Assembly: GCA_020053105.1 (NCBI GenBank)
Contig: JAGVNU010000070.1
Span: 1 to 64,000, forward strand
DNA length: 64,000 bases
Direction of reading: 5' to 3'
Source: Thermodesulfovibrionia bacterium
GTDB lineage: Bacteria > Nitrospirota > Thermodesulfovibrionia > UBA6902
The notes under the pieces are model-generated. The model was given only the letters and a program-made list of their open reading frames with translations. It did not search any database and was not told where the DNA came from. Shown here piece by piece: positions 1 through 64,000 of this stretch. The position numbers and the translations under genes were made by a program. The first letter of the stretch is position 1; each line of letters opens with the position of its first letter.

Positions 1-894
1 CCGCAAGGTCTTCAGGGCGATCAGGGTCCAGCCGGTGCTGCCGGACCGCAAGGTTTCAAAGGTGATAAAGGCGACACCGGAGATACCGGTCCTCAGGGGC
101 CGGCTGGTCCACAGGGTCAGTCAGGGCTTCTCGCTCTTGCAGGGATGTCCTGTCCCCCCAATTATTTTGTTACAGGATTTGATTCAAACGGCAGCCTGAT
201 TTGCACTTATTTCGTGGGTGGAAGCACTGCTGTATGCGGAAATGGCATAATTAGCGGAACTGAAACATGCGATGACGGGAATACAACCTCTGCTGACGGA
301 TGCAGTTCATCATGTAATATAGAGAGCGGCTGGACATGCTCGGGCTATCCCAGCTCATGTGTACATGCTGCCAGTATATGCGGAAATGGCATAATTAACG
401 GAGCTGAAACATGCGATGACGGAAATATAACTTCAGCCGACGGATGCGATTCCTTATGCCATATAGAGAGCAACTGGACATGTTCCGGCCAACCCAGCAC
501 GTGTACTGCCCTCGGAGGCCCGGGGTCCGGACCTATTGTATGCACCGGGGTCAGCGCTGATTGCGGCATGTACCTCGGGCCATGGGCTGACCTTTATGAA
601 TGTAACCTTACTGATGAGAACCTCTTCATAATGGACATGAACAACGCCTGCATGCACAGCGCAATTCTCATCAACACCAATTTAACAGGCGCATCATTTT
701 ACAGGGTCGATCTGAGTAACGCCGATTTCACCGGCGCTAACATGTTAAATGCAGATATGACAGACGCCAACCTGACAAATGCCAACCTGTCAGGCGCTAC
801 CAACATCAACACCATAATCTGGTGGAACACGACGTGTCCTGACGGCTCGAACAGCCACTCGCACGGCAATACGTGTATTGGACATCTCCTGTAG
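1..894 (+). CDS. Collagen-like, DUF4215 and pentapeptide-repeat surface protein (5' end missing)
   Basis: The reading frame is open from the first base, so the start lies outside the window. The first ~45 codons are uninterrupted Gly-X-Y triplets (for example GDKGDTGDTGPQGPAGPQG), a bacterial collagen-like stalk. Two copies of a Cys-rich unit follow (CGNGIISGTETCDDGN and CGNGIINGAETCDDGN), matching the DUF4215 cysteine-rich repeat. The last ~80 residues form a pentapeptide-repeat-like helix with A(D/N)L/F steps (SNADFTGAN, TDANLTNANLSGAT). These parts are typical of extracellular or cell-surface proteins, and the repeats are likely disulfide-stabilised outside the cytoplasm. Adhesion or a structural surface role is inference; no enzymatic domain is visible. 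A strong terminator follows directly, so this is the last gene of its transcript. Confidence 0.85.
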   Translation, partial: PQGLQGDQGPAGAAGPQGFKGDKGDTGDTGPQGPAGPQGQSGLLALAGMSCPPNYFVTGFDSNGSLICTYFVGGSTAVCGNGIISGTETCDDGNTTSADGCSSSCNIESGWTCSGYPSSCVHAASICGNGIINGAETCDDGNITSADGCDSLCHIESNWTCSGQPSTCTALGGPGSGPIVCTGVSADCGMYLGPWADLYECNLTDENLFIMDMNNACMHSAILINTNLTGASFYRVDLSNADFTGANMLNADMTDANLTNANLSGATNINTIIWWNTTCPDGSNSHSHGNTCIGHLL

Positions 895-917
895 AAGATA
901 TCCGGCAGAACATCTCA

Positions 918-947
918 GGGGCGGCTTTATGCCGCCCCTTTTTATTT
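918..947 (+). terminator. Rho-independent terminator after the collagen-like gene
   Basis: An 8-bp perfect stem GGGGCGGC / GCCGCCCC with a TTTAT loop is followed by a T-rich run (TTTTTATTTT). It begins 24 bases after the stop codon. The rest of the 895-1286 gap holds the inverted repeat and cytochrome fragment listed separately, and no convincing gene. Confidence 0.85.
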
Positions 948-1116
948 TCACAATGCCCTCCCTTATATAACAAATCGCAATTTATTTATAGCAATTTTTT
1001 TATTGTAATCAGACACAATGCCCTTTATAATACCCTTAATTGAATTATGCGGGCCATGCTGATTAATAGCAGATCATTAAAGCCGTAAACTCTGAGGACC
1101 GATAGAATGAATACCA

Positions 1117-1200
1117 GAGATCTGGGGGTCAAACTGTACCTATTTAATAGGAGCATAAAAGGTGTGGCAGCCTGTGCATTCAGCAACACCCCCAGGTCTC
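1117..1200. repeat. Imperfect inverted repeat flanking the cytochrome fragment
   Basis: GAGATCTGGGGGT (1117-1129) pairs with ACCCCCAGGTCTC (1188-1200), 12 of 13 positions complementary. A second short pair, GGTGT and ACACC, lies inside (1161-1165 and 1186-1190). No T-run follows on either strand, so it does not look like a simple terminator. It could be a structured leader upstream of the octaheme cytochrome gene or a decayed mobile-element end. Confidence 0.5.
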
Positions 1201-1217
1201 GTTAATCCTTCAGACAT
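1140..1217 (-). pseudogene. 25-codon ORF with one CxxCH heme motif (cytochrome c fragment or micro-ORF)
   Basis: On the minus strand an ATG at 1217 opens a 25-residue ORF ending in ...GGVAECTGCHTFYAPIK, which contains the heme-attachment signature CTGCH. The frame stays open about 11 codons further upstream (GNGVKRNLREN) before a stop. There is no signal peptide and no good ribosome binding site. It lies antisense in the leader of a multiheme cytochrome gene. The simplest reading is the decayed 3' end of a cytochrome c gene; a functional micro-peptide is less likely. Confidence 0.35.
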
Positions 1218-1286
1218 ATTTTCCCGCAAGTTTCTTTTAACACCATTCCCTTATAATAGACAGACAGGACCAGTCTGAAAAATTAA

Positions 1287-2309
1287 ATGAGAATAAAGAT
1301 ACTCTTCTTCATAATCGTTCTTTTCATCGCAACCGGGCTGTCAGCTGAAGAAGGCAGGCATGTCATCACAGTTAATTACCCCCCTGACAGGACTATTATG
1401 GAGTTTGGCATATTAAGTATGTCTTTGAATGTCCCGAAGGGTTCTGCGGATTCAATAAGCATACTGGTCAATGATAAAGAAAAGTTGCGGATCGTTGCTG
1501 ACAGCGAGTTTGAATGTTTTTCAGTCCCGTTGGCGGCAGGCATCAACAGGATAAACATAACAGCGCAAAGAGAGAAGACGGCGGTTGACAGTATTGAAAT
1601 GACTGTTTTTCGCAGGTCAGATCTTGAGAGCGCTTATAAGAATCCGCCGCCCGGTTTTGAGAAAGATTACTTTCACATGAAAAATCGTGATCAGTGCAGC
1701 GCGTGTCATATTCTCAAACCGGCCGATACTGACAAAAAGCCTGTCAGTGTATCTGCATTCCCTGCTGAAAAATTAAGGAGCAGAGATATGTCGGCAGCAG
1801 ATTCCACCTGCTACTCATGTCATAAAAATTTAACGGCCTATCCCTTTATTCACGGGCCCTCCGCTGTGTGGAGCTGTCTCAGCTGCCATGACCCCAAGGC
1901 GGCCCCGGTGTATGCAGTCAGAAAACCGGACACGAAAGTTTGTTTTGGCTGCCATATAGAGCAGAAAGAAGAATGGGAGCGCAAAAAGTACTTTCACGGG
2001 CCTTTTACTACCGGAAGCTGCACCATTTGCCACAGTCCGCATGCTTCAGAAAATCCTTCCAATCTCCACAAGCCCACATTGGACCTTTGCTTAAACTGTC
2101 ATGTTGATAAAGGCAACGGAAGGCACATAGTCGCGGCAGTGGGCGGGTCGTATTTTCATCCGATACGGGGGAAGCCCGATCCTCTGAGAAAAGACAGGGA
2201 GCTTTCATGCGTGAGCTGCCACGACCCACACGCGTCAGACTCGCCCAGGCTCTGGAGACTAAACGTGGGGAGCGGCTTTGAGTTGTGCAGGAAATGCCAT
2301 ACTGACTGA
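1287..2309 (+). CDS. Periplasmic octaheme cytochrome c (doubled CXXCH type)
   Basis: The 340-residue protein has a Sec signal peptide (residues 1-20, MRIKILFFIIVLFIATGLSA). A ~100-residue N-terminal part lacks heme sites and looks like an Ig-like/beta-sandwich module. After it come eight CxxCH heme-binding motifs: CSACH, CYSCH, CLSCH, CFGCH, CTICH, CLNCH, CVSCH and CRKCH. Several are spaced as in the doubled-CXXCH (PF09699) family, with CHDP and CHSPHAS signatures. It is expected to carry electrons in the periplasm, with heme attached by the System II proteins encoded at 26.8-29.4 kb. Its redox partner cannot be read from the context: the next gene, topA, is convergent and ends 22 bases away. 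Confidence 0.9.
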   Translation: MRIKILFFIIVLFIATGLSAEEGRHVITVNYPPDRTIMEFGILSMSLNVPKGSADSISILVNDKEKLRIVADSEFECFSVPLAAGINRINITAQREKTAVDSIEMTVFRRSDLESAYKNPPPGFEKDYFHMKNRDQCSACHILKPADTDKKPVSVSAFPAEKLRSRDMSAADSTCYSCHKNLTAYPFIHGPSAVWSCLSCHDPKAAPVYAVRKPDTKVCFGCHIEQKEEWERKKYFHGPFTTGSCTICHSPHASENPSNLHKPTLDLCLNCHVDKGNGRHIVAAVGGSYFHPIRGKPDPLRKDRELSCVSCHDPHASDSPRLWRLNVGSGFELCRKCHTD

Positions 2310-2330
2310 TAGAATACTTACTGCTTTAAT

Positions 2331-4613
2331 TTAAACTTCCGGCCCTTCTTGTTCGCCGCCGGCTTCATGAAGCTCTTCTTTATACCCGCATTCTTTATTA
2401 AGGCAGGCTATATATTCACCCTGTTTTGTCTTCTTTTCGACCAGGAACGCCGCGTCACATTGAGGGCATTTTCTATTTACAGGCTTATACCATGTTGCAA
2501 ATTTGCATTTAGGATAATTCCCGCAGCTGAAAAACACCTTCCCTTTCTTGGTCCTTCTCTCTACAATGTCACCGCCGTCTTCAGGGCACTTGATGCCTGT
2601 GCTTATGGCTTTTGTGGTTTTGCATTCGGGGTATTTGCTGCAGGCGAGGAACCTTCCGAACCTCCCTGATTTCAGGACCATAGGCGAGCCGCACTTTTCA
2701 CATTTCTCCGCAGTCTCCTGACCCTCCGCGCCTGTTCCGCCAGCCGCGCCCTCCTGTTCCAGAGGTCTTGTATTTTTGCATTCAGGGTATCCGGTGCATG
2801 CGATGAACCTGCCGTGCCTGCCCCACTTGATGACCAGCGGCTTTCCGCACTTATCACACACCTGGTCAGTGGGGATATCTACGGGCCTCACCTTGCCGAG
2901 ATTTTCCATGGCCTCCGTCAGGTCCTTGTCAAAGGGTCTATAAAAATCCATGACGATATCAAACCATTTAAATCCGCCTTCCTCTATCCTGTCAAGGTCG
3001 TCTTCCATTTTGGCTGTGAAGTTATAGTCCATAACGTCCGAAAACTTGTCCACCAGCAGATCGCTTACCAGTATCCCCAGCTCCGTGGGTGTGAACCTGC
3101 CTTCGACCTTTTCCGTATACTTTCTGTCCTGTATGGTTGACAGTATGCTGGCGTATGTGCTCGGACGTCCTATGCCTTTTGCCTCAAGTTCTTTGACAAG
3201 CGAGGCCTCAGAAAACCGGGGCGGAGGCTGGGTGAAATGCTGTTTCGGCGTGATACCCAGCAGTTTCAAAACATCACCTTCATTCAGGGACGGGAGCAGA
3301 CCTTCCTCTTCAGACTCGGTGTCGCCGCCTTCCGTATAAACCTTCATAAATCCGGGGAACTGAACGACCGTGCCTGAGGCCCTGAATATATATCTTTTGG
3401 CCTCTCCTGGTCCCCGGGACTCCGCGGAGATATCAATAGACGTCTGCTCTAAAAGCGCCACGTGCATCTGGCTGGCTACGAAACGGTTCCAGATAAGTTT
3501 GTAAAGACTGTATTGATCTCTGGCCAGATAGCTTTTTATGCTTGAAGGGGTCCTGATAACAGAAGTGGGCCTTATGGCTTCATGCGCTTCCTGCGCGGAT
3601 TTCCTGCTTTTATATACATTGGGCTTCTGCGGTAAATAGTCATTACCGAATTCCCCTCTTATTAAGGCGCGCGCCTCCTCCTGGGCTTCAGCAGCCACCC
3701 TCACTGAGTCGGTCCTCATATATGTAATAAGACCCGCCGCGCCCTCGCCTCCGAGTTCAATACCCTCATAGAGCTGCTGTGCTACCATCATGGTTTTCTT
3801 GGCGGTAAACCTTAGTTTACGGGCTGCCTCCTGCTGCAGGGTGCTGGTAATAAATGGCGGCGCAGGGGACCGCTTCCTCTTCTTTTTTTCTATCTGCTTG
3901 ACCGAAAAGCCCCTGCCTTCCAGGTCCTTTAAAATATTATCGGTCTGGTCCTTGTTATTTATTTCCGCTTTTTCATCATTTATCCTGAAGAGCTTTGCTT
4001 CAAAGGGAGGCGGTTCTTTCCCTTCCAGTGAGGCTGTAATGCTCCAGTACTCGGTAGCCTTAAAGGCCCCTATTTCCTTTTCCCTGTCCACAACGAGCCT
4101 GAGGGCAACGGACTGCACCCTGCCGGCGCTTAATCCTCTCCGTACCTTACGCCACAAAAAAGGCGACAGCTTATAGCCGACAAGCCTGTCCAGTATCCTT
4201 CTGGCCTGCTGGGCATCCACAAGGTCCATATCTATCTTTCTTGGATTTTTTATAGCTTCTGTCACTGCCTTTTCAGTTATTTCATTGAACTCCACCCTGA
4301 AGATCTTGTCCGGGGTCCCGCTCAGCTCCCCTGCGATATGCCATGCTATCGCCTCTCCCTCCCTGTCAGGGTCAGGCGCTAAATAGACCCTGTCAGCTTC
4401 TTTCGCGGCCTTTTTCAAATCCTTCAGCACCTTTTCCTTCCCCTCGATTACCACATATGTAGGCGTCAGATTATTTTCAATGTCCACCCCGAGTTCTTTT
4501 TTGGGAAGGTCTTTTATATGACCGACAGAGGCCTTTATCGCAAAGCCCTTTCCGAGAAACTTGCTGAGGGTCTTGACCTTGGTGGGTGACTCGACAATTA
4601 AAAGTGACTTCAT
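2331..4613 (-). CDS. topA: DNA topoisomerase I (type IA)
   Basis: The 760-residue enzyme relaxes negative supercoils by transient single-strand breakage. The Toprim domain opens the protein (LLIVESPTKVKTLSKFL; acidic DPDREGEAIAWH near residue 110). The catalytic tyrosine lies in the ITYMRTDSVR motif near residue 298. The tail carries four C4 zinc-ribbon repeats (CDKCGKPL..CTGYPEC, CEKCGSPM..CSKYPEC, CPEDGGDI..CGNYPKC, CPQCDAAF..CLNKEC). Length and order are normal for bacterial TopA. It follows argG and dprA on the same strand; the dprA-topA order is very common in bacteria. It is convergent with the octaheme cytochrome gene. Confidence 0.97.
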   Translation of the reverse strand: MKSLLIVESPTKVKTLSKFLGKGFAIKASVGHIKDLPKKELGVDIENNLTPTYVVIEGKEKVLKDLKKAAKEADRVYLAPDPDREGEAIAWHIAGELSGTPDKIFRVEFNEITEKAVTEAIKNPRKIDMDLVDAQQARRILDRLVGYKLSPFLWRKVRRGLSAGRVQSVALRLVVDREKEIGAFKATEYWSITASLEGKEPPPFEAKLFRINDEKAEINNKDQTDNILKDLEGRGFSVKQIEKKKRKRSPAPPFITSTLQQEAARKLRFTAKKTMMVAQQLYEGIELGGEGAAGLITYMRTDSVRVAAEAQEEARALIRGEFGNDYLPQKPNVYKSRKSAQEAHEAIRPTSVIRTPSSIKSYLARDQYSLYKLIWNRFVASQMHVALLEQTSIDISAESRGPGEAKRYIFRASGTVVQFPGFMKVYTEGGDTESEEEGLLPSLNEGDVLKLLGITPKQHFTQPPPRFSEASLVKELEAKGIGRPSTYASILSTIQDRKYTEKVEGRFTPTELGILVSDLLVDKFSDVMDYNFTAKMEDDLDRIEEGGFKWFDIVMDFYRPFDKDLTEAMENLGKVRPVDIPTDQVCDKCGKPLVIKWGRHGRFIACTGYPECKNTRPLEQEGAAGGTGAEGQETAEKCEKCGSPMVLKSGRFGRFLACSKYPECKTTKAISTGIKCPEDGGDIVERRTKKGKVFFSCGNYPKCKFATWYKPVNRKCPQCDAAFLVEKKTKQGEYIACLNKECGYKEELHEAGGEQEGPEV

Positions 4614-4652
4614 TTAATAGTTACTCCTTATAAATCCATTATCATCATTTTA

Positions 4653-4677
4653 TAAGGGCGGGATTACCCCGCCCTTA
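4653..4677. repeat. GC-rich hairpin between dprA and topA
   Basis: A perfect 10-bp stem TAAGGGCGGG / CCCGCCCTTA with a 5-base loop lies between dprA and topA. On the minus strand it is followed only by TAAAAT, so terminator function is weak at best. The stem resembles the other GTAGGGGC-type palindromes in this window. Confidence 0.6.
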
Positions 4678-4723
4678 CGGCGCCGATTCATTTATCGGTA
4701 ATTGACAAATAACCTTTATCAAC

Positions 4724-5833
4724 TCAATTAAGAGAAAAACGTTTCCCCTCTGTCTGTCTTATAACACCTTTGAGTTCAAGGGTCAACAATATTGACAGGG
4801 CCTTTCCGGTTGTAATGCTTTTTTCCCTTGTGATCGTATCTATGTGTTTGGGTTCACTGCCCAGATATTGATACAGGACCTTTTCATCATCCGTCATCTC
4901 AGGCAATTTTTTTTCAAATTCCGCCAAGTCTTCCCTGAGTGCGCCCTTTAATTGCGGCCTCAGCTCGTTTATGACCTCTTCGGCGCTTTCAACGAGTTTG
5001 GCCCCTTTCTTAATGAGATCATTGGTCCCCCTCGAATTCCTTGAGGTGATATTGCCGGGCACTGCAAAGACTTCTCTTCCATGGTCGAGTGCATACGATG
5101 CAGTAATGAGAGAGCCGCTGCCATGCGCGGCCTCGACAACCACTACCCCGAAGGACAAGGCGCTGATGATCCTGTTTCTCCTGGGAAAGTTCTCCTTGTT
5201 GGGAGGGGTCCCGAGCGGAAATTCACTTATGACCGCCCCTGAATATTCAATGTCCCTCATAAGCGCCCTGTTTGATGAAGGGTAAGGGACATCAATCCCT
5301 GACCCAAGTACGGCGAGCGTCCTGCCGCCGGCCTTTAAGGCCCCTTTATGGGCCGCCGTGTCTATTCCTCTTGCCATTCCGCTGACAACGGTCAGCCCGG
5401 ATGAGGCGAACTTATGTCCCATTCTTTCAGCTATCTGAATCCCGTAGTTAGTTGAAACGCGCGAGCCGACCATTGCTACGGCATATTTGTCGGCTTCCCT
5501 CAGGTCGCCTCTTATATAAAGGACAACCGGTGCATCATGAATATTTCTCAGCCCTTCAGGATAATCCGCATCACGGAGTGTGACAAGCCTTACGCCTTTT
5601 TTATCCGCGAGGTCCATCTCTTTCCGGACCAGGTCCCACTGATTAAAAGCGGTAATGCCCCGGCCCCTGTTTTCGCCGATACCCTCAACCTTCTGCAGTT
5701 CATCCGCAGGCATCTGAAATATCTTTTCAGGACTGCCGAAAGCCGATATGAGCCTCCGGGCATTTACCGGGCCGATGTCAGGCAATGAATTCAAGGCCAG
5801 CCAATATACGAGATCAGACATTTTGTAATTCAC
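4724..5833 (-). CDS. dprA: DNA-processing protein DprA
   Basis: The 369-residue protein loads RecA onto incoming single-stranded DNA during transformation. An N-terminal helix-hairpin-helix region (LPDIGPVNARRLISAFG) precedes the Rossmann-like DNA-binding core. The core shows VAMVGSR, VSGMARGIDTAAHKGAL, LAVLGSGIDVPYP, SEFPLGTPP and FPRRNRIISALS, all family hallmarks. A winged-helix-like C-terminus (about residues 305-369) follows. It lies between argG and topA on the minus strand, and a repeat element sits just upstream of its start. Its presence does not by itself show competence, because dprA is nearly universal. Confidence 0.96.
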   Translation of the reverse strand: MNYKMSDLVYWLALNSLPDIGPVNARRLISAFGSPEKIFQMPADELQKVEGIGENRGRGITAFNQWDLVRKEMDLADKKGVRLVTLRDADYPEGLRNIHDAPVVLYIRGDLREADKYAVAMVGSRVSTNYGIQIAERMGHKFASSGLTVVSGMARGIDTAAHKGALKAGGRTLAVLGSGIDVPYPSSNRALMRDIEYSGAVISEFPLGTPPNKENFPRRNRIISALSFGVVVVEAAHGSGSLITASYALDHGREVFAVPGNITSRNSRGTNDLIKKGAKLVESAEEVINELRPQLKGALREDLAEFEKKLPEMTDDEKVLYQYLGSEPKHIDTITREKSITTGKALSILLTLELKGVIRQTEGKRFSLN

Positions 5834-5842
5834 TCTTCTTTA

Positions 5843-5876
5843 GTTCCCCCATTAGCAAGGGGGACACAGGGGGGTC
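5843..5876. repeat. CCCCC/GGGGG hairpin repeat upstream of dprA
   Basis: CCCCC (5846-5850) pairs with GGGGG (5859-5863) around an ATTAGCAA loop, and a GGGGGGT run follows at 5869. The element fills the short argG-dprA gap. It has the look of dispersed intergenic repeats found in many bacterial genomes, and no second copy was seen in this window. Confidence 0.45.
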
Positions 5877-5882
5877 GTTTTT

Positions 5883-7085
5883 TTAACTCCCGGCTTTCAA
5901 CTTTGATCTTATCTTTAACCGTAAGGCGTTCAATTTGATAAACCCTTCGGCATCTTTCTGATTATAGACAGCCTCTGCTTCAAAAGTCGCAAGCTCCGGG
6001 TTGTACAAAGACACAGGGGATTTCCTGCCTGCAATAATGCAGTTGCCTTTATACAGTTTTAATCTGACCGTTCCTGTTACACCTTTCTGCGCTTCATCGA
6101 TCAACTTCTGCAGGGCCTGCCTCTCAGGAGAAAACCAGAACCCGTAATATACAAGTTCAGCATATTTCGGTATAAGTGAGTCCCTCAGGTGCAGCAATTC
6201 CCTGTCAAGGGTGATTGATTCAACAGCCCTGTGGGCAATGTGAAGTACAGTCCCGCCCGGGGTCTCATATACGCCCCTGGATTTCATGCCGACAAAACGG
6301 TTCTCCACAAGGTCTACCCTGCCGATGCCATGCTTTCCGGCAATCTCGTTAAGCTTTTTAAGCAGATTGGCAGGAGACAATTTTTTTCCGTCAACAGTAA
6401 CAGGATTGCCGTCTGCGTATCCTATTTCGATATACTGCGCCTTTGAAGGCGCCTTCTCCGGAGATGCGGTCAGGGTAAACATGTCCAGCGGCGGCTCAGC
6501 CCACGGGTCTTCCAGAATGCCGCCTTCATAGCTTATATGGAAAAGGTTTCTGTCAGTGCTGTATGGTTTTTTCTTTGTTACGGGTACAGGGATGCCGTGC
6601 TTCTTCGCATACTTTATTAATGACTCCCTTGAATCAAATTCCCATTCTCGCCATGGGGCAATTACTTTGACCCCTGGTTTCAGTGCAAAATATGTCAGCT
6701 CAAACCGTACCTGGTCATTGCCCTTACCGGTTGCGCCGTGCGAGACCGCGTCCGCATTTTCCTTGTTCGCAATCTCAATCTGCTTTTTGGCGATGAGCGG
6801 CCTGGCTATTGAAGTGCCCAGCAGGTATGTGCCTTCATACACCGCGTTGGCCCTAAGCATGGGGAACACATAGTCACTTACAAACTCCTCCCTGAGATCA
6901 ACAACGTGCGCCTTAGAGGCGCCGGTCTTCAGCGCCTTGGTCTTTACTGCACTGATATCTTCCTCTTGTCCGAGGTCCGCACAGAAGGCGATAACTTCAC
7001 ACTTATACGTTTCTTTTAACCATTTAATAATGACGGATGTATCAAGTCCGCCTGAATATGCAAGGACAACTTTCCTGACTTTCAT
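5883..7085 (-). CDS. argG: Argininosuccinate synthase
   Basis: The 400-residue enzyme ligates citrulline and aspartate with ATP to form argininosuccinate, the penultimate step of arginine synthesis. The PP-loop ATP pyrophosphatase motif is at residues 8-17 ([10 protein letters not shown]). Further signatures are the [15 protein letters not shown] substrate-binding stretch, the IAPWREWEF segment and a [22 protein letters not shown] run. Length matches the family exactly. A GGAGG ribosome binding site precedes the ATG. No other arg gene is nearby. Confidence 0.97.
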
Positions 7086-7150
7086 TTTTTCATTCCTCCG
7101 AGTTTATAAACATATCACAAGGATATTGGAAATGTAAAATGCGGGCACTC

Positions 7151-7729
7151 TCAAGACTTCTTTCTCCAATTGCGCATCTCTGCGCGGGTCCGATATAGCC
7201 TTTCCGTGAACCCACCCTCTTTCAAGAAATCTTTTTCCAGTGTTCTCAATTGCTGATCAAGCAGGTAGTTTGTCTGGTGGATCAGGCAGATCATGGTGTT
7301 TACAGCAGTTTCTGGCGAGCTTTGCTCGATATAGGTCTTATAAGTCCTATAGGACCTATTTTTGCTGTATACCAGCTTGCGCACAGCACGCGCCTGAGGG
7401 TGGTCCTTTGTCCAGAGAGCCAGCCCTTTCTGTCGCAGATAATCTTGATCATCAAGAAGCAGTTCTTCGAGGCTCGCCCGTGCCACTCCAATGAGCTTCA
7501 GTTCGGTCTTTTTAGAAGTGCCCGACGCCATACTGCCCTCAGCGATGTTCTGCTTGCCGCTTCGCGCCGCCTGCGCCATCTGATCATGAGTACGTGAGCG
7601 GCGGTCTATAAACCTGTCACAGAATACTATCGTAGCATCATAAACAATCTCTGACATCCTGTAAGACTGCAACTCGCGATACCCGCCGTGCGGCGGAATG
7701 AGCTGCGGGAAATTTTTTGAGTCAGTCAT
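7151..7729 (-). CDS. Four-helix-bundle suffix-domain protein (copy 1)
   Basis: The 192-residue protein has the [17 protein letters not shown] opening, the [31 protein letters not shown] core and the [20 protein letters not shown] helix typical of the four-helix-bundle family related to 23S rRNA intervening-sequence proteins. Function is unknown for the family; it is common in metagenomic genomes and often lies beside restriction-modification genes. A close paralogue lies inside the type I restriction locus at 51693-52286. Between the third and fourth helices is a low-complexity segment (NRSYRTYKTY) encoded by short DNA repeats. It stands alone downstream of argG. Confidence 0.8.
   Translation of the reverse strand: MTDSKNFPQLIPPHGGYRELQSYRMSEIVYDATIVFCDRFIDRRSRTHDQMAQAARSGKQNIAEGSMASGTSKKTELKLIGVARASLEELLLDDQDYLRQKGLALWTKDHPQARAVRKLVYSKNRSYRTYKTYIEQSSPETAVNTMICLIHQTNYLLDQQLRTLEKDFLKEGGFTERLYRTRAEMRNWRKKS
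7328..7362 (-). repeat. Short tandem repeat inside four-helix-bundle gene copy 1
   Basis: Units of about nine bases (CCTATAGGA, CTTATAAGA and CCTATAT on the coding strand) encode the RSYRTYKTY segment. The repeat keeps the reading frame and occupies the same protein position as a different repeat in the paralogue at 51.9 kb. Confidence 0.55.
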
Positions 7730-7953
7730 TCCATGTCCCCCCGGATCTAAAAATTAATGACGTATTTTATATCTTTGTATTTTTTTTGCCAAGACTTTTT
7801 CTGACTATTCTCTAAATATTTCTCCTTAGTACCGCTCCATCTTGCCAGACCTTCAACAAGTCCGAACTTGCGACCTTGAAAATAGAAAATTTACTATCTT
7901 TACAAAGAAATATTCTGATAGAATAAACAAACCTTTAGGGGAGACTAAGTTTT

Positions 7954-8307
7954 ATGGATTTAGAGAACATACTAAAATCGCAAAATCCAGTCCTGTTCTC
8001 TTGCCTGCAAGATATAAAAAAGTTCTGTTCAGAAGAATGGGATGATAAACTGTTGCCATGGTTTACAAATCATGACTGTGGCAGAAAAGTTAGAGGAGAA
8101 TTGCTGACTGCTCTCTTGATGATAGCTGATGAACTTGACCTTCAGTGCAAGCGCATCGATTTCTCAGATACTGCGAAGTTTGATCTCTCTTCATACTCAC
8201 AGGTCCACTGGTTCAAACATCATTACGTAGATTACGTCGATGTAGAAAAGGCTGCTGTTAATGTCACTCTGAAGTTCCTGAAAATGCAGATGAATATAGC
8301 AAACTGA
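7954..8307 (+). pseudogene. C-terminal remnant of an HD-type protein
   Basis: The 117-residue ORF carries TALLMIADELDLQCKRIDFS and a following HWFKHHYVDYVDVEKAAVNVTLKFL. These resemble the distal half of HD-CE-type or HD-associated domains (the ADxLD helix, then WFKH). The N-terminal HD metal-binding part is absent, and several in-frame stops follow before a TPR stretch resumes in the same frame. The region upstream (7730-7953) shows nothing recognisable. It is most likely a truncated gene, although a short expressed protein from the ATG at 7954 cannot be excluded. Confidence 0.45.
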
Positions 8308-8346
8308 TATGTGAGCTAATTAAGACAAAACTCGATAAGCAGATAG

Positions 8347-8883
8347 GAAGATGCTTTAAATAATCATAAGAAGAGCTTAAGTATTTGTCGAGAAATTGGG
8401 GACAAAGAAAGAATTGCTATATCACTTAATAATCTCGGAGTTGTGCTGATAGCAAAAGGTGACTTGGAAGGTGCTTTAAGCAATTTCAGAAAGAGCTTTA
8501 GTGTTTCTGCAGAGATAGGAGACAAGAGATGTATTGCTGCGGGGTATCATAATCTTGGCACATATTTTGAGAGAATAAGGGATTATAACACATCGCTAAA
8601 AAATCTCTTTTTATCTCTTGCGCTTCAAAATCAGGTCGGTATAAAAGAACCGGAGACGATAGAATATATACTCAAGTTTCGAAAATCTATCGGATTAAAT
8701 CTATTCAAAGATCTTACTAAGTACGCCTTCGATAACCTTCCCGAAGACTTAAAACCGTTTATCGCTTTGGATGATTTTATCAAAGAAGAAACTGTTCATC
8801 ATGAAACCACCCCCCCGGTCGCAACGCTCCCTGCACATGCGGCAGCGGGAAGAAATACAAGAAGTGCTGTGGGAAGTAATTAA
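8347..8883 (+). pseudogene. Truncated TPR-repeat gene remnant
   Basis: From a stop at 8344-8346 the frame is open to 8883. It encodes tetratricopeptide repeats with strong internal similarity (KSLSICREIGDKERIAISLN; KSFSVSAEIGDKRCIAAGYH). The repeat unit is cut at its 5' side, where no sensible start or signal exists before the in-frame stop, so an N-terminal part is missing. It shares frame with the HD remnant upstream, and the two may be pieces of one former gene. The AT-rich composition differs from the housekeeping genes. An internal ATG-like start would give at best a 146-residue protein. Confidence 0.5.
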
Positions 8884-8935
8884 AGGCGTCGCGTTCGATC
8901 CCTTTTGAACGCATTCATTTCTTAACAATACTACT

Positions 8936-9502
8936 TCATTTTTCCTCAATACGCCTTAGCACAGCTTCCCATATTTCAGTCAGGCCCAGGCGTTTCGCCC
9001 ATTCCGAGATGTATTCCCTGTCTACCGCATCCCCGCTGATTTTCAGTATCCCGGTAATGTCCCGCAGGTGTTTCTCAGACCCGCCCTCCCTGTAGTATTC
9101 CATCTTTTTGATTATCACGTCTTCAGCAGACGCAAAATTTGCCTGATATGATTCCGCGGGATATATCTTCTGTATCCGGCTGAAACGGCTGTTGTCAAAC
9201 GGGGTGTCCTGCTTTACTATGACGTCAACCTTAAGTCCGGAAGATGGATGGATAATATTAAACTGCCAGTGATGGCGTATTGCCTCCCTCATCATATCCT
9301 CACTTATGTAATATTCATCATCAGGGAAGGCCTTGAGAAGACCGGTTATATGATGTTCTTCTATAGCAGCAACGATATCAATATCATTAGTCATGCGGGG
9401 CTCTCCGTATGCCATGGAGGCAACAGAGCCGGTTACGAGGTACGGGATATTTAAACTTTCAAATATCTCTACAACTTTTTGAAGAAGATCAAACGGTCCC
9501 AT
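8936..9502 (-). CDS. Nucleotidyltransferase-fold protein
   Basis: The start is taken at 9502 (MGPFDLLQKVVEIFES) because an AGAAGG site lies just upstream, giving 188 residues. The core motif VTGSVASMAYGEPRMTNDIDIV contains the GS...D-x-D signature of the minimal nucleotidyltransferase/AbiEii-like fold. VDVIVKQD supplies a third acidic residue, and the later helices (AEDVIIKKMEYY) fit the family. It overlaps the upstream partner gene by 14 bases, so the two are co-translated. Such pairs are often toxin-antitoxin-like or accessory modules; an actual substrate is not evident. Confidence 0.75.
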   Translation of the reverse strand: MGPFDLLQKVVEIFESLNIPYLVTGSVASMAYGEPRMTNDIDIVAAIEEHHITGLLKAFPDDEYYISEDMMREAIRHHWQFNIIHPSSGLKVDVIVKQDTPFDNSRFSRIQKIYPAESYQANFASAEDVIIKKMEYYREGGSEKHLRDITGILKISGDAVDREYISEWAKRLGLTEIWEAVLRRIEEK

Positions 9503-9716
9503 GAGAAAGCCTTCTTGCAACTTCTTTTTCAAGCAATTTATCATCCCATTCCGGATGTGACTTTCTCAGGTGGGTCATCAGCATGTTCCGCGCTGAGATC
9601 CACATATTAAACCCTATACTTATCCGTTCGGCAGGTGTCTTTCTGCTTAGAACACGCGCCATCGCGTCATCCAGGATCTCTATTTGTCCTCTGTCCAGTC
9701 TTGCCTTTGAATCCAT
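9489..9716 (-). CDS. Small partner protein of the nucleotidyltransferase
   Basis: A GGAG site seven bases upstream favours the ATG at 9716, giving 75 residues (MDSKARLDRGQIEILDDAMA). The protein is helical and charged, with RKTPAERISIGFNMWISARNMLMTHLRKSHPEWDDKLLEKEVARRLSHG. Small proteins of this type, with a xxMWxxAR helix and a HPxWxxxxLxxEVARR tail, are commonly found just upstream of nucleotidyltransferase-fold genes. Its job is not known. The 14-base overlap with the next gene suggests a two-gene unit. Confidence 0.65.
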   Translation of the reverse strand: MDSKARLDRGQIEILDDAMARVLSRKTPAERISIGFNMWISARNMLMTHLRKSHPEWDDKLLEKEVARRLSHGTV

Positions 9717-9796
9717 ATGAAGCTCCAATTTGATTAACCATTATAACAAAAAGCTGTAAGACTGAGTCAGTTAAATATAAAGAGCACCTTGTTAAA

Positions 9797-9814
9797 TAAC
9801 AAATTTATTTGTTA
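9797..9814. promoter_or_regulatory. 18-bp palindrome upstream of the small diheme cytochrome gene
   Basis: TAACAAAT-TT-ATTTGTTA is a perfect dyad (8+2+8) 23 bases before the ATG at 9838. Its position and symmetry fit an operator for a dimeric regulator. It is not a canonical FNR (TTGAT...ATCAA) site. The regulator is unknown. Confidence 0.45.
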
Positions 9815-9837
9815 CATTTTAAAAGGATTATTACGCC

Positions 9838-10083
9838 ATGAAAAAACATATATTCTATTTGACCCTGATATTAATTGTCCCGCTCACCCTCTACATCCTG
9901 TCATTAAAGACAGTGGTGCCGATCCCCTCTGACGACAACCATGCGGGAATTACAGAAATAATAGGCTGCCTTGAATGCCACGCAGACGACAAGGGAAGTC
10001 CGAAAAAGAAGACGCACCCGCCCAAGGACCAATGCTTTAACTGCCACAAGGCCGATAAGAAGCCTCCTGCAGCTAAAGGATGA
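9838..10083 (+). CDS. Small membrane-anchored or periplasmic diheme cytochrome c
   Basis: The 81-residue protein has one hydrophobic N-terminal segment (residues 5-23), either a signal peptide or an uncleaved anchor. Two heme motifs follow, CLECH and CFNCH, separated by a Lys/Pro-rich linker (DDKGSPKKKTHPPKDQ). The size and motif spacing recall small electron shuttles found with multiheme chains. An AAAAGGA ribosome binding site precedes the ATG, and an 18-bp palindrome lies upstream. The next gene is unrelated, so the partner is unknown. Confidence 0.8.
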   Translation: MKKHIFYLTLILIVPLTLYILSLKTVVPIPSDDNHAGITEIIGCLECHADDKGSPKKKTHPPKDQCFNCHKADKKPPAAKG

Positions 10084-10152
10084 TCTTGATGCTCCCGTAT
10101 TGATATAGAGGGCCCGGGGCTGAAACGTGCGTAACTCCCGGACCGAAATCAT

Positions 10153-11274
10153 ATGATAGAAAACCCCTCCATAGGAAGCATACGAAACCTCCTGACCATT
10201 ACGCAGCCATCCGGCAAGGAAGTCGCTTTCAAGGTCGGCTCAATAATCAAGGCCCAGGTAATAGATATTAATGATAAAGGGGACGCGGTCCTGCGCCTGT
10301 CGGCAGCGGGCGGCGACAAGGGGAATTTACAGGGGACAGTCATCAGTGCCTATTCAGAAGTCCCTCTGACCAGAGGGCAGAATATATTCCTTGAAATACT
10401 CGGCGGCAAGAACAATATCACCATGCGCTTCATGGGCAGTTCCGACAGCGCATCGGAAGCCGTGAAGCAGAATGTCCCTGTCAAAATACTCGATATGCTT
10501 GCGCAGATATCCACTGCCCGCGCAGGCAACTCTGAATTCCAGGAGCTTTTCAATATGCTTAAATCCCTCCCGGAAAGCATAAAGACCGCAATCCCGGAGT
10601 TCAAAAGCCTGGAACAGCTGCTGCTGGATATCAAGCAGCTTGACGGCAAAGTCCTGAAGGCGTTTGTTGAGACTTCAGGTGTTGCCTTTGAGACGCGTCT
10701 GAAGATTGCTGTATCGGGTGACCCGGCATCAATTTTACAGAACCTTATGTCGCTCCAGGCAGAGGGTGATCTCAAGGCCCTTCTCCTGAGGCTGAAAGGA
10801 CTTTTAAAGGACAGGAATATTTTAGAAGCGCTGAAGCAGCCGGGCCATGACGCAGCAGAAGTGTCACGCATGGTTGAGAAGTTTATAAAAAACATTGAGC
10901 TCTTTCAGCTGACGTCAAAGTTCAACGATATGTTTTATACCTTCCTTCCGGTCCTGTGGGATGATCTGAAAGACGGCGAGTTTCTGTTTAAGAAAAACAG
11001 GGAGAAGGGTAAAGAATCTTATACCTGTGATGTCAACCTGGACCTCGAATCCATCGGGAAACTGTCCATTTCCGTGACCATACTGGACAAGTCTTTTTTT
11101 GTCACTTTCTATTCCGAACGAAATGAAGTCAACGAACTTATTAAATCACAGAAGCATGTCCTTGAGGGTAGGTTTGCCTCTCAGGGAATGACCCTGAAGG
11201 CAATAAATTTCAATCATAAAAAAACCATCCCATTTGGGAAAATTAATGATCAGGGAGTAGACGTAAAAATATAG
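10153..11274 (+). CDS. FliK-like flagellar hook-length control domain protein
   Basis: The 373-residue protein begins with a beta-rich domain ([29 protein letters not shown]). A long helical middle follows. The C-terminal segment (about residues 295-355, [20 protein letters not shown]...[16 protein letters not shown]) fits the Flg_hook/FliK C-terminal fold that talks to the FlhB export switch. The next gene encodes exactly the FlhB C-terminal domain, two bases downstream, which strengthens the call. No other flagellar gene is in the window. The pair could be a regulatory accessory of a flagellar locus elsewhere; the assignment rests on fold features and context. Confidence 0.65.
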
Positions 11275-11276
11275 CC

Positions 11277-11546
11277 ATGAAGGACAAATCCGGAAAAGCC
11301 GCGGCATTGAAATACAGGCATGGCAAAGACTCTGCCCCGAAACTTGTGGCCAAGGGCAAAGGAAAGGTCGCAGAGAAGATCATTGAGATTGCAAAGGCAC
11401 ACGGTATCCCGGTACAGGAAGACAAAGAACTCGTGGAGTTCCTCTCCATGCTTGACCTGTATCAGGAAATACCGCCTGAACTGTACAAGGCCGTCGCTGA
11501 AATCCTCGCGTTTGTGTATTCACTGAATATAAAGGTAAAAGCCTGA
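11277..11546 (+). CDS. Orphan FlhB cytoplasmic-domain (FlhX-like) protein
   Basis: The 89-residue protein matches the C-terminal part of FlhB/YscU export switches: [36 protein letters not shown], then [20 protein letters not shown]. The transmembrane part is absent, and the start sits near the position where FlhB autocleaves (NPTH), which is itself missing. Such free FlhB-C proteins are known beside FliK-like genes and can substitute for the cleaved domain. It is translationally coupled to the FliK-like gene. Confidence 0.85.
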
Positions 11547-11640
11547 CGGCAACTATACAGTGAACAAGCGGTGTCACACTGTCATTCCGGTTTTATAATA
11601 AAAGTATAGCACTTAGCATCCCGCTTTATTTATAGTATAT

Positions 11641-12174
11641 GTGCTTGGTCCTCACATGAAAACATTAAGGAAACTTAAAGGCTTAAGGCCCACAACAGCG
11701 AAAGTCAGGGAGGCCCTGTTTGACATATTGCGGGTCAGGATGGAGAATGCCCGGTTTCTCGACTTATACGCGGGAACAGGCGCAGTGGGAATTAACGCGT
11801 TGAATGAAGGGGCTGCTGAGGTTGTCTTCGTTGAGGATAATAAAGGGCATATAAGAAAAATACATGAGCTTCTGGAAAAACACCATATCAGTGAGAGGGC
11901 CGATATTACAAACCAGAAAGCCATAGCATTTATTAACCGGGCGGATCTGCAGGATTTGACCTTTGATATAATATTTCTGGACCCGCCGTATCACACAGAT
12001 GAAATAATAAATGCGCTCGCTGCAATCGGCAGGTCCTCCATAATAAAGCAGAACGGGATCGTTATTGCAGAGCATTTTACGAAAAAAATATTACCTGACA
12101 GATTCGACAGGCTGTATAAGGTAAAAACCTATACTTACGGTGATTCGGTACTCAGTCTTTTTGAGGCTGAATGA
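11641..12174 (+). CDS. rsmD: 16S rRNA (guanine966-N2)-methyltransferase
   Basis: The enzyme methylates G966 of 16S rRNA using S-adenosylmethionine. Visible motifs are RPTTAKVREALFDIL, the SAM-binding FLDLYAGTGAVGINAL and the catalytic IIFLDPPYHTDEI. The frame opens with GTG at 11641; an ATG at 11656 is an alternative start. The usual RVIAGxxKGRxL opening is shortened, but the methyltransferase core is complete (177 residues). The gene precedes coaD, the standard rsmD-coaD pairing. Confidence 0.93.
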   Translation: MLGPHMKTLRKLKGLRPTTAKVREALFDILRVRMENARFLDLYAGTGAVGINALNEGAAEVVFVEDNKGHIRKIHELLEKHHISERADITNQKAIAFINRADLQDLTFDIIFLDPPYHTDEIINALAAIGRSSIIKQNGIVIAEHFTKKILPDRFDRLYKVKTYTYGDSVLSLFEAE

Positions 12175-12254
12175 TTTTAATAAACCAGTGATATAATGAC
12201 TTGGACAATTGACATCCGGGTCCTTGCTAAAAAAGAAAGGGGATAATCAGCCAA

Positions 12255-12761
12255 ATGAAACGCTCACAAAATACAATTGCAATATATCCCGGCACCTTTG
12301 ATCCTGTTACCAACGGTCACATAGATCTGGTCACCAGGACACTTAAGATATTTGATGAAGTTATAATCGCCGTTGCGCCGAGTCAGAAGAAGCAGCCTTT
12401 ATTTACAGTTGAGGAAAGGATAGCGCTGATCAGGAAGTCTATAAGATATATAAAAGGGGCCAGGGCGGACGCCTTCAACAGTCTGCTGGTTGATTACGCG
12501 GCGGGCATGAAGAGTGTGGCAATCATCAGGGGGCTAAGGGCCATTTCGGATTTTGAATATGAACTCCAGATGGCCCTTATGAACAGGCGTATTAACTTGA
12601 ATATTGAAGCTGTCTTTTTGATGCCAAGTGAAGAGTATACATTCCTTTCGTCGACCCTCGTAAAAGAGGTCGCTTCATTCGGGGGCTCTGTAAAGGGGCT
12701 TGTGCCGGAAGCGGTTGAAACGGCGCTTAAAGAAAAATTTATAATTCATAATCCAAAATGA
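12255..12761 (+). CDS. coaD: Phosphopantetheine adenylyltransferase
   Basis: The 168-residue enzyme transfers AMP to 4'-phosphopantetheine, the fourth step of coenzyme A synthesis. The nucleotidyltransferase signature is at residues 10-22 (YPGTFDPVTNGHI, containing the T/HxGH element). Conserved RGLRAISDFEYELQMA and STLVKEVASFGGSV segments follow. Length is normal. It lies 80 bases after rsmD, and its stop overlaps the start of a DUF4258 gene (ATGA). Confidence 0.97.
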   Translation: MKRSQNTIAIYPGTFDPVTNGHIDLVTRTLKIFDEVIIAVAPSQKKQPLFTVEERIALIRKSIRYIKGARADAFNSLLVDYAAGMKSVAIIRGLRAISDFEYELQMALMNRRINLNIEAVFLMPSEEYTFLSSTLVKEVASFGGSVKGLVPEAVETALKEKFIIHNPK

Positions 12762-13066
12762 AAACAATTGAGCAAATCTGCCGGCAATTAATATCCGGAC
12801 AGTTTGAATTTTCCCGCCATGCTTTCAAACGCTCAATCGAGCGGAATATCAGCGAACTGGAAATACGTGAAATCGGGAATCATGTTAAAATTATTGAAGA
12901 GTATCCTGATGACAAATATTCGCCGAGCTGCTTACTATTGGGATTTACTCAAAACAGACGTCCGTTGCACCTTCAGATATCAGTTGAAGATTCTGAATAT
13001 CTGAAGATAATTACTATTTATGAACCGGACGAGACGAAATGGATCAATTACGAAAAAAGGAGATAA
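12758..13066 (+). CDS. DUF4258 protein, putative toxin of a toxin-antitoxin pair
   Basis: The 102-residue protein shows the DUF4258 pattern: FSRHAFKRSIERNIS near the start, then IIEEYPDDKYSPSCLLLGF, and a closing IITIYEPDETKW. The family has a RelE/BrnT-like fold and usually pairs with a small zinc-finger protein. It overlaps the coaD stop codon and is followed four bases later by a YgiT-type finger gene. Toxicity is inferred from family context. Confidence 0.8.
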   Translation: MKTIEQICRQLISGQFEFSRHAFKRSIERNISELEIREIGNHVKIIEEYPDDKYSPSCLLLGFTQNRRPLHLQISVEDSEYLKIITIYEPDETKWINYEKRR

Positions 13067-13070
13067 TATA

Positions 13071-13301
13071 ATGTTTCACTGTCATGTATGCGGCTCTACA
13101 GAAGCAAAAGAAGGGTCTGTAAACGAGGTCTTCCAGATTGACGGCAAACCTGTCCTCGTTGAACATATCCCTGCAACAATCTGCTCAAGATGCAGCGAGC
13201 CTGTTTTCAGCCGGGATACGACCGAAAAGATTCGTCGTATGGTACACGGGGAAGCAAAACCCGAAAAGACCATCAGTATGGACGTCTTTGCGTTTGTATA
13301 A
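13071..13301 (+). CDS. YgiT-type zinc-finger protein, putative antitoxin
   Basis: The start at 13071 is chosen because an AAGGAGAT site precedes it. The 76-residue product begins MFHCHVCGSTEAKEG and has a second pair of cysteines (TICSRCSEPVFS), forming the four-Cys finger of MqsA/YgiT-type antitoxins. The C-terminal helix-turn-helix of full MqsA is absent. It follows the DUF4258 gene directly, the usual toxin-first order of this family. Confidence 0.85.
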   Translation: MFHCHVCGSTEAKEGSVNEVFQIDGKPVLVEHIPATICSRCSEPVFSRDTTEKIRRMVHGEAKPEKTISMDVFAFV

Positions 13302-13338
13302 CCTGCCTTTACCGGAACAGTGTGTGAGACAGGTAATC

Positions 13339-13349
13339 AACTACGTCAG
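13339..13349. repeat. Left 11-bp direct repeat flanking the TPR-PIN island
   Basis: AACTACGTCAG occurs here and again at 17428-17438, just outside each end of the AT-rich 1,279-aa gene. The spacing defines an island of about 4.1 kb. An 11-bp exact match this close to both ends is unlikely by chance but not decisive. Confidence 0.4.
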
Positions 13350-13526
13350 ATAAGTCGTTTTATGTGTCTCAAAAGTCCGTTTTTCTACACCATTCCTTCC
13401 GATTTTCCACGCTTCCATACATTGGATCTTCGGCACGTCCACACATAGGCACTCTTTCCCCTTGCCGTTTATTCTTCATTTGATTAGAATTAAGCGGTTG
13501 GATTGTCGAAGCGGATAGAATCAATT

Positions 13527-16500
13527 ATGGGGATAGAAGAAATAATACTTAATATTTTGCTTTCGCTATTAACAAATGGGATCGCTACGCTTGCAGATAG
13601 ATATGATGATGAAAAAAGGAAAGAGTTTGATGAACTTAAGAAGCATTTAAAAGAGGGCAATATTCTTCAAGCGATTACAGTTAAATCACTGAAAGAAATT
13701 AAGGTTGAATCAAAAGAAGTTGATCAACTTAAGATATTAGTAAATGGCGATGTTTTCAATAAAAAGCTTGCTAATATAATATCAAGCCCGTCCCCTGAAA
13801 ATGAAACTATCAAATTTATCGTTACAGAAGTCAAAAAGTACTGTAATTTTTCAGAAGATAAAACGCTAACAATAGAACCGCATATTGCTCACTTTGTAAC
13901 GGAGATTTATAAAGGAATTCTACATAATCCCATCTTAGCACCTTTTTTAATCATAAAACGAATTGACGAATCAATAGAAATTTCACAACAAGAACATAAA
14001 GATCAAAAAGAATTACTGGAAAAGATTTACCAAAAAGTTGATCAAGTAAAAGCAGACTTAAATGAACATAATAATACACGTCGTGATATTACATTTCAAC
14101 CAATTGATACTAGACAAATATTTCCTGACACAGCCCATATAGATAATCCGCAAATTGATTCACGAGTTGGGAGACTTTTACAAAATGAATTAGAAAAAAC
14201 CTTAGATAAGCTCAACAGTTTCTTTAAAACTCGGACTGATGAGATAAAACAAATACAAAAAGATAGAGACTTCAGGAAAGCGATCAAGCTTTATGAATCG
14301 CTACTTGCCGAAGCAGACGATAAAATTGATACAGAATCAATCTTAGGGATTTATGCAGATTGCGCATTGTGTTCCATAAACATCGACGATTTTGAAGCTG
14401 CTAACGAATGGCTTAATAAGGCAGAGGGAATCTCCACAACTGATAAAAGGGTATTAGCAATAAGAGGGCTATTTCATTATGAGTCAGGCGATAACAATAA
14501 AAGCAGGGGATATTCGGAAGCATCTTTGTCTGCAGATAAGTTTTACCATCTGGCACTGATACTATTGACAGGCCTTGAATTAGAATCTGGCATAGAAGGA
14601 AAAACTTTACTTAATAAATATTTTTTAGATGATCAAGACAATCTAAAAAAAGGTTTCAAAGAAGAACATCTCGCAGTCATTTATCGGACTATCGGACAAT
14701 GCTATTTAAGAGATAATTTATTTGATAATGCAATCACTTTTTTTCAAGAATCGTTATCTCAGGATGCCTTTGATGATGCAACTCTCTCACTAATAGGATT
14801 TGCTTATCTTAAAAAGGTAATCGGGGTGGATACTACCACTGTTCACTTCTACGAAAAGTTAGATGATAAAGAAGAACACTTAATAAAATCTGCAATTAGC
14901 TATTTCAATAGATCATTAGAAGTTGCCGCACGCTATCAGAACATAAAACACCACATCTCAACCCGTGCCAATCTCTCTGTATGCTATATGCTCTTAGGGC
15001 AATATGATAACGCATATGATATTGCTGAAATCTCGAACATAGCCCAGAGCGAGCATGAGGAGTTGATTAAGAGCAAAGCTGCGGCGGCTTATTATAAGGG
15101 CTCTTTTACAGAAGCAGTTGAGTTACTTTCAAAAGTAAAAGATTTTACATGCCAAGACATTATTAATGAAGTTATATCTCTTTTACATTCAAATAAAGAT
15201 GGCAAAGAGAAAGAAGCTTTAGATTTATTAAATACTTTCTTAGGAAAATCGACTATCAGTACTGAGGACATTGCACAAATAAATTGTCTAAAGCTTGAAA
15301 TATTACTGTATTTAAAAGATAAGGACGGCGCATTAAAAGTATTACGTGACTTGGATGCTTCCCGCCTTCCCATCTGGCAAAAAGAGGCCGCAACAGGAGA
15401 TCATTACGACGCATTTTCAGATCATGAAAAAGCCGATATTCATTATCAGAATGCATTGAGTCAAAATGACATAATCGTTCCAGCGAAAATATATATTGCT
15501 TATTATTATTTCCAAAGAAATGAATATGAACTTTGTTACAACATTTGTTCTTCTATCCCTCTAAACAAGATTAAGACCAATTTAGAGATTTTCCAGAGAC
15601 TTCTTTATATGGCAGTGATTTCTTCATTTAAACTATCGAAGCTTAAGGAATGCCGGGAATTTATAATTTTTGGACAACAGCAAAATGTTAAGGATGTTTA
15701 CTTAAATGAAGCGTCTGCATCTATATTCTTGCAGGACGATGATCTTGAAGATGCTCAAGATGAACTAAAAACTGTATTAGGAAAACGTAGTAAGGACAAA
15801 AATGTTGATGTCCTGATCGATCTCGGTTCCGTTTCACTGATGTTAGGCGATGTAAAAACATCTATAAGCTATTTTGAGCAAGCCGAGAAATTACCAGCAT
15901 TTTACAGTAATTCACAGAGTGTGATTAATTACGTAGTAGCACTTGTAATTATAGGCGATAGAATCGAGGCAAAGCGGATATTCCAAAAGTCTGTAGAATA
16001 TAAATTTGATAACAGAGATGATAGTATTCATAGGTTTGCTCCTGTTTTTTATTTAAGAGAAAACAAGTCCGATCTGTTAGCCAAATATGCTGTCGAGTTT
16101 AATAATAAACACGGTGATACCGAATGGTTATGGAAAAAGGACATAAAAAAATATGAAGAAGAACTGAAAAGTATATTCAGTGAATCAATAAGACGATCCC
16201 AAGAAATCCGGAACTTATACACTGATAAATCAATACCACTTGTATTTTTGCCACTGCTAACAGGGAAAAAAGAAATTATTCACCTGTGGCGATTTAATAG
16301 AGAATATGGGCTGCCATTAATTATAGAATCAGGTAATCCTAACGAGCTTTCTCAAGAGATATCATCCCTGACTAATAAGAAATCAGTTCTTCTTGACTAT
16401 ACGGCTTTACTTGTTCTGATGGAGATAGGCAAAGAATACTATTGGATACTCGATAAACTATTTGATGAAATACTTATATATAGGCCAATGTATTTGAACA

Positions 16501-17366
16501 TGTTGAACGAGTTGTTGATAGAAGAACATGCAGGATTAAGAGAAACAATTAACTACTTATCTGCAACCAAGAAAGTTAAATTCTTAAAACGGCTTACCTT
16601 GCCATCATCAGAGATTGAAGGTAAGAATTTAACTCATATAATTCCAGCTTTTTATATTGAGTTTTTCAATATTGCCCAAAAGACTGGACTTCCTTTAATA
16701 ATAGGTGAATCAAGGCTTAGAGGTTTTATAAATAATTTCGGTATCAAATCAAGCGGCATAAGGTCGTTACTGGAATATGCAAAAAATACAAAAATAATCA
16801 GCGAAGCAGAGATAAGCAGTGCAATAATAAATTTAATAAAAAAAGACTGTCAGTTCATTTCATTTAATCGTGAAACTTTAGATTATTTATTTAACAACTA
16901 TAAAGAAAAAGACTTTGAATTAATATTCGAGAAACTTAGCAACCAAGTATTTTTACCACATTCAGAACTGGAAACATTTTTCAACGTATACCTTGGTTTT
17001 ATTCTAAAATGTAAACAGTCAGGGATTGCCGGGACTAACCTTAACTACTTTATTGAAAAAACCATTAATGATGTAAAACGATTAACCGGTAACGCATTAG
17101 TCTTCAATAGTCTCCCATTCTGTAATAAAAATAATTTTTTAACTGACATGAATAAAATTAACCTTATTTGTTTAGGATATATTTATCAGCTTTTATTATT
17201 AATTGATTCATTGAAAATTACTGCTCATTTAAAGGACGGATTTATTGACATTGTGAGAAAGAATGCTAATTTAGCTTATTGGTATGAGAAAAAACATAAG
17301 AATATTCCAATTATTAAGTTTATTTTTGACTCTGCTAAATGTAGCATGTTGCAAAAAAAGATATGA
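13527..17366 (+). CDS. Large TPR protein with PIN-like C-terminal region (candidate defence gene)
   Basis: From the ATG at 13527 the product has 1,279 residues; a TTG at 13503 is an alternative start. The N-terminus is a hydrophobic helix (IEEIILNILLSLLTNGIATL) and a charged region ending in a coiled coil (about residues 155-190, SQQEHKDQKELLEKIYQKVD). Residues ~230-900 are degenerate tetratricopeptide repeats. The last ~330 residues look PIN-like: KKSVLLDYTALLVLMEIG near 955 gives a first acidic strand, NELLIEEHAG follows, and LPLIIGESRLRGF near 1,055 sits where PIN folds place their later acidic residues. The gene is much more AT-rich than its neighbours, stands alone, and is bracketed by 11-bp direct repeats. 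A sensor-plus-nuclease immunity protein is a hypothesis; the PIN call needs structure prediction. Confidence 0.6.
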   Translation: MGIEEIILNILLSLLTNGIATLADRYDDEKRKEFDELKKHLKEGNILQAITVKSLKEIKVESKEVDQLKILVNGDVFNKKLANIISSPSPENETIKFIVTEVKKYCNFSEDKTLTIEPHIAHFVTEIYKGILHNPILAPFLIIKRIDESIEISQQEHKDQKELLEKIYQKVDQVKADLNEHNNTRRDITFQPIDTRQIFPDTAHIDNPQIDSRVGRLLQNELEKTLDKLNSFFKTRTDEIKQIQKDRDFRKAIKLYESLLAEADDKIDTESILGIYADCALCSINIDDFEAANEWLNKAEGISTTDKRVLAIRGLFHYESGDNNKSRGYSEASLSADKFYHLALILLTGLELESGIEGKTLLNKYFLDDQDNLKKGFKEEHLAVIYRTIGQCYLRDNLFDNAITFFQESLSQDAFDDATLSLIGFAYLKKVIGVDTTTVHFYEKLDDKEEHLIKSAISYFNRSLEVAARYQNIKHHISTRANLSVCYMLLGQYDNAYDIAEISNIAQSEHEELIKSKAAAAYYKGSFTEAVELLSKVKDFTCQDIINEVISLLHSNKDGKEKEALDLLNTFLGKSTISTEDIAQINCLKLEILLYLKDKDGALKVLRDLDASRLPIWQKEAATGDHYDAFSDHEKADIHYQNALSQNDIIVPAKIYIAYYYFQRNEYELCYNICSSIPLNKIKTNLEIFQRLLYMAVISSFKLSKLKECREFIIFGQQQNVKDVYLNEASASIFLQDDDLEDAQDELKTVLGKRSKDKNVDVLIDLGSVSLMLGDVKTSISYFEQAEKLPAFYSNSQSVINYVVALVIIGDRIEAKRIFQKSVEYKFDNRDDSIHRFAPVFYLRENKSDLLAKYAVEFNNKHGDTEWLWKKDIKKYEEELKSIFSESIRRSQEIRNLYTDKSIPLVFLPLLTGKKEIIHLWRFNREYGLPLIIESGNPNELSQEISSLTNKKSVLLDYTALLVLMEIGKEYYWILDKLFDEILIYRPMYLNMLNELLIEEHAGLRETINYLSATKKVKFLKRLTLPSSEIEGKNLTHIIPAFYIEFFNIAQKTGLPLIIGESRLRGFINNFGIKSSGIRSLLEYAKNTKIISEAEISSAIINLIKKDCQFISFNRETLDYLFNNYKEKDFELIFEKLSNQVFLPHSELETFFNVYLGFILKCKQSGIAGTNLNYFIEKTINDVKRLTGNALVFNSLPFCNKNNFLTDMNKINLICLGYIYQLLLLIDSLKITAHLKDGFIDIVRKNANLAYWYEKKHKNIPIIKFIFDSAKCSMLQKKI

Positions 17367-17427
17367 TGTCATATCGCTGTGATTACAAATAGACAAGAGA
17401 AGGATTGATATTGTGAGCATTTTAAAT

Positions 17428-17438
17428 AACTACGTCAG
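17428..17438. repeat. Right 11-bp direct repeat flanking the TPR-PIN island
   Basis: Second copy of AACTACGTCAG, 62 bases after the stop of the large TPR gene. See the left copy at 13339. It is compatible with a target-site or attachment-site duplication. Confidence 0.4.
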
Positions 17439-17548
17439 TCTATTATTCAAAGGCTGACCGTCTTATCTATGCTTTCTACGAAAGATAATCAGGATTACCT
17501 GATCAAATAATCAATAAAACACATTAACAATGACTATCGGCTTTTTAC

Positions 17549-18412
17549 ATGGGCCAAATAAAAATCATCACCGCAATTCTCATCTGGAGCTCACTGGGTA
17601 TTCTAATACGTAAAATAGACCTGCCGAACTATTGCATAATTTTTTATACGTCTGCCATTGCCGGGGCTTTTCAATTCATATTGCTGACATCTTCCGGACT
17701 GATGAGAAAAGAAAAGTATTCCATTGGGGGACGCAGTGGCGCCCTCTTGCTTGCTCTCCTGCCGGTGTGCTTTATAGCTAATTCAATGCTGTTTTATTTT
17801 GCCTTCAGGAATACGACTATAGGGAATGCCGTACTCACGCATTATACCGCCCCCGTGTTTGTAGCGCTCCTGGCGCCTCTCCTGCTGAAAGAGAAAATCA
17901 GCAAGACAACCTGGACCGCAATAACACTGTCGTCAGCAGGCCTGTGGCTGGTACTCGGGGGTAAGGCCTCCGGACTGGAAACGGTCCACGCAGGCAATGA
18001 ACATCTCGGGATTATCGCCGGGGCGCTGTCAGGGCTTGCATACGCGTTTCTGATTATCATTATCAGAAGGATCGCGGCCCTTTACTCTTCCCTTTTCATC
18101 ACATTCATACAAAACGGTATTGTGGCCCTTGTGCTGCTGCCCTTTGTCTTCAGCATCCCTGTTTCCATGGAGACACTGTTATACCTTATTACGATGGGTA
18201 TCGTACACTCCACTATCGCCCCCCTTCTGTATGTGCAGGGCTTCAGGAGCGTAAAGGCAAACGAGGCTGCAGTACTGGGATACTTCGAGCCGGTTGCCGC
18301 AATCATTCTGGCATTTATCGTGTTACATGAAGTTCCCGGCATAACGGCATTGTTCGGTGGGGCGCTGATCCTTTTTTCGGGGTATCTGATTATAAAGGCC
18401 CGGACAGCATAG
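17549..18412 (+). CDS. EamA/DMT-family membrane transporter
   Basis: The 287-residue protein is very hydrophobic, with ten predicted membrane spans arranged as two EamA repeats. The first contains YTSAIAGAFQFI and GNAVLTHYTAPVFVALLAPLLLKE; the second contains TIAPLLYVQGFRSVKANEAAVLGYFEPVAAIILAF. The TAPV/LLKE and EP-A signatures are characteristic of drug/metabolite transporters that export small metabolites or amino acids. The substrate cannot be predicted. It is a single-gene unit. Confidence 0.9.
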   Translation: MGQIKIITAILIWSSLGILIRKIDLPNYCIIFYTSAIAGAFQFILLTSSGLMRKEKYSIGGRSGALLLALLPVCFIANSMLFYFAFRNTTIGNAVLTHYTAPVFVALLAPLLLKEKISKTTWTAITLSSAGLWLVLGGKASGLETVHAGNEHLGIIAGALSGLAYAFLIIIIRRIAALYSSLFITFIQNGIVALVLLPFVFSIPVSMETLLYLITMGIVHSTIAPLLYVQGFRSVKANEAAVLGYFEPVAAIILAFIVLHEVPGITALFGGALILFSGYLIIKARTA

Positions 18413-18505
18413 ACGTTATATTCGTTCCGGAGTTGCGCCTTGATGACATTTAAAATGATGTACAATAGTAAATTCATATAAATCTCTGAGCGCTGTTTTA
18501 CATGT

Positions 18506-18952
18506 ATGAAACTGGACAGTCACATAATAGAACAGATATATAAACACGCACTGGATGAATATCCGTTTGAGTGCTGCGGCATAATAACAGGCAGCAGGGA
18601 CAGGCAGACGGTCCATTTGTGCAGGAACGTTCAAAACAGCCTCCACAAGGAAGACCCGTCCAGATATCCCCGGGACGCCCGTATCGCCTATTTGATAGAC
18701 CGAAGCGAGTTTGACGGGATAGTGTCAGCTGCAAAGGAAAAAGGCGGGAATGTCCTTGCCGTCTATCATTCCCATCCTGAGCACGGGGCCTATTTTTCAG
18801 AAGAAGACCATGCCGCTCAAACCGTCTTTGGAGAGCCGGAATTCCCGGAGGCAGTACATGTGGTAGTGTCTGTAGTGAACAGGACAATCCGCGATATGAA
18901 GTGCTTTAAATGGGACGGAAGTATTAAGGCCTTCAGGGAAGTAGATTGTTAA
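18506..18952 (+). CDS. M67 (JAMM/MPN+) family metallopeptidase
   Basis: The 148-residue protein carries a complete JAMM zinc motif: a Glu in FECCGIITG near residue 20, and HSHPEHGAYFSEEDH near residue 88 (H-x-H-x10-D). Bacterial members are related to Mec+ desampylase-like peptidases that trim ubiquitin-like sulfur carriers such as ThiS/MoaD-type proteins. No sulfur-carrier gene is adjacent here, so the substrate is open. Length is normal for a stand-alone domain. Confidence 0.9.
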   Translation: MKLDSHIIEQIYKHALDEYPFECCGIITGSRDRQTVHLCRNVQNSLHKEDPSRYPRDARIAYLIDRSEFDGIVSAAKEKGGNVLAVYHSHPEHGAYFSEEDHAAQTVFGEPEFPEAVHVVVSVVNRTIRDMKCFKWDGSIKAFREVDC

Positions 18953-19056
18953 ACAATATTTATTTTTATTGCCTCTATGTCCTTAATAGACGGAAAAACC
19001 ATGATACAATTTAGACAAGACCGGCATATTTTAAATTTATTGCTTAAAGGGGGATA

Positions 19057-19947
19057 ATGATGAAAATACTCTTGGCAACAGACGGCTCAAAATATTCCGA
19101 AGAAGCAGCACATTTTCTGGTAAGGCTTAATTTATCTCCTGATGATGAAATCAAGATTTTACACGCCATAAGCTGGGTGCCGATTTTATCTGAATGGGAA
19201 GTGCTTTATGCGGATTTCAAGGAAATACAGCAGGAAGTCATCCCCAGGATTTTCAGTTCAACTGTAGATGTACTGAAACCGGTAAAGGCAAAAATCAGCA
19301 CCGCATTTAAAGAAGATTATCCGGATAAAGCTATAGTAGACACGGCAGATGAATATAAATCTGATCTGATCGTTATGGGGGCCAGCGGGTTAAGGGGCAT
19401 CGGGTCGCTCATCGTCGGGAGTGTCACAAAACTGGTGTCCATTAAATCGCGAAAGCCGGTCCTGGTCGTCAGACTGCCGGAAGTTAATAAGTCCGGCGGT
19501 ATGAAAATCCTGTTTGCAACTGACGGCTCTGCTTACTCTGAAGCTGTAGGGCAAATTTTATCTTCCATCCCGTTCCCTGATAAGACTGAAGTGACCATTA
19601 TTAATGTCATACCGACCGTCTTTAAAGACATCCCTGAGAGGTTTGCAGTGGAGATAAACGATAGAATCAAAAACATTGTTGCCGATACAAGGGAAAAGGA
19701 ATTAAAAGAATCAGAAAAGATAGTCGATAAGGCTTTTAAGTGCCTGACCGGCAAATTTTCAAAAATAGAAAAGGTTATCAAATTCGGTGACACCTCCACG
19801 GTAATCCTGGATGAAGCGGAAGCCTCAAATGCAGATATAATCGCGGTGGGGACAAGCGGGATGAGAGGGCTCAAGGGAATACTCGGAAGCGTTGCCAGAT
19901 ATGTACTTAACCATTCAAAGTCATCGGTGCTGATTGCCAAGATGTGA
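19057..19947 (+). CDS. Tandem universal stress protein (two UspA domains)
   Basis: The 296-residue protein is a duplication. Each half begins with an MKIL(L/F)ATDGS strand-loop and ends with a GxxGxxG(S/T) nucleotide-binding loop: VMGASGLRGIGSLIVGSVTKLV in the first half and VGTSGMRGLKGILGSVARYV in the second. These G-2x-G-9x-G(S) patterns indicate ATP binding. An AAGGGGG ribosome binding site precedes two consecutive ATGs (19057 and 19060), and either may start. Stand-alone stress-response role. Confidence 0.93.
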   Translation: MMKILLATDGSKYSEEAAHFLVRLNLSPDDEIKILHAISWVPILSEWEVLYADFKEIQQEVIPRIFSSTVDVLKPVKAKISTAFKEDYPDKAIVDTADEYKSDLIVMGASGLRGIGSLIVGSVTKLVSIKSRKPVLVVRLPEVNKSGGMKILFATDGSAYSEAVGQILSSIPFPDKTEVTIINVIPTVFKDIPERFAVEINDRIKNIVADTREKELKESEKIVDKAFKCLTGKFSKIEKVIKFGDTSTVILDEAEASNADIIAVGTSGMRGLKGILGSVARYVLNHSKSSVLIAKM

Positions 19948-19986
19948 TACAAAAAATGAATCAGCCTTATATCGTATATTAACTGC

Positions 19987-20391
19987 ATGCCGGCACTCAG
20001 AGGACACCATCTTATCTGCCTCCACTTCTTTAATGGAGAAGGCTATAGTCAGGAATTTGTCAGAAATCTTGAAGCCACCCTTAAGAAGACCGAATATTCA
20101 CCGGTAGAGATATGTTCCGGAGCTGATGAAATATGCATGAAGTGCCCTTATCTGAAAGACAATGCCTGTCATTACGATAAGAACGCAGAAGAAGAAATAA
20201 GGGCCATAGACAGTAAAGCGCTGGAACTGCTTAACCTGTCCGCAGGGGGCAGGGCAGCCTGGAATGATATCAGAAATGCAGTCCCCGGAATATTCATTCA
20301 GTGGCATGGGTCCTGCTGTAAAAGTTGTGACTGGATAACGGCCTGCGGGAAGAACGCTTTTTTCCAAAGATTGCTGGCTGATAAACACTGA
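19987..20391 (+). CDS. DUF1284 cysteine-rich protein
   Basis: The 134-residue protein begins LRGHHLICLHFFNGEGYS, the DUF1284 signature, and carries CSGADEICMKCPYLKDNAC and CCKSCDWITACG. The many conserved cysteines suggest an iron-sulfur or zinc site (possibly ferredoxin-like), though function is unknown for the family. It follows the usp gene after 39 bases and may share its transcript. Confidence 0.85.
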   Translation: MPALRGHHLICLHFFNGEGYSQEFVRNLEATLKKTEYSPVEICSGADEICMKCPYLKDNACHYDKNAEEEIRAIDSKALELLNLSAGGRAAWNDIRNAVPGIFIQWHGSCCKSCDWITACGKNAFFQRLLADKH

Positions 20392-20441
20392 GGCCGTCCG
20401 TAGAAGATTTCAGACAAACCAAGACAGTGCAAATTTTTCGT

Positions 20442-20657
20442 CTAATTCAAAACAATTACATCCTGTGCCTGCGGGCCTTTGGGCCCCTGACGCACTGTAA
20501 ATTTTACTTTATTACCTTCGTCCAGATGACATTCACTCTCTTCGCAAATCAAGGCGCTGTAATGTACGTAAATCTCCCCGCCTTCATCGCGCTTTATATA
20601 ACCGTAACCCTTTTCAGGGTCGAACCACTTGACAATTCCGGTTTCAATTTCTGTCAT
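20442..20657 (-). CDS. Cold-shock-domain protein (CspA family)
   Basis: The start at 20657 (MTEIETGIVKWFDPEKGYGY) is preferred because the AGGGA site is correctly spaced for it and too close for the ATG at 20669. The 71-residue product carries RNP1 (KGYGYIKRD) and an RNP2-like IYVHYSAL, the RNA-binding surface of cold-shock proteins. EESECHLDEGNKVKFTVRQGPKGPQAQDV completes the OB fold. Some RNP residues differ from E. coli CspA (Y for F), as in many environmental members. Confidence 0.92.
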   Translation of the reverse strand: MTEIETGIVKWFDPEKGYGYIKRDEGGEIYVHYSALICEESECHLDEGNKVKFTVRQGPKGPQAQDVIVLN

Positions 20658-20676
20658 ATTAATGAACATCCCTGCT

Positions 20677-20892
20677 TTAATAATCAGGAAAGAAGGGCAG
20701 GTTTTCCGAGGCAGTCATCTTAAACAGTGCCCTGCGCAAGCAGTCAATTAACCCATTCGTATCTTCCTGATGTCCTGATTTCCGTCCCCCGGGAAAAACG
20801 GCCCAGCATCCTGAATTATTTATATGGATTATAAAATAAACCTCAATTCCGAACAGGGCCAGTGATAATTCTCGAGTGTATTTTTTTAACAT
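20677..20892 (-). CDS. Hypothetical small protein, weakly supported
   Basis: A 71-codon frame begins at ATG 20892 (MLKKYTRELSLALFGIEVYF) and ends 19 bases before the cold-shock gene. No ribosome binding site and no known domain were recognised. It is the only candidate in the 20658-20984 interval, and it would be upstream of csp on the same strand. It may be spurious. Confidence 0.3.
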   Translation of the reverse strand: MLKKYTRELSLALFGIEVYFIIHINNSGCWAVFPGGRKSGHQEDTNGLIDCLRRALFKMTASENLPFFPDY

Positions 20893-20984
20893 TAAACGTT
20901 TCAATTGTCCAATTGATTATTATTATAGAGATATTATTATGCCTTGAATGCGTCATGATGAGTTGAAAAGGGCCGCAGAATTTC

Positions 20985-21464
20985 CTAGTGGAAAATAAAA
21001 TAAGAGTTATCTGCGTTCATGTCCAGTTCCATTATAAGTGCGTCCTCGGATGGTTTTTTATAGTATCCCCTCCTGCTTCCAATCTCCCTGAACCCGTACT
21101 TTTCGTATAATTTCAAAGCCGCTATATTGGATTCCCGGACCTCAAGGGTCACCAGGCTTATGTCAGGCCTTGTCCGTCGCAACTCCTGCAGGGCATTTCT
21201 CAATAGCAGACTGCCGATGCCCATCCGTTTGAGTCTGGGAGTGACGGCAAGGTCCATTACGTGTGTAACATCCAGCAAGGTCCTGACACAAATATAACCG
21301 ACTATCTCAACATTCAGGCCCGCAACTTTTAAGATCGCGTCCCTGTTCTCAAGCTCATATTCAAATGAACTTAACTGCCAGGGCGTGGTAAAACACTGCC
21401 TGCTGATTTCATGGACCTGCCGGATGTCGCCAGACAGCATCTTTCTGATTATTATCCCCGCCAA
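20985..21464 (-). CDS. rimI: Ribosomal protein S18-alanine N-acetyltransferase
   Basis: The 159-residue GNAT enzyme shows IRKMLSGDIRQVHEISRQCF at the start, the acetyl-CoA loop VTPRLKRMGIGSLLL, and the closing VRESNIAALKLYEKYGFREIG, all strongly RimI-like. It acetylates the N-terminus of ribosomal protein S18. Its first codons overlap the end of tsaB by 13 bases; tsaB-rimI is a standard pair in bacteria, which supports the assignment over other GNAT functions. Confidence 0.92.
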   Translation of the reverse strand: MAGIIIRKMLSGDIRQVHEISRQCFTTPWQLSSFEYELENRDAILKVAGLNVEIVGYICVRTLLDVTHVMDLAVTPRLKRMGIGSLLLRNALQELRRTRPDISLVTLEVRESNIAALKLYEKYGFREIGSRRGYYKKPSEDALIMELDMNADNSYFIFH

Positions 21465-22135
21465 TTGACCTCTGCCTCTGATTTTCTTATGTAATAGGGC
21501 GTCAGACTGACGGGATCTGCAGTTATACCCTGCTTCATCATTTCAATTGCTATTTCAGCAACAGTTGATGCTGATGGGGACATTTGTAGCGGCGCAAACA
21601 TGGCCTTTGTATTCAATAAGTCCGAGATCACATTTTTATATATCTTTGCCCCCTCCCCCATAAAAACAACGGGGCCGGTTATGTCCTTCAGGAGTTCATC
21701 AGGTTTTATTGAGGCCTCAGGCATCAGCTTTGTGCAAATATCATCGTCCCACCGGTAAAGAGCTGCGTACACCTCGTTTTTTCTCGCGTCCAGCATCGGG
21801 CAGATAATATGGCGGCAAAACGGCATTGTGCGAGCGAAGGCGTCAAGTGTCCTTACCGGTACAAGCGGCCTGCCGGTTGCGAAGGCAAAGCCCTTCGCCG
21901 TGCTGAGACCGATCCTGAGTCCGGTGAAAGAACCGGGGCCGATGGACACGGCAAAGGCGTCGATCTCTTTTATGGAAATACCGGAAGCCTTCAGCAGCCA
22001 TTCTATAGACGGCATCAGTCTTTCTGAATGCGCGATCTTTACACTGACTTTTACTTCGCCGATGAGTCCTTCAACATCGTCGAGGACCGCTATGCTGCCT
22101 GCAAGGGTCGCGGTTTCAAGTGCAAGAACTTTCAT
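21452..22135 (-). CDS. tsaB: tRNA threonylcarbamoyladenosine biosynthesis protein TsaB
   Basis: The 227-residue protein is the TsaD partner needed for t6A37 modification of tRNA. Visible signatures are [41 protein letters not shown] and the [17 protein letters not shown] segment. Length is typical. It is co-translated with rimI. The tsaD and tsaE genes are not in the window. Confidence 0.95.
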
Positions 22136-22186
22136 GAAAGGTAGTTTAACTAATTCTTCTGATTATTTCTAAAAAACTGGCCCTGT

Positions 22187-22822
22187 CTATTTGGGAGATG
22201 ATCTGAAAATACTTTTCAGCATAATAATGACATTCTCTCTCATCAGGTCTGTATTTCCTTTGAACATGCCTGGGCTCGTTTTGAGGTTGCCGGCGATAAT
22301 CAGCGAAGGAGTTTCTTCTATTCCATATGCCTTTGACTTCAGGATGGCCTCGCCGACTTCTTTGGCCTTTTCTCCGGTCCTCAGTCTGCGGCTGTAGTCA
22401 AAGCCCATCCCGATTTTCATGCCGATATCGTCAAGCGCTTCAATATTACCTATGTCCCTTTTATCCACAATTGCAGCCTGAAAAAGGGCCTTCTTCATTT
22501 CCTCGCCCTTGCCGGCCTCTTCTGCCAGGAAATAAGCCTCCCCCGGTTTAGGAGAACCTTTTCCCCAGTAAATAGGGACCGTCGTCCACTTGACCTTTTT
22601 AGGGAAGTTGCCCTTGATCACAGGAACAGCTTTTTCAAAATGATAACAATGCATGCAATAGAAACTGAGAAACTCCATGACTTCGACCTGCTTGCCGTCA
22701 AAGCTGAATTTTACATTATCCATCCTGTCATATACGCCTTCGATACCTGAAACCTGCTCCGCGTAAGCGGAAACTGAAAATAACATCAGAGACACCAATA
22801 ATAATATTTTTCTCAAGCTCAT
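22187..22822 (-). CDS. DsbA-like thiol:disulfide oxidoreductase
   Basis: The start at 22822 is chosen for its AAGGAGA site, giving 211 residues with a signal peptide (MSLRKILLLVSLMLFSVSAYA). The thioredoxin fold carries a CMHC active site in FLSFYCMHCYHFE and a cis-proline loop (EETPSLIIAG). DsbA proteins introduce disulfides into exported proteins; the acidic/histidine dipeptide suits an oxidant. It lies 43 bases upstream of tsaB on the same strand and just downstream of a periplasmic cytochrome, whose many cysteines make an interplay plausible. Confidence 0.88.
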   Translation of the reverse strand: MSLRKILLLVSLMLFSVSAYAEQVSGIEGVYDRMDNVKFSFDGKQVEVMEFLSFYCMHCYHFEKAVPVIKGNFPKKVKWTTVPIYWGKGSPKPGEAYFLAEEAGKGEEMKKALFQAAIVDKRDIGNIEALDDIGMKIGMGFDYSRRLRTGEKAKEVGEAILKSKAYGIEETPSLIIAGNLKTSPGMFKGNTDLMRENVIIMLKSIFRSSPK

Positions 22823-22865
22823 AAATTCTCCTTCTTTAATTTCACCCAATACTGCATTATTCAGG

Positions 22866-24041
22866 TCAATGTATAATTTTTTTCAGATAAACAGGGTAAT
22901 CAAAATCCGGGCTGTTCTCCTTTGTATGACATTTAAGGCATATCTTCTCCGTCACGCGTCTCATGGGCCTGGAAAAATCTTCAATATGTTCCCTGTCCAG
23001 GCCGTGACATTCTTCGCACTGGACATTGGCCAGCTCCGGTGTTGTCTCAAGAGTGAAAAAGCCGCCTTTTTCTCCAAAGCCCACGGAATGACATGCTATA
23101 CATTCAGGATCATTTGACTTGCCTGCCTTTATAAGGATGTCAAAGGCCCCGGCATGACGCGTCTTCTTCCAGCTTTCCTCATAGGGCAGATGACATTCCG
23201 CACACATGGCTGCGCCAAGGTATGTATCTCCTGCCAGGGGTTTTGCGGATTCCTTTAAAAGTCCTGAGACCTTTAAATCATATTCGTTAAGGACAGATCG
23301 GACCTTTGCATCTTCCTCAATGTCGGCGCCGAGAGATATCCATTTATGACTTAATTTCTTTACGCCTCCTTCACTGTCATTTGTAAGAGTGAGAATGCCT
23401 GTTTTTTTACCTCTTGGATAACCTGTGACTATCACCGTTCCGTCCACCTTCAGAGGTTCATCAAGTATGTCCCCGGAAGAAACGATTATAACGTCCCAGC
23501 CTTTTATGAGACCTGCCCCGGAAACAGGCCGGTCGGTAAGAAGAACATTAACCGCGTCCTTCCGGTTACCATCAGGATTGACGCTTATGTTGACCTTGAT
23601 CCCCTCCCGGTCAATTAAAAGGGACTGATCGAACGTCAGAGCATCGGAGACCGCTGGAATTGCATGGTCTTTCAGCAAAGAAACAATAAACTCATGGGGA
23701 AAGGCCTTCTCATTATTCATAATTGCAACGGCATCATATTTCATGATGCTATAGGACCTCAGGACAGCCGCTGCCTTCAGTTTACCCTGGGGAGTATCCT
23801 TGTCAGTAAAGTTCCCTGCATCAACCAGGATGTATGGAGACAATTCATTTCTGTGTGCAGCGAGATAGCCCGACAGCCTCGCCAGACCCCCGAAATCCGT
23901 TTTGGGAGAGCAGCCGCACGGTTCGAGTTCGCCGTTTACGCTGCCGGTATAAATAATGTTGAGGGACCGTTCCTGACCGTATATTGCCACCGGCAAAATC
24001 ACAGCGGAAAATATCAATGTCAGAAATAAAATAAATTTCAT
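22866..24041 (-). CDS. Periplasmic tetraheme cytochrome with N-terminal 5'-nucleotidase-like domain
   Basis: The 391-residue protein has a signal peptide (residues 1-22). The first half resembles the UshA/5'-nucleotidase metallophosphatase fold (LNIIYTGSVNGELEPCGCSP, GGLARLSGYL, ILVDAGNF) but lacks most catalytic metal ligands. The second half is a cytochrome c with four CxxCH motifs: CAECH, CIACH, CEECH and CLKCH. The spacing, with YLGAAMCAECH and HAGAFDIL, recalls cytochrome c554-like proteins. The GELEPCGC loop adds two non-heme cysteines. This fusion occurs in several anaerobic lineages. Function unknown; electron transfer in the periplasm is likely. Confidence 0.88.
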   Translation of the reverse strand: MKFILFLTLIFSAVILPVAIYGQERSLNIIYTGSVNGELEPCGCSPKTDFGGLARLSGYLAAHRNELSPYILVDAGNFTDKDTPQGKLKAAAVLRSYSIMKYDAVAIMNNEKAFPHEFIVSLLKDHAIPAVSDALTFDQSLLIDREGIKVNISVNPDGNRKDAVNVLLTDRPVSGAGLIKGWDVIIVSSGDILDEPLKVDGTVIVTGYPRGKKTGILTLTNDSEGGVKKLSHKWISLGADIEEDAKVRSVLNEYDLKVSGLLKESAKPLAGDTYLGAAMCAECHLPYEESWKKTRHAGAFDILIKAGKSNDPECIACHSVGFGEKGGFFTLETTPELANVQCEECHGLDREHIEDFSRPMRRVTEKICLKCHTKENSPDFDYPVYLKKIIH

Positions 24042-24112
24042 AATAATCGAATGTATTTTAACAATAATATATCACCATATAAAAACCCCCCGGCTGTGAA
24101 AGCAGAAATTAA

Positions 24113-24142
24113 TTGACAACGGTCCTGCTCATCTATTATATT
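24113..24142 (+). promoter_or_regulatory. Sigma-70-type promoter of the arsR/P-type ATPase operon
   Basis: TTGACA (24113-24118) is followed after 17-18 bases by TTATAT/TATATT (24136-24142). The expected transcription start falls inside the 16-bp palindrome at 24142-24157, so repressor binding would block initiation. Confidence 0.65.
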
Positions 24143-24157
24143 TGAACATATGTTCAA
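24142..24157. promoter_or_regulatory. ArsR/SmtB-type operator palindrome
   Basis: TTGAACAT-ATGTTCAA is a perfect 16-bp dyad. It matches the TGAACA/TGTTCA half-sites typical of ArsR/SmtB-family metal sensors (SmtB, CzrA, ZiaR). It sits between the -10 element and the arsR ribosome binding site. Confidence 0.8.
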
Positions 24158-24184
24158 GTGTTTATTGGAGGGAGCGACGCACTG

Positions 24185-24541
24185 ATGAATAAGCATCATG
24201 ATGTTTGTGAAGTCAGGTCAGTTGATAAAAAGAAAGTACGGTCTGTAATGAAGTCAATGCTTACCGATCATGAAGCAATAAACCTGTCAGAGACCTTCAG
24301 CGTTCTGGCCGATCCTACCCGCACCAAGATAATCTATGCCCTGTCCAGCGAAGAACTCTGCGTTTGCGATATTGCGGGCATCCTGGGCATGAGCGTTTCA
24401 GCGATATCTCATCAGTTGAGAATATTAAGGAATATGCGGATTGTGAAATTCAGAAAGGAGGCAAAGATGGTGTATTACTCCCTGGACGATGAACATATAA
24501 GCAGATTATTTAATGAAGGACTAAAACATATCAGAGAATAA
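24185..24541 (+). CDS. ArsR/SmtB-family metal-responsive repressor
   Basis: The ATG at 24185 follows a GGAGGGA site, giving 118 residues; the GTG at 24158 is inside the operator and unlikely. The winged helix contains LADPTRTKIIYALSSEELCVCDIAGILGMSVSAISHQLRILR. ELCVCD is the CadC/ArsR-type alpha-3 metal-binding motif. The Cys-x-Cys and N-terminal Cys/His (MNKHHDVCEV) suggest sensing of Cd, Zn or Pb. It precedes the metal-exporting ATPase by 12 bases and is probably autoregulated through the palindrome upstream. Confidence 0.93.
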   Translation: MNKHHDVCEVRSVDKKKVRSVMKSMLTDHEAINLSETFSVLADPTRTKIIYALSSEELCVCDIAGILGMSVSAISHQLRILRNMRIVKFRKEAKMVYYSLDDEHISRLFNEGLKHIRE

Positions 24542-24553
24542 ACTACCCCCCTT

Positions 24554-26509
24554 ATGAAAAACCCAAAATTACAAATGCTTAACAACACCTGCCGGGATGA
24601 GACAACCTGCTCCTGCTGCGCTACTGATATGTTCACTGATAAACCACCATTCTGGAAACGCCGGAAATTGATTACCGGAGGCGCTGCAGGCCTGCTTATG
24701 GCTGCGGGCCTTATTATTAATACCATCCCGGATCTTGATATTGCGGCCCAAATTCTCTATGTCCTGGTAGTAGCAGTCGCAGGCAAGGATATCCTGCTGA
24801 AGGCGGGCCGTTCGGCGCTGAAAAGGCGACTGGATATGAACTGTCTAATGAGTCTTGCCTCAGTGGGGGCCTTTTTCATAGGCCATGGCGAGGAAGGCGC
24901 TGCGGTGATTTTTCTTTTTTTCGTTGCTGAAGGGCTTGAAGAATATGCCGGTGATAAAGCAAAGCAATCAATACATCAATTGTTGAGCATGGCGCCGGAA
25001 ACAGCCAGGGTAAAGAAAGGCGCCGGGGAAACAGAACTGCATACCCATGAGGTCCACATCGGGGACATAATCGTCATCAGGCCCGGGGAAAAAGTCCCTT
25101 TAGACGGGAACGTGGTAGCCGGTCATTCATTTGTAAATGAGGCGCCTATAACTGGGGAATCTGTCCCGGCTGAGAAAACAGAGGGAGATAAGGTGTATGC
25201 GGGAACGTTAAACGAAGAAGGCTACCTTGAGGTAATGGTCACAAAAAAAGCGGACGGTACCGTACTCTCAAGGATCGTACAACTCGTCGGGGAGGCTGAG
25301 AGGAAGAAATCAAAGACCGAAAAATTCATAGATAAATTCGCGCGCATCTATACCCCTGCCGTAATAGGTACGGCCTTCGCAGCATTTCTGATACCGACCT
25401 TTATCCTGGGGCTCCCCTGGGATGAATGGCTTTACCGTTCATTGGTGCTGCTCGTTATTTCCTGCCCGTGCGCCCTCGCCATATCAACCCCGGTTGCCAT
25501 GGTTTCAGCCTTATCAAGCGCCGCAAGGCATGGAGTACTTATCAAGGGGGCAACTTATATTGAGGAACTGAGTAAAATAAAGGCCTTCGCCTTTGACAAG
25601 ACCGGCACGCTTACAAGGGGCAGGCTTGAGGTCACCGATATCATCGGCCTGAACGGCAACTCTCCGGAAAGCGTCCTGGCAATTGCTGCATCACTTGAGT
25701 CCCGCTCAGCACATCCCATTGCAAAGGCAATCCTTAAAAAGGCCGCGGAGCAGGGCACAAGCCTGCAAGAAATTTCCACCTTCAAATCAATTAAAGGAAA
25801 GGGCCTGAGGGCTGATATCAATGGGACCGTGTATTATGCGGGAGCAAAGAACCTTCTTGATGAAATCTCAGTAAAGTCCCCGGATGAATTACTGCGTCTT
25901 GAAGCAGAAGGCAAGACCTCGATCCTTATATCAACTGAAGACATGGCACTTGGCATCATTGCCCTGGGCGACAGAATGCGGGAGCACGCCCCGGTAACCA
26001 TAACTGACCTCAAAAAGTTAAATATCAGGACCGAAATGCTCACCGGTGACAATAAGGAAGTTGCCGCTGCGCTTGCAAAAGAAACAGGGGTTGATGAATA
26101 TTATGCCGGACTCCTGCCGGAAGACAAGGTGAAGGTTGTGGAAAAACTCGCGGCCAGATTCGGGTCCGTGGCCATGGTCGGTGACGGCGTAAACGACGCC
26201 CCTTCCCTTGCCGCAGCCAACGTGGGCATTGCCATGGGCACTGCCGGGGCCGACGTTGCGATAGAAACCGCAGACATAGCCTTAATGCATGATGACCTGT
26301 CCAGGATAGATTATCTGATCCATTTAAGCAAAAAGACCATGCTGGTCGTTAAGCAGAATGTCACGGCCTCAATCATTATCAAGGGCAGCCTGACGCTTCT
26401 CGCTTTGATGGGCTTTATTAATTTATGGGTTGCCGTTGCTGTCGGCGATATGGGGCTGAGCCTTGCAGTCATTTTAAATGCGATAAGACTGACGAGGGTG
26501 AAGGCCTGA
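24554..26509 (+). CDS. Heavy-metal-translocating P1B-type ATPase (Zn/Cd/Pb exporter)
   Basis: The 651-residue membrane pump exports divalent soft metals with ATP. It has the P1B CPC motif in the membrane (VISCPCALAIS), the phosphorylated aspartate in AFDKTGTLTRG, the TGES actuator loop (APITGESVP), the SAHPIAKAIL HP motif and the hinge GDGVNDAPSLAAANVGIAMG. The N-terminus replaces a full HMA domain by a short Cys cluster (CRDETTCSCCATD). The final membrane span contains the Asp of AVAVGDMGLSLAVILNA, typical of Zn/Cd pumps. It is co-transcribed with the arsR repressor. Confidence 0.95.
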   Translation: MKNPKLQMLNNTCRDETTCSCCATDMFTDKPPFWKRRKLITGGAAGLLMAAGLIINTIPDLDIAAQILYVLVVAVAGKDILLKAGRSALKRRLDMNCLMSLASVGAFFIGHGEEGAAVIFLFFVAEGLEEYAGDKAKQSIHQLLSMAPETARVKKGAGETELHTHEVHIGDIIVIRPGEKVPLDGNVVAGHSFVNEAPITGESVPAEKTEGDKVYAGTLNEEGYLEVMVTKKADGTVLSRIVQLVGEAERKKSKTEKFIDKFARIYTPAVIGTAFAAFLIPTFILGLPWDEWLYRSLVLLVISCPCALAISTPVAMVSALSSAARHGVLIKGATYIEELSKIKAFAFDKTGTLTRGRLEVTDIIGLNGNSPESVLAIAASLESRSAHPIAKAILKKAAEQGTSLQEISTFKSIKGKGLRADINGTVYYAGAKNLLDEISVKSPDELLRLEAEGKTSILISTEDMALGIIALGDRMREHAPVTITDLKKLNIRTEMLTGDNKEVAAALAKETGVDEYYAGLLPEDKVKVVEKLAARFGSVAMVGDGVNDAPSLAAANVGIAMGTAGADVAIETADIALMHDDLSRIDYLIHLSKKTMLVVKQNVTASIIIKGSLTLLALMGFINLWVAVAVGDMGLSLAVILNAIRLTRVKA

Positions 26510-26533
26510 TTGCGGAATCGAATGATCTCCAAA

Positions 26534-26690
26534 ATACAAATAGATGAACAGGAACAAATTCCAAATAACAAATAAATTCCAATTGCCAAATGTCCGAAAA
26601 ACGCTGTTGCCGGTTTGCCCGTTTTGGTCATTATATTTTGAGATTTATTTGAAATTTGGGATTTGGAATTTGAAATTTTTTTAATTGTTC
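26534..26690. repeat. AT-rich imperfect inverted repeat, copy 1
   Basis: The left arm (26557-26595) and right arm (26636-26680) are imperfectly complementary; for instance CAAATTCCAAAT in the left arm has an exact reverse complement in the right. The left arm matches 55734-55771 at 33 of 38 positions, so this is a dispersed element. It fills much of the 26510-26852 gap, which contains no gene. Confidence 0.65.
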
Positions 26691-26731
26691 ACAAGTTCTT
26701 CATAAGCCAGTCTTTATAATATACGCAGAAC

Positions 26732-26759
26732 GTAGGGGCACGGCGCGCCGTGCCCCTAC
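26732..26759. repeat. 28-bp perfect GC-rich palindrome
   Basis: GTAGGGGCACGGCG (26732-26745) is followed directly by its exact reverse complement. Variants of the same palindrome occur at 39669 and 45714, and related GTAGGGGC elements at 41982. No T-run follows, so it is a dispersed repeat rather than a plain terminator. It lies 93 bases before resB. Confidence 0.8.
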
Positions 26760-26852
26760 TGCATCGACCTTTATATATGGCATCCGGGAAATGGCCTGCC
26801 TGGCATTGACTTCACGAATCGTGAAACGCTATATTTAGAGTCGGAGGTTTTT

Positions 26853-28301
26853 TTGGAAGAATTGGAAGAAGAAAAAGAAAAGAAAGATATATTCGAATCA
26901 ATCTGGCATTTCCTGGCTTCAGTAAAGCTTGCCATTTTCGTCCTTATTACACTGGCCCTGTCTTCAATTATAGGGACAATCGTAGAACAGAAGGCAGAAC
27001 CGGCACAGAATATTGCGCTCCTTGCCAAGTTTTTCGGGGATTCAGCAGCGCCGAGCGTTTATAACATATTCGCAAAACTCGGCTTTATGGACATGTATGG
27101 CTCGTGGTGGTTCACAAGCTTTCTTGTCGTCTTCAGCATTAACCTGATCGTATGTTCGGTTGACAGGTTTCCCAAGACATGGCGTCTTATTAAAACACCT
27201 CAAAAACCTCTTTCCGGCAATGCAATCAGGTCCCTCCCTGTAAAGAAGGAACTGACGTTTAAGGCCGGTCTCAATACGGTGAAGGATGAATTTTTAAATG
27301 GACTGAAGGCATCGAGGTATCATGTTTTAGAAGCCACTGAAGAGAACTCCATCAGGCTTTACACTCAAAAAGGCAAATTTGCGCGCCTGGCTGTTTATGT
27401 CGTTCACTTAAGTATCATCCTGATATTCATAGGCGCGATAGTAGGAATACGTTTCGGGTTTAAAGGGTACCTGAACCTCCCTGAAGGCAGCAGTTCAAAC
27501 GTATTATATGAGTCAGCAACAAAGAGCATCCCTCTTGGTTTTTATATAAAGTGTAACTGGTATGAGACAGAATACTATGAAGACGGTGATACGCCAAAGG
27601 AATTTCACAGTGAGCTTGTTGTTATTGAAGACGGCAAAGAAGTGCTGACAAAAGTCATACAGGTCAATGATCCGCTCACTTACAAGGGGATAACCTTTTT
27701 CCAGTCGAACTACGGCATGATGCCGAATGCAAGGGGTAAATTCGTTCTGGACATTACTCCCGCCGGCGGACAGGAAAAAAGACTCCGGCTGGATTTTGGA
27801 GATGTCTTTGAAATACCCGGCACAGGCATTAGGGGCAGGGTCCACGATTTCTCACCAGCCCTGACACGAGACAGAAATACAGGCAGGCTGACATCCTATT
27901 CGGATAACATGGTCAACCCTGCTGTGGCCATTGAGTTCATGCCGCCGGGAGGAAATAATTTTGTCGGGTGGATATTAAAACGTTATCCTGAAACAGGCAT
28001 AATTCCGGGCGGACATTCAGTTAAATTTGCGGATTACTGGGGAGTGGAATATACGGGACTCCAGGTATCAAAAGACCCCGGGGTCTGGTTTATCTATATT
28101 GCATCAATTATTATGGGCATTTCACTTTACATCTGCTTTTTTATCAGCAGTAAAAAAATATGGGTAGAGATCACAGGCGATAAAAAAGCTGTCAGTGTAG
28201 TAGTCGGGGGTTCCACAAACAGAAACAGACTTAATTTTGAAAGAGAAATAGATAAGATATTGGCACATGTCTCACAGGCCATAGAAGGAAGGAGTAAATA
28301 A
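26853..28301 (+). CDS. resB: Cytochrome c biogenesis protein ResB/Ccs1
   Basis: The start is TTG at 26853, supported by TCGGAGG nine bases upstream. The 482-residue protein has an N-terminal membrane span (VKLAIFVLITLALSSIIGTIVEQ), further spans (WWFTSFLVVFSINLIVC and a span near residue 185) and a large periplasmic loop with FQSNYG. A final span lies near residue 420. It is the ResB half of the System II heme-export and ligation complex. It overlaps ccsB by one base. It would serve the multiheme cytochromes in this window. Confidence 0.94.
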   Translation: MEELEEEKEKKDIFESIWHFLASVKLAIFVLITLALSSIIGTIVEQKAEPAQNIALLAKFFGDSAAPSVYNIFAKLGFMDMYGSWWFTSFLVVFSINLIVCSVDRFPKTWRLIKTPQKPLSGNAIRSLPVKKELTFKAGLNTVKDEFLNGLKASRYHVLEATEENSIRLYTQKGKFARLAVYVVHLSIILIFIGAIVGIRFGFKGYLNLPEGSSSNVLYESATKSIPLGFYIKCNWYETEYYEDGDTPKEFHSELVVIEDGKEVLTKVIQVNDPLTYKGITFFQSNYGMMPNARGKFVLDITPAGGQEKRLRLDFGDVFEIPGTGIRGRVHDFSPALTRDRNTGRLTSYSDNMVNPAVAIEFMPPGGNNFVGWILKRYPETGIIPGGHSVKFADYWGVEYTGLQVSKDPGVWFIYIASIIMGISLYICFFISSKKIWVEITGDKKAVSVVVGGSTNRNRLNFEREIDKILAHVSQAIEGRSK

Positions 28302-29407
28302 TGAACAGCTCTGTCTTTTTCGATATATCGGCCGGCGCGTACATCGCCGCAATGATTACATACGTTATCTATCTTGTACTAAGGAACAAGACTGTCGGCC
28401 TGGTAGCCTCCGGCATAACTATCTTCGGTTTTGTCAGCCAGACTGCAGCACTGATTATCAGATGGATTAATTCATACGACTTCTGGATGTCATCTCATCC
28501 CATGTCAGGATTTGTCGAGGCCCTGTTAAGAGGCGCACCTCTCAGGAACCTGTATGAATCTTTAATATTTTTTGTGTGGTCGATCATCCTGGCCCACATC
28601 CTTATCGAGTTCAAATATAAAAACCGCTCCCTCGGAGCATTTGTCACGCCGATTGCCGCGATGGCGCTGCTGTTCATAGATATTTCAGGAACGTCCAAGG
28701 AAATTCAACCGCTGATCCCTGCCCTGCAATCGAACTGGCTTCTCTTCCACGTATTATTGAGCTTCCTCGGGTATGCTGCTTTCGGGGTATCATTCGGGGC
28801 CGCAGCAGCTTATCTTATTATGGTCACGGAATCAAAAAAGGAGATGCCATATATAATCGGGAGTGTGATAATCGCCATATTTATTATCGTCCTCGTAGGC
28901 ATGGGGATTGATTTCATGAGCCTGTCTTCAGCTGAGCGGGCACAGTTAATACAGAGTCATTTTCTAAAAGCCTCTCTCAGGAGCGACTCCGGAGGCGTAG
29001 CTGCAGTTAGCTGGGTCGTGGCGGTTGCCTTTATCCTTGTTGTCTGGCAGTTCGGCCTCAGACTGAAGTCGGTACTGGGCAGCCTTGCTTTAACGCATAC
29101 AATGCTTGATGAAATCGAATACAAGAGCATTGCCGTGGGCTTCCCCCTGTTTACGATAGGCGGACTTATAATGGGGGCCATCTGGGCCAACAGCGCGTGG
29201 GGTAAATACTGGACCTGGGACCCGAAAGAGACATGGTCACTTATCACTTGGTTCGTTTATGCACTATATTTACACGCACGTTTCGTAGGCGGCTGGAGAG
29301 GGAAGCGGGTAGCGATACTTGCTATCATTGGATTTGTGGCTGTAATTTTTACTTACCTTGGAGTAAACCTTGTTCTGTCAGGGCTTCATGCTTACGGCAG
29401 CGGATAA
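28301..29407 (+). CDS. ccsB: Cytochrome c biogenesis protein CcsB/CcsA (heme handling)
   Basis: The 368-residue polytopic protein has about eight membrane spans and the tryptophan-rich heme-binding WWD signature (WANSAWGKYWTWDPKETWSLITW). Conserved external histidines are seen in FHVLLSFLGYAAFG and SHPMSGF. With ResB it forms the synthase that moves heme out and attaches it to CxxCH cysteines. A terminator follows, so resB-ccsB is a closed two-gene operon. Confidence 0.95.
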   Translation: MNSSVFFDISAGAYIAAMITYVIYLVLRNKTVGLVASGITIFGFVSQTAALIIRWINSYDFWMSSHPMSGFVEALLRGAPLRNLYESLIFFVWSIILAHILIEFKYKNRSLGAFVTPIAAMALLFIDISGTSKEIQPLIPALQSNWLLFHVLLSFLGYAAFGVSFGAAAAYLIMVTESKKEMPYIIGSVIIAIFIIVLVGMGIDFMSLSSAERAQLIQSHFLKASLRSDSGGVAAVSWVVAVAFILVVWQFGLRLKSVLGSLALTHTMLDEIEYKSIAVGFPLFTIGGLIMGAIWANSAWGKYWTWDPKETWSLITWFVYALYLHARFVGGWRGKRVAILAIIGFVAVIFTYLGVNLVLSGLHAYGSG

Positions 29408-29443
29408 GCCGGCCGTACAGCTCAATTTATAAATTATCACACC

Positions 29444-29474
29444 GGGGCGGGTCATCCCGCCCCTTTTATTTTTT
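29444..29474 (+). terminator. Rho-independent terminator after resB-ccsB
   Basis: An 8-bp stem GGGGCGGG / CCCGCCCC with a TCAT loop is followed by TTTTATTTTTT. It lies 37 bases after the ccsB stop. Confidence 0.85.
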
Positions 29475-29520
29475 AGGGCAATAAGTCCTGCATCTTTTTG
29501 AAAACGAAGAGTATGGTGTA

Positions 29521-29937
29521 TCAACTTGTTCTTCTATATTTGACCAAATCTCCGGCGGTGTTAGAAATAGTAAGCTCATGAGGCAAAACAGGCAATTGGA
29601 CCACGATATCACATAACGCATCAGCATCCCGGTCCGATGATTGGATGTGATGGAATATTTTCAACAGGCTGAAATTGACTATTCCCTCCTCAGCTCTTAC
29701 GCGATTAAAGACAACACACGAGACACAGGAAACCGCTTTCTGAGAAAAGTTGTTCTGGACTTTCCCTTCGCATAATGTATGAGGGACATCCCAACATATC
29801 CTGCCGGCGTTTTTACCGCCATTTATTCCATTGGATGAACTGTCCGCAGCAACCGGACAAACTCCTAGATCACCGGTTTTTCCCCCGCCCGGCCCTCTTC
29901 CGCACCTCTTGATTTCCCAGCAATTTAACTTAATCAT
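29521..29937 (-). CDS. Two-CW domain protein
   Basis: The 138-residue protein has the paired motif of the two-CW family: NCWEIKRCGRGPGG at the start, GVCPVAAD, then GGKNAGRICWDVPHTLC and a CVSCVVFNRVRAEEG closing motif. The seven or more conserved cysteines suggest metal or redox binding. Members often sit near sensory proteins. Function unknown. It is a single gene reading toward the ccsB terminator; the 262 bases upstream (29938-30199) show no feature. Confidence 0.8.
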   Translation of the reverse strand: MIKLNCWEIKRCGRGPGGGKTGDLGVCPVAADSSSNGINGGKNAGRICWDVPHTLCEGKVQNNFSQKAVSCVSCVVFNRVRAEEGIVNFSLLKIFHHIQSSDRDADALCDIVVQLPVLPHELTISNTAGDLVKYRRTS

Positions 29938-30199
29938 TTTTTTCCCTCTTTCAATATAAAACGAAAAGTTAGTTATATTAAAGCAAATTTTTTACCACAT
30001 TGTAACTTCCTGATTTTTAATGCCATTCTTGTTGGGGAACAATTATTGACTGTTAATTTCCTTTACAGAGATTAAATATTGCGACACATTTGCGTTTATC
30101 TCAATTCAATAATTCATTACAGATATCATCCATAAGAAATACTCCCGGTGAAGGACCTTATCTTGCAACTCTTTTATGCGGCAGTAGTATAATGGTCAT

Positions 30200-30670
30200 A
30201 TGAACATCTGGAACTTTTGCTATAATGTCACCCTCTCACTCTGGGTCGGCGGTATATCCATCTTTACATTCATAATTACCCCTGCAATTTTCAGGTCATT
30301 TGACAGAGACATGGCGGGAACGATTGTAGGGAAACTTTTCCCCGGTTATTTTACGTATAACCTGGCGCTTTCGGTAATCGCCCTCGGACTGCTTGTGGCA
30401 ATAAGACCCATGCCGGCAAAATGGGGGTTTAAATCGTCGTTAATTCTTGTCGCATGCGCCGTCATAATAAACCTCTTTGTAGCATTCAAATTACATCCGG
30501 ACATTATAAGGGTAAAACAGGAGATCCATTCCTTTGAGGGCCGGACCGATGATGCGCCTGCAAGAAAAGAATTCAGGAAATTGCATGCGATAAGCGCGTC
30601 ACTTAACCTCCTGCTTCTCGCAGACGGTATTACCCTTCTTTTCATCAGCAGCGTTTTGAAAAAACAGTAA
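30200..30670 (+). CDS. DUF4149 membrane protein
   Basis: The 156-residue protein has four predicted membrane helices. The opening NVTLSLWVGGISIFTFIITPAIF and FKLHPDIIRVKQEIHSFEG are typical of DUF4149 (TMEM205-like). An RKEFRKLHAISASLNLL stretch closes it. No enzymatic residues stand out. It is 50 bases upstream of recN. Confidence 0.85.
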   Translation: MNIWNFCYNVTLSLWVGGISIFTFIITPAIFRSFDRDMAGTIVGKLFPGYFTYNLALSVIALGLLVAIRPMPAKWGFKSSLILVACAVIINLFVAFKLHPDIIRVKQEIHSFEGRTDDAPARKEFRKLHAISASLNLLLLADGITLLFISSVLKKQ

Positions 30671-30719
30671 TCTTATACAAAAACCCCTCCAAAATTTGCT
30701 ACTATATCCCTCAACTACC

Positions 30720-32414
30720 ATGCTCCGAGAACTCCATATCAAAAACTTCTCCATTATCGATAATGCCACTATAGAGTTTCAGGAAGGTTTTAATGTCATC
30801 ACCGGAGAGACAGGGGCCGGGAAATCCATAGTCATTGACGCCCTGTGCCTCACCCTTGGCGAAAGGGCCGCGGGTGAGCTCGTCAGAAGCGGGGAAACAG
30901 AAGCGGTTGTCGAGGCATTCTTTGACATCCAGCCAAAGCTGCTTCCCCGGTCAACGCTTCAGTTCCTTGAGGACAACGGCATGGATGTCAGTGACGGTCT
31001 CATCCTCAAGAGGATTATCACTTCGCAGGGCAGAAGCAGGGCCTACATAAACGGTTCTATGGTGACTGTGCAGGCCCTCTCCGATATCAGCAGAAAAATC
31101 ATTGACGTCCACGGCCAGTACGAACACCAGTCTCTGCTTTCTCCTGACATTCAGATGGATATGCTCGATGCATATGGCGGGCTTCTGGAAGACAGGCAGG
31201 AGGTCGCGAAACTTCATGAGTCGCAGCTCGCGTTAAAACAACAGATAAGCGGGCTTGTTCAAAAAGACAGGGAACGCGCCCACAGGCTGGATATATTGAA
31301 GCACCAGATAAGTGAAATTGAAGCAGCAGGTTTAAGGCCGGGTGAAGAAGAGGAGCTATCTGAAGAGCTGAAAATCCTGAGCAGCTCCGGCCGTCTCTCG
31401 GAACTCGTCAACCAGGCCCATGAATCTCTTTATGCCTCGGAGACGGCCTGCATTACAAACCTTGCAAAAATCCTGAACAGCCTGAAAGAGATCCGCAGCA
31501 TCGATGCCCGCGCAGATGACGCCTTAAAGTCAGTTGAGAGCGCCCTCCCCCTGCTTGAGGAAACCGCGTACTTCCTCAGGGACTATAAAGATGATATTGA
31601 CTTCAGCGCTGAAAGGCTTGAAACAGTACAGGAAAGGCTTGAGCTGATAAAGGGTCTCAAGAGAAAATACGGGGCTGATGTTCAGGCGATTATTGATTAT
31701 AAGGAAGGGGCCGTCACTGAGTTTGAAGAACTTCAGTATTCGGAGGAAAAATTAGAATCACTGAAGACAGAGTTGGCGGCAATGAAAAACACATTGACTG
31801 AACTGGCGAATGGACTTTCTGACAAAAGAAAGTCTGTTGCAAAAAAGATCGAGGCCAGGGTAGTAGCTGAACTTGCGGAGTTGTCCATGCCCGGGACAAA
31901 ATTTTCAATCATGATGACCCGGCAACAGGGAGACGATACTGCAGACGGTTTCAGGGCCACGCATCGCGGCGTGGACAACATTGAATTCCTGATCTCCCCG
32001 AACATCGGAGAAGAGCTGAAGCCGGTATCAAAAACAGCCTCGGGCGGAGAGTTGTCAAGGATAATGCTGGCGCTCAAAGGCATACTGGCTAAAGGGGACA
32101 ACATCCCGGTGCTTATCTTTGATGAGATCGACGCGGGCATCGGCGGCAAGGCAGCCGAAACAGTAGGACAAAAGCTTCACAGCCTTGCATCACGCCATCA
32201 GATAATCACCATAACCCACCTTCCTCAAATCGCATCATACGCAGAAACTCACCTTAAAATTGAAAAGAAGGTCAAAGACAAAAGGACCATAGTTCAAGTA
32301 AGCAGGATTGAAAAAGATGAACGGACCCAAGAGGTGGCCCGCATGTTAAGCGGCGGGACATCGGAGGTGTCACTTAAGCACGCGAGGGAACTGCTTAAGA
32401 AGGGCCGTAGATAA
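30720..32414 (+). CDS. recN: DNA repair protein RecN
   Basis: The ATG at 30720 (MLRELHIKNFSIIDNATIEF) is the family start; the upstream TTG at 30696 is unlikely. The 564-residue SMC-like ATPase has Walker A GETGAGKSIVIDALCLTLG, the long coiled coil (about residues 155-360), the signature TASGGELSRIMLALKG and Walker B PVLIFDEIDAGIGG. It acts in double-strand-break repair. Length and order match RecN. Confidence 0.95.
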   Translation: MLRELHIKNFSIIDNATIEFQEGFNVITGETGAGKSIVIDALCLTLGERAAGELVRSGETEAVVEAFFDIQPKLLPRSTLQFLEDNGMDVSDGLILKRIITSQGRSRAYINGSMVTVQALSDISRKIIDVHGQYEHQSLLSPDIQMDMLDAYGGLLEDRQEVAKLHESQLALKQQISGLVQKDRERAHRLDILKHQISEIEAAGLRPGEEEELSEELKILSSSGRLSELVNQAHESLYASETACITNLAKILNSLKEIRSIDARADDALKSVESALPLLEETAYFLRDYKDDIDFSAERLETVQERLELIKGLKRKYGADVQAIIDYKEGAVTEFEELQYSEEKLESLKTELAAMKNTLTELANGLSDKRKSVAKKIEARVVAELAELSMPGTKFSIMMTRQQGDDTADGFRATHRGVDNIEFLISPNIGEELKPVSKTASGGELSRIMLALKGILAKGDNIPVLIFDEIDAGIGGKAAETVGQKLHSLASRHQIITITHLPQIASYAETHLKIEKKVKDKRTIVQVSRIEKDERTQEVARMLSGGTSEVSLKHARELLKKGRR

Positions 32415-32555
32415 CGTATTAACTGGGTGTAAATAAAAGAAATAAATTGACAAGCCCTTAAATATATGATACCTTCCTATAAAGGTTGTTTCTGTTTATC
32501 TTTCTAACTTATAAACTTTCTTATAAACTTTTCAGAGAAAGGGGGAGGTGAATTC

Positions 32556-33653
32556 ATGAAATACCAGTCTGACGATCCGTTGCATGATGTGCCTGACTTT
32601 ATGGAGTCACTGGAGAAAAAAGGGATTTCCCGCAGAGACTTCATGAAATGGTGCACCGGTATGGCTGCCCTGCTGTCCTTACCAGCTTCGTTTATCCCCA
32701 AAATCGCCGAGGCCGTAATGGCCCAAAAACCGTATCTTGTATGGCTTGAGTACCAGGACTGCGCAGGTGACTCAGAGGCCCTTCTAAGGGCATCAAAACC
32801 AACTGTAGGACAGATAGTACTCGATATCTTCTCAGTCGATTATCATGAGACGATAATGGCGCCGGCAGGATTTCAGGCAGAGAAGTCTCTTATGGATGTT
32901 GTTAAAAACCACAAAGGACAATACTTCGTTGTGGTAGAGGGGGCGATACCTCTCAAGGACAATGGTGTTTACTGCTGTATAGGCGGCAGATCAGCTATTG
33001 ATATTGCACGCGAAGTCTGCGGCAATGCACTGGCAACTATTGCCGTCGGCACATGCGCGACACACGGAGGAATTCCTGCAGCACTTCCAAATCCAACCGG
33101 AGCGGTAGGTGTTAAAGAAGCTATCCCAAACGCTACAGTAATAAATCTGCCGGGGTGTCCTCTGAATGTAGAAAACCTTACCGCCTGTATAGTCCATTAT
33201 CTGACTTTGGGCAGGCTTCCCCAGACCGATAAACTCGGCCGTCCGCTCTTTGCGTATGGCAAGAGAATACACGACAACTGTGAAAGAAGGGGACATTTTG
33301 ACGCCGGGCAGTTTGTCAGAAAGTGGGGCGACGAAGCACACAGGCAGGGATGGTGCCTTTATGAAATGGGCTGCAAGGGCCCGGAGACCTTTCACAACTG
33401 TCCAACTGTTAAATATAACGAAGGCACAAGCTGGCCTGTCCAGGCAGGGCATGGATGCATCGGATGTTCCGAGCCGCATTTCTGGGACACGATGACACCG
33501 TTCTACAGAAGGCTGCCGAATGTGCCTGGTTTCGGTGTAGAAAAGACGGCTGACAAGGTCGGAGTCGGCCTCGCCGCAGCAACAGCCGCAGGTCTTGCTG
33601 TTCACGCAGTCGGCAGGGCAATGTCATCCAAGAAAGAAGATAAAGAAAAATAA
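32556..33653 (+). CDS. [NiFe] hydrogenase small subunit (Tat-exported, CxGD proximal site)
   Basis: The 365-residue protein is the iron-sulfur electron-transfer subunit of an uptake hydrogenase. The twin-arginine signal is ISRRDFMKWCTG (residues 24-35), so the folded dimer is exported. Cluster ligands are visible: GTCATHGG and LPGCP for the proximal cluster, HDNC and WCLYEMGCKGP for the distal cluster, FHNCP and GHGCIGC for the medial cluster. Unusually, the first proximal motif reads D-C69-A-G-D72, with Asp where CTGC has its second Cys. A C-terminal hydrophobic helix anchors it. AGAAAGGGGGAGG precedes the ATG. TTGACA at 32447 may belong to the operon promoter, but no well-spaced -10 was found. 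Confidence 0.93.
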   Translation: MKYQSDDPLHDVPDFMESLEKKGISRRDFMKWCTGMAALLSLPASFIPKIAEAVMAQKPYLVWLEYQDCAGDSEALLRASKPTVGQIVLDIFSVDYHETIMAPAGFQAEKSLMDVVKNHKGQYFVVVEGAIPLKDNGVYCCIGGRSAIDIAREVCGNALATIAVGTCATHGGIPAALPNPTGAVGVKEAIPNATVINLPGCPLNVENLTACIVHYLTLGRLPQTDKLGRPLFAYGKRIHDNCERRGHFDAGQFVRKWGDEAHRQGWCLYEMGCKGPETFHNCPTVKYNEGTSWPVQAGHGCIGCSEPHFWDTMTPFYRRLPNVPGFGVEKTADKVGVGLAAATAAGLAVHAVGRAMSSKKEDKEK

Positions 33654-33675
33654 ATAATAAAAGGAGGTGGTAGCT

Positions 33676-35388
33676 TTGGCAAAGAAATTAGTAATTGACC
33701 CGATCACACGGATTGAAGGACATCTCAGGATTGAGGCCCAGGTTGAAAACGGCAAGGTCGTTGACGCATGGAGTTCCAGCACCATGTTCAGGGGGATCGA
33801 GCTCATCTTGAAAGGCAGAGACCCAAGAGACGCGTGGGCGTTTACGCAGCGCATATGAGGCGTCTGAACAACGGTGCACGCAACCGCCTCGGTGAGAGCG
33901 GTCGAAGACGCTTTAGGCATTACAATTCCTGATAACGCGAGGATAATCAGAAACCTTATTTCAGGGATACAGTACGTACAGGACCATGTGATCCACTTCT
34001 ATCATCTCCACGCCCTTGACTGGGTGGATATAGTAAGCGCGTTAAGCGCGGACCCTGCCAAGACCTCTGCGCTGGCCCAGTCCATATCGGACTGGCCCAA
34101 ATCAAGCGCTGATTATTTCAAGGGCATAAAAGACAAGCTCAAGGAATTTGTGGACAGGGGCCAGCTCGGTCCTTTCGCTAACGCATACTGGGGACACCCG
34201 GCATACAAACTGCCTCCGGAAGCCAATCTCATGGCTGTGGCCCATTATCTCGAGGCGCTTGAATGGCAGAGGGAAGTCATCAAGATTCAGGCCCTGCTGG
34301 GCGCAAAGAACCCCCATGCCCAGACGTATATAGTAGGCGGAATGTCTATTCCTGTTGATCCTGAAAGCCAGAACGCCCTTAACGCCGGAAGCATTGCCTT
34401 TATGCAGGGACTTGCGAAAACTGCCCTGGACTTTGTTGAACACGTTTACATCCCGGACATAATCGCCGTTGCCCCGTTCTATCTGGACTGGGCAGGTCAC
34501 GGAGCAGGGGTAGGGAATTTCCTCTGTTACGGAGAGTTCCCGAACGACACAGTCAGCAACACGGAAAACCTGTGGCTGCCGCGAGGGATCATTCTCAATA
34601 AGGACCTGTCAACAGTACATAAGGTGGACCATCAAAAGGTCACTGAATACGTAACCCGCTCCTGGTATAACTATTCCGGCGGAGACGACAAAGCCATGCA
34701 CCCATGGGACGGCGAGACCAACTACAAGTATACCGGCCCGCAGCCTCCGTATGAGTATCTGAATACAGATGAAAAGTATTCATGGCTTAAGGCCCCCCGT
34801 TACGACGACAAGGCAATGGAAGTCGGACCTCTTGCAAGGATGCTCGTTGCCTACGCCTCCGGGCATAAAGAAGTCCAGGACACGGTAAATTATGTCCTTA
34901 AGACACTCGGAGTCGGACCAGCGGTCCTCTTCTCAACCCTGGGAAGGATAGCGGCAAGGGGCGTCGAGACACTGATCACCGCCAAGAAGCTCCCCGAATG
35001 GATCAACCAGCTTGCCACAAATATGAAAAACGGGGACATGAAGATCCACAGCGGTGAGAAATGGGACCCGTCCACCTGGCCTGCAGAAGCAAAGGGCTAT
35101 GGTCTTCACGAGGCGCCAAGGGGCTCGCTAGGCCACTGGGTAAAGATCAAGGACCAGAAGATAGAGAATTTCCAGATCGTAGTCCCCGGCACTTGGAACG
35201 GTTCTCCGAGAGACGCCAAAAACCAGAGAGGCCCTTACGAGGAAGCCCTGATCGGCACCCCGGTCGCTAATCCGGAGCAGCCGGTTGAGATACTCAGGAC
35301 CATACACTCATTCGACCCCTGCATGGCGTGTGCCGTTCATGTGGTTGATACCGATGGAAATGAGCTTATCCGGATAAAGGTGAAATAA
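33676..35388 (+). CDS. [NiFe] hydrogenase large subunit with two in-frame TGA (predicted selenocysteine) codons
   Basis: This is the catalytic subunit that splits H2. The start is TTG at 33676 ([19 protein letters not shown]), eight bases after AGGAGG. Read through two TGAs it has 570 residues, the length of E. coli HybC. The L1 motif that should read RICGVCT reads RI-TGA-GV-TGA-T (residues 61 and 64); the frame is otherwise intact. The L2 motif DPCMACAVH (Cys549, Cys552, His555) is normal, followed by a 15-residue tail for the maturation protease. A SECIS-like hairpin follows the TGAs. Selenocysteine at both L1 ligands is inference; alternatives are a UGA-reading tRNA-Cys or a double nonsense pseudogene. 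The operon order is small-large-cytochrome b. Confidence 0.9.
33856..33867 (+). other. Two TGA codons at the L1 nickel-ligand cysteine positions (predicted UxxU)
   Basis: TGA at 33856-33858 and TGA at 33865-33867 are in the same frame and replace codons 61 and 64. Flanking codons give TQRI-(TGA)-GV-(TGA)-TTVHA, so both fall precisely on the cysteines of the invariant CxxC. TGA is a normal stop elsewhere in the window (for example at the end of coaD and hypA), so the genetic code is not globally changed. Confidence 0.85.
33883..33902 (+). promoter_or_regulatory. Candidate bacterial SECIS hairpin
   Basis: ACCGC-CTC (33883-33890) pairs with GAG-(A)-GCGGT (33894-33902), an 8-bp stem with one bulged A. 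The apical loop is GGT. The loop begins 23 nt after the second TGA and 32 nt after the first. This agrees with the bacterial SECIS rule of a stem-loop with a G in the first loop positions about 16-37 nt from the UGA. One hairpin could therefore serve both codons. Confidence 0.65.
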
Positions 35389-35402
35389 GAAAGGGAGGGA
35401 AT

Positions 35403-36065
35403 ATGAAGAACGAGAGAGAGAAAGTCTATGTATGGGAATTCCCGGTCAGGTTTACCCACTGGATAAATGCGCTCTGTCTGCTTGCCCTTTCGGTCACCGG
35501 CTTCTACATCGCCAGTCCGTTTATCTATGCCCAGGATTCAACTGAGTACATAATGGGATGGATGAGGTTTGTTCATTTTGCCTCAGCATACGCTTTCGTG
35601 ATGAGCATCATCATCAGGCTTTACTGGTCGCGGGCAGGAAACAAGTATGCCTGTCTCTGCAGCTGGATTCCCTTGTCCGCTAAAAGAATCGGCGAATTGA
35701 TAGAAGACCTCAAGGTCTACCTGCTGATAAGCAAACGGTCCAAAAGTCATGTCGGACACTCAGCCTTTGGGGGCCTGACATACCTGCTGCTGCTGGGGGT
35801 ATTTATCTTCGAGATAATTTCCGGATTTGCCCTGTACTCTGTAAACCATTCAGGCGCTGTCTGGACACTTCTCGGCGGATGGCTCACCGGCATAATGTAT
35901 CTTCAGACCATAAGGCTGTGGCACCACCTGTTCATGTACGTCATAATAGCGTTCACACTGGTGCATGTCTATATTTCCCAGTTTTCCGAGTCCCTTGAGG
36001 AGACCGGCCTCATTACGTCGATCTTCACCGGGTATAAGTTCATCCCCGAAAAAGATTTGGAATAA
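35403..36065 (+). CDS. Ni/Fe-hydrogenase b-type cytochrome subunit
   Basis: The 220-residue membrane protein has four to five spans and histidines in the positions of HyaC/HupC-type cytochromes: FTHWINALCLLALSVTG, MRFVHFASAYAF, and LWHHLFMYVIIAFTLVHVY for the two heme b groups. It takes electrons from the small subunit into the quinone pool. It begins 15 bases after the large subunit behind an AAGGGAGGG site, and the operon terminator follows. Confidence 0.93.
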   Translation: MKNEREKVYVWEFPVRFTHWINALCLLALSVTGFYIASPFIYAQDSTEYIMGWMRFVHFASAYAFVMSIIIRLYWSRAGNKYACLCSWIPLSAKRIGELIEDLKVYLLISKRSKSHVGHSAFGGLTYLLLLGVFIFEIISGFALYSVNHSGAVWTLLGGWLTGIMYLQTIRLWHHLFMYVIIAFTLVHVYISQFSESLEETGLITSIFTGYKFIPEKDLE

Positions 36066-36094
36066 AGCTGAGAAACACTGTTTACCGATTCAGT

Positions 36095-36133
36095 GCCCCG
36101 GAACGCAAAAAGTTTTCCGGGGCTTTCTTTTTG
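36095..36133 (+). terminator. Rho-independent terminator of the hydrogenase operon
   Basis: A 9-bp perfect stem GCCCCGGAA / TTCCGGGGC (36095-36103 and 36115-36123) is followed by TTTCTTTTT. It lies about 30 bases after the cytochrome b stop. Confidence 0.85.
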
Positions 36134-36304
36134 TGCGCTGCTGATCTCCGCACTTTTCTCCTGGTTGCCCTTTTACACAATCGTGTCGTATGATATTTCT
36201 TGATGGTTACAGAAGGGCATTGTTGTCTAAAAAGATAATATGTATTGGACATAATACTCACGTAAAACAGCATGCCCATTAAATGAAATTAAAAGGACGA
36301 TAAA

Positions 36305-37480
36305 ATGGTACACCTGAGACGACAACTGCCATACAGGCCTACTGAGAGAATGAATGTTGTAAGCTACCCGATAAGGGACATCGTTATGGAGGCAAAGCGC
36401 GAAGAGGCAAAGGGCAAGAAGATGATCTACCTCAATATCGGAGACCCGCCCCAGTACGGCTTCCCGTCATTTAACATTATAGCAGAGCGTGTGAAGAGCG
36501 CGCTCGATGAAAACTGGAAAGGTTACGCTCCTTCTGAAGGCGACGAGCAGTTAAGAAAGACCGTGGCCAAGATCGAAAAGTGCAGGCCCGAAGACGTATT
36601 TGCCGTAGCAGGCCTCACTGAGGGTATAGACTTCTTCTTCCATGCGTTCATAGGTTTCGGGGAGAAGGTGCTGTTGCCCAACCCTGTATACCCGCTCTAC
36701 TTAAGCAAGGCAAAACAGTTCGAAGGTGAAAGCGCCTTCTACAGACACACCGCTGACGGACAGATAGACACGGGGTATCTTGCAAAGAAGATAGAGGGCG
36801 CAAAGGCAATGGTCATTATCAATCCAAATAATCCGCTGGGGTCCGTCTATTCAGAAAAGAACCTGGCGGAAGTAGTGGCTCTCTGCGCCGAGCACGATGT
36901 CCCCATATTTTACGACGGTTCCTACGATCAGCTCATACTGGAAGGCAAGCCTGTGGACTTCAGAAAGATAGCAAGGGACAAGGTGCCGTTCATATACGGA
37001 AGCTCGCTTTCAAAGGACTTCAGCTATCCTGGGGCAAGGATAGGATGGGTTGCATTTCACGGTGAAAGATGGTCGGAGGTCAAGAACGCCTTCTTCCTGT
37101 TGTGCAATCAGCGGCTCTCTGTGAATTGGGAATACCAGAAGGCCGCGGCTGCTGCAATAGCAGACCCTTCATACCCGGCTTATCTCAGGTATATGAAGAA
37201 AAAGCTCCTGGAAAGGAGAAACACATTCGTACAGATGGCAGAGAAGCTGCCGCTCTCGTTCCCTGTCCCCAAAGGCGCTTTCTATGCATTTATAAAAATA
37301 GAAACCAAGAAGTGGAAGAAGGACATTGAATTCGTGCGCGCAGCGCTTCAGGAAGGGGTCGTCTTTGTCCCCGGCTCCGGGTTTGGAAGGCAGGAGGACG
37401 GAGTGTACTTCAGGACCACGTTCCTGCCCGAACCTGAGATCATTGAGGAGGCCTTCGCAAAGATCAAACGGATACTGTAG
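36305..37480 (+). CDS. PLP-dependent class I/II aminotransferase
   Basis: The 391-residue enzyme has the fold-type I pattern: IYLNIGDPPQYGFP, YAPSEGDEQLRKTVA, NPVYPLYL, INPNNPLGSVYS, and the PLP lysine in YGSSLSKDFSYPGARIGW. GVYFRTTF closes the active site. It resembles alanine-type aminotransferases (AlaA-like). The substrate is not certain. It stands alone after the hydrogenase terminator. Confidence 0.93.
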   Translation: MVHLRRQLPYRPTERMNVVSYPIRDIVMEAKREEAKGKKMIYLNIGDPPQYGFPSFNIIAERVKSALDENWKGYAPSEGDEQLRKTVAKIEKCRPEDVFAVAGLTEGIDFFFHAFIGFGEKVLLPNPVYPLYLSKAKQFEGESAFYRHTADGQIDTGYLAKKIEGAKAMVIINPNNPLGSVYSEKNLAEVVALCAEHDVPIFYDGSYDQLILEGKPVDFRKIARDKVPFIYGSSLSKDFSYPGARIGWVAFHGERWSEVKNAFFLLCNQRLSVNWEYQKAAAAAIADPSYPAYLRYMKKKLLERRNTFVQMAEKLPLSFPVPKGAFYAFIKIETKKWKKDIEFVRAALQEGVVFVPGSGFGRQEDGVYFRTTFLPEPEIIEEAFAKIKRIL

Positions 37481-37613
37481 TCCGCTGTTGCCGGGTGAAG
37501 AACTATTGATCTTTGGCTCTGTAGCACTGATCTCTTCCTGAATTTTCGGCTTGTGCTGCTTATGATATCAGCAGAAATTTAAATGACATTTCATATCTGA
37601 GGGGATGAATTAT

Positions 37614-37808
37614 ATGAAGGTGCGTGATATCATAAAGTCAATTGAATCAGATGGCTGGTATCTTGTGGTCACGAAAGGAAGTCATAGACAATATAAACAT
37701 TCAATAAAGACAGGCAGGGTAACAATTGCCGGACATCCCAATGATGATTTAGCGGCTGGCACTTTAAATAGTATTTTGAAACAAGCGATGTTGAAGGAGG
37801 TAAAATAG
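37614..37808 (+). CDS. hicA: HicA-type mRNA interferase toxin
   Basis: The ATG at 37614 has a well-spaced GAGGGG site; the ATG at 37605 is too close to it. The 64-residue product has the HicA dsRBD-like fold with the catalytic-histidine motif KGSHRQYKH and GRVTIAGHPNDDLAAGTLNSILKQ. It cleaves mRNA when free. The antitoxin gene follows after two bases. Confidence 0.92.
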   Translation: MKVRDIIKSIESDGWYLVVTKGSHRQYKHSIKTGRVTIAGHPNDDLAAGTLNSILKQAMLKEVK

Positions 37809-37810
37809 CT

Positions 37811-38023
37811 ATGCACCGTTTTCTTATAGTCATTGAAAAAGCTAATGGTAACTATTCATCATATTCACCGGATTTGCCGGGATGTATTGCTACAGGAGCT
37901 TCACGCGAGGAAACAGAACTAAATATGCATGAGGCGATTAAAATGCATATTCAGGGACTAATTGAAGACAATCTGCCAATTCCGGAATCCACTTCTTTTG
38001 CCGAATATTTGGCAGTCCCTTAA
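37811..38023 (+). CDS. hicB: HicB-type antitoxin
   Basis: The 70-residue protein shows the degenerate RNase H-like HicB fold (FLIVIEKANGNYSSYSPDLPGCIATGAS) and the EAIKMHIQGLIEDNLPIPES tail. The DNA-binding C-terminal domain of longer HicB proteins is missing, so it may neutralise HicA without strong autoregulation. It is co-translated with hicA. Confidence 0.92.
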   Translation: MHRFLIVIEKANGNYSSYSPDLPGCIATGASREETELNMHEAIKMHIQGLIEDNLPIPESTSFAEYLAVP

Positions 38024-38210
38024 GAGATCCAAAAAACTTCGTGTATACTTACCCTCTGTTGTGATATGGTCCTGCCACGCCTTTGGTCTCTGTTGCCCTC
38101 CAGGCTTTCCGCGTTTTTTCCCCAGGTGATCGTCCCAATGTTGCATGATTTTAAAAATCTGATACTATTCTATTAAAGATATATAAAATCCCGGCAGATG
38201 AGGAGGGAAA

Positions 38211-38735
38211 ATGAATATCCTGAAAACCCTTTCAAAAACAATACTACTATTTTCACTCTTAACATCCATCTATTCCTGCGCGTCTGAAAGATATCTCAGA
38301 ACAGACCGGGCCGGACCCGAAGAACTTGCCGGGACATACACCCTCCTTCTGCACGGCGCAAGACACATGGATGACGTTGCAAACGTGGCAATTCTCGATA
38401 TAGAAGGCGACCCTTATACCTTTGAGATATACGCCCCTGAATTTGATTACACTGTAAAGAAAGGCGTGCCCGCTAAAGAAGCCCTTGATGAAGCACAGGC
38501 GCATGTCAGATACTACCGTGATTTCAGCAGGTCCCGGTTGAGCAAAATTATCGATAAGGCCGGCAATACCATCGGCTATGAATTGAGACCTTTATATCAT
38601 GCGTTTCAACTTGGGCAATCGGATGTCCTCTATATAGACCATATGGTGAAAGATAGCAAGGTCATTACTACAATCAGGATAAAAGGTCATATACTGGAGA
38701 GGGACCGTGAGTTAATCAGGGGAAGGTCTGATTAA
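38211..38735 (+). CDS. Putative lipoprotein of unknown function
   Basis: The 174-residue protein starts with a lipoprotein-type signal (LLFSLLTSIYSCA), with the lipidated Cys near residue 23. The mature part contains LAGTYTLLLHGARHMDDVANVAILDIEG and TIRIKGHILERDREL; no family was recognised. A GAGGAGGG site precedes the ATG. It lies 78 bases upstream of the hydrogenase maturation protease, but a shared role is not shown. Confidence 0.7.
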   Translation: MNILKTLSKTILLFSLLTSIYSCASERYLRTDRAGPEELAGTYTLLLHGARHMDDVANVAILDIEGDPYTFEIYAPEFDYTVKKGVPAKEALDEAQAHVRYYRDFSRSRLSKIIDKAGNTIGYELRPLYHAFQLGQSDVLYIDHMVKDSKVITTIRIKGHILERDRELIRGRSD

Positions 38736-38812
38736 TTGATATTGCAGAACATGCTGAAACACCTCATATCGTGATTCATGTATAATAGCTGCATGAAAAA
38801 AGGAGGCAGCTA

Positions 38813-39304
38813 TTGAACATCGCAGTCTTTGGAATAGGCAATATCCTTCTGTCCGACGACGGGGTCGGTGTTCACGCCGTGAATAAACTGAGCAGTGAAT
38901 ATCAGTTTCCCGGTAATGTTGAGATAATCGACGGCGGCACCAAGGGACTTGATCTCCTGCCGCTTTTTGAAAACAGGGACAGGGTGCTGATAATTGACGC
39001 GGCAAATTTCAAAAAAGGACCCGGCACAATAGACATGGTAGAAGGCGACAGTATCCCCTCCTTCCTGAGCTCCAAACTTTCCGTGCATCAGATCGGACTT
39101 CCGGATATGCTCTTTGCGGCCAAACTGATGGATATCATGCCTGCCGGCATATGTCTCATCGGTATCCAGCCTTTATCAATGGAGACCTCCGCAGAGATGT
39201 CTGGTCTCATCAGCGGCAAAATGGGGGCGCTGATCAGCAGGGTGCTTGAGAAATTAAAAGAATGGGGAGTGGAGGCAGTCCCGGTCAGGGCGTCTATACT
39301 TTAA
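38813..39304 (+). CDS. [NiFe]-hydrogenase maturation protease
   Basis: The 163-residue endopeptidase removes the C-terminal tail of the large subunit after nickel insertion. It opens VFGIGNILLSDDGVGVHAV, containing the nickel-probing Asp/Glu region, and has EIIDGGTKGLDLLPLF, LIIDAANFKKGPG and SVHQIGLPDML with the conserved His. The start is TTG at 38813 behind AGGAGG; an ATG is absent. A TATAAT lies at 38781. The 15-residue tail of the nearby large subunit (after His555) is its likely substrate. Confidence 0.93.
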   Translation: MNIAVFGIGNILLSDDGVGVHAVNKLSSEYQFPGNVEIIDGGTKGLDLLPLFENRDRVLIIDAANFKKGPGTIDMVEGDSIPSFLSSKLSVHQIGLPDMLFAAKLMDIMPAGICLIGIQPLSMETSAEMSGLISGKMGALISRVLEKLKEWGVEAVPVRASIL

Positions 39305-39332
39305 TACTGCACTGACCCGATACATTTGAGTA

Positions 39333-39587
39333 TTACAATTTCCCTTTGCGTCTCATTTCATCCTTGAAAAGCTCATCCAGGATAATATCAACCTGTTCAC
39401 GGGTTATCCATTCTTTATCCAGTAATATTTCCATCAGGAACCTGTGGGCGCGGTGACTGAGGTCATCGTCAACCTGATCGCTTATGGCTTCCATTAACTG
39501 GACCTTTGTTATAAAACCGAGCTCTACCGCGATCTGGCCGGAACGGGGGCGGTATTCCTTTTTTAGTCCGTTGTAATCCTTTGTCAT
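39333..39587 (-). CDS. Small GspE/PilB N-terminal-like helical protein
   Basis: The ATG at 39587 follows GGAAGGAGT, giving 84 residues. The sequence RSGQIAVELGFITKVQLMEAISDQ, then MEILLDKEWITREQVDIIL, repeats the short helical motif (LGxxLxxxGxITxxQLxxAL) seen at the start of type II/IV secretion ATPases and in stand-alone proteins. Function unknown. It is transcribed opposite to the flanking protease gene. Confidence 0.6.
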   Translation of the reverse strand: MTKDYNGLKKEYRPRSGQIAVELGFITKVQLMEAISDQVDDDLSHRAHRFLMEILLDKEWITREQVDIILDELFKDEMRRKGKL

Positions 39588-39668
39588 GTCCACTCCTTCC
39601 TTGCTGATTAGCAGAAATAATTTATACCTTTTGGTCCGGCTTGTCAATGATCCATAAATGCCGAATCT

Positions 39669-39696
39669 GCAGAGGCATGGCGCGCCATGCCCCTAC
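39669..39696. repeat. GC-rich palindrome, variant of the 26732 element
   Basis: Core GGCATGGCG-CGCCATGCC is perfectly palindromic, and the outer arms match with two mismatches out of 14 pairs. It is close to the 28-bp palindrome at 26732 (C/T change in each arm). It lies 76 bases before the ATPase operon. Confidence 0.7.
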
Positions 39697-39771
39697 GAAA
39701 GGCACGGATAAAAAGTCTAATAGATTTATTAAGCCCCTTGTATTCCGCCTGGTTGCTGATACAATTTAACT

Positions 39772-40083
39772 ATGAAAGAGGACCTTCTCAGCGAGGTTGT
39801 CGAGGTCGAAAGAGAACTCGCAGACAATCTTGAAACTGAAGATATCAGGGCCAGGGAGATGATTGATAATCTGAGACGGAGCTCTGAACTGCAAATATCA
39901 AAAGAACAGAAACGGCTTGAGGAGACCCTTAACCAGGCGTTGGCCGACTCGGTCAAACGGGCTGAAAAAAGGGCCGCAGACATCCTGGCGAAAGCTGATG
40001 CAACCGCCTCAAGACTTGAAAGGACAAGCGATGAAGTCTTAACCGGGACCATAAGAAAACATATCGCAAGGATTCTGCCATGA
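39772..40083 (+). CDS. V/A-type ATPase subunit H/G (peripheral stalk)
   Basis: The 103-residue protein is almost entirely a charged coiled coil (ELADNLETEDIRAREMIDNL, KEQKRLEETLNQALADSVKR). This is the composition expected of the peripheral-stalk partner of subunit E. Sequence similarity in this family is low; the position as first gene before subunit I is the main support. It overlaps the next gene by four bases. Confidence 0.8.
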   Translation: MKEDLLSEVVEVERELADNLETEDIRAREMIDNLRRSSELQISKEQKRLEETLNQALADSVKRAEKRAADILAKADATASRLERTSDEVLTGTIRKHIARILP

Positions 40084-41969
40084 TAGTGAGGATGTCAAAG
40101 GTCGAGGTAGCAGGGCCGCGGGAGCTGCTTGAAAAGGTGCTGTCTCTTTTGCGCGATACGGGCATCCTTGAGATTGAGCCGACTTCCATAGGGTTCATAA
40201 AAAAAATGGACCGGGCATATATAGACAGTTATTTACCTGACAAAAACAGCCTTTCGGAAAAGCTGTTTCTCGAAGACTTCAAGGAGAGGATCGACGAACT
40301 GCTGTCATATCTCCCAAGGATTGTGATCAGGGGCGGATACTTTCAGCCGCAGGCCATTATTGATACTATCAACGAAACACTACAGAAACATCTGCTGATA
40401 TGCAGAGGACTATACAGGAAGAAAGAGGAATTGCAGAAAGAGCTGACTGAACTCAGCCGATACAATATTTTTCTTGACGCTGTCGAGCCCCTCCTCGCTG
40501 GACTTAAAGAGAGTTCAAACCTCGATTTTATAGGTCTCACCTTAAAAGACCCTGACGCGGAAGATCTCCTGAGAAGGGCATTGACCCACCTGGCAGGTGA
40601 GAGATACGAACTCATGACATCAAACGCGCCGGATGGTACGCGGGCAGGGTTGATAACAGTGCATAAAAATATGTCGGACAGAATAAAACGCGCGCTCAGT
40701 GATAAAAATATTCCGGAAATGAAGTTCCCTTCCACTTTCGGCGGCCTCACCTTTGTCGAGAAAATCGGTTTTCTCAAAAAGAGGACCACGGAAATATCCG
40801 ATGAACTCGATATGATCAACATGCAGCTTGACAGCTTTTCCATGAAGTGGGGGACCATCTATCAGAGAGTCAAAGAGTGGATAGATGAACGGCTCTCGCT
40901 TTTCAGGGCCACAGCCTCTGTGTTTGTGACGCGGATGTGTTTTTTTATATACGGCTGGACCGCGTCTGATGATGTCATGAAACTCAGGGAGCAGCTGAAT
41001 GATAATTTTAAAGGCAAGGTCGTGCTTGACGAACTGGACATAGAAGAAGAAGACCTTGACAGGATGCCCGTTATCCTGAAAAACCCGGCCTACTTTAAAC
41101 CCTTTGAACTCTTCACCCGGATACTCCCCTTGCCTAGATATACGTCTTATGACCCGACGCCGTTTATCGCGATATTCTTCCCCGTGTTCTTCGGGATGAT
41201 CTTAGGTGACGCGGGATACGGCCTGTTCATTATCATGGTTTCTTTTATCATCTTCAGAAAATTCAGGGCAAAAAGAAATGTCGCGGACGCATGCAGGATA
41301 CTCATGGCTGCCTCATTGTATTGCATATTCTTCGGAATACTCTACGGGGAGTTTTTCGGGGAATTCGGACACACTCTCTTCGGACTTGAGCCGGTATTTA
41401 TTGAAAGACGCACAGCGGTCATACCGATGCTGTACTTCGCGGTATCGGTCGGCGTTGTCCATGTCCTCATCGGGAGTTTTCTGGGATTCATAACCGCGGT
41501 TCACAGGAAGACAGGGAAAGAGGCCGTTCTGAAACTTATGCATATACTTTTAATTATCGCGATATTGTCCCTTGTGGCTTCCCTGTTCGGGCTCTTCCCG
41601 GCGCTGATGACAAAACCCGTTATACTTGCGATCCTTATCATTACCCCTGTTCTGCTGTTTACAGGCGGCCTCCTTGCCCCGCTGGAGGTCATAAAGAGCA
41701 TAGGCAACATCATCTCATACGCGAGGATAATGGCGATCGGGCTCACCTCCGTACTCCTGGCTTACGTGGCCAACCACCTTGCGGGTATGACCGGAGATAT
41801 AATAATCGGGACAGTAGTGGCCGGCCTTCTGCACCTTCTGAACATCATCATAGGCATCTTTTCTCCTACGATACATTCATTGAGGCTGCACTATGTTGAG
41901 TTCTTTAATAAATTTATTGAGGCAGGGGGGAGGAAGTTTGAGCCGTTCAAGAAAGAAAAAAGAATATAG
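40080..41969 (+). CDS. V/A-type ATPase subunit I (membrane stator)
   Basis: The 629-residue protein has a cytoplasmic N-terminal half (LEKVLSLLRDTGILEIEP and coiled coil to about residue 300) and seven to eight membrane spans in the second half. The ion-path region shows LPRYTSYDPTPFIAIFFPVFFGMILGDAGYGL and NIISYARIMAIGLTSVLLAYVAN with the essential Arg, and ALHYVEF-like HSLRLHYVEFFNKF at the end. All are standard for subunit I. The next gene follows a repeat-filled spacer. Confidence 0.95.
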   Translation: MIVRMSKVEVAGPRELLEKVLSLLRDTGILEIEPTSIGFIKKMDRAYIDSYLPDKNSLSEKLFLEDFKERIDELLSYLPRIVIRGGYFQPQAIIDTINETLQKHLLICRGLYRKKEELQKELTELSRYNIFLDAVEPLLAGLKESSNLDFIGLTLKDPDAEDLLRRALTHLAGERYELMTSNAPDGTRAGLITVHKNMSDRIKRALSDKNIPEMKFPSTFGGLTFVEKIGFLKKRTTEISDELDMINMQLDSFSMKWGTIYQRVKEWIDERLSLFRATASVFVTRMCFFIYGWTASDDVMKLREQLNDNFKGKVVLDELDIEEEDLDRMPVILKNPAYFKPFELFTRILPLPRYTSYDPTPFIAIFFPVFFGMILGDAGYGLFIIMVSFIIFRKFRAKRNVADACRILMAASLYCIFFGILYGEFFGEFGHTLFGLEPVFIERRTAVIPMLYFAVSVGVVHVLIGSFLGFITAVHRKTGKEAVLKLMHILLIIAILSLVASLFGLFPALMTKPVILAILIITPVLLFTGGLLAPLEVIKSIGNIISYARIMAIGLTSVLLAYVANHLAGMTGDIIIGTVVAGLLHLLNIIIGIFSPTIHSLRLHYVEFFNKFIEAGGRKFEPFKKEKRI

Positions 41970-41981
41970 ATAATTCAATAT

Positions 41982-42043
41982 GTAGGGGCGGGGTCTTCCC
42001 GCCCTCACAACCAGAAATAGGGACGGGATAACCCCGCCCCTAC
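41982..42043. repeat. Compound GC-rich inverted repeat inside the ATPase operon
   Basis: GTAGGGGCGGGGT (41982-41994) pairs perfectly with ACCCCGCCCCTAC (42031-42043). Each arm can also form its own hairpin (GGGCGGG / CCCGCCC at 41986-42004, and GGGACGGG with CCCCGCCCC). It separates subunits I and K, ends 18 bases before the K start, and has no T-run. Confidence 0.75.
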
Positions 42044-42061
42044 AGGTAAAGGAGGGGAAAG

Positions 42062-42283
42062 ATGAATCTGGAAAAGGTGCTGACGGCCTTTGCAGCAGCG
42101 CTTGCCATGGGACTGCCCGCGCTTGCAACAGCATGGGCACAGTCAAAAATAGGCGCCGCAGGAGCAGGCACACTAGCTGAAAAACCGGAATTGAGCGCCA
42201 CTATCATCGTACTTGTCGCAATCCCTGAAACCATGGTGATACTAGGCTTTGTAGTGGCATCCATGATCCTCTTCGGGGTTTAA
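42062..42283 (+). CDS. V/A-type ATPase subunit K (rotor ring, two-helix form)
   Basis: The 73-residue proteolipid is a single hairpin of two membrane helices, the short c-type form. The ion-binding Glu56 lies in AIPETMVILGF of helix 2. Aligning helix 1 without gaps to Na+-type c subunits puts Gln27 of ATAWAQSKIG at the Na+-ligand glutamine, and Thr57 follows Glu56. These features suggest a Na+-capable site. The ribosome binding site is AAAGGAGGGG. It overlaps nothing and is four bases from subunit E. Confidence 0.9.
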   Translation: MNLEKVLTAFAAALAMGLPALATAWAQSKIGAAGAGTLAEKPELSATIIVLVAIPETMVILGFVVASMILFGV

Positions 42284-42287
42284 GCGC

Positions 42288-42878
42288 ATGGGCCATGAAG
42301 AATTGATCGCCTCTCTGCGGAAAGAGGGGGAAGAAAAGGTCCGGACCATCAGGGACGCGGCTGAAATTGAGGCTGAGAATATCAGGGCTGAGACTGCGGG
42401 AAAGATCAAACGGCTGCGGGAGGAATTCAGAAAGAAAGAGGCCCGGCTGACAAAGATACAGGAGGATGATGTCCTCTTCTCAGCTGAGAAAAAGGCGCGG
42501 ATCATCATGCTTTCAGCGGAGAAGTCGCTTTCGGAACGGCTTTTCAAGCTGTCACTGACCTGTCTTCATGAGCTGAGGAGAGGTGGTTATGAAAACATCT
42601 TTTCGGCCCTTGTGAAAGAAATTCCCCGGGCCAAATGGGAAGAAGTGCGGGTACACTCTGCGGATGCGGGTATGGCCCGGAGATATTTCCCTGGGTCCGT
42701 GATAGTTTCGGACGATGATGTATCCGGAGGTTTTGAGGCTGCCATGGAAAGCGGAAGGCGGCATATTATAAATACCTTTGAAAAAAGACTGGAGAGGGCC
42801 TGGGAAGAGATACTGCCTTTTTTAGTTATTGACACTTATAAGGAAGCGTCACGATATGGAATTCCTTCAGGAGATTAG
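42288..42878 (+). CDS. V/A-type ATPase subunit E (peripheral stalk)
   Basis: The 196-residue protein starts with a long charged coiled coil (MGHEELIASLRKEGEEKVRT) and ends in the globular head (ITFEKRLE-like INTFEKRLERAWEEILPFLV). It binds the catalytic head. Position between K and C fits the standard operon order, and it overlaps subunit C by 23 bases. Confidence 0.88.
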   Translation: MGHEELIASLRKEGEEKVRTIRDAAEIEAENIRAETAGKIKRLREEFRKKEARLTKIQEDDVLFSAEKKARIIMLSAEKSLSERLFKLSLTCLHELRRGGYENIFSALVKEIPRAKWEEVRVHSADAGMARRYFPGSVIVSDDDVSGGFEAAMESGRRHIINTFEKRLERAWEEILPFLVIDTYKEASRYGIPSGD

Positions 42879-43791
42879 TGACAGCGGATATCCGGCGGAA
42901 TATCTGCTGGCCAGGATACACGGCAGAAGATTGTCCCTGCTGAGCGATTGGGACACGGTAATGTCCGGCGCCGATACAGCGGAATATCCTGCGTCATCCC
43001 CGTCCGGCATACGGGAGAGGCACCTGAAAGAACCAGCATGGGCGTACCGTCAGATGAATAACGGGCTGAGGAACATTTTCCGGCCGTACTTGATGTATTC
43101 AGAATTAAATACCCTCCTTACCTGTTTGCGGTATAAAGCCGGGAAAGGGACCGGCCCGGAGAGAGGTCGTCTCCTGTATTTCAGTCTTCTTTCAAAAGGT
43201 ATAAAAGACGAGCTGAAAACCGATACAGATGTTCCCTCAGTTCTTGATATTCTGGGGAAGAAAGTGTCTTTTATTCATGGCCATTGCGACGTTAAACAGT
43301 TATTTTTAAAAGACGGTTTCAAGGGGGCGGAACAGGGAACCACAAGCGCCCTGTTTAAGCACATATTTAATATGGACATTCATCCGCTGATAAAACGCTT
43401 CTTCATTTTTATAGCAGACGCAAGAAATATCATCACGCTTCACAAACACCTGAGATGGGAGACAACTTCCGGTCCCTTTTTCATTGATGGCGGTGATATC
43501 AAAAAAACAGTCCTCAATAAAATACTGCTTTCATATGATACGGACGCACTTGACTCTCTCGTATTTAAGCAGACAGGACTGCGCATTGAAGGACCAGACG
43601 CGGCCCGTGTAGAAAACGGCCTTCAAAGACGCCTGACTGGAAACATAAAGAAGTGGGAAAGGGAATGTCCGGATGCCGGACTGGTTCTTGATTACCTCTG
43701 GAGATGCGCCATGGAGGCAAAGAACCTCAGCATAATTTATCACGGCCGGGAAATCGACAGGGGTATCCTGAAAGAGGAGCTTGTATATTGA
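42856..43791 (+). CDS. V/A-type ATPase subunit C (V0D/C-type)
   Basis: The ATG at 42856 (MEFLQEISDSGYPAEYLLAR) has the better AAGGAAG site and fits family length (311 residues) better than the ATG at 42829. The protein is helical with LARIHGRR near the start, NIFRPYLMYSELNTLLTCLRY and FIFIADARNIITLHKHLRW, as in subunit C, the socket linking rotor ring and shaft. It overlaps subunit F by four bases. Confidence 0.87.
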   Translation: MEFLQEISDSGYPAEYLLARIHGRRLSLLSDWDTVMSGADTAEYPASSPSGIRERHLKEPAWAYRQMNNGLRNIFRPYLMYSELNTLLTCLRYKAGKGTGPERGRLLYFSLLSKGIKDELKTDTDVPSVLDILGKKVSFIHGHCDVKQLFLKDGFKGAEQGTTSALFKHIFNMDIHPLIKRFFIFIADARNIITLHKHLRWETTSGPFFIDGGDIKKTVLNKILLSYDTDALDSLVFKQTGLRIEGPDAARVENGLQRRLTGNIKKWERECPDAGLVLDYLWRCAMEAKNLSIIYHGREIDRGILKEELVY

Positions 43792-44108
43792 AAAAAATTG
43801 CCTTCATAACCCCGGGAGATGCAGAGTTCGGTTTCAGGCTCACCGGTACAGACCAGTATATTGCGGACAAAGGGAATTTCATGAACGTGCTGAAAGGCAC
43901 GGCAGCAGACCCTGATACAGGACTCATCATTATTGACGAACGGTTGATAAACAGTGAGAACGAGGCATTGATGAAGGACATTGAGCGGTCCTGGCACGGC
44001 ATATTATTGGTCCTCCCATCACCGGAGCGTGCAGGCGCTGAGATCGAAGATTACGCTTCGAGGCTGATCAGGCGGGCCATAGGGTATCACGTGAGGTTGA
44101 ATATATGA
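43788..44108 (+). CDS. V/A-type ATPase subunit F (central shaft)
   Basis: The start is TTG at 43788, overlapping the subunit C stop as TTGA, with GAGGAG eight bases upstream; the longer frame beginning at 43704 is not used. The 106-residue protein KKIAFITPGDAEFGFRLTG...GLIIIDERL shows the small Rossmann-like fold of subunit F. Its stop overlaps the subunit A start (ATGA). Confidence 0.9.
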   Translation: MKKIAFITPGDAEFGFRLTGTDQYIADKGNFMNVLKGTAADPDTGLIIIDERLINSENEALMKDIERSWHGILLVLPSPERAGAEIEDYASRLIRRAIGYHVRLNI

Positions 44109-45715
44109 CAGGAAATATAACCGGCATATCCGGGCCTACAGTGAGCGTTGCTTTAAAAGGACTACGGCTTTATGAACGGGTATATGTCGGTAATGCCATG
44201 CTTACAGGCGAGGTTGTCAAAATTGAGTCTGACAGGGCCGTTGTCCAGGTATATGAAAATACTCACGGCCTGTCCCCTGATGAGCCCGTAAGGGCTACCG
44301 GCATGCCCCTTGCCGTCAGCCTGGGGCCGGGGCTCCTGTCCGGGATATTCGACGGACTTCAGAGGCCGCTGGAGAAATTGAGGGACGAATCAGGGCCCTT
44401 CATAAAGACAGGGAAAGAAATATACGCGCTTGACCGGTCCCGTCAGTGGAGGTTTCATCCCTTAAAGAAAAAAGGTGATGATATATCCCCCGGAGAAATA
44501 ATCGGACATGTAAATGAAGGGCGCTTCAGTCATTTTATCACCTGCGGAAATGATATCAGTGGGACACTTTCATGGGTGGCTGACGGCGAGATAAATATTG
44601 AGGGCACTGCAGGGGCGCTTACAGCCGGTAAAGAGATTCCGCTTTATCACGAGTGGCCTGTAAGAGTTCCCAGACCCTACAGAAAAAAGATAGCTACCAG
44701 CCGGCCGCTCATCACAGGCCAGCGGGCCATAGATTTTCTTTTTCCGTTTACAAAGGGAGGGACCGCGATCCTCCCCGGGGGATTCGGCACAGGCAAGACC
44801 ATTCTTGAACAGTCAATAGCAAAATTTGCTGACGTCGATATCGTCGTGTACGCGGGATGCGGCGAGCGGGGAAATGAGATGGCCGAGATGATTGAGGAGT
44901 TTGAAATGCTCAGGGACCCGTGGACCGGAAGCAGGCTGATGGAAAGGACCGTCCTTGTCATTAACACATCAAATATGCCTGTTGCAGCCAGAGAGGCATC
45001 CATATATACGGCTGTCACCATGGCCGAATACTACAGGGACATGGGCTACCATGTGCTTCTCCTCGCTGACAGCATATCCAGATGGGCCGAGGCCTTGAGA
45101 GAGATATCCTCTTCCCTTGAGGAAATGCCCGGTGAAGAGGGATACCCGACATACCTCTCTTCACGCCTGTCAGGTTTTATTGAAAGGGCAGGTGTCGTTG
45201 AGACTTACAGCGGAAAGACCGGTTCCCTCAGCATGGTGCTGTCAGTGTCACCTCCCGGCGGTGACTTTACGGAACCTGTCACGCAATCCTGTCTGAGGAC
45301 CACAGGCACATTCCTCATGCTTGATACCTCTCTTGCCCACAGGAGACACTTCCCGGCAATCAACTGGTTTCAGAGCTACTCCCTCTACGCGGGAGAGCTT
45401 TCAGCACATTACAAAGAAAAAGTCTCTCCTGAATGGGAAGACGTTCAGAAGGGATGCAGGGAGATACTACGGAAAGAAGAGACCCTCAGAGAGGTTGTAG
45501 AGATCGTCGGCATCGAAGGCATTCACGACCAGGACCGGCTGCTCCTTCACACAGCAGAGATGATCAGATCAACTTTTCTCTGCCAGAATGCGTATACCGA
45601 TGACGCCTTCTCCCCTCTTGAAAAGACACTCTCGGCAGTGAAGAAGATCCTGGATTTCCATAAAGAAGCTGGAGAGAGGCTTAAGCAGGGAACGCCGCTG
45701 AATGAAATATTGTAG
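44105..45715 (+). CDS. V/A-type ATPase catalytic subunit A
   Basis: The 536-residue protein has the Walker A loop [14 protein letters not shown], preceded by the family insertion region, with [12 protein letters not shown] and the Walker B-like [33 protein letters not shown] is the catalytic-head signature. It hydrolyses or makes ATP in alternation with subunit B. It is somewhat shorter than typical (580-590). Its TAG stop lies in a palindrome that separates it from subunit B. Confidence 0.97.
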
Positions 45716-45737
45716 GTGCACGGCACGCCGTGCACCT
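45714..45737. repeat. GC-rich palindrome at the atpA stop codon
   Basis: AGGTGCACGGC (45714-45724) pairs perfectly with GCCGTGCACCT (45727-45737) around an AC centre. It is a variant of the 26732 palindrome. The TAG stop of subunit A lies on its left edge, and subunit B begins eight bases after its right edge. Confidence 0.75.
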
Positions 45738-45744
45738 GAGTTAA

Positions 45745-47112
45745 ATGAATATGAGACTATCAGAACACAGATATAAAACCATATCTTCCATAGCAGGCCC
45801 GCTGCTGTTTGTTCAGGGGGTATTCAGCGCCAGGATAGGAGAGGTAGTGAAAGTCCTCACCCCTGATAATAGACAGATAGACGGTGAAGTCCTGCAGATC
45901 ACCGGGGACACCGCGCTGATTGAGGTCTTTGCCGAAACGCGCGGGCTGGACATTGAAAAGACCTCCGTCGTTTTCACTGATTCTGTAAGAAGGGCCCCCC
46001 TTTCTCCTGAGATTATCGGACGGGTCTTTAACGGCTCCTTTATACCTGTTGACGGCCTCCCGATGTATATCGCCGAAAAGCTGGCGCCCATTACCGGCCT
46101 TCCCATGAATCCAGCTGCGCGGGCCAGGCCGGAAGAGTTCATTGAGACAGGCCTTTCAGTTATTGACGGGCTGAACACACTCGTCAAAGGGCAGAAACTC
46201 CCGGTCTTTTCCTGCTCGGGCCTGCCTTCAAAGGAAGTAGTCGCGGCGATATTGAGAAACGCAAGGGTGATTAAGGAGACCGCTATTCCGCAAGGAAACG
46301 AGACGATTGCCGCAAGCGGTGACTTCATTGTAATATTCGCTGCCCTTGGACTGACATTCCGCGAATACTCCTATTATATGAACACGCTTAAAGACATGAA
46401 GTCAGGTTTTGTCGCCTTTGTAAATATGGCGGATGAACCGGCTATGGAGCGGCTGCTCGCGCCAAGGTTCGCGCTTACCGCTGCCGAATATCTCGCCTTT
46501 GATAACGGGATGGATGTCCTTGTAATAATCACCGACATGACGAATTATTGTGACGCCCTGCGCGAGGTGTCCACGGCAAGGGAAGAACTCCCGGGCAGGA
46601 GGGGCTATCCGGGCTTCATGTATTCCGACCTTGCCTCTCTCTATGAACGCGCGGGGCGAATACGCGGCATGAAAGGCTCCATCACCATGCTCCCAGTCCT
46701 CACTATGCCTGAAGACGACATTACGCATCCAATCCCCGACCTGACCGGCTACATTACAGAGGGGCAGATTGTCCTGAGCCGTGAGCTTCACCAGAAAGGC
46801 ATATTCCCGCCGGTTGATGTGCTCCCTAGTCTTTCAAGGCTCATGCAGAGGGGCATAGGCAAGGGACATACGAGGGAAGACCATAGGAAGATATCCAACC
46901 TGCTGTATAAATATTACGCCAGGGGGAGAGACCTGAGGAGGCTTGAAGCAATAGTCGGGAGAGACGGGATGTCAGAGAAAGACCGGCTTATGCTTGACTT
47001 CACGGACCAATTCGAAAGAGAATTTGTAAATCAGGAATCGGCAAGACGAAACATTAATGAGACACTCGATACTGGAATTGACCTTTTAAAACGTTTTTCA
47101 CTTGAAACATGA
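45745..47112 (+). CDS. V/A-type ATPase subunit B (non-catalytic head)
   Basis: The 455-residue protein shows [44 protein letters not shown], where the P-loop is degenerate, as usual for [48 protein letters not shown] follows, and [21 protein letters not shown] closes the fold. It binds nucleotide at the regulatory interface. Its stop overlaps the start of subunit D (ATGA). Confidence 0.96.
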
Positions 47113-47723
47113 TCATTCATCCGACCAGAACAAACCTCCTGCTCCTCAAAGAGAAGGCCATGTCTGTTACAAACAGTGCCGGAATTCTGAAAGCAAGGAG
47201 ACAGGCGCTTATCAGGGAATTCTTCAATACTACACTGCCGTTTCTCAGGACCAGAAAAGACATAGTTGAAATATACGGGAAGGCACTTGAAGAACTGGGG
47301 TTAAGCCTCGGGCACATGGGCAGAAGCGCGGTGGAGTCAGTGACCTTCACCTCGGCAAGGCACATCAGAGTCGATATTATTGAAAAGGCCATCTGGGGAC
47401 TTAAGTATAAAGACGTTGTCACACATGAACCCGCCGTCAGAAACCCCGACGCAAGGGGCTATGACTTTACCTCAACTACTCCTCACCTTGAGGAAGGCAT
47501 ATACCGCTTTGAAAAAATCCTTGAGTCCATGCTTGAGATCGCTGCCTATGAGAGTAAGTTAAAGAGGCTGAGCGATGAGATCATGCGGATTACACGAAAA
47601 ATAAAAGTGCTCGAAGAAAGGATACTGCCTGACCTGAAACACCAGATCAAAACCATTTCGCAGTACATCAGTGAGAGGGAAAGGGAGGCGTATTTCAGGC
47701 TGAAGAAGTTTAAGGGGAATTAA
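47109..47723 (+). CDS. V/A-type ATPase subunit D (central shaft)
   Basis: The 204-residue helical protein has the [36 protein letters not shown] opening and the [49 protein letters not shown] coiled coil of subunit D. It is the last gene of the nine-gene operon (H-I-K-E-C-F-A-B-D). Confidence 0.93.
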
Positions 47724-47746
47724 TTTTGTGAATACTTAAATTTTCC

Positions 47747-48166
47747 TCAAAATCTTCTTAAGAATTCTGAAGCGCTTATAATCCTGACTGACTTGTACTT
47801 GCCCACGTCCAGCAAATCCCTGTCTCCGCTAATAACGAACTTCGCAGACGCCGAGACTGCACAGGCAATAAACTTGTTGTCATCCGGGTCCCTGCAAATG
47901 CGTACCTTCTCAGTAATCTCTATGATCTCAAAGAAAGGCAGGACCTCCTCCTCAATGAGCATCTTGATCTCTTGTCCTGTCAGGGAAAACTTCGGATATC
48001 CAAGCACGGTCCTGAACTCTCCAAAGGTCTCTCTTGAGAACACGGGAATAATATTGTCCTTCTTCCAGAGATCAACCAACCGTGAAAGTTCGCCTTTAAA
48101 CAGCAGGGCTGATACGAGCACATTAGTGTCAAGGACAACCGTTAATGTTTTTTCTTTCTTGCCCAC
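47747..48166 (-). CDS. PIN-domain toxin (COG1569-type)
   Basis: The 139-residue protein shows the PIN fold: VVLDTNVLVSALLFKG with the first Asp, a middle Glu in SRETFGEFRTVL, and CRDPDDNKFIACAVSASAKFVISGDRDLL with the final acidic residues. It is predicted to be a metal-dependent RNase. Its start overlaps the AbrB-type antitoxin gene by 25 bases, giving a compact pair. It ends opposite the ATPase operon. Confidence 0.9.
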   Translation of the reverse strand: MGKKEKTLTVVLDTNVLVSALLFKGELSRLVDLWKKDNIIPVFSRETFGEFRTVLGYPKFSLTGQEIKMLIEEEVLPFFEIIEITEKVRICRDPDDNKFIACAVSASAKFVISGDRDLLDVGKYKSVRIISASEFLRRF

Positions 48167-48381
48167 TTGACCGCCTCAGTCACGTCGCTTTCAGTAACGC
48201 CGAGCTTTTCAAGTTTGTTTCTTACCCCTTCAAGAGTCATGTCAACATGGGTCATCTTGACCGGCATGAGGATTATCTTTCTTTCCTTGACGGTAACATC
48301 GAAATAATCCGTATCGGGGAATTCTTTAACGACCTCTTTGGGCAATGTTAACTGGTTTTTAGATGTTTTCTTAGCAAGCAT
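48142..48381 (-). CDS. AbrB/SpoVT-type antitoxin
   Basis: The 79-residue protein begins AKKTSKNQLTLPKEVVKEFPDTDYFDV, a swapped-hairpin AbrB DNA-binding fold. Its C-terminal half (MTLEGVRNKLEKLGVTESDVTEAVKWARKKK) should wrap the PIN toxin. A GGAGGTAAGGA site lies upstream. Antitoxin-first order suggests autoregulation of the pair. Confidence 0.9.
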   Translation of the reverse strand: MLAKKTSKNQLTLPKEVVKEFPDTDYFDVTVKERKIILMPVKMTHVDMTLEGVRNKLEKLGVTESDVTEAVKWARKKKH

Positions 48382-48462
48382 GATTCCTTACCTCCTTACA
48401 ATAAGGATATCTTATTTTCTTGGTAAGATGCAATTAAGAAAATCTCACAGATAGTGAAATCA

Positions 48463-51400
48463 CTATACCATGCCTCCGGCAAAGTGGTCCGCCAACAACT
48501 CCGCCTGCTTCAGGACGGTATCAATGGCCTTTTGCTGCTTGTCGGGCGGATAGCCGTATTTGTTCAATGTCCTTTTTACAATCACCATCAGCCTGGCCCT
48601 CGCGCTTTCGCGTATTGTCCAATCAATGGTCGCGTTGGCCTTTACCTTCTCCGCAATTTCTCGTGCAATCAATTTGAGCTGCTCATCACCCAATACCTGG
48701 ACCGCGCTGTCATTTACCTCAAGCGCGTCATAGAAAGCCAATTCTTCCTCTGACATGCCAAGCTTGACACCTCTCTGGTCTGCAGCCTTAATTTCTCTGG
48801 CAAGCTCAATCAATTCCTGAATGATCTCCGCAGTTGATAGCAAATTGTTCTGATACTTCCTGAGGGCAGTTTCAAGCATTTCAAGCAAGGCCTTACTTTT
48901 TACCAAATTGGTTTTTGCACGGCTCCGGATTTCATCATTGAGAATTTTCTTCAGCAATTCAAGGGCAAGGTTCTGATGCTTCATCCCCTTTATCTCTAAT
49001 AGAAATTCCTCTGACAGAATAGACAGTTCAGGTTTCTTTATCCCTGCCGCATCGAAGATGTCTATCACCTTGTCCGAACTCAACGCCTCATCAACTATCT
49101 GCTTTATTGCTGTTTCAATATCTCTGTCCGTCCTGCCTGTGCCGTCGCAGGTGAACTTTACAAGCCTTGCCTTTACTGCCTGAAAGAAGGCGACTTCATC
49201 CTTTATCGCCATTGCCTCTTCGTGCGGTATGGACAGTGCAAACGCCTTGCTCAGCAACGTCACTTCATTGATGAAACGGTTCTTGCCGTCTGCCAAACCT
49301 AAGATGTGTTCCTCAGCCTGCAGGATGATTGAGAGCTTGTCTTTCGGCGGCGCTGTAAAGAACCGTCTGTAATTAAATCCTGTTCCTGGATAATTGCCGT
49401 AATAAGCTGTCGGTTCAGCTACCATAATAGCTTCTTTGGTTTTACTTTCTTCAAAGAACAACTGGCGCACTACTTCCAGCTTCTCCATCATTGCTTCTAT
49501 TGCTTTCCCCTGTGTTTCCGCAGGGTCGCCTTTGCCGCCTGAATCAGAATAGAAAGCCAATGCCTTTTTGAGGTCAGATGCGATACCCAGATAATCTACA
49601 ACCAGTCCGCCCGGCTTATCTTTAAAGACCCTGTTCACCCTTGCTATGGCCTGCATTAAGGTATGTCCCCTCATCGGCTTATCAATATACATTGTGTGTA
49701 AGCAAGGCGCGTCAAAACCTGTCAGCCACATATCCCGGACAATAACCAGCTTCATCGGGTCTGCAGGGTCTTTCATTCTATCGGATAAAGCCTTGCGCTC
49801 CGCCTTGGTGGTGTGCTGCCTCTGCATGACCGGACCGTCAGAACTGGATGCGGTCATAACGACTTTGATCGCACCTTTGGTCAAATCCTCATTATGCCAT
49901 TCAGGTCTCAGCTTGATAATCTCATTGTAGAGATCAACCGCAATCCTTCGGCTCATGGCCACGATCATTCCCTTGCCGTCAATAACATCCTGCCGCTGTT
50001 CAAAGTGTGTAACGATGTCCTTTGCCAGGTTTTGTATTCTCTTCTCATTTCCTACGATAGCTTCGAGTTTTGTCCATTTGGCCTTGGCCCGCTGCTTGTC
50101 GCTCAGTTCCTCGTCTGCTTCCAGTTCCTTGTCGAACTCCGCAATCAAGCGTCTGCCTTCTTCATCCAGATTTACCTTGGCCAAACGGCTCTCGTAGTAA
50201 ATCTTGACCGTAGCCCCATCGGCAACTGATTGCGCAATGTCGTATATATCAACATACTGTCCGAATATTGCGGGGGTATTTATGTCCGTGCCTTCAATCG
50301 GCGTGCCTGTGAAACCAATGTATGTCGCATTCGGCAAGGCGTCTCTCATGTATTTTGCAAAGCCGTAGGCAATGCGTTTGCCGATTACCTCTTTGGTCTC
50401 ATTGTCCTTTTCATCAATCAATTTTGCTTCAAAGCCGTATTGGGTCCGGTGTGCTTCATCAGCAATTACAACTATGTTAGTTCTATCTGAAAGCCGGTCA
50501 TATTCCGCCGAGCCTTCATCGGGTAAAAACTTTTGAATGGTGGTGAATACAATGCCGCCTGATGCAACCTTTAACAGCTCTTTCAAATGCTCCCGGTCTT
50601 TTGCCTGGACCGGCTCCTGCCTGAGCAACTGTTTTGAAGATGCGAAGGTATCAAACAACTGATCGTCCAGATCATTGCGGTCAGTGATAACTACAACGGT
50701 AGGATTATTGAGGCTCAACACCAGCTTGCCTGTGTAGAAAACCATTGAAATGGATTTGCCGCTTCCCTGTGTATGCCACACAACTCCGCCCTTGCGGTTT
50801 CCGTCTGCGGAGGCGGCTTTCAATGTGTTTTCTACAGCCTTGTTGACTGCATAGTATTGGTGATAGGCAGCCAGCTTCTTAATGGTTTCAACCTGCGAAA
50901 TACCTGTCTTCGGGTCTTCCTTCTTTGACTTCTCAAATACTATGAAATTGCGCACAAGATCTAACAGAGTGGCCGGGTTCAGCATTCCATTTATAAGGGT
51001 TTCTAATTGCGGGGCAAAACGTGAAGCCTCGGTCCTTCCGTCGGCAGACTTCCATGACATATACCGGCTGAACTCAGACGAGATACTTCCTGCCCTGCAC
51101 TCCATGCCGTCTGAAATAACACAAAAGGCGTTGAATGTAAACAGGCTTGGAATGGTGGCTTTGTAGGTTTGTATCTGGTCAAAGGCCTTCCTGATGGTCG
51201 CGTTTTCATCCGCCGCGTTTTTCAACTCGATCAGCACAAGAGGGATGCCGTTTACAAATAGTAATATATCTGGCCGCTTGTTCTGGTTGTTCTCCACTAC
51301 GGTGTACTGATTAACTGCTAGGAATTCGTTGTTGAGAGGATTGTCGAAATCTATCAGACTTACCTCATAGCTTCTCTCATAGCCATCTTGCTGATATGGT

Positions 51401-51696
51401 ACTTTTATTTTCTCAATTAAAAACTGGTGAAAGGTTTCGTTGTTATGCAAAAGGTCAGGCGAATAAATACGTAGAACTTTTTGAAGAGCCAGTTCCTGTG
51501 CGTCTGCTGGAATATCAGGATTTAATTTGTGAATGGCAGATCTGAGTCTGCCCGCGAGAATTATATCGGCGTAAGATTGTCTTTCTGAGAATAGCCCGTC
51601 ACAGGAGATATCCGGGCCATGAATGTATTGATAGCCGAGTCTCTCCAACTCCTCGATGGTGTACCGTTCTATCTCGCTTTCGGTTATCTTGCTCAT
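48463..51696 (-). CDS. hsdR: Type I restriction enzyme R subunit
   Basis: The 1,077-residue motor-nuclease starts with an endonuclease region ([25 protein letters not shown], a PD-ExK-type E-L-K). The helicase motifs follow: [23 protein letters not shown] (Walker A), [12 protein letters not shown] (DEAH), GFTGTPIEG, and [24 protein letters not shown] helical C-terminus binds the methylase. It translocates DNA and cuts unmodified molecules. The stop-start overlap with the four-helix-bundle gene is ATGA-like (4 bases). Confidence 0.96.
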
Positions 51697-52286
51697 CTTG
51701 TTCTTCTGGCCTGACTTCGCGCTTTATAGAGCCTTTCCGTGAAGCCGCCCTCAGTGAGAAATTGTTGTTCGAGTCGCTTAAGTTGACGCCCAAGGAGAAA
51801 ACTGGCTTGATTGATCAGGCAAATCAGGGTATTCGCTGCAACCTCAGGTGAAGCCTGCGAAATGCCGTAAGGGTCTGACACGTACGACAGATCAGACTGG
51901 TCCGACTTTTTGTCTGACTGATACTTTCTCCTGATCGCAAGAGCCTCCGAAGAATCCTTCCCCCAAATGCGCAAGCCCTTCTGACGGAGAAAGGCCTGAT
52001 AATCCAGCAGCAACTCTTCAAGGCTTGCGCGGGCAACTCCGGTCAGTTTGAGTTCAGTCTTTTTCGAGGTTGCAGAGGCCATGCTCCCCTCGGCAATGTT
52101 CTGTACTCCGCTCCGCGCTGCCTGCACCATCTGGTCATGCGTGCGCGACCGCCTGTCAATAAAGCGGTCACAAAACACAACCGTAGCATCATAGACGAAC
52201 TCAGCAGTCTGGTATGATTTCAGGTTACGGTATCCGCCGTGCGGCGGGATTAAAGCGGTCTTTGAATTTTCATTCTTGTTGTTCAT
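51693..52286 (-). CDS. Four-helix-bundle suffix-domain protein (copy 2)
   Basis: The 197-residue protein is a close paralogue of the one at 7151-7729: [43 protein letters not shown] and [19 protein letters not shown] are nearly identical. It lies between hsdS and hsdR and overlaps hsdR by four bases, so it is translated with the restriction subunit. The spacer between helices 3 and 4 is a different low-complexity run ([21 protein letters not shown]), encoded by GTCTGAC-like repeats (about 51865-51925). A link to restriction-modification regulation is possible but not known. Confidence 0.85.
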
Positions 52287-52317
52287 GTTGTCCCCTTCTT
52301 ATTTATTCACCTGCTAA

Positions 52318-53349
52318 TCAGCCCTTTTTCACCCTCACCTCACCGCTCATCAGCTTGGGTAATAGTGTATCACGCAAGCGGGTGAGGGTGCTAATCTGTA
52401 AATTATTTTGTTTGAGTTTTTCAAAGAGAATAGCACAGTAAGTATTGTACTGCTTTAATTTATCAAATGGCGCTATTTTGATTTCAGTAGAAAGGGCAAG
52501 GTCTCTATTGAGTCCGGGGACGGCTGAGTCTGAATTCATATCCTCAAAATTCAAAGTCTTCAACAAAAAATATTCATAGAAAAGTCCTTTTGAATTAACT
52601 TTTGATTTAATGAAGTAGGTGGTATCAATCGGGAAGAAGTTTTCAAAGAGATAGATCACCTTACCAAGAGTACCCTTCCTCCCAATAACAATGCCTGGCC
52701 CTTCAACCATAAACTCTGAATGATAGCCGACAATGCCACTCGACCCAACAACGGGGAATCCGCTTCCTGACCTTATTTCTTCTTTTAAAGCTTTACCGTA
52801 TATCAGCTCTATCACATCCCCTAACTTCCCAGTCTCCCACCCCTCCTCCACAAACCACTGCCTGAACAGCGTCTCCGCCAATGCCTCCAGTGTTTTGTTC
52901 TGACGTTGCAGGAGGTCTATCTTGTCATCCAAGCTGCTGAGGATTGAGGCGATGGATTTTTGTTCTTCAATTTCAGGAATACGCACTGTTTCAGTATGCA
53001 CGTCATTACGATTAATTCCGGGAACAGCACTCTTGTCACTATACTTTTCAAAATCAAAAACCGTCAACAAGTAATAAATAAACTTTGGGGCATTACCTTT
53101 AAAGTCTTGAACGTATAGCGTAGTATTTAGTGGCCAATAATCACCAGTTGAATAAAATACTTGCCCGACGGTACCGTATCGTCCAGTAATTACACCTGGC
53201 CCTTTAGCCATCGGTTCTATGTGATAATCTGTAATTCCTGATGATGATAAAATTGGAATATCGCCTCTCTTTCTTAATTGAGTCGGCAAATCATAACCCC
53301 TCTTGAGGTTAACAACATCTCCCAATTTACATTCCTTCCACTCACCCAT
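52318..53349 (-). CDS. hsdS: Type I restriction enzyme specificity subunit
   Basis: The start at 53349 ([19 protein letters not shown]) has an AAGGCGG site; 53355 is an alternative. The 343-residue protein contains two target-recognition domains of related layout: [37 protein letters not shown] and [38 protein letters not shown]. Two helical spacers separate them ([26 protein letters not shown]). It overlaps the hsdM end by eight bases. The recognition sequence cannot be predicted. Confidence 0.94.
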
Positions 53350-54943
53350 TAACATCCGCCTTTAAATTGATCTTAGCAAGATTAGCTTTAATTCGTTTAT
53401 TCAACTCCGCCTCTTCGGCTATCTGCTTCTCAAACTCCGATTTCAAGGAATTAAACCTCTCCGCAAAATTAAAATCATCCTCATCATCCGGCAAGCCTAT
53501 ATACCTGCCGGGGGTCAATACATAATTCAACGCCTTCACTTCATCCAGCGTCGCTGATTTGCAGAAGCCCTGCACATCTTTATATTCACCTTCTCCTGTG
53601 CGCCAGTTATGGTAGGTGCCCGCAATCAGTGCAATATCTTCATCGGACATATCCCTGTTCCTGCGGTTGATCAGATAGCCCATGTTGCGGGAGTCTATGA
53701 ACAATATCTTGCCATGTCGTTTTTGCTTGTTTCGGCTTAGAAACCAGAGACACGCGGGTATTTGTGTATTCAGAAATAACTTGGTGGGCAGGTTTACGAT
53801 GCAGTCTATCAGATCATTCTCCACCATTGACTTGCGTATCTCACCTTCGTTGCTGGTCTTGGTCGTCAGCGAACCTTTCGCCAATACAAAGCCTGCCTGT
53901 CCGGTAGGCGCGAGGTGATAGAGGAAGTGCTGTATCCATGCATAGTTTGCATTATTAGGAGGCGGCGGGAGTTTTTGACCCAGCACACTCCAGCGCGCGT
54001 CATCCCGGAGCATCTCCCCGCTCCAGTCACTGTCATTAAACGGCGGATTGGCGATGATGTAATCCGCCTTCAGGTCTTTGTGCATGTCATTCAGAAAAGA
54101 ACCTTCGTTGTTCCACTTTACGTTACTGCTGTCGATATGACGGATGGCAAGGTTCATCTTTGCCAGACGCCATGTGGTCTGATTGCTCTCCTGTCCGTAA
54201 ATTGAAATACGGTCTGCCGGATTGAGGGACAACCCGTTGCCTTTTTTCTTGTAGTAATCCCGGTGGGCCTCAACGAACTTTTCACTCTGCACAAACATCC
54301 CGCCTGAGCCACAGCACGGATCAAAGACCCGTCCTTCGTATGGCTCCAGCATCTCAACCAAAAGCTTTACAACACTGCCTGGAGTGTAGAACTGTCCGCC
54401 CTTTTTCCCTTCCGCCAAGGCAAATTCGCCAAGGAAGTATTCAAACACCCTGCCCAGGAGGTCTTTACTTCTGGCTGCCTTAGTACCCAATTCAGCGCTG
54501 GCAACAAGGTCAATCAAACCGCCCAAACTCTGCTTGTCCAGCTTCTCCTGCGCGTACACCTTCGGCAGCACACCGCGCAATGAAGTGTTGTCCTTCTCAA
54601 TCGCATCCATCGCATCATCAACATCCTTGCCGATAGTGGGTAGTTTTGCCCGCCCCTGCAACCAGCCCCAGCGCGATGACGGCGGCACGTAGAAAACCTT
54701 TTCAGCAGTGTATTCATTCTTATCTTCGGGATCGGCGTTTTTATATTCGCCTTTGCCCTCTTTCAGTCTTTGATAGAGTTCTTCAAAGGCATCGGAGATG
54801 TATTTAAGAAAGATTAAGCCCAATACAATATGCTTGTATTCGGCAGCGTCCATATTCTTCCGCAGCTTGTCCGCAGCCTTCCAAAGCTTCTTCTCTAACG
54901 GTTCATCATTTTGGGCCTTCTTCTCTTTAACAATTCGGGCCAT
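53342..54943 (-). CDS. hsdM: Type I restriction enzyme M subunit (adenine methyltransferase)
   Basis: The 533-residue N6-adenine methylase has an N-terminal HsdM_N helical domain ([21 protein letters not shown]), then the SAM motif [17 protein letters not shown] and the catalytic NPPF ([15 protein letters not shown]). [13 protein letters not shown] and FIDSRNMG complete the family pattern. It is the first gene of the hsdM-hsdS-four-helix-hsdR operon. Confidence 0.96.
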
Positions 54944-55129
54944 TAGTCATTCTCCTGTGTTAATTAAAAGGGCTGCATTATTATTACTCCCGCCCGTCCA
55001 CCGATTGCACTATTATATACCAGCCGTGGGAAAGTGGGAACAGAAGAAGTTACTTATATATAATAGCGATTATTTTTGAATCACTGTAAAATATACCTGT
55101 CACTGAAAGCGCCATAACGGAGGTCCCAA

Positions 55130-55375
55130 ATGTGTGTCGGCGTTCCCATGCAGCTGGTCGAGATAAACTATCCTGCCGGTGTTGCAGAAGCCAAGGGTGT
55201 AACAAGGGCAATAGGCCTGCAGCTGATTCCTGAAGATTCCCTTCAGATCGGGGATCATGTCATAGTGCACGTGGGATTTGCCATAGAGAAAGTAGATAAG
55301 CAGCGCGCCGATGAGATATGGGAGGCGCTTGACGAGGTCCTCCGCATGATGGACGAGGAAGATAAAAGTGCATGA
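55130..55375 (+). CDS. hypC: Hydrogenase assembly chaperone HypC
   Basis: The 81-residue protein begins MCVGVPMQLVEI, with the essential N-terminal Cys2 and the MCVGxP motif. It is the OB-fold chaperone that carries the Fe(CN)2CO group with HypD. An AACGGAGG site precedes the ATG. Its end overlaps hypA by eight bases. It serves the hydrogenase encoded at 32.5-36 kb; hypD is not in the window. Confidence 0.95.
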   Translation: MCVGVPMQLVEINYPAGVAEAKGVTRAIGLQLIPEDSLQIGDHVIVHVGFAIEKVDKQRADEIWEALDEVLRMMDEEDKSA

Positions 55376-55718
55376 AGTGTCTATTGCGCTTGGGATGGTC
55401 GATGAACTTTTCAGGATAGCAAAAGATAATCATGCAAAAAAGATCACGCTGGTCAAACTGAAAATAGGGAAAATGTCGGGCATTGTAACAGACTCTTTAA
55501 AGTTTGCCTTTGATGCAGTCAAGCTTGAGCACCATCTCCTGTCCGGGGCTGAGATTCTAATAGAGGAAGTCCCGCTGGTGTATGAATGCAATGACTGTCA
55601 CGCTTCATTTAATGCGGAAGATATTTATTTCCCCGCCTGCTCTGAGTGCGGCTCCCGTAATTTAAAACTTGTATCAGGGGAAGAGCAGAATATAGAAAGC
55701 GTGGAAGTGGAGACATGA
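55368..55718 (+). CDS. hypA: Hydrogenase nickel-insertion protein HypA
   Basis: The start is GTG at 55368, giving the invariant Met-His-Glu N-terminus (MHEVSIALGMVDELF) where His2 binds nickel. The zinc finger has CNDC in YECNDCHASF and CSECGSRN. The 116-residue length is normal. It overlaps hypC and is separated from hypB by an AT-rich repeat element. Confidence 0.95.
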   Translation: MHEVSIALGMVDELFRIAKDNHAKKITLVKLKIGKMSGIVTDSLKFAFDAVKLEHHLLSGAEILIEEVPLVYECNDCHASFNAEDIYFPACSECGSRNLKLVSGEEQNIESVEVET

Positions 55719-55720
55719 AA

Positions 55721-55835
55721 AATTCAAAACCCAAATTCCAAAATACAAATAAATCCCAATTACCAAATATTCAGACAAAGTTTGGGGCATTCGAGCCTGG
55801 AGCTTATTTGTTTTTTGGTGCTTGGTGCTTGGAAC
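55721..55835. repeat. AT-rich imperfect inverted repeat, copy 2
   Basis: The left arm (55731-55769) and right arm (55803-55835) are imperfectly complementary, with ATTCCAAAATACAAATAA facing a T-rich TTATTTG...CTTGGAA. It matches the element at 26534 (33 of 38 positions over the left arm). It fills the hypA-hypB spacer inside an operon. Confidence 0.65.
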
Positions 55836-55858
55836 CTGTATCCGGATAGGAGTTAAAT

Positions 55859-56581
55859 ATGTGTGATGTGTGCGGATGTCATGATCATAGCCATAATCAT
55901 GGCCATGAAACCAGAACTGTAGATGTTAACCAGAGTCTGCTGAAGGCCAATGAAGATGCTGCCGTCAGTAACAGGAAGCATTTTGATGAATTGGGAATAC
56001 TTGCGATAAATCTTATCAGCTCTCCCGGATCAGGGAAAACCACGCTGCTGGAAAAAACTATCGAGGCCCTCAAAGATGAAATAAGCATCGGTGTGCTTGA
56101 GGGTGACATAGAGACCGACCTGGACGCGGAAAGGATCAGGGCCAAGGGCGTTCCTGCGGTACAGCTTACAACAGGGGGCGCGTGTCACCTTGACTCCTCC
56201 CAGATCCACAGAGGCTTTCACTCGCTGAAACATCAGTTAAACGGGAAGAAACTCGATGTCCTTTTTATCGAAAACGTGGGCAACCTGGTATGTCCTTCCT
56301 TCTTTGACCTCGGAGAGCATATACGTGTCGTTCTCATCTCTGTTCCTGAAGGTCATGACAAGCCCGTGAAATATCCGAAGGCCATAAGGACCTCTCAATT
56401 GCTTATCATTTCAAAGTCCGACCTTGTGCAGCACTTTGACTTCAATCTCGATAAAATTAAAAAAGACGCATTGTCGCTGAATCCTTCTCTGAATATTATC
56501 GTGACCTCGGCAAAGACAGGCGAGGGGATGGAAGAGTGGATTAAATTTTTAACAAATCTGAAAAAAAACAGAAAGAATTAA
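55859..56581 (+). CDS. hypB: Hydrogenase nickel-incorporation GTPase HypB
   Basis: The 240-residue GTPase delivers nickel to the large subunit. The N-terminus has the CxxCGC nickel site (MCDVCGCHD) and a short histidine-rich stretch (HDHSHNHGHE). The GTPase motifs are SSPGSGKTTLLEKTIE (G1), EGDIETDLDAERI, NVGNLVCPSFFDLGE and ISKSDL (G4). A TAGGAG site precedes the ATG. It completes hypCAB. Confidence 0.96.
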   Translation: MCDVCGCHDHSHNHGHETRTVDVNQSLLKANEDAAVSNRKHFDELGILAINLISSPGSGKTTLLEKTIEALKDEISIGVLEGDIETDLDAERIRAKGVPAVQLTTGGACHLDSSQIHRGFHSLKHQLNGKKLDVLFIENVGNLVCPSFFDLGEHIRVVLISVPEGHDKPVKYPKAIRTSQLLIISKSDLVQHFDFNLDKIKKDALSLNPSLNIIVTSAKTGEGMEEWIKFLTNLKKNRKN

Positions 56582-56835
56582 TCTTTATTGCATCAAAGCG
56601 GCAGTGCTCTGCACGCTTCCCGCCGGCACCTGCTTTATGACTCCATCCGACATATATCAGATGTTCTTCAAAGCAATTCTGACGTAAGTCCTCCAACTCA
56701 TCCGGAACGACCACTGTAATCTCATTTTACTATCCATGTAACTACAGTTCACGGGTAAAGTTCCGATAAGAGTATCGAGTGATTACAGGAAAAGTAACGT
56801 TCTCAATAATTTTAGCGCAGAGGTATCCAGGTTTT

Positions 56836-59772
56836 ATGAAAAGCGGAGTGAAAGCGGTTGCTCTTGCGGTCGTGATATTGGCAATCTCTTTCTTGCCGAT
56901 TCCTTCAGCAGCAGGGAATGATAACGCATTAAATGATAAGTCATCTGGACAGGTAGATAAAAAAATTACGACAGCGCCTCCTGTCTCCGATGCCTTAAAC
57001 CGATCAAGAGAGATGATAAACCAGGGCAAATATGGAGAAGCGCTGACTGTTCTTTCTCCCTATATTTCAGACCCCGTCAAATATCCCCATGCAGTCTCCG
57101 ACTATATTTCTATTCTCGTATGGGACGGGAGACCGGATGAAGCAATTAATAAATATGAAAAGTTGCCCCCGGGATTTCCAAGCCCGGCATACTTGTTACG
57201 CAATGTCGCAAAAGCTTACTACGACAAAAAGGAATATTCAAAGGCATATTCATTATACTCTGCCGCATATGAACAAGCCCCTTCAGACCAAGAGGCCCAA
57301 AAGGGTATCGTTCTGAGCCTTATTCAATCAGGTGATCTTGAAAAGGCATCCGGCCATCTTAATAATTTCTCATCGAAAAATCCGGATTCATTTTCCCTGT
57401 CCGGACTGAAGGTGGATCTCCTGTCTGCTCAAGGCAAATTTATGGAAGCGCTCGAAATGGTCCGCTCGATTTCACAAAAGGAGGGAAAGGGTCCCGGGCA
57501 TATTTATAAGTTGAGGCATGATTTTATTGCTTCTTTATCTTATGAGGCGCGGAGGACCCTGATTGGCGCGCTTAAAAAACCGGTGGAGGAAGGGGACAAC
57601 GCAGCGCTGCCGGACTACATTTTGCTTCTGACGACTGATAGAGATTATGAGACGGTTGTAAAAACTATTGAGACCACGGAAGCCTATATCTCTCAGTACC
57701 CGGACTATATTCTCAACTGGATTGCCTGGTCATATTTCCAGACAAATAATACTGAAAAGGCAAAACTCTACTATAAAAAAATACTTGCCGCAACGCCTGA
57801 TTCTGTAAGCGCAGACCTTGGTCTTGCCTATTGCCTCGCAAAAGAAAAACAGACCGCTGAGGCAGGCGATATCATTGCCGGACTTCTGTCAAAAGATCCT
57901 GAGAATACGGAAATCATGTTTGGTCAGGCCTATGTTTATGAGAAGTCAGGAAGGTTCTGGGATGCTATTGAAGTATATGACAGGCTCCTGAAAATAAACC
58001 GCCGGAATGCAGCTGCAGGAAGATTAAGAATCGTGGCCATGTCCGATCTGGGAGCAAGCTCTCATGCCTTTGAAATTGCTGCGAAGGAACTTCCCGGGGA
58101 TGTAATACTTCTTGAACTCATCGAAGGTGATATGGCGGCGGACCGGATTAACTGGAAGGAATTCCCTGAAGCTATAGACATGCTGAAGCCGCTTGCAGAG
58201 GACAAGAAAAATCTCAGGGCCAGATATGACTATGTAGCTGCGCGTGTTGAAAATGAAGACATGAAAGAGGCTGTACGGGTTTACGAGGAACTGGTTGAAG
58301 AGGGGGCGCCGGTATCTGCATGGCTAATGGAAAATATTGCCGGGGCATATCTATATCTCGAACAGCCATACAAGGCGCTGGAACTATATAGCCGTTCGCT
58401 GGAGATCAGCCCATCGTTCAACAACAGGATCGGCAAATTCTATACGCTCCAGGAAATCAGAAAGTGGAAGGACGCAACGCAATATCTGGATGATCTTGAC
58501 AGGGACACGCCTGGGGCTTTACGCGCCGGAAAGGACCTGTCGCCTAACTGGGACAAGATGGAGATAGCCCAGGGCAGAGGATGGCTTTTACTTTACGAGG
58601 ATAGGCTGCAGGAAGCAGAGGAATATTTCAGTCAGATGCATGAAAAGGCCCCCAGGGACACGGGTTTCAGAACAGGATTGTCCCATGCATACTTGTGGCG
58701 CGGCTGGCCCCGCAAGGCCTTGCGTGAGTTTCAGATAACGGAAACAATTGATCCGAAGGAAGTTAAGGTCAAAATAGGGAAGGCTTCAAATTTGAATCAA
58801 CTTGCATTCAGGGAACAGGCGCGGGAGGATGCCGCTGCCCTGCTTAAAAAATATCCCAGGAACAAGCAGGTGCTGGCCCTGGAAAGGGAACTGAAGCTGG
58901 AGGAAATGCGTGAAATTGCCACAGACATCACTTTTGCGGGAGATGATGACGGCTTTCAGGAAGTATCTGCAAGGGCCGGATTTACCCAGCCGGTTACTCT
59001 TTATACAGACATCTATGGTTTTGGCTACTGGAAGAGGTCTTCGGATAATAAGGAGGACCTTGCGACTTATTTTCGCAGGGCAGGACTTGGCGCAGAACAT
59101 ATATTCAACAGCGACTGGAGCGGGAAACAGGAGTTTTCCATGAACTATGATGACGGAAAAGATTTCGGCTCTTTCACCCGGCTGACTTACACCCCTGATG
59201 ATTACTGGACAATCGGGCTTTCATATGATTCATTCATGACCGATGTCCCGACACGTGCGCGGGTATTTGAGATTGATGCTGATAAAGCAGAGGCGAATGT
59301 TGCTTACAGGGAGAGTGAATGGCGCAGTTACAGCCTCTCATTTTCACATTCAAATTTTTCCGATGATAATAGAAGATGCCAGGGCATGCTCGGATACGAG
59401 CAGAACCTGTGGTCAAGGGACAACTGGAGAGAACGGATTTTCATTGACCTTTACACGTCCTTTAATTCACTGGAAGACGCCCCATATTTTAATCCTGATA
59501 ATGACTTGAGCATCTCGGTTACTCACATGACGGAACATACGGTGAGACGCATGTACGGCAAGGCATTTGTATACAGGCTTTATCTGTCTGCCGGGGCATA
59601 TAAGCAGGCGGGCTTCTCCACCCAGCCGGCCGGCGCCGCAAGGTATGAACATGACATCAATTTGTCCGACACACACTCACTCCTTTACAGCGCAAGTGTA
59701 GGAAGTCAGACCTATGACGGTGAAGCAGTCACCTCTTACGGTTTTGATCTTAAGTGGAGGTTATTATTCTAA
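56836..59772 (+). CDS. pgaA: Poly-beta-1,6-N-acetylglucosamine export porin PgaA
   Basis: The ATG at 56836 gives a protein with a signal peptide (MKSGVKAVALAVVILAISFL); the longer GTG frame at 56779 would bury it. The 978-residue product has TPR-type repeats over about residues 50-680 (AYYDKKEYSKAYSLYSAAYE, LGLAYCLAKEKQTAEAGDII) and a C-terminal outer-membrane beta-barrel ending in LKWRLLF. The TPR domain binds deacetylated polymer and the barrel exports it. It is the first of pgaABCD. Confidence 0.92.
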   Translation: MKSGVKAVALAVVILAISFLPIPSAAGNDNALNDKSSGQVDKKITTAPPVSDALNRSREMINQGKYGEALTVLSPYISDPVKYPHAVSDYISILVWDGRPDEAINKYEKLPPGFPSPAYLLRNVAKAYYDKKEYSKAYSLYSAAYEQAPSDQEAQKGIVLSLIQSGDLEKASGHLNNFSSKNPDSFSLSGLKVDLLSAQGKFMEALEMVRSISQKEGKGPGHIYKLRHDFIASLSYEARRTLIGALKKPVEEGDNAALPDYILLLTTDRDYETVVKTIETTEAYISQYPDYILNWIAWSYFQTNNTEKAKLYYKKILAATPDSVSADLGLAYCLAKEKQTAEAGDIIAGLLSKDPENTEIMFGQAYVYEKSGRFWDAIEVYDRLLKINRRNAAAGRLRIVAMSDLGASSHAFEIAAKELPGDVILLELIEGDMAADRINWKEFPEAIDMLKPLAEDKKNLRARYDYVAARVENEDMKEAVRVYEELVEEGAPVSAWLMENIAGAYLYLEQPYKALELYSRSLEISPSFNNRIGKFYTLQEIRKWKDATQYLDDLDRDTPGALRAGKDLSPNWDKMEIAQGRGWLLLYEDRLQEAEEYFSQMHEKAPRDTGFRTGLSHAYLWRGWPRKALREFQITETIDPKEVKVKIGKASNLNQLAFREQAREDAAALLKKYPRNKQVLALERELKLEEMREIATDITFAGDDDGFQEVSARAGFTQPVTLYTDIYGFGYWKRSSDNKEDLATYFRRAGLGAEHIFNSDWSGKQEFSMNYDDGKDFGSFTRLTYTPDDYWTIGLSYDSFMTDVPTRARVFEIDADKAEANVAYRESEWRSYSLSFSHSNFSDDNRRCQGMLGYEQNLWSRDNWRERIFIDLYTSFNSLEDAPYFNPDNDLSISVTHMTEHTVRRMYGKAFVYRLYLSAGAYKQAGFSTQPAGAARYEHDINLSDTHSLLYSASVGSQTYDGEAVTSYGFDLKWRLLF

Positions 59773-61697
59773 TGCTGAAACGTCTTCTTGTTATTTCAGT
59801 CGTCCTGGTCCTGTCTTTATTTCACTCTATCGTGAGCGCTGCAATGAAGCCCGGCGAATTTATTGTCCTTTGCTATCACGCAGTGCCTCTTACGGCCTTG
59901 CCGGGGGACTCATTCAGCATACCTCAGCAGAAGTTTGTTGAGCAGATGGAGTACCTGCGGACGCACGGATATCACCCCGTGTCGTTTGACGATATCCTGA
60001 GGGCCGGCAAGGGGGAGAGAGACCTCCCTGAAAAGGCAGTGCTTCTGACCTTTGACGATGGCTACATTTCATATCGCGACTTTGTCCTTCCAGTGCTCGA
60101 AGAACTCGGTTATCCATCTGTCCTGGCAATTGTAGGTAATTTTATAGAGTATTCTCGCCCTGCCGGACTGGCCGAACCCCTGATGAGCTGGGGGCAGATA
60201 AAAGAGGTGAGTTCACACAAACTCGTTGAGGTCGTATCTCATTCCTATGACCTGCACAAAGGGGTCAAATATAATCCGCAGGGGAATGAGGCCGCTGCTG
60301 CCGCCTCAGTCGCATATAATCCGGATACCAGGACATATGAAACGGAAGAAAAATACAGGTCCCGTTTAGAAGCTGATTTTATTGCCCAGAAAAACCTGTT
60401 TAAAGAAAGGCTCGGCTTTGCCCCGAGGGCAATGGTCTGGCCTTATGGGAGGTTTAATCAGATAAGCGTGGAGATTGCAAAGAAAACAGGCATGTTATCT
60501 ACTTTTACCATTGAAAGAGGTTTCTCCAGCATTGAATACCTTGATGCCCTTGACCGCAACATGGTCGAAAATATACAGATGGAGCGGTTTATCAGTATGC
60601 TGAATGACCCTCTTGGAGACAAACCGATGATAAGGGCAATGCAAGTGGACCTTGATCTCATCTATGATCCCGACACGGACCGGATGGATGAAAACCTCGG
60701 CAAGCTTATAGACCGGCTCGCGGCAATGGATGTAAATACAGTATTTCTGCAGGCCTTTGCCGATCCTGAAGGTACGGGAAACATAAAGAGCGTATATTTC
60801 CATAACAGCATCCTGCCCGTGCGCGCGGATTTCTTCAGCCATGCAGCTCACCAGATGGCTATTCGGAAAATGATGGTGTATGCCTGGATGCCGGTATTAA
60901 GTATTGAGCTTCCCGACAGCGAGATGAACGAAAGGCTCAAGGTGCGTAAAAGAAAGGACGGGAAAATCGGCCCGGCCACTTCATGGTATAGAAGACTTAG
61001 CCCTTTCAGCAGTGAAACCTCTGGGCTGGTGCGGAAATTATATGAAGACCTCGCCTCTCATTCGCAGATACATGGAATCCTGTTTCAGGATGATGCATAC
61101 CTGACGGATTACGAGGACTTTCATCCTGATGCAATAAACAGATATGCAGAACGCTTCGGCATTGATCCAGCCACGGCAGGCCTGGATAAAGATACCGGTT
61201 TTGCCGATGACTGGGCCCGCTATAAGACAGAGGCCTTGATTGATTTCACAAACATTCTTAAACAGGGGGTAAGGAAATACCGGCCTGTTGCCAAGTTTGC
61301 AAGGAACCTGTATGGGATCGTTATGGAAGAGCCGGAGGCAGAGTCATGGCTTGCACAGGACTACGGACTCTTTTTAAAGAATTATGATCAGGTGGTTGTA
61401 ATGGCGTACCCTCAGATGGAAGAAGTAAAAAGCCCGTCTGAATGGCTGAAAAATCTGGTTGGCAGGGCCAGGGTCATGCCGCAAGGCATAGAAAAGACTG
61501 TTTTTAAAATACAGACGTATGACTGGGAAAAGGAGGGATGGATAGATGACGGTATTCTCCTGGAGGAACTAAGAGACATATTGTCCTCGGGAGGAAGTCA
61601 CCTGGCGTATTACCCCGATGACTACCGGGAAGACAAACCAGCGATTAGTAAAATCAAGCTGGAAATGTCCACCAAATCATATCCATTTATACCATGA
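59772..61697 (+). CDS. pgaB: Poly-beta-1,6-N-acetylglucosamine deacetylase PgaB
   Basis: The ATG at 59772 overlaps the pgaA stop and follows GGAGG by 11 bases. The 641-residue protein has a signal peptide, an N-terminal NodB-like deacetylase (LLTFDDGYISYRDF with the metal Asp pair; EVVSHSYDLHK) and a C-terminal glycoside-hydrolase-like domain (LFQDDAYLTDYEDF, MAYPQME). It partially deacetylates the polymer in the periplasm before export. Its stop overlaps the pgaC start by four bases. Confidence 0.95.
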   Translation: MLKRLLVISVVLVLSLFHSIVSAAMKPGEFIVLCYHAVPLTALPGDSFSIPQQKFVEQMEYLRTHGYHPVSFDDILRAGKGERDLPEKAVLLTFDDGYISYRDFVLPVLEELGYPSVLAIVGNFIEYSRPAGLAEPLMSWGQIKEVSSHKLVEVVSHSYDLHKGVKYNPQGNEAAAAASVAYNPDTRTYETEEKYRSRLEADFIAQKNLFKERLGFAPRAMVWPYGRFNQISVEIAKKTGMLSTFTIERGFSSIEYLDALDRNMVENIQMERFISMLNDPLGDKPMIRAMQVDLDLIYDPDTDRMDENLGKLIDRLAAMDVNTVFLQAFADPEGTGNIKSVYFHNSILPVRADFFSHAAHQMAIRKMMVYAWMPVLSIELPDSEMNERLKVRKRKDGKIGPATSWYRRLSPFSSETSGLVRKLYEDLASHSQIHGILFQDDAYLTDYEDFHPDAINRYAERFGIDPATAGLDKDTGFADDWARYKTEALIDFTNILKQGVRKYRPVAKFARNLYGIVMEEPEAESWLAQDYGLFLKNYDQVVVMAYPQMEEVKSPSEWLKNLVGRARVMPQGIEKTVFKIQTYDWEKEGWIDDGILLEELRDILSSGGSHLAYYPDDYREDKPAISKIKLEMSTKSYPFIP

Positions 61698-62971
61698 AAT
61701 TGACACTCTTATCATTCATTCAGGCGTTATGCGATTTTGTTTACCTATATCCGCTCCTTATGAGTTTTGTGTGGATGATGGGCGCTATTATATTTTATCT
61801 CAGGCTGGAGCGAGGGAAGAAGATTCCACCGGAAATGGATGAATACCCTTTGTTTTCCGTGCTGGTACCGTGCCATAACGAGAGGGACCAGATCGGGGAC
61901 ACCGTTGATTATCTGCTGGACCTTGACTATCCGAACTATGAACTCATCCTTATTGATGACGGAAGCACTGATGAAACTCCCGCGAAGATACATGAGTTTT
62001 GTAAAAAGCATGAAAGGGTAAGAGGCGTATACCTGAAGCAGAACGGGGGTAAAGCTTCAGCGCTGAATGCGGGATGCCTTGTGTCCAGGGGGGACTTGAT
62101 TCTTTCGATTGATGCCGATGCATTGCTTGATAAAAACTGTCTGAGATGGATGGCCTGGCATTTTATGAAATTCCCGAGAGTAGGCGCTATTACCGGCAAC
62201 CCGAGGGTCATAAACCGCACAACGCTCCTCGGCAAGATACAGACCGGAGAATATTCGACAATAATAGGGTTCATAAAAAGGTCGCAGCGAATCCTTGGAA
62301 AGGTTTTGACGGTATCAGGGGTCGTGGCTGCATTCCGCAAGCAGGCGCTTGCATCTGTTGGTTTCTGGGACAATGATATGGTCACAGAAGACATAGATAT
62401 CACATGGAAGCTTGAGAAAAAATTCTGGGATGTCCGTTATGAGCCCAGGGCCATTTGCTGGATATTTGTTCCGGAAACTCTGCGCGGTCTCTGGAAACAG
62501 CGTGTACGCTGGGCACAGGGCGGGGTGGAGGTACTGAAAAAGCATAACGATATCTGGCAGGACTGGAGACAGCGCAGATTGTGGCCGGTGTATATCGAAT
62601 ATGCCTGCAGCATACTCTGGGTGCTGGCCTTCTGGACACTCATTATCATGTGGGCCGAGCAGACTTTTTTGGGTGTTCTTATGCCTGTACGATTATTGCC
62701 GCCTATTCCGCCCCTGTGGACGGGGTCGATTCTCGCTTTGGTCTGCCTGATGCAATTTACTCTCAGCCTGCTAATAGACAGCCACTATGACAAGAGGATA
62801 TTCAGGTATCTTTTCTGGGTCATCTGGTACCCCTTTATTTACTGGATGATCAATGCATTTGCGGTCGTGATAGCTGTTCCGAAAGCCCTTCTCAAGAAGA
62901 AAGGGACAAAGGCCGTCTGGGTAAGTCCTGATAGAGGGATAGAAAAAATATCTGCTGCGGGGGGGAAATAA
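61694..62971 (+). CDS. pgaC: Poly-beta-1,6-N-acetylglucosamine synthase PgaC
   Basis: The 425-residue membrane glycosyltransferase (GT2) polymerises UDP-GlcNAc. It has N-terminal spans, the LVPCHNERDQI and LILIDDGSTDETP nucleotide-binding motifs, a SIDADALLDKN DxD, the TEDIDITWKLE catalytic acidic motif and the QRVRWAQGGVEV QxxRW motif, then two to three C-terminal spans. All catalytic residues are present. Confidence 0.96.
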   Translation: MKLTLLSFIQALCDFVYLYPLLMSFVWMMGAIIFYLRLERGKKIPPEMDEYPLFSVLVPCHNERDQIGDTVDYLLDLDYPNYELILIDDGSTDETPAKIHEFCKKHERVRGVYLKQNGGKASALNAGCLVSRGDLILSIDADALLDKNCLRWMAWHFMKFPRVGAITGNPRVINRTTLLGKIQTGEYSTIIGFIKRSQRILGKVLTVSGVVAAFRKQALASVGFWDNDMVTEDIDITWKLEKKFWDVRYEPRAICWIFVPETLRGLWKQRVRWAQGGVEVLKKHNDIWQDWRQRRLWPVYIEYACSILWVLAFWTLIIMWAEQTFLGVLMPVRLLPPIPPLWTGSILALVCLMQFTLSLLIDSHYDKRIFRYLFWVIWYPFIYWMINAFAVVIAVPKALLKKKGTKAVWVSPDRGIEKISAAGGK

Positions 62972-62974
62972 GCC

Positions 62975-63403
62975 ATGCCTGAAATTGAAATCAGAGATAA
63001 TCCGAAACTTAGGAGCTTATTCAGGAATATTACGGAATTGACTTTTACGGGGTTTGTCTGGGGATTATGGGCGTACCTTTTACTGCCCATTGTGAACATT
63101 GCTATGTGGATTATCGGGTTACGCTTCATTGAAGTATCTGTTATCGAGCAATTGGGATACAAAGAGATGACAGATCTCATAAGCAAAATGGGCTGGATAG
63201 TGCTCACCGTGTTCTTAACATTGCGTTTATGGGGTTTCTATAATTACAAAAGATTTGGAAAGAAATCCAGACGCATGAGTTCTCCGCCTGTTACCATTGA
63301 ACAGCTCGCAGAGCATTTCAATATTCCTGCTGAACAGGTCAAGTACATGCAGTTACAGAAGGAGATTGTATGGGAGAATGCCGGCTTGCCTGAAACATCA
63401 TAG
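62975..63403 (+). CDS. pgaD: PgaD, accessory subunit of the polysaccharide synthase
   Basis: The 142-residue protein has two membrane spans (TGFVWGLWAYLLLPIVNIAMWIIG and MGWIVLTVFLTLRLWGFYNY) and a cytoplasmic tail, the PgaD layout. In E. coli PgaD helps PgaC bind c-di-GMP. It lies four bases after pgaC. The 167-base spacer to hypE holds no recognised element. Confidence 0.88.
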   Translation: MPEIEIRDNPKLRSLFRNITELTFTGFVWGLWAYLLLPIVNIAMWIIGLRFIEVSVIEQLGYKEMTDLISKMGWIVLTVFLTLRLWGFYNYKRFGKKSRRMSSPPVTIEQLAEHFNIPAEQVKYMQLQKEIVWENAGLPETS

Positions 63404-63570
63404 AGATCTAAGCAACTTCCTCAAATTGCCTCTGACCCCCTGCCCTGCTGCTTCTTAATATGGTTTTTTACTGAAATTTGCTAAACTACGGTAACTAGAA
63501 AGTACGATGAATAAACATGCAGGAAACCCTGCGTTTCAGCAAATTGCGTGGCCAGAGAGATATATAACAC

Positions 63571-64000
63571 ATGTCGAAAATTGAAATCGGACACGGCAGC
63601 GGCGGCAGGCTCACAAGAGATTTAATAAAGAACATATTTTTAAAATATATAAACAGCGAAGAGCTGAACCCCCTCGAAGACGCTGCAATAATTAATCTCA
63701 GGCATCCGCTGGCAGCCTTTACCACGGACTCTTTTGTCATACGCCCCCTCTTCTTTCCCGGCGGAGATATCGGGAAGCTTTCAGTCTGCGGAACAGTTAA
63801 CGACCTTGTTGTCAGCGGGGCTATGCCGCGGTATATTTCTCTCGGTTTTATCATTGAAGAAGGTTTTTCTATTGCCAGCCTTGAACTGATCGTAAAAAGC
63901 ATCAGTGAGGCAGCCAAAGATGCAGGAATCATAATAGTCACCGGCGACACAAAAGTCGTTGAAAAAAACAAATGTGACGGCATATATATCAATACCACAG
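63571..64000 (+). CDS. hypE: Hydrogenase maturation protein HypE (3' end cut by the window)
   Basis: The frame is open from ATG 63571 to the window edge (143 codons). The N-terminal half of an AIR-synthase-fold protein is visible: IEIGHGSGGRLTRDLI, LEDAAIINL, FTTDSFVIRPLFFPGGDIGKLSVCGTVNDLVVSGA, and IIIVTGDTKVVEKN. HypE dehydrates carbamoyl to make the cyanide ligands on its C-terminal Cys, which lies outside the window. An AGAGAGA purine stretch precedes the start. It belongs with hypCAB but is separated by pgaABCD. Confidence 0.94.
   Translation, partial: MSKIEIGHGSGGRLTRDLIKNIFLKYINSEELNPLEDAAIINLRHPLAAFTTDSFVIRPLFFPGGDIGKLSVCGTVNDLVVSGAMPRYISLGFIIEEGFSIASLELIVKSISEAAKDAGIIIVTGDTKVVEKNKCDGIYINTT

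Follow-up and report, generated by a model that had tools for sequence, protein, structure and literature searches.

A stretch of low GC content in the genome of a Thermodesulfovibrionia bacterium holds a single giant gene, which raises the question of what kind of protein it encodes, how it came to lie there and whether it serves against phages, as an earlier note on this DNA supposed. The whole stretch analysed (64,000 nucleotides, hereafter the window) belongs to an assembly that is 83% complete. The answer that we favour, with a probability of about 0.6, is that this is a horizontally moving single gene for a conflict protein, directed most likely against phages, from a divergent branch of the TPR-GreA/B-C-PIN proteins in which GreA/B-C has been lost.

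The giant gene and its surroundings

The ORF at 13503-17366 (+) is long, intact and real. Its likely start is the ATG at 13527, because a matching Met opens both orthologues (in genomes G017 and G053). The features of the region are as follows.

12758-13066, + strand: DUF4258 protein, toxin-like partner and first gene of a pair (Pfam DUF4258, E 2.3e-21)
13071-13301, + strand: YgiT/MqsA-like zinc-ribbon antitoxin (MqsA_antitoxin, E 5.6e-5, under the curated cut-off)
13339-13349, + strand: left copy of AACTACGTCAG, an exact 11-bp direct repeat, no demonstrated target-site duplication
13461-13496, + strand: dispersed promoter-like element of 36 bp, CTTGCCGTTTA..AATTAAGCG, found by pattern search, with TTGCCG-17-TAGAAT inside
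13527-17366, + strand: giant TPR-PIN gene, from orthologue starts and TPR matches (dN 0.098 and dS 0.42 against G017)
13527-14201, + strand: residues 1-225, N-terminal module without recognisable domain in Pfam, PDB and family comparisons
14202-16046, + strand: residues 226-840, TPR array, from Pfam TPRs and an hhalign alignment with the family that starts at residue 232
16047-16211, + strand: residues 841-895, segment of highest conservation (69% identity in three orthologues), at the place of GreA/B-C in the family
16212-16376, + strand: residues 896-950, pre-PIN helical segment common to the family (Y898, P904, L905, G936)
16377-16901, + strand: residues 951-1125, predicted PIN domain, from profile matches and predicted fold (D957, N991, E995, E1045, E1061)
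16902-17363, + strand: residues 1126-1279, C-terminal region, in part common to the family
17428-17438, + strand: right copy of AACTACGTCAG, exact 11-bp direct repeat

The gene had been described as one of 1,279 codons sitting alone in DNA of sharply different composition. Its size is as described, but it is not alone, since the DUF4258/YgiT pair, read in the same direction, immediately precedes it (the start of the antitoxin gene was set by a homologue in L044). The GC content of the gene is indeed 32.7% versus 46.2% for the window, but the break does not fall at the left repeat, the leader (13350-13526) having 41% GC. Neither a transposase nor a recombinase is found next to the TPR-PIN gene, and an Rfam search of 12000-19000 gave no match.

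Kinship with TPR-GreA/B-C-PIN proteins and a predicted PIN fold

TPR models match residues ~250-850 (Pfam TPR_12, E 7.5e-12), bearing out the long TPR array noticed earlier, and no model in Pfam, NCBIfam or PADLOC covers the C-terminus. The lead to a family was supported by the G053 orthologue, which weakly matches Pfam PF20698 (12.5 bits, E 0.18; the curated cut-off of 27.8 bits is not reached and the window protein gives no match). This is the PIN model of the TPR-GreA/B-C-PIN conflict system, predicted to be anti-phage (Kaur, Iyer, Burroughs and Aravind, eLife 2021, PMC8195603), whose authors propose that GreA/B-C docks at the beta' coiled coil of RNA polymerase, that PIN cuts the transcript as it is extruded and that the N-terminal effector serves as a back-up suicide module (PMC8195603). 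A set of 17 family proteins was assembled, three from the same phylum as the window and fourteen from plasmids, and every one matches PF20698 at E 0.1 or better. Full-length comparison of the three orthologues with this set by hhalign gave a probability of 99.3% (E 2.7e-20), collinear over residues 232-1165. Because TPRs can by themselves push up a score of this kind, the C-terminus was tested separately and still matched the family with a PIN of PF20698 lineage (97.7%, E 2.2e-12, 264 columns), ten column-shuffled controls reaching at most 0.3%. These profile comparisons support the view that the window protein is a distant relative of TPR-GreA/B-C-PIN proteins, on a divergent branch without detectable GreA/B-C.

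The likeness extends to overall design. Both are giant single proteins of 1,000-1,500 residues, mobile, mostly stand-alone and with defence-type neighbours, and both follow the same order of N-terminal variable module, long TPR array, pre-PIN helices, PIN and following region. The differences are that the window protein has neither a detectable GreA/B-C nor a recognised N-terminal effector, and that its PIN falls under the Pfam cut-off, has no ~30-residue insertion and is short of one or two of four acids. A GreA/B-C hidden in the linker between TPR and PIN was considered and rejected, since the family profile finds nothing there in the three orthologues (at most 0.4%) versus 16-98% for positive controls, six family members left out one at a time; PF01272, the GreA/B-C model, is directly visible in 6 of the 17. 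Its place is held by residues 841-895, which are 69% identical in all three orthologues and mark the peak of conservation in the protein. Residues 1-240 have no credible match in Pfam, the PDB or family N-termini, EAD10 and known effectors being among those sought, and the N-terminal module might conceivably be an uncatalogued or highly diverged effector.

That residues 951-1125 adopt a PIN fold is supported by profiles and by a structural model. A C-terminal profile built from the three orthologues only aligns with stand-alone small PIN proteins (hhalign 93.7%, E 1.8e-7). An AlphaFold2 model from a mixed alignment has a pTM of 0.75 and a strand-helix core at ~90 pLDDT, and its fold matches in the PDB are led and dominated by PIN proteins (3ix7, archaeal AF0591, Nmd4, SMG6 and VapC4), as expected of the PIN-like structure that the earlier note had predicted; SMG5 is also among the closest. 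That alignment held five stand-alone PIN sequences, which the query profile for hhalign excludes, and the independent support therefore consists of the two C-terminal hhalign tests, against the family and against stand-alone PINs. A model from the three orthologues only (pLDDT 48) was set aside. A PDB sequence search with the C-terminal profile yielded nothing credible, and a viral structure library gave no match at E 0.001, with E values of about 0.01 for a few PIN-like proteins.

With small PIN proteins of the VapC or DUF3368 type, the window PIN shares the fold and the order of motifs, but these are single-domain proteins of ~150 residues, often toxins with an antitoxin, whereas the window protein joins the domain to a TPR array and has an incomplete set of acids. 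DS-3, a one-protein phage-defence system that relies on a PIN domain, has no antitoxin and was proposed to be autoinhibited (PMC13092281), is by its description also alike in being a single protein with a PIN domain and no antitoxin; unlike in the window protein, its PIN domain is divided between the N and C terminus.

Acquisition and genomic context

In the class, the gene is confined to three of 231 genomes. The G017 orthologue (record JACRLN010000051, a Nitrospirae MAG), from another genus of the same taxonomic family, is 81% identical in amino acids, and that of G053, from another family, is 52% identical. The three copies occupy three different locations, namely the interval between coaD and an EamA transporter gene in the window, a secretin/pilus-type cluster in G017 and a site beside a DNA methylase gene in G053. 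The gene order rsmD-coaD-EamA transporter-JAB protein is retained in relatives, and in five of them (G002, G003, G004, G007 and G014) the coaD-to-EamA interval is an empty site of ~25-220 bp, so that the gene is absent from the same place. Window and G017 are 86% identical in DNA over 13479-17351, and the dN and dS listed above give a dN/dS of about 0.23, which indicates purifying selection on the protein. In the same genome pair, dS is 1.63 for coaD and saturated for the EamA and JAB genes; since that of the TPR-PIN gene is only 0.42, it moved between genera well after these had split. The horizontal acquisition suspected earlier is thus supported, in the form of a recent cross-genus transfer. 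Close relatives were sought by tblastn in plasmid and phage collections, with no match in either; no relative was found in viral_contigs, and genome-wide pattern scans returned only the G017 record.

Part of the upstream DNA seems to have travelled too. By pattern search, the 36-bp element has a single copy in its own genome, four copies in G017, three in G028 and one in G030, and is absent from four same-genus genomes; it also lies upstream of the G017 orthologue. Its TTGCCG-17-TAGAAT is sigma-70-like, although such matches are no commoner in the region than in shuffles. We infer that the gene arrived with its promoter region from a G017-like lineage.

The neighbourhood of the copies is of the conflict type. 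A HipA-like kinase gene and a DUF3037 gene follow the copy in G017 (other proteins with either type of domain have recently been found to give phage protection, PMC13092281), and a DNA methylase gene follows that in G053. Defence-type genes thus adjoin two of the three copies, and TPR-GreA/B-C-PIN family members adjoin Shedu, CBASS-type and BREX genes. The distribution is likewise sporadic and the gene mostly stand-alone. Because of these neighbours, its own and its cousins', use in biological conflict is supported, and a function in phage defence, suggested earlier, is probable given them and the family homology. In the window itself, no proven defence system lies beside the gene. PADLOC has no model for the protein, which with the incomplete PIN acids and the confinement of the known members (three) to one class counts against the favoured reading. 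A search of the literature retrieved no phage test of the TPR-GreA/B-C-PIN class.

Alternative readings and possible mode of action

The 11-bp repeat is indeed present on both sides of the gene, in exact direct orientation, which could suggest a transposed unit bounded by a target-site duplication, as the earlier note had it. AACTACGTCAG occurs exactly twice in the window and three times in the whole assembly. With random flanks of matching composition, however, the chance of such a repeat is ~0.01 when the flanks are limited to the two non-coding ones and rises to 0.08 when they are taken at ~630 bp, which makes it only weakly improbable. None of the five empty sites has a copy, where an empty allele should have kept one. 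The DNA common to the window and G017 (13461/13479 to about 17351-17406) begins over 100 bp past the left repeat and stops short of the right one, leaving both outside, and the upstream toxin-antitoxin (TA) pair, although it lies beyond the repeats, is equally missing at the empty sites. A target-site duplication is therefore rejected, and a unit so bounded is the least probable of the explanations weighed here. A three-gene unit, in which the TPR-PIN protein would take part in a response controlled by the adjacent TA pair, has in its favour that each of the three copies is preceded, at short distance, by a co-oriented pair of this kind. The pairs are, however, of differing types (DUF4258/YgiT in the window, MazEF in the other two), the two MazF proteins sharing only 35 of ~115 residues; the gaps to the TPR-PIN gene are 147-322 bp; the window gene has its own promoter-like element; and in G001 a DUF4258 homologue (83% amino acid identity) and its partner occupy the guaB-guaA interval without a TPR-PIN gene. 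As the pairs differ in type or are only distantly related, we take their presence to reflect a common preference for sites of one kind, and not a single system, and consider a three-gene unit unlikely. Slightly less likely still is a cellular TPR protein with an ordinary regulatory role: TPR proteins are common, but the patchy distribution, the recent cross-genus transfer, the differing chromosomal sites, the AT-rich composition and the homology to a conflict family all speak against it.

Whether the PIN domain cuts is a closer question, and the chances that it is an active RNase seem about even. The four aspartates of the family correspond to D957, N991 (R in G053), E1045 (G in G053) and E1061, so that among the acidic positions read into this region earlier two are conserved, one more has been lost and the remaining one is variable; replacements affect one or two of the four acids. 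The domain might instead be a pseudo-nuclease that binds RNA or a protein partner without cutting, leaving the N-terminal module as executor. The second acid (N/N/R in the three orthologues), the third (E/E/G) and the fourth (E in place of D) would fit this, as would the presence of Nmd4 and SMG5 among the closest folds, both PIN proteins known as degenerate. On the other hand, the three orthologues agree at D957, E995 and E1061, the PIN region shows the same low dN/dS against G017 (0.23) as the remainder of the protein, and E995, one helical turn past N991, could substitute for the lost acid. A pseudo-nuclease is thus a possible but rather doubtful reading.

If the protein is the conflict protein that we favour, the most economical reading is of a TPR-controlled PIN protein acting on the RNA of another host or phage complex. 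The TPR solenoid would sense or dock on a host complex altered by infection and might restrain the C-terminal PIN domain by autoinhibition. On triggering, this domain would act on RNA, its presumed target, and phage production or the cell would be stopped. The N-terminal module may relay or execute the response, taking over from the enzymatic effectors that the cousins have. If GreA/B-C is truly gone, there would be no RNA polymerase docking of the family kind. More speculatively, and with rather long odds, this could be a TPR-PIN immune branch in which GreA/B-C was swapped for a 55-residue segment of its own (841-895) and the sensor-effector chassis turned on a different host machine, its PIN having become either a sensor or a nuclease whose active site is rebuilt. 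Comparison with a natural relative that has no GreA/B-C and whose PIN site is altered makes it possible to test whether the class needs RNA polymerase docking, and equally whether it needs RNA cleavage. Judged by its sequences, the branch without GreA/B-C is new, in a class already known as a prediction. The earlier note was thus right that the gene is real and guessed its class well, but its claim about the boundaries fails.

Toxin-antitoxin pairs and a dispersed element upstream of the TPR-PIN gene

In all three known copies of the giant TPR-PIN gene, a type II toxin-antitoxin pair lies immediately 5' of it on the same strand, and the kinds of pair differ between copies.

Type II toxin-antitoxin pairs 5' of the TPR-PIN copies
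window 12758-13301, DUF4258 and YgiT/MqsA-like pair
L042 (locus in another genome) 8434-9032
L043 (locus in another genome) 3918-4513

A dispersed element of ~36 bp, whose ends form an imperfect inverted repeat, is found in the window at 13461-13496 and also at loci L102, L103, L104 and L106 of other genomes. It is present repeatedly in genomes of genus g14, and one of the copies in G017, a genome of the same family but another genus, precedes a HigB/HigA-type pair.

Antisense stretches downstream

Shortly 3' of the gene, two stretches are antisense to its coding sequence, 17480-17515 to positions 16316-16351 (28/36; score matched by 0/500 shuffles) and 17529-17546 to positions 15427-15444 (17/18; 2/500). 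These stretches (17480-17546) might be filler DNA left by rearrangement or might specify an antisense RNA.

Related genes and other patches

Among the distantly related TPR-GreA/B-C-PIN genes, a predicted conflict family, one at L063 (region 671-8946) stands head to tail behind pglZ and brxL, which suggests a BREX-associated member. Another, at L062 (region 629-9418), encodes a protein with an Mrr-like N-terminus and has a caspase-like gene and SMC-like ATPases nearby.

Within the window, another AT-rich patch (7954-8883) contains fragments with similarity to HD-CE (E 5.9e-4) and TPR_12 (E 3e-4), which are possibly the remnants of a decayed conflict gene. The stretch 7151-7729, which is not within an rRNA gene, weakly matches the family of four-helix proteins encoded by 23S rRNA intervening sequences.

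Follow-up and report, generated by a model that had tools for sequence, protein, structure and literature searches.

Aspartate in place of a proximal-cluster cysteine in a group 1 [NiFe]-hydrogenase family with predicted selenocysteines in L1

The window analysed here, a stretch of 64,000 nucleotides from a Thermodesulfovibrionia bacterium, encodes a [NiFe]-hydrogenase small subunit with the motif CAGD at the proximal cluster, where aspartate genuinely replaces the fourth cysteine that normally binds the [4Fe-4S] centre. The large subunit next to it has two predicted selenocysteines in its first metal-binding motif (L1), a state written here as UxxU. Is the aspartate tied to the selenocysteines? 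Judged from the sequences compared, CxGD or CxGN is an inherited trait of one small-subunit lineage and no condition of UxxU, because both the pair counts and the trees, with a single change to Asp/Asn against many changes of L1, speak for this. We consider it likely that the enzyme represents an undescribed and widespread kind of group 1 hydrogenase, found in both Nitrospirota and Chloroflexota, which has selenocysteine in L1 (UxxU, terminal and bridging, or CxxU, bridging only) and in a large Nitrospirota-centred branch an Asp/Asn-ligated proximal cluster too. If this is true, the Ni-Fe site of that branch is bound by two selenium ligands and wired to a non-standard first cluster. An Asp-for-Cys swap on its own is a known kind of ligand change; what is new here is the setting of the Asp ligand in a family with selenocysteine in L1, and the separability of both traits.

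The small subunit and its proximal ligands

The small subunit gene (32556..33653, + strand) encodes a Tat-exported protein of 365 amino acids with a C-terminal hydrophobic helix. It scores 458 bits with TIGR00391, whose cut-off is 179.5, PF14720 and PF01058 match as well, and the phmmer comparison with the enzyme of D. vulgaris Miyazaki F gives E = 6.5e-98 (331 bits). The twin-arginine signal region (SRRDFMKW...VMA, approximately 32628..32717, +) aligns to the Tat region of 1h2a, and the hydrophobic helix spans residues 328-364 in an AlphaFold model whose mean pLDDT of 62.7 is moderate only. The large subunit gene lies directly 3' of the small subunit gene and is followed by that of a Ni/Fe-hydrogenase b-type cytochrome subunit (35403..36065, +; TIGR02125, 153.8 bits, cut-off 121.5). 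A HyaD/HybD-type maturation endopeptidase is encoded at 38813..39304 (+), where TIGR00140 scores 150.4 bits, just below its cut-off of 151.8, and TIGR00072 is above its cut-off; the nickel-insertion GTPase HypB (55859..56581, +; TIGR00073, 271.8 bits) lies far off within the window. With the ligands of a medial [3Fe-4S] and a distal His/3Cys cluster, the Tat signal and the adjacent cytochrome b all found, the enzyme is a Tat-exported, membrane-anchored, cytochrome-b-linked uptake hydrogenase of group 1.

Proximal ligands 1 and 2 are contained in C69-A70-G71-D72 (32760..32771, +; TGC GCA GGT GAC, TGCGCAGGTGAC), the second being Asp instead of Cys. In the phmmer alignments with the D. vulgaris Miyazaki F enzyme and the membrane-bound hydrogenase (MBH) of C. 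necator, C69 and D72 face both cysteines of CTGC. Ligand 3 is Cys167 in GTC (33054..33056, +) and ligand 4 is Cys201 in LPGC (33156..33158, +), both placed by alignment. The initial annotation had reported CAGD in place of CTGC with the remaining proximal cysteines present, and the sequence and its alignment to solved enzymes bear this out. Residue 72 is Asp in 56 and Asn in 22 of 78 distinct small subunits among the matches listed, which come from Nitrospirota, Chloroflexota and a small number of further groups, so CAGD is neither a sequencing error nor a chance event. The cysteines that are invariant in the mature part of these 78 proteins are 69, 167 and 201 together with six of the medial and distal clusters; H239 and P294 are likewise invariant in alignment A1.

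Such ligand changes have been met before. Asp or Asn at this proximal ligand, or three proximal cysteines only, is given for groups 1b, 1f, 1g, 1h and 2a (PMC5364354; PMC4070099 Table 1), with natural Asn/Asp at the proximal site in groups 1f, 2a and 1h (PMC5364354). Asp/Asn at proximal position 2 of database sequences was already remarked in 2014, and the engineered C81D and C81N hydrogenases of Alteromonas stay active (PMC4070099).

Two further variants of the cluster ligands were seen. A second set of Nitrospirota small subunits (L091, L092, L094-L098, L102) carries Asp at ligand 1 of the proximal cluster (DxGC), and the L1 of the large subunit is all-Cys. In several CxGD small subunits (L016, L028, L029, L040, L042, L044, L059, L066) the medial motif CIGCSEPHFW is replaced by CIACA..NNW/HNW, which points to a changed environment of a predicted medial cluster.

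Predicted selenocysteines in the large subunit

The large subunit (33676..35388, +) is a full-length group 1 type protein of 570 amino acids, read from a TTG start at 33676 through two in-frame TGA codons of L1, TGA 1 at 33856..33858 (+) and TGA 2 at 33865..33867 (+), both predicted to encode selenocysteine (Sec). From established hydrogenase structures we take TGA 1 to be at the terminal Ni-ligand position and TGA 2 at the Ni-Fe bridging position. Read through, L1 becomes RI-U-GV-U-TTVH, and L2 is all-Cys (DPCMAC). The reading by translation table 11 begins only at 33874 and drops L1. Large subunits with UGA codons in L1 are thus likely to be mis-annotated, since a standard reading begins past both UGA codons and so misses half of the ligands of the active site.

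Are the two codons really read as selenocysteine? They are found at the same sites in dozens of genomes, including nearly all close homologues of the 396-genome search described below, and other homologues have Cys there. At 15 nt past TGA 2 there is a SECIS-like hairpin with the loop GGUGA (33883..33902, +), recognised by covariation and codon conservation. With the pairing scored in both of two registers, the Sec loci of the window clade have on average 5.5-6.0 of 6 Watson-Crick pairs, against 3.1 in the CxxC loci. Compensatory changes occur at three of the hairpin pairs, and the hairpin codons show some of the lowest variation within the gene, only 4 of 552 six-codon windows being equally low. 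Rfam at the gathering threshold gave no match within the window. In the host genome SelB and tRNA-Sec are found over their cut-offs, together with a SelA-like ORF recognised by reading of the sequence. No SelD over the cut-off was found in this 83% complete assembly; among 21 family genomes, 17 have one, and 16 of those 17 have an in-frame TGA in it. A SelD candidate at C33 was rejected, its sequence resembling a ThiL-type kinase and not SelD, and one family genome (G158) carries two SelD copies. A reassigned stop codon can be dismissed, given that 13 of the 36 window genes checked end in TGA and that both TGA codons stand exactly at conserved Cys positions. Thus, from the covarying hairpin, the SelA-like ORF, SelB and tRNA-Sec, the predicted double-Sec L1 looks real.

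No description of Sec in the L1 of a hydrogenase was found in the open-access literature, subscription papers being outside that search. Sec engineered into E. coli Hyd-1 at each of the four Ni-coordinating positions is cited in PMC11212049. The predicted double Sec of L1 is the more novel feature of the enzyme and far rarer than CAGD.

Sec in L1 also occurs outside the window clade. A separate Hyb-like (Hyd-2-like) clade (L082, L083, L122, L167, L173 and others), with members in Nitrospirota, Desulfobacterota, Spirochaetota and Rokubacteria, has a single Sec in L1, at the second position (CGVU), and its small subunits have the ordinary CTGC. The SECIS pairing of the window clade reaches 2.6 of 6 pairs in this CxxU clade, where the downstream hairpin is a different one. 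Three genomes (G292, G184 and G109, with L062, L068 and L101) have a second, all-Cys large subunit beside which no small subunit was detected, the Sec copy being elsewhere.

Pairing of the proximal ligand with the L1 state

The initial annotation had proposed a special pairing of UxxU with CxGD, to be checked by asking whether all UxxU homologues have a CxGD small subunit. To this end, homologues were sought in 396 genomes (phylum level), of which 154 had a match at E 1e-60 or better. A scan of contigs with the motif W....R[I/F/L]xGVUT extended the set, among the matches listed, to loci of Chloroflexota, Desulfobacterota, Spirochaetota and other groups. Note that the motif was built on GVUT, so that relatives with UxxC or an all-Cys L1 are represented too sparsely and the pair counts are not frequencies. 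After removal of duplicates there were at least 131 complete pairs of large and small subunits.

Among the matches listed, the 79 distinct UxxU enzymes have a CxGD partner in 45 cases, CxGN in 22 and CxGC in 12, and all 12 enzymes with UxxU and CxGC are from Chloroflexota. UxxU therefore does not always come with CxGD. Nor is CxGD confined to UxxU: the CxxU enzymes among the matches listed pair with CxGC (27), CxGD (7) and CxAD (1), and the CxxC enzymes with CxGD (3), CxGC (3), CxCC (3) and DxGC (8). Of the nine possible combinations of L1 (CxxC, CxxU, UxxU) with Cys, Asp or Asn at the proximal site, at least seven were found. This natural series lets the influence of the first electron-transfer cluster be told apart from that of selenium at the Ni-Fe site.

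The trees agree with the counts. The large-subunit tree requires at least 14 changes of the L1 state and at least 4 of the ligand state (Cys, D/N or DxGC); if C, D and N are treated as three separate ligand states, there are at least 12 changes, with repeated exchange between Asp and Asn. On the small-subunit tree the D/N proteins form one clade with a single change from C to D/N, while Sec at the first L1 position changed at least 9 times. Independence of CxGD from the L1 state on a tree had been named beforehand as the outcome that would speak against the pairing, and it is what the one D/N change beside many L1 changes amounts to. The pair counts and the trees together largely refute an obligate link between CxGD and UxxU. 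Tests on independent pairs found no association of the ligand with L1, at most 3-8 pairs being available, which gives them little power. Thermodesulfovibrio-like genomes (L073, L074) have CxGC together with CxxC; the larger tree places their small subunits outside the D/N clade and the smaller one inside it, and a joint reversal of ligand and L1 is possible there but not secure.

Proposed mechanism and alternative explanations

What might the aspartate do? It seems reasonably probable that Asp72 acts as a weak or exchangeable oxygen ligand that shifts the potential of the cluster in an H2-oxidising, quinone-linked enzyme, a proposal drawn from sequence. Electrons would pass from H2 to the Ni-Fe site, the proximal cluster, the medial [3Fe-4S] cluster, the distal [4Fe-4S] cluster, cytochrome b and finally quinone. 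For enzymes of the Hyd-1/MBH type, the route from H2 to quinone via clusters and cytochrome b is established. The proximal cluster would be of the [4Fe-4S] type, with three Cys ligands and an oxygen ligand that is weak or exchangeable, or it may lose the iron at that ligand and become [3Fe-4S]. With Asp72 on the iron that faces ligand 2 the cluster potential would be shifted, and this shift may bias the electron chain towards H2 oxidation. The sign of the shift is uncertain, because in other proteins an Asp ligand can bring the potential down or lead to a [3Fe-4S] cluster (PMC4070099). The selenocysteines of L1 would belong to the large subunit as a trait in its own right, with its own history, and not be a partner that the Asp ligand requires.

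Might another cysteine have taken the place of the lost ligand, so that the cluster stays all-thiolate? The initial annotation had considered that an alignment could reveal one, and none was found in the 78 Asp/Asn-type small subunits among the matches listed. One candidate is Cys155 (33018..33020, +), probably no ligand, which is present in 73 of these 78 proteins and replaced by Ala in most CxGC types; its gain maps to the same branch of the small-subunit tree as D/N, with one later loss in one clade. Five D-type proteins lack it, and although three of them have a Cys at 151, one helix turn earlier, two (L148 and L071) have neither. Cys140 and Cys141 are both absent from two other D-type proteins (L142 and L153), and they are found in CxGC proteins too, thus are not specific to D/N. 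In the AlphaFold model residue 155 closes helix 147-156, before strand 160-164, and from the fold topology it is expected at the edge of the sheet remote from the loops that carry the cluster ligands; on this model we judge Cys155 to be an associated change rather than a ligand. Replacement of the lost ligand by Cys155 or Cys140/141 is thus very improbable. The proximal cluster would thus consist of three Cys and Asp/Asn with no substitute Cys, as no other Cys is invariant and Cys155 is judged a non-ligand. Then is the Asp or Asn bound at all? Asp and Asn exchange repeatedly, which a strictly required carboxylate would forbid, so neither thiolate nor carboxylate seems essential at ligand 2, and for this reason a cluster that is [3Fe-4S] or has an open site must be taken seriously as a rival. 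In the form of a constitutive [3Fe-4S] cluster with Asp/Asn unbound, it has a precedent in the hydrogenase Huc, whose proximal cluster is [3Fe-4S] (PMC10017518). However, Huc is distant (103 bits to the window small subunit), and group 1h is given as having an Asp-coordinated 4Fe4S cluster (PMC5364354); we regard this alternative as rather unlikely.

A further explanation is that the Asp ligand and UxxU form one co-adapted design for oxygen contact or an unusual potential. We find this improbable, and as an obligate link it is largely refuted. Nearly every UxxU of Nitrospirota adjoins a CxGD or CxGN small subunit, the Thermodesulfovibrio-like genomes have both all-Cys states together, and the host genome, which encodes a dissimilatory DsrA, also has two full-length COX1-family proteins. 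However, the 12 UxxU enzymes with CxGC and the 3 CxxC enzymes with CxGD, among the matches listed, break the combination in both directions, the low-powered independent pairs carry no signal for it, and Sulfurimonas (CAGN) and Sulfobacillus (CDGN) have Asn at the proximal site with an all-Cys L1. Moreover, three incomplete assemblies with UxxU and CxGD (G342, G250 and G352) yielded no full-length oxidase of the heme-copper or bd type. Oxygen contact is possible, yet it does not explain the Asp ligand, because a full-length oxidase was not detected in other members of the family that have this hydrogenase. We therefore keep to Asp/Asn as a lineage trait of the small subunit.

Comparison with known systems

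The closest precedent for the motif itself is the actinobacterial-type hydrogenase (AH) of C. necator (group 1h, PDB 5AA5), which has C-x-G-D at the same alignment position (LGCDGDSVS). The initial annotation's comparison with group 1h holds for this site, but it does not extend to kinship. The small subunit of 5aa5 scores 91 bits with that of the window, against 331 bits for D. vulgaris, and group 1h has no Tat signal or membrane helix (PMC5364354), while the window small subunit has both. L1 and L2 of AH are RICGICGDNH and DPCLPCGVH, and those of the window enzyme TQRIUGVUTTVH and DPCMAC; the group 1h motifs TSRICGICGDNH for L1 and SFDPCLPCGVH for L2 (from PMC5364354) are absent from the window large subunit. 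On the trees of both subunits the AH reference is an extremely long and remote branch, and the window large subunit sits in a separate clade of Nitrospirota and Chloroflexota sequences. Membership of group 1h is thus ruled out by the L1/L2 motifs, the Tat signal and membrane helix, the score and the tree.

In groups 1b, 1f, 1g and 2a the fourth proximal Cys is changed to Asp/Asn as here, but Sec in L1 is not reported for them (PMC5364354; PMC4070099 Table 1). Huc has three [3Fe-4S] clusters and a raised potential (PMC10017518), and is related to the window enzyme only distantly. The membrane-bound uptake enzymes of groups 1c-1e (E. coli Hyd-1 and Hyd-2, C. necator MBH, A. vinosum 3MYR) share with it the Tat signal, the medial and distal ligands, the maturation protease and the overall fold (Z about 24); Hyd-1 and MBH also have a cytochrome b partner, and 3MYR is the closest to the window large subunit (735 bits). 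They differ in having CTGC or CTCC at the proximal cluster and CGVC in L1, where the window enzyme has CAGD and UGVU.

Finally, the classical [NiFeSe] enzyme HysAB has Sec as an active-site metal ligand, as is predicted for the window enzyme. However, the Sec of HysAB is the terminal ligand in L2 (UxxC), whereas the L2 of the window enzyme is CxxC and both predicted selenocysteines are in L1. Cys is found at both positions of L2 in the tabulated homologues, which sets them apart from classical [NiFeSe] enzymes with Sec first in L2.
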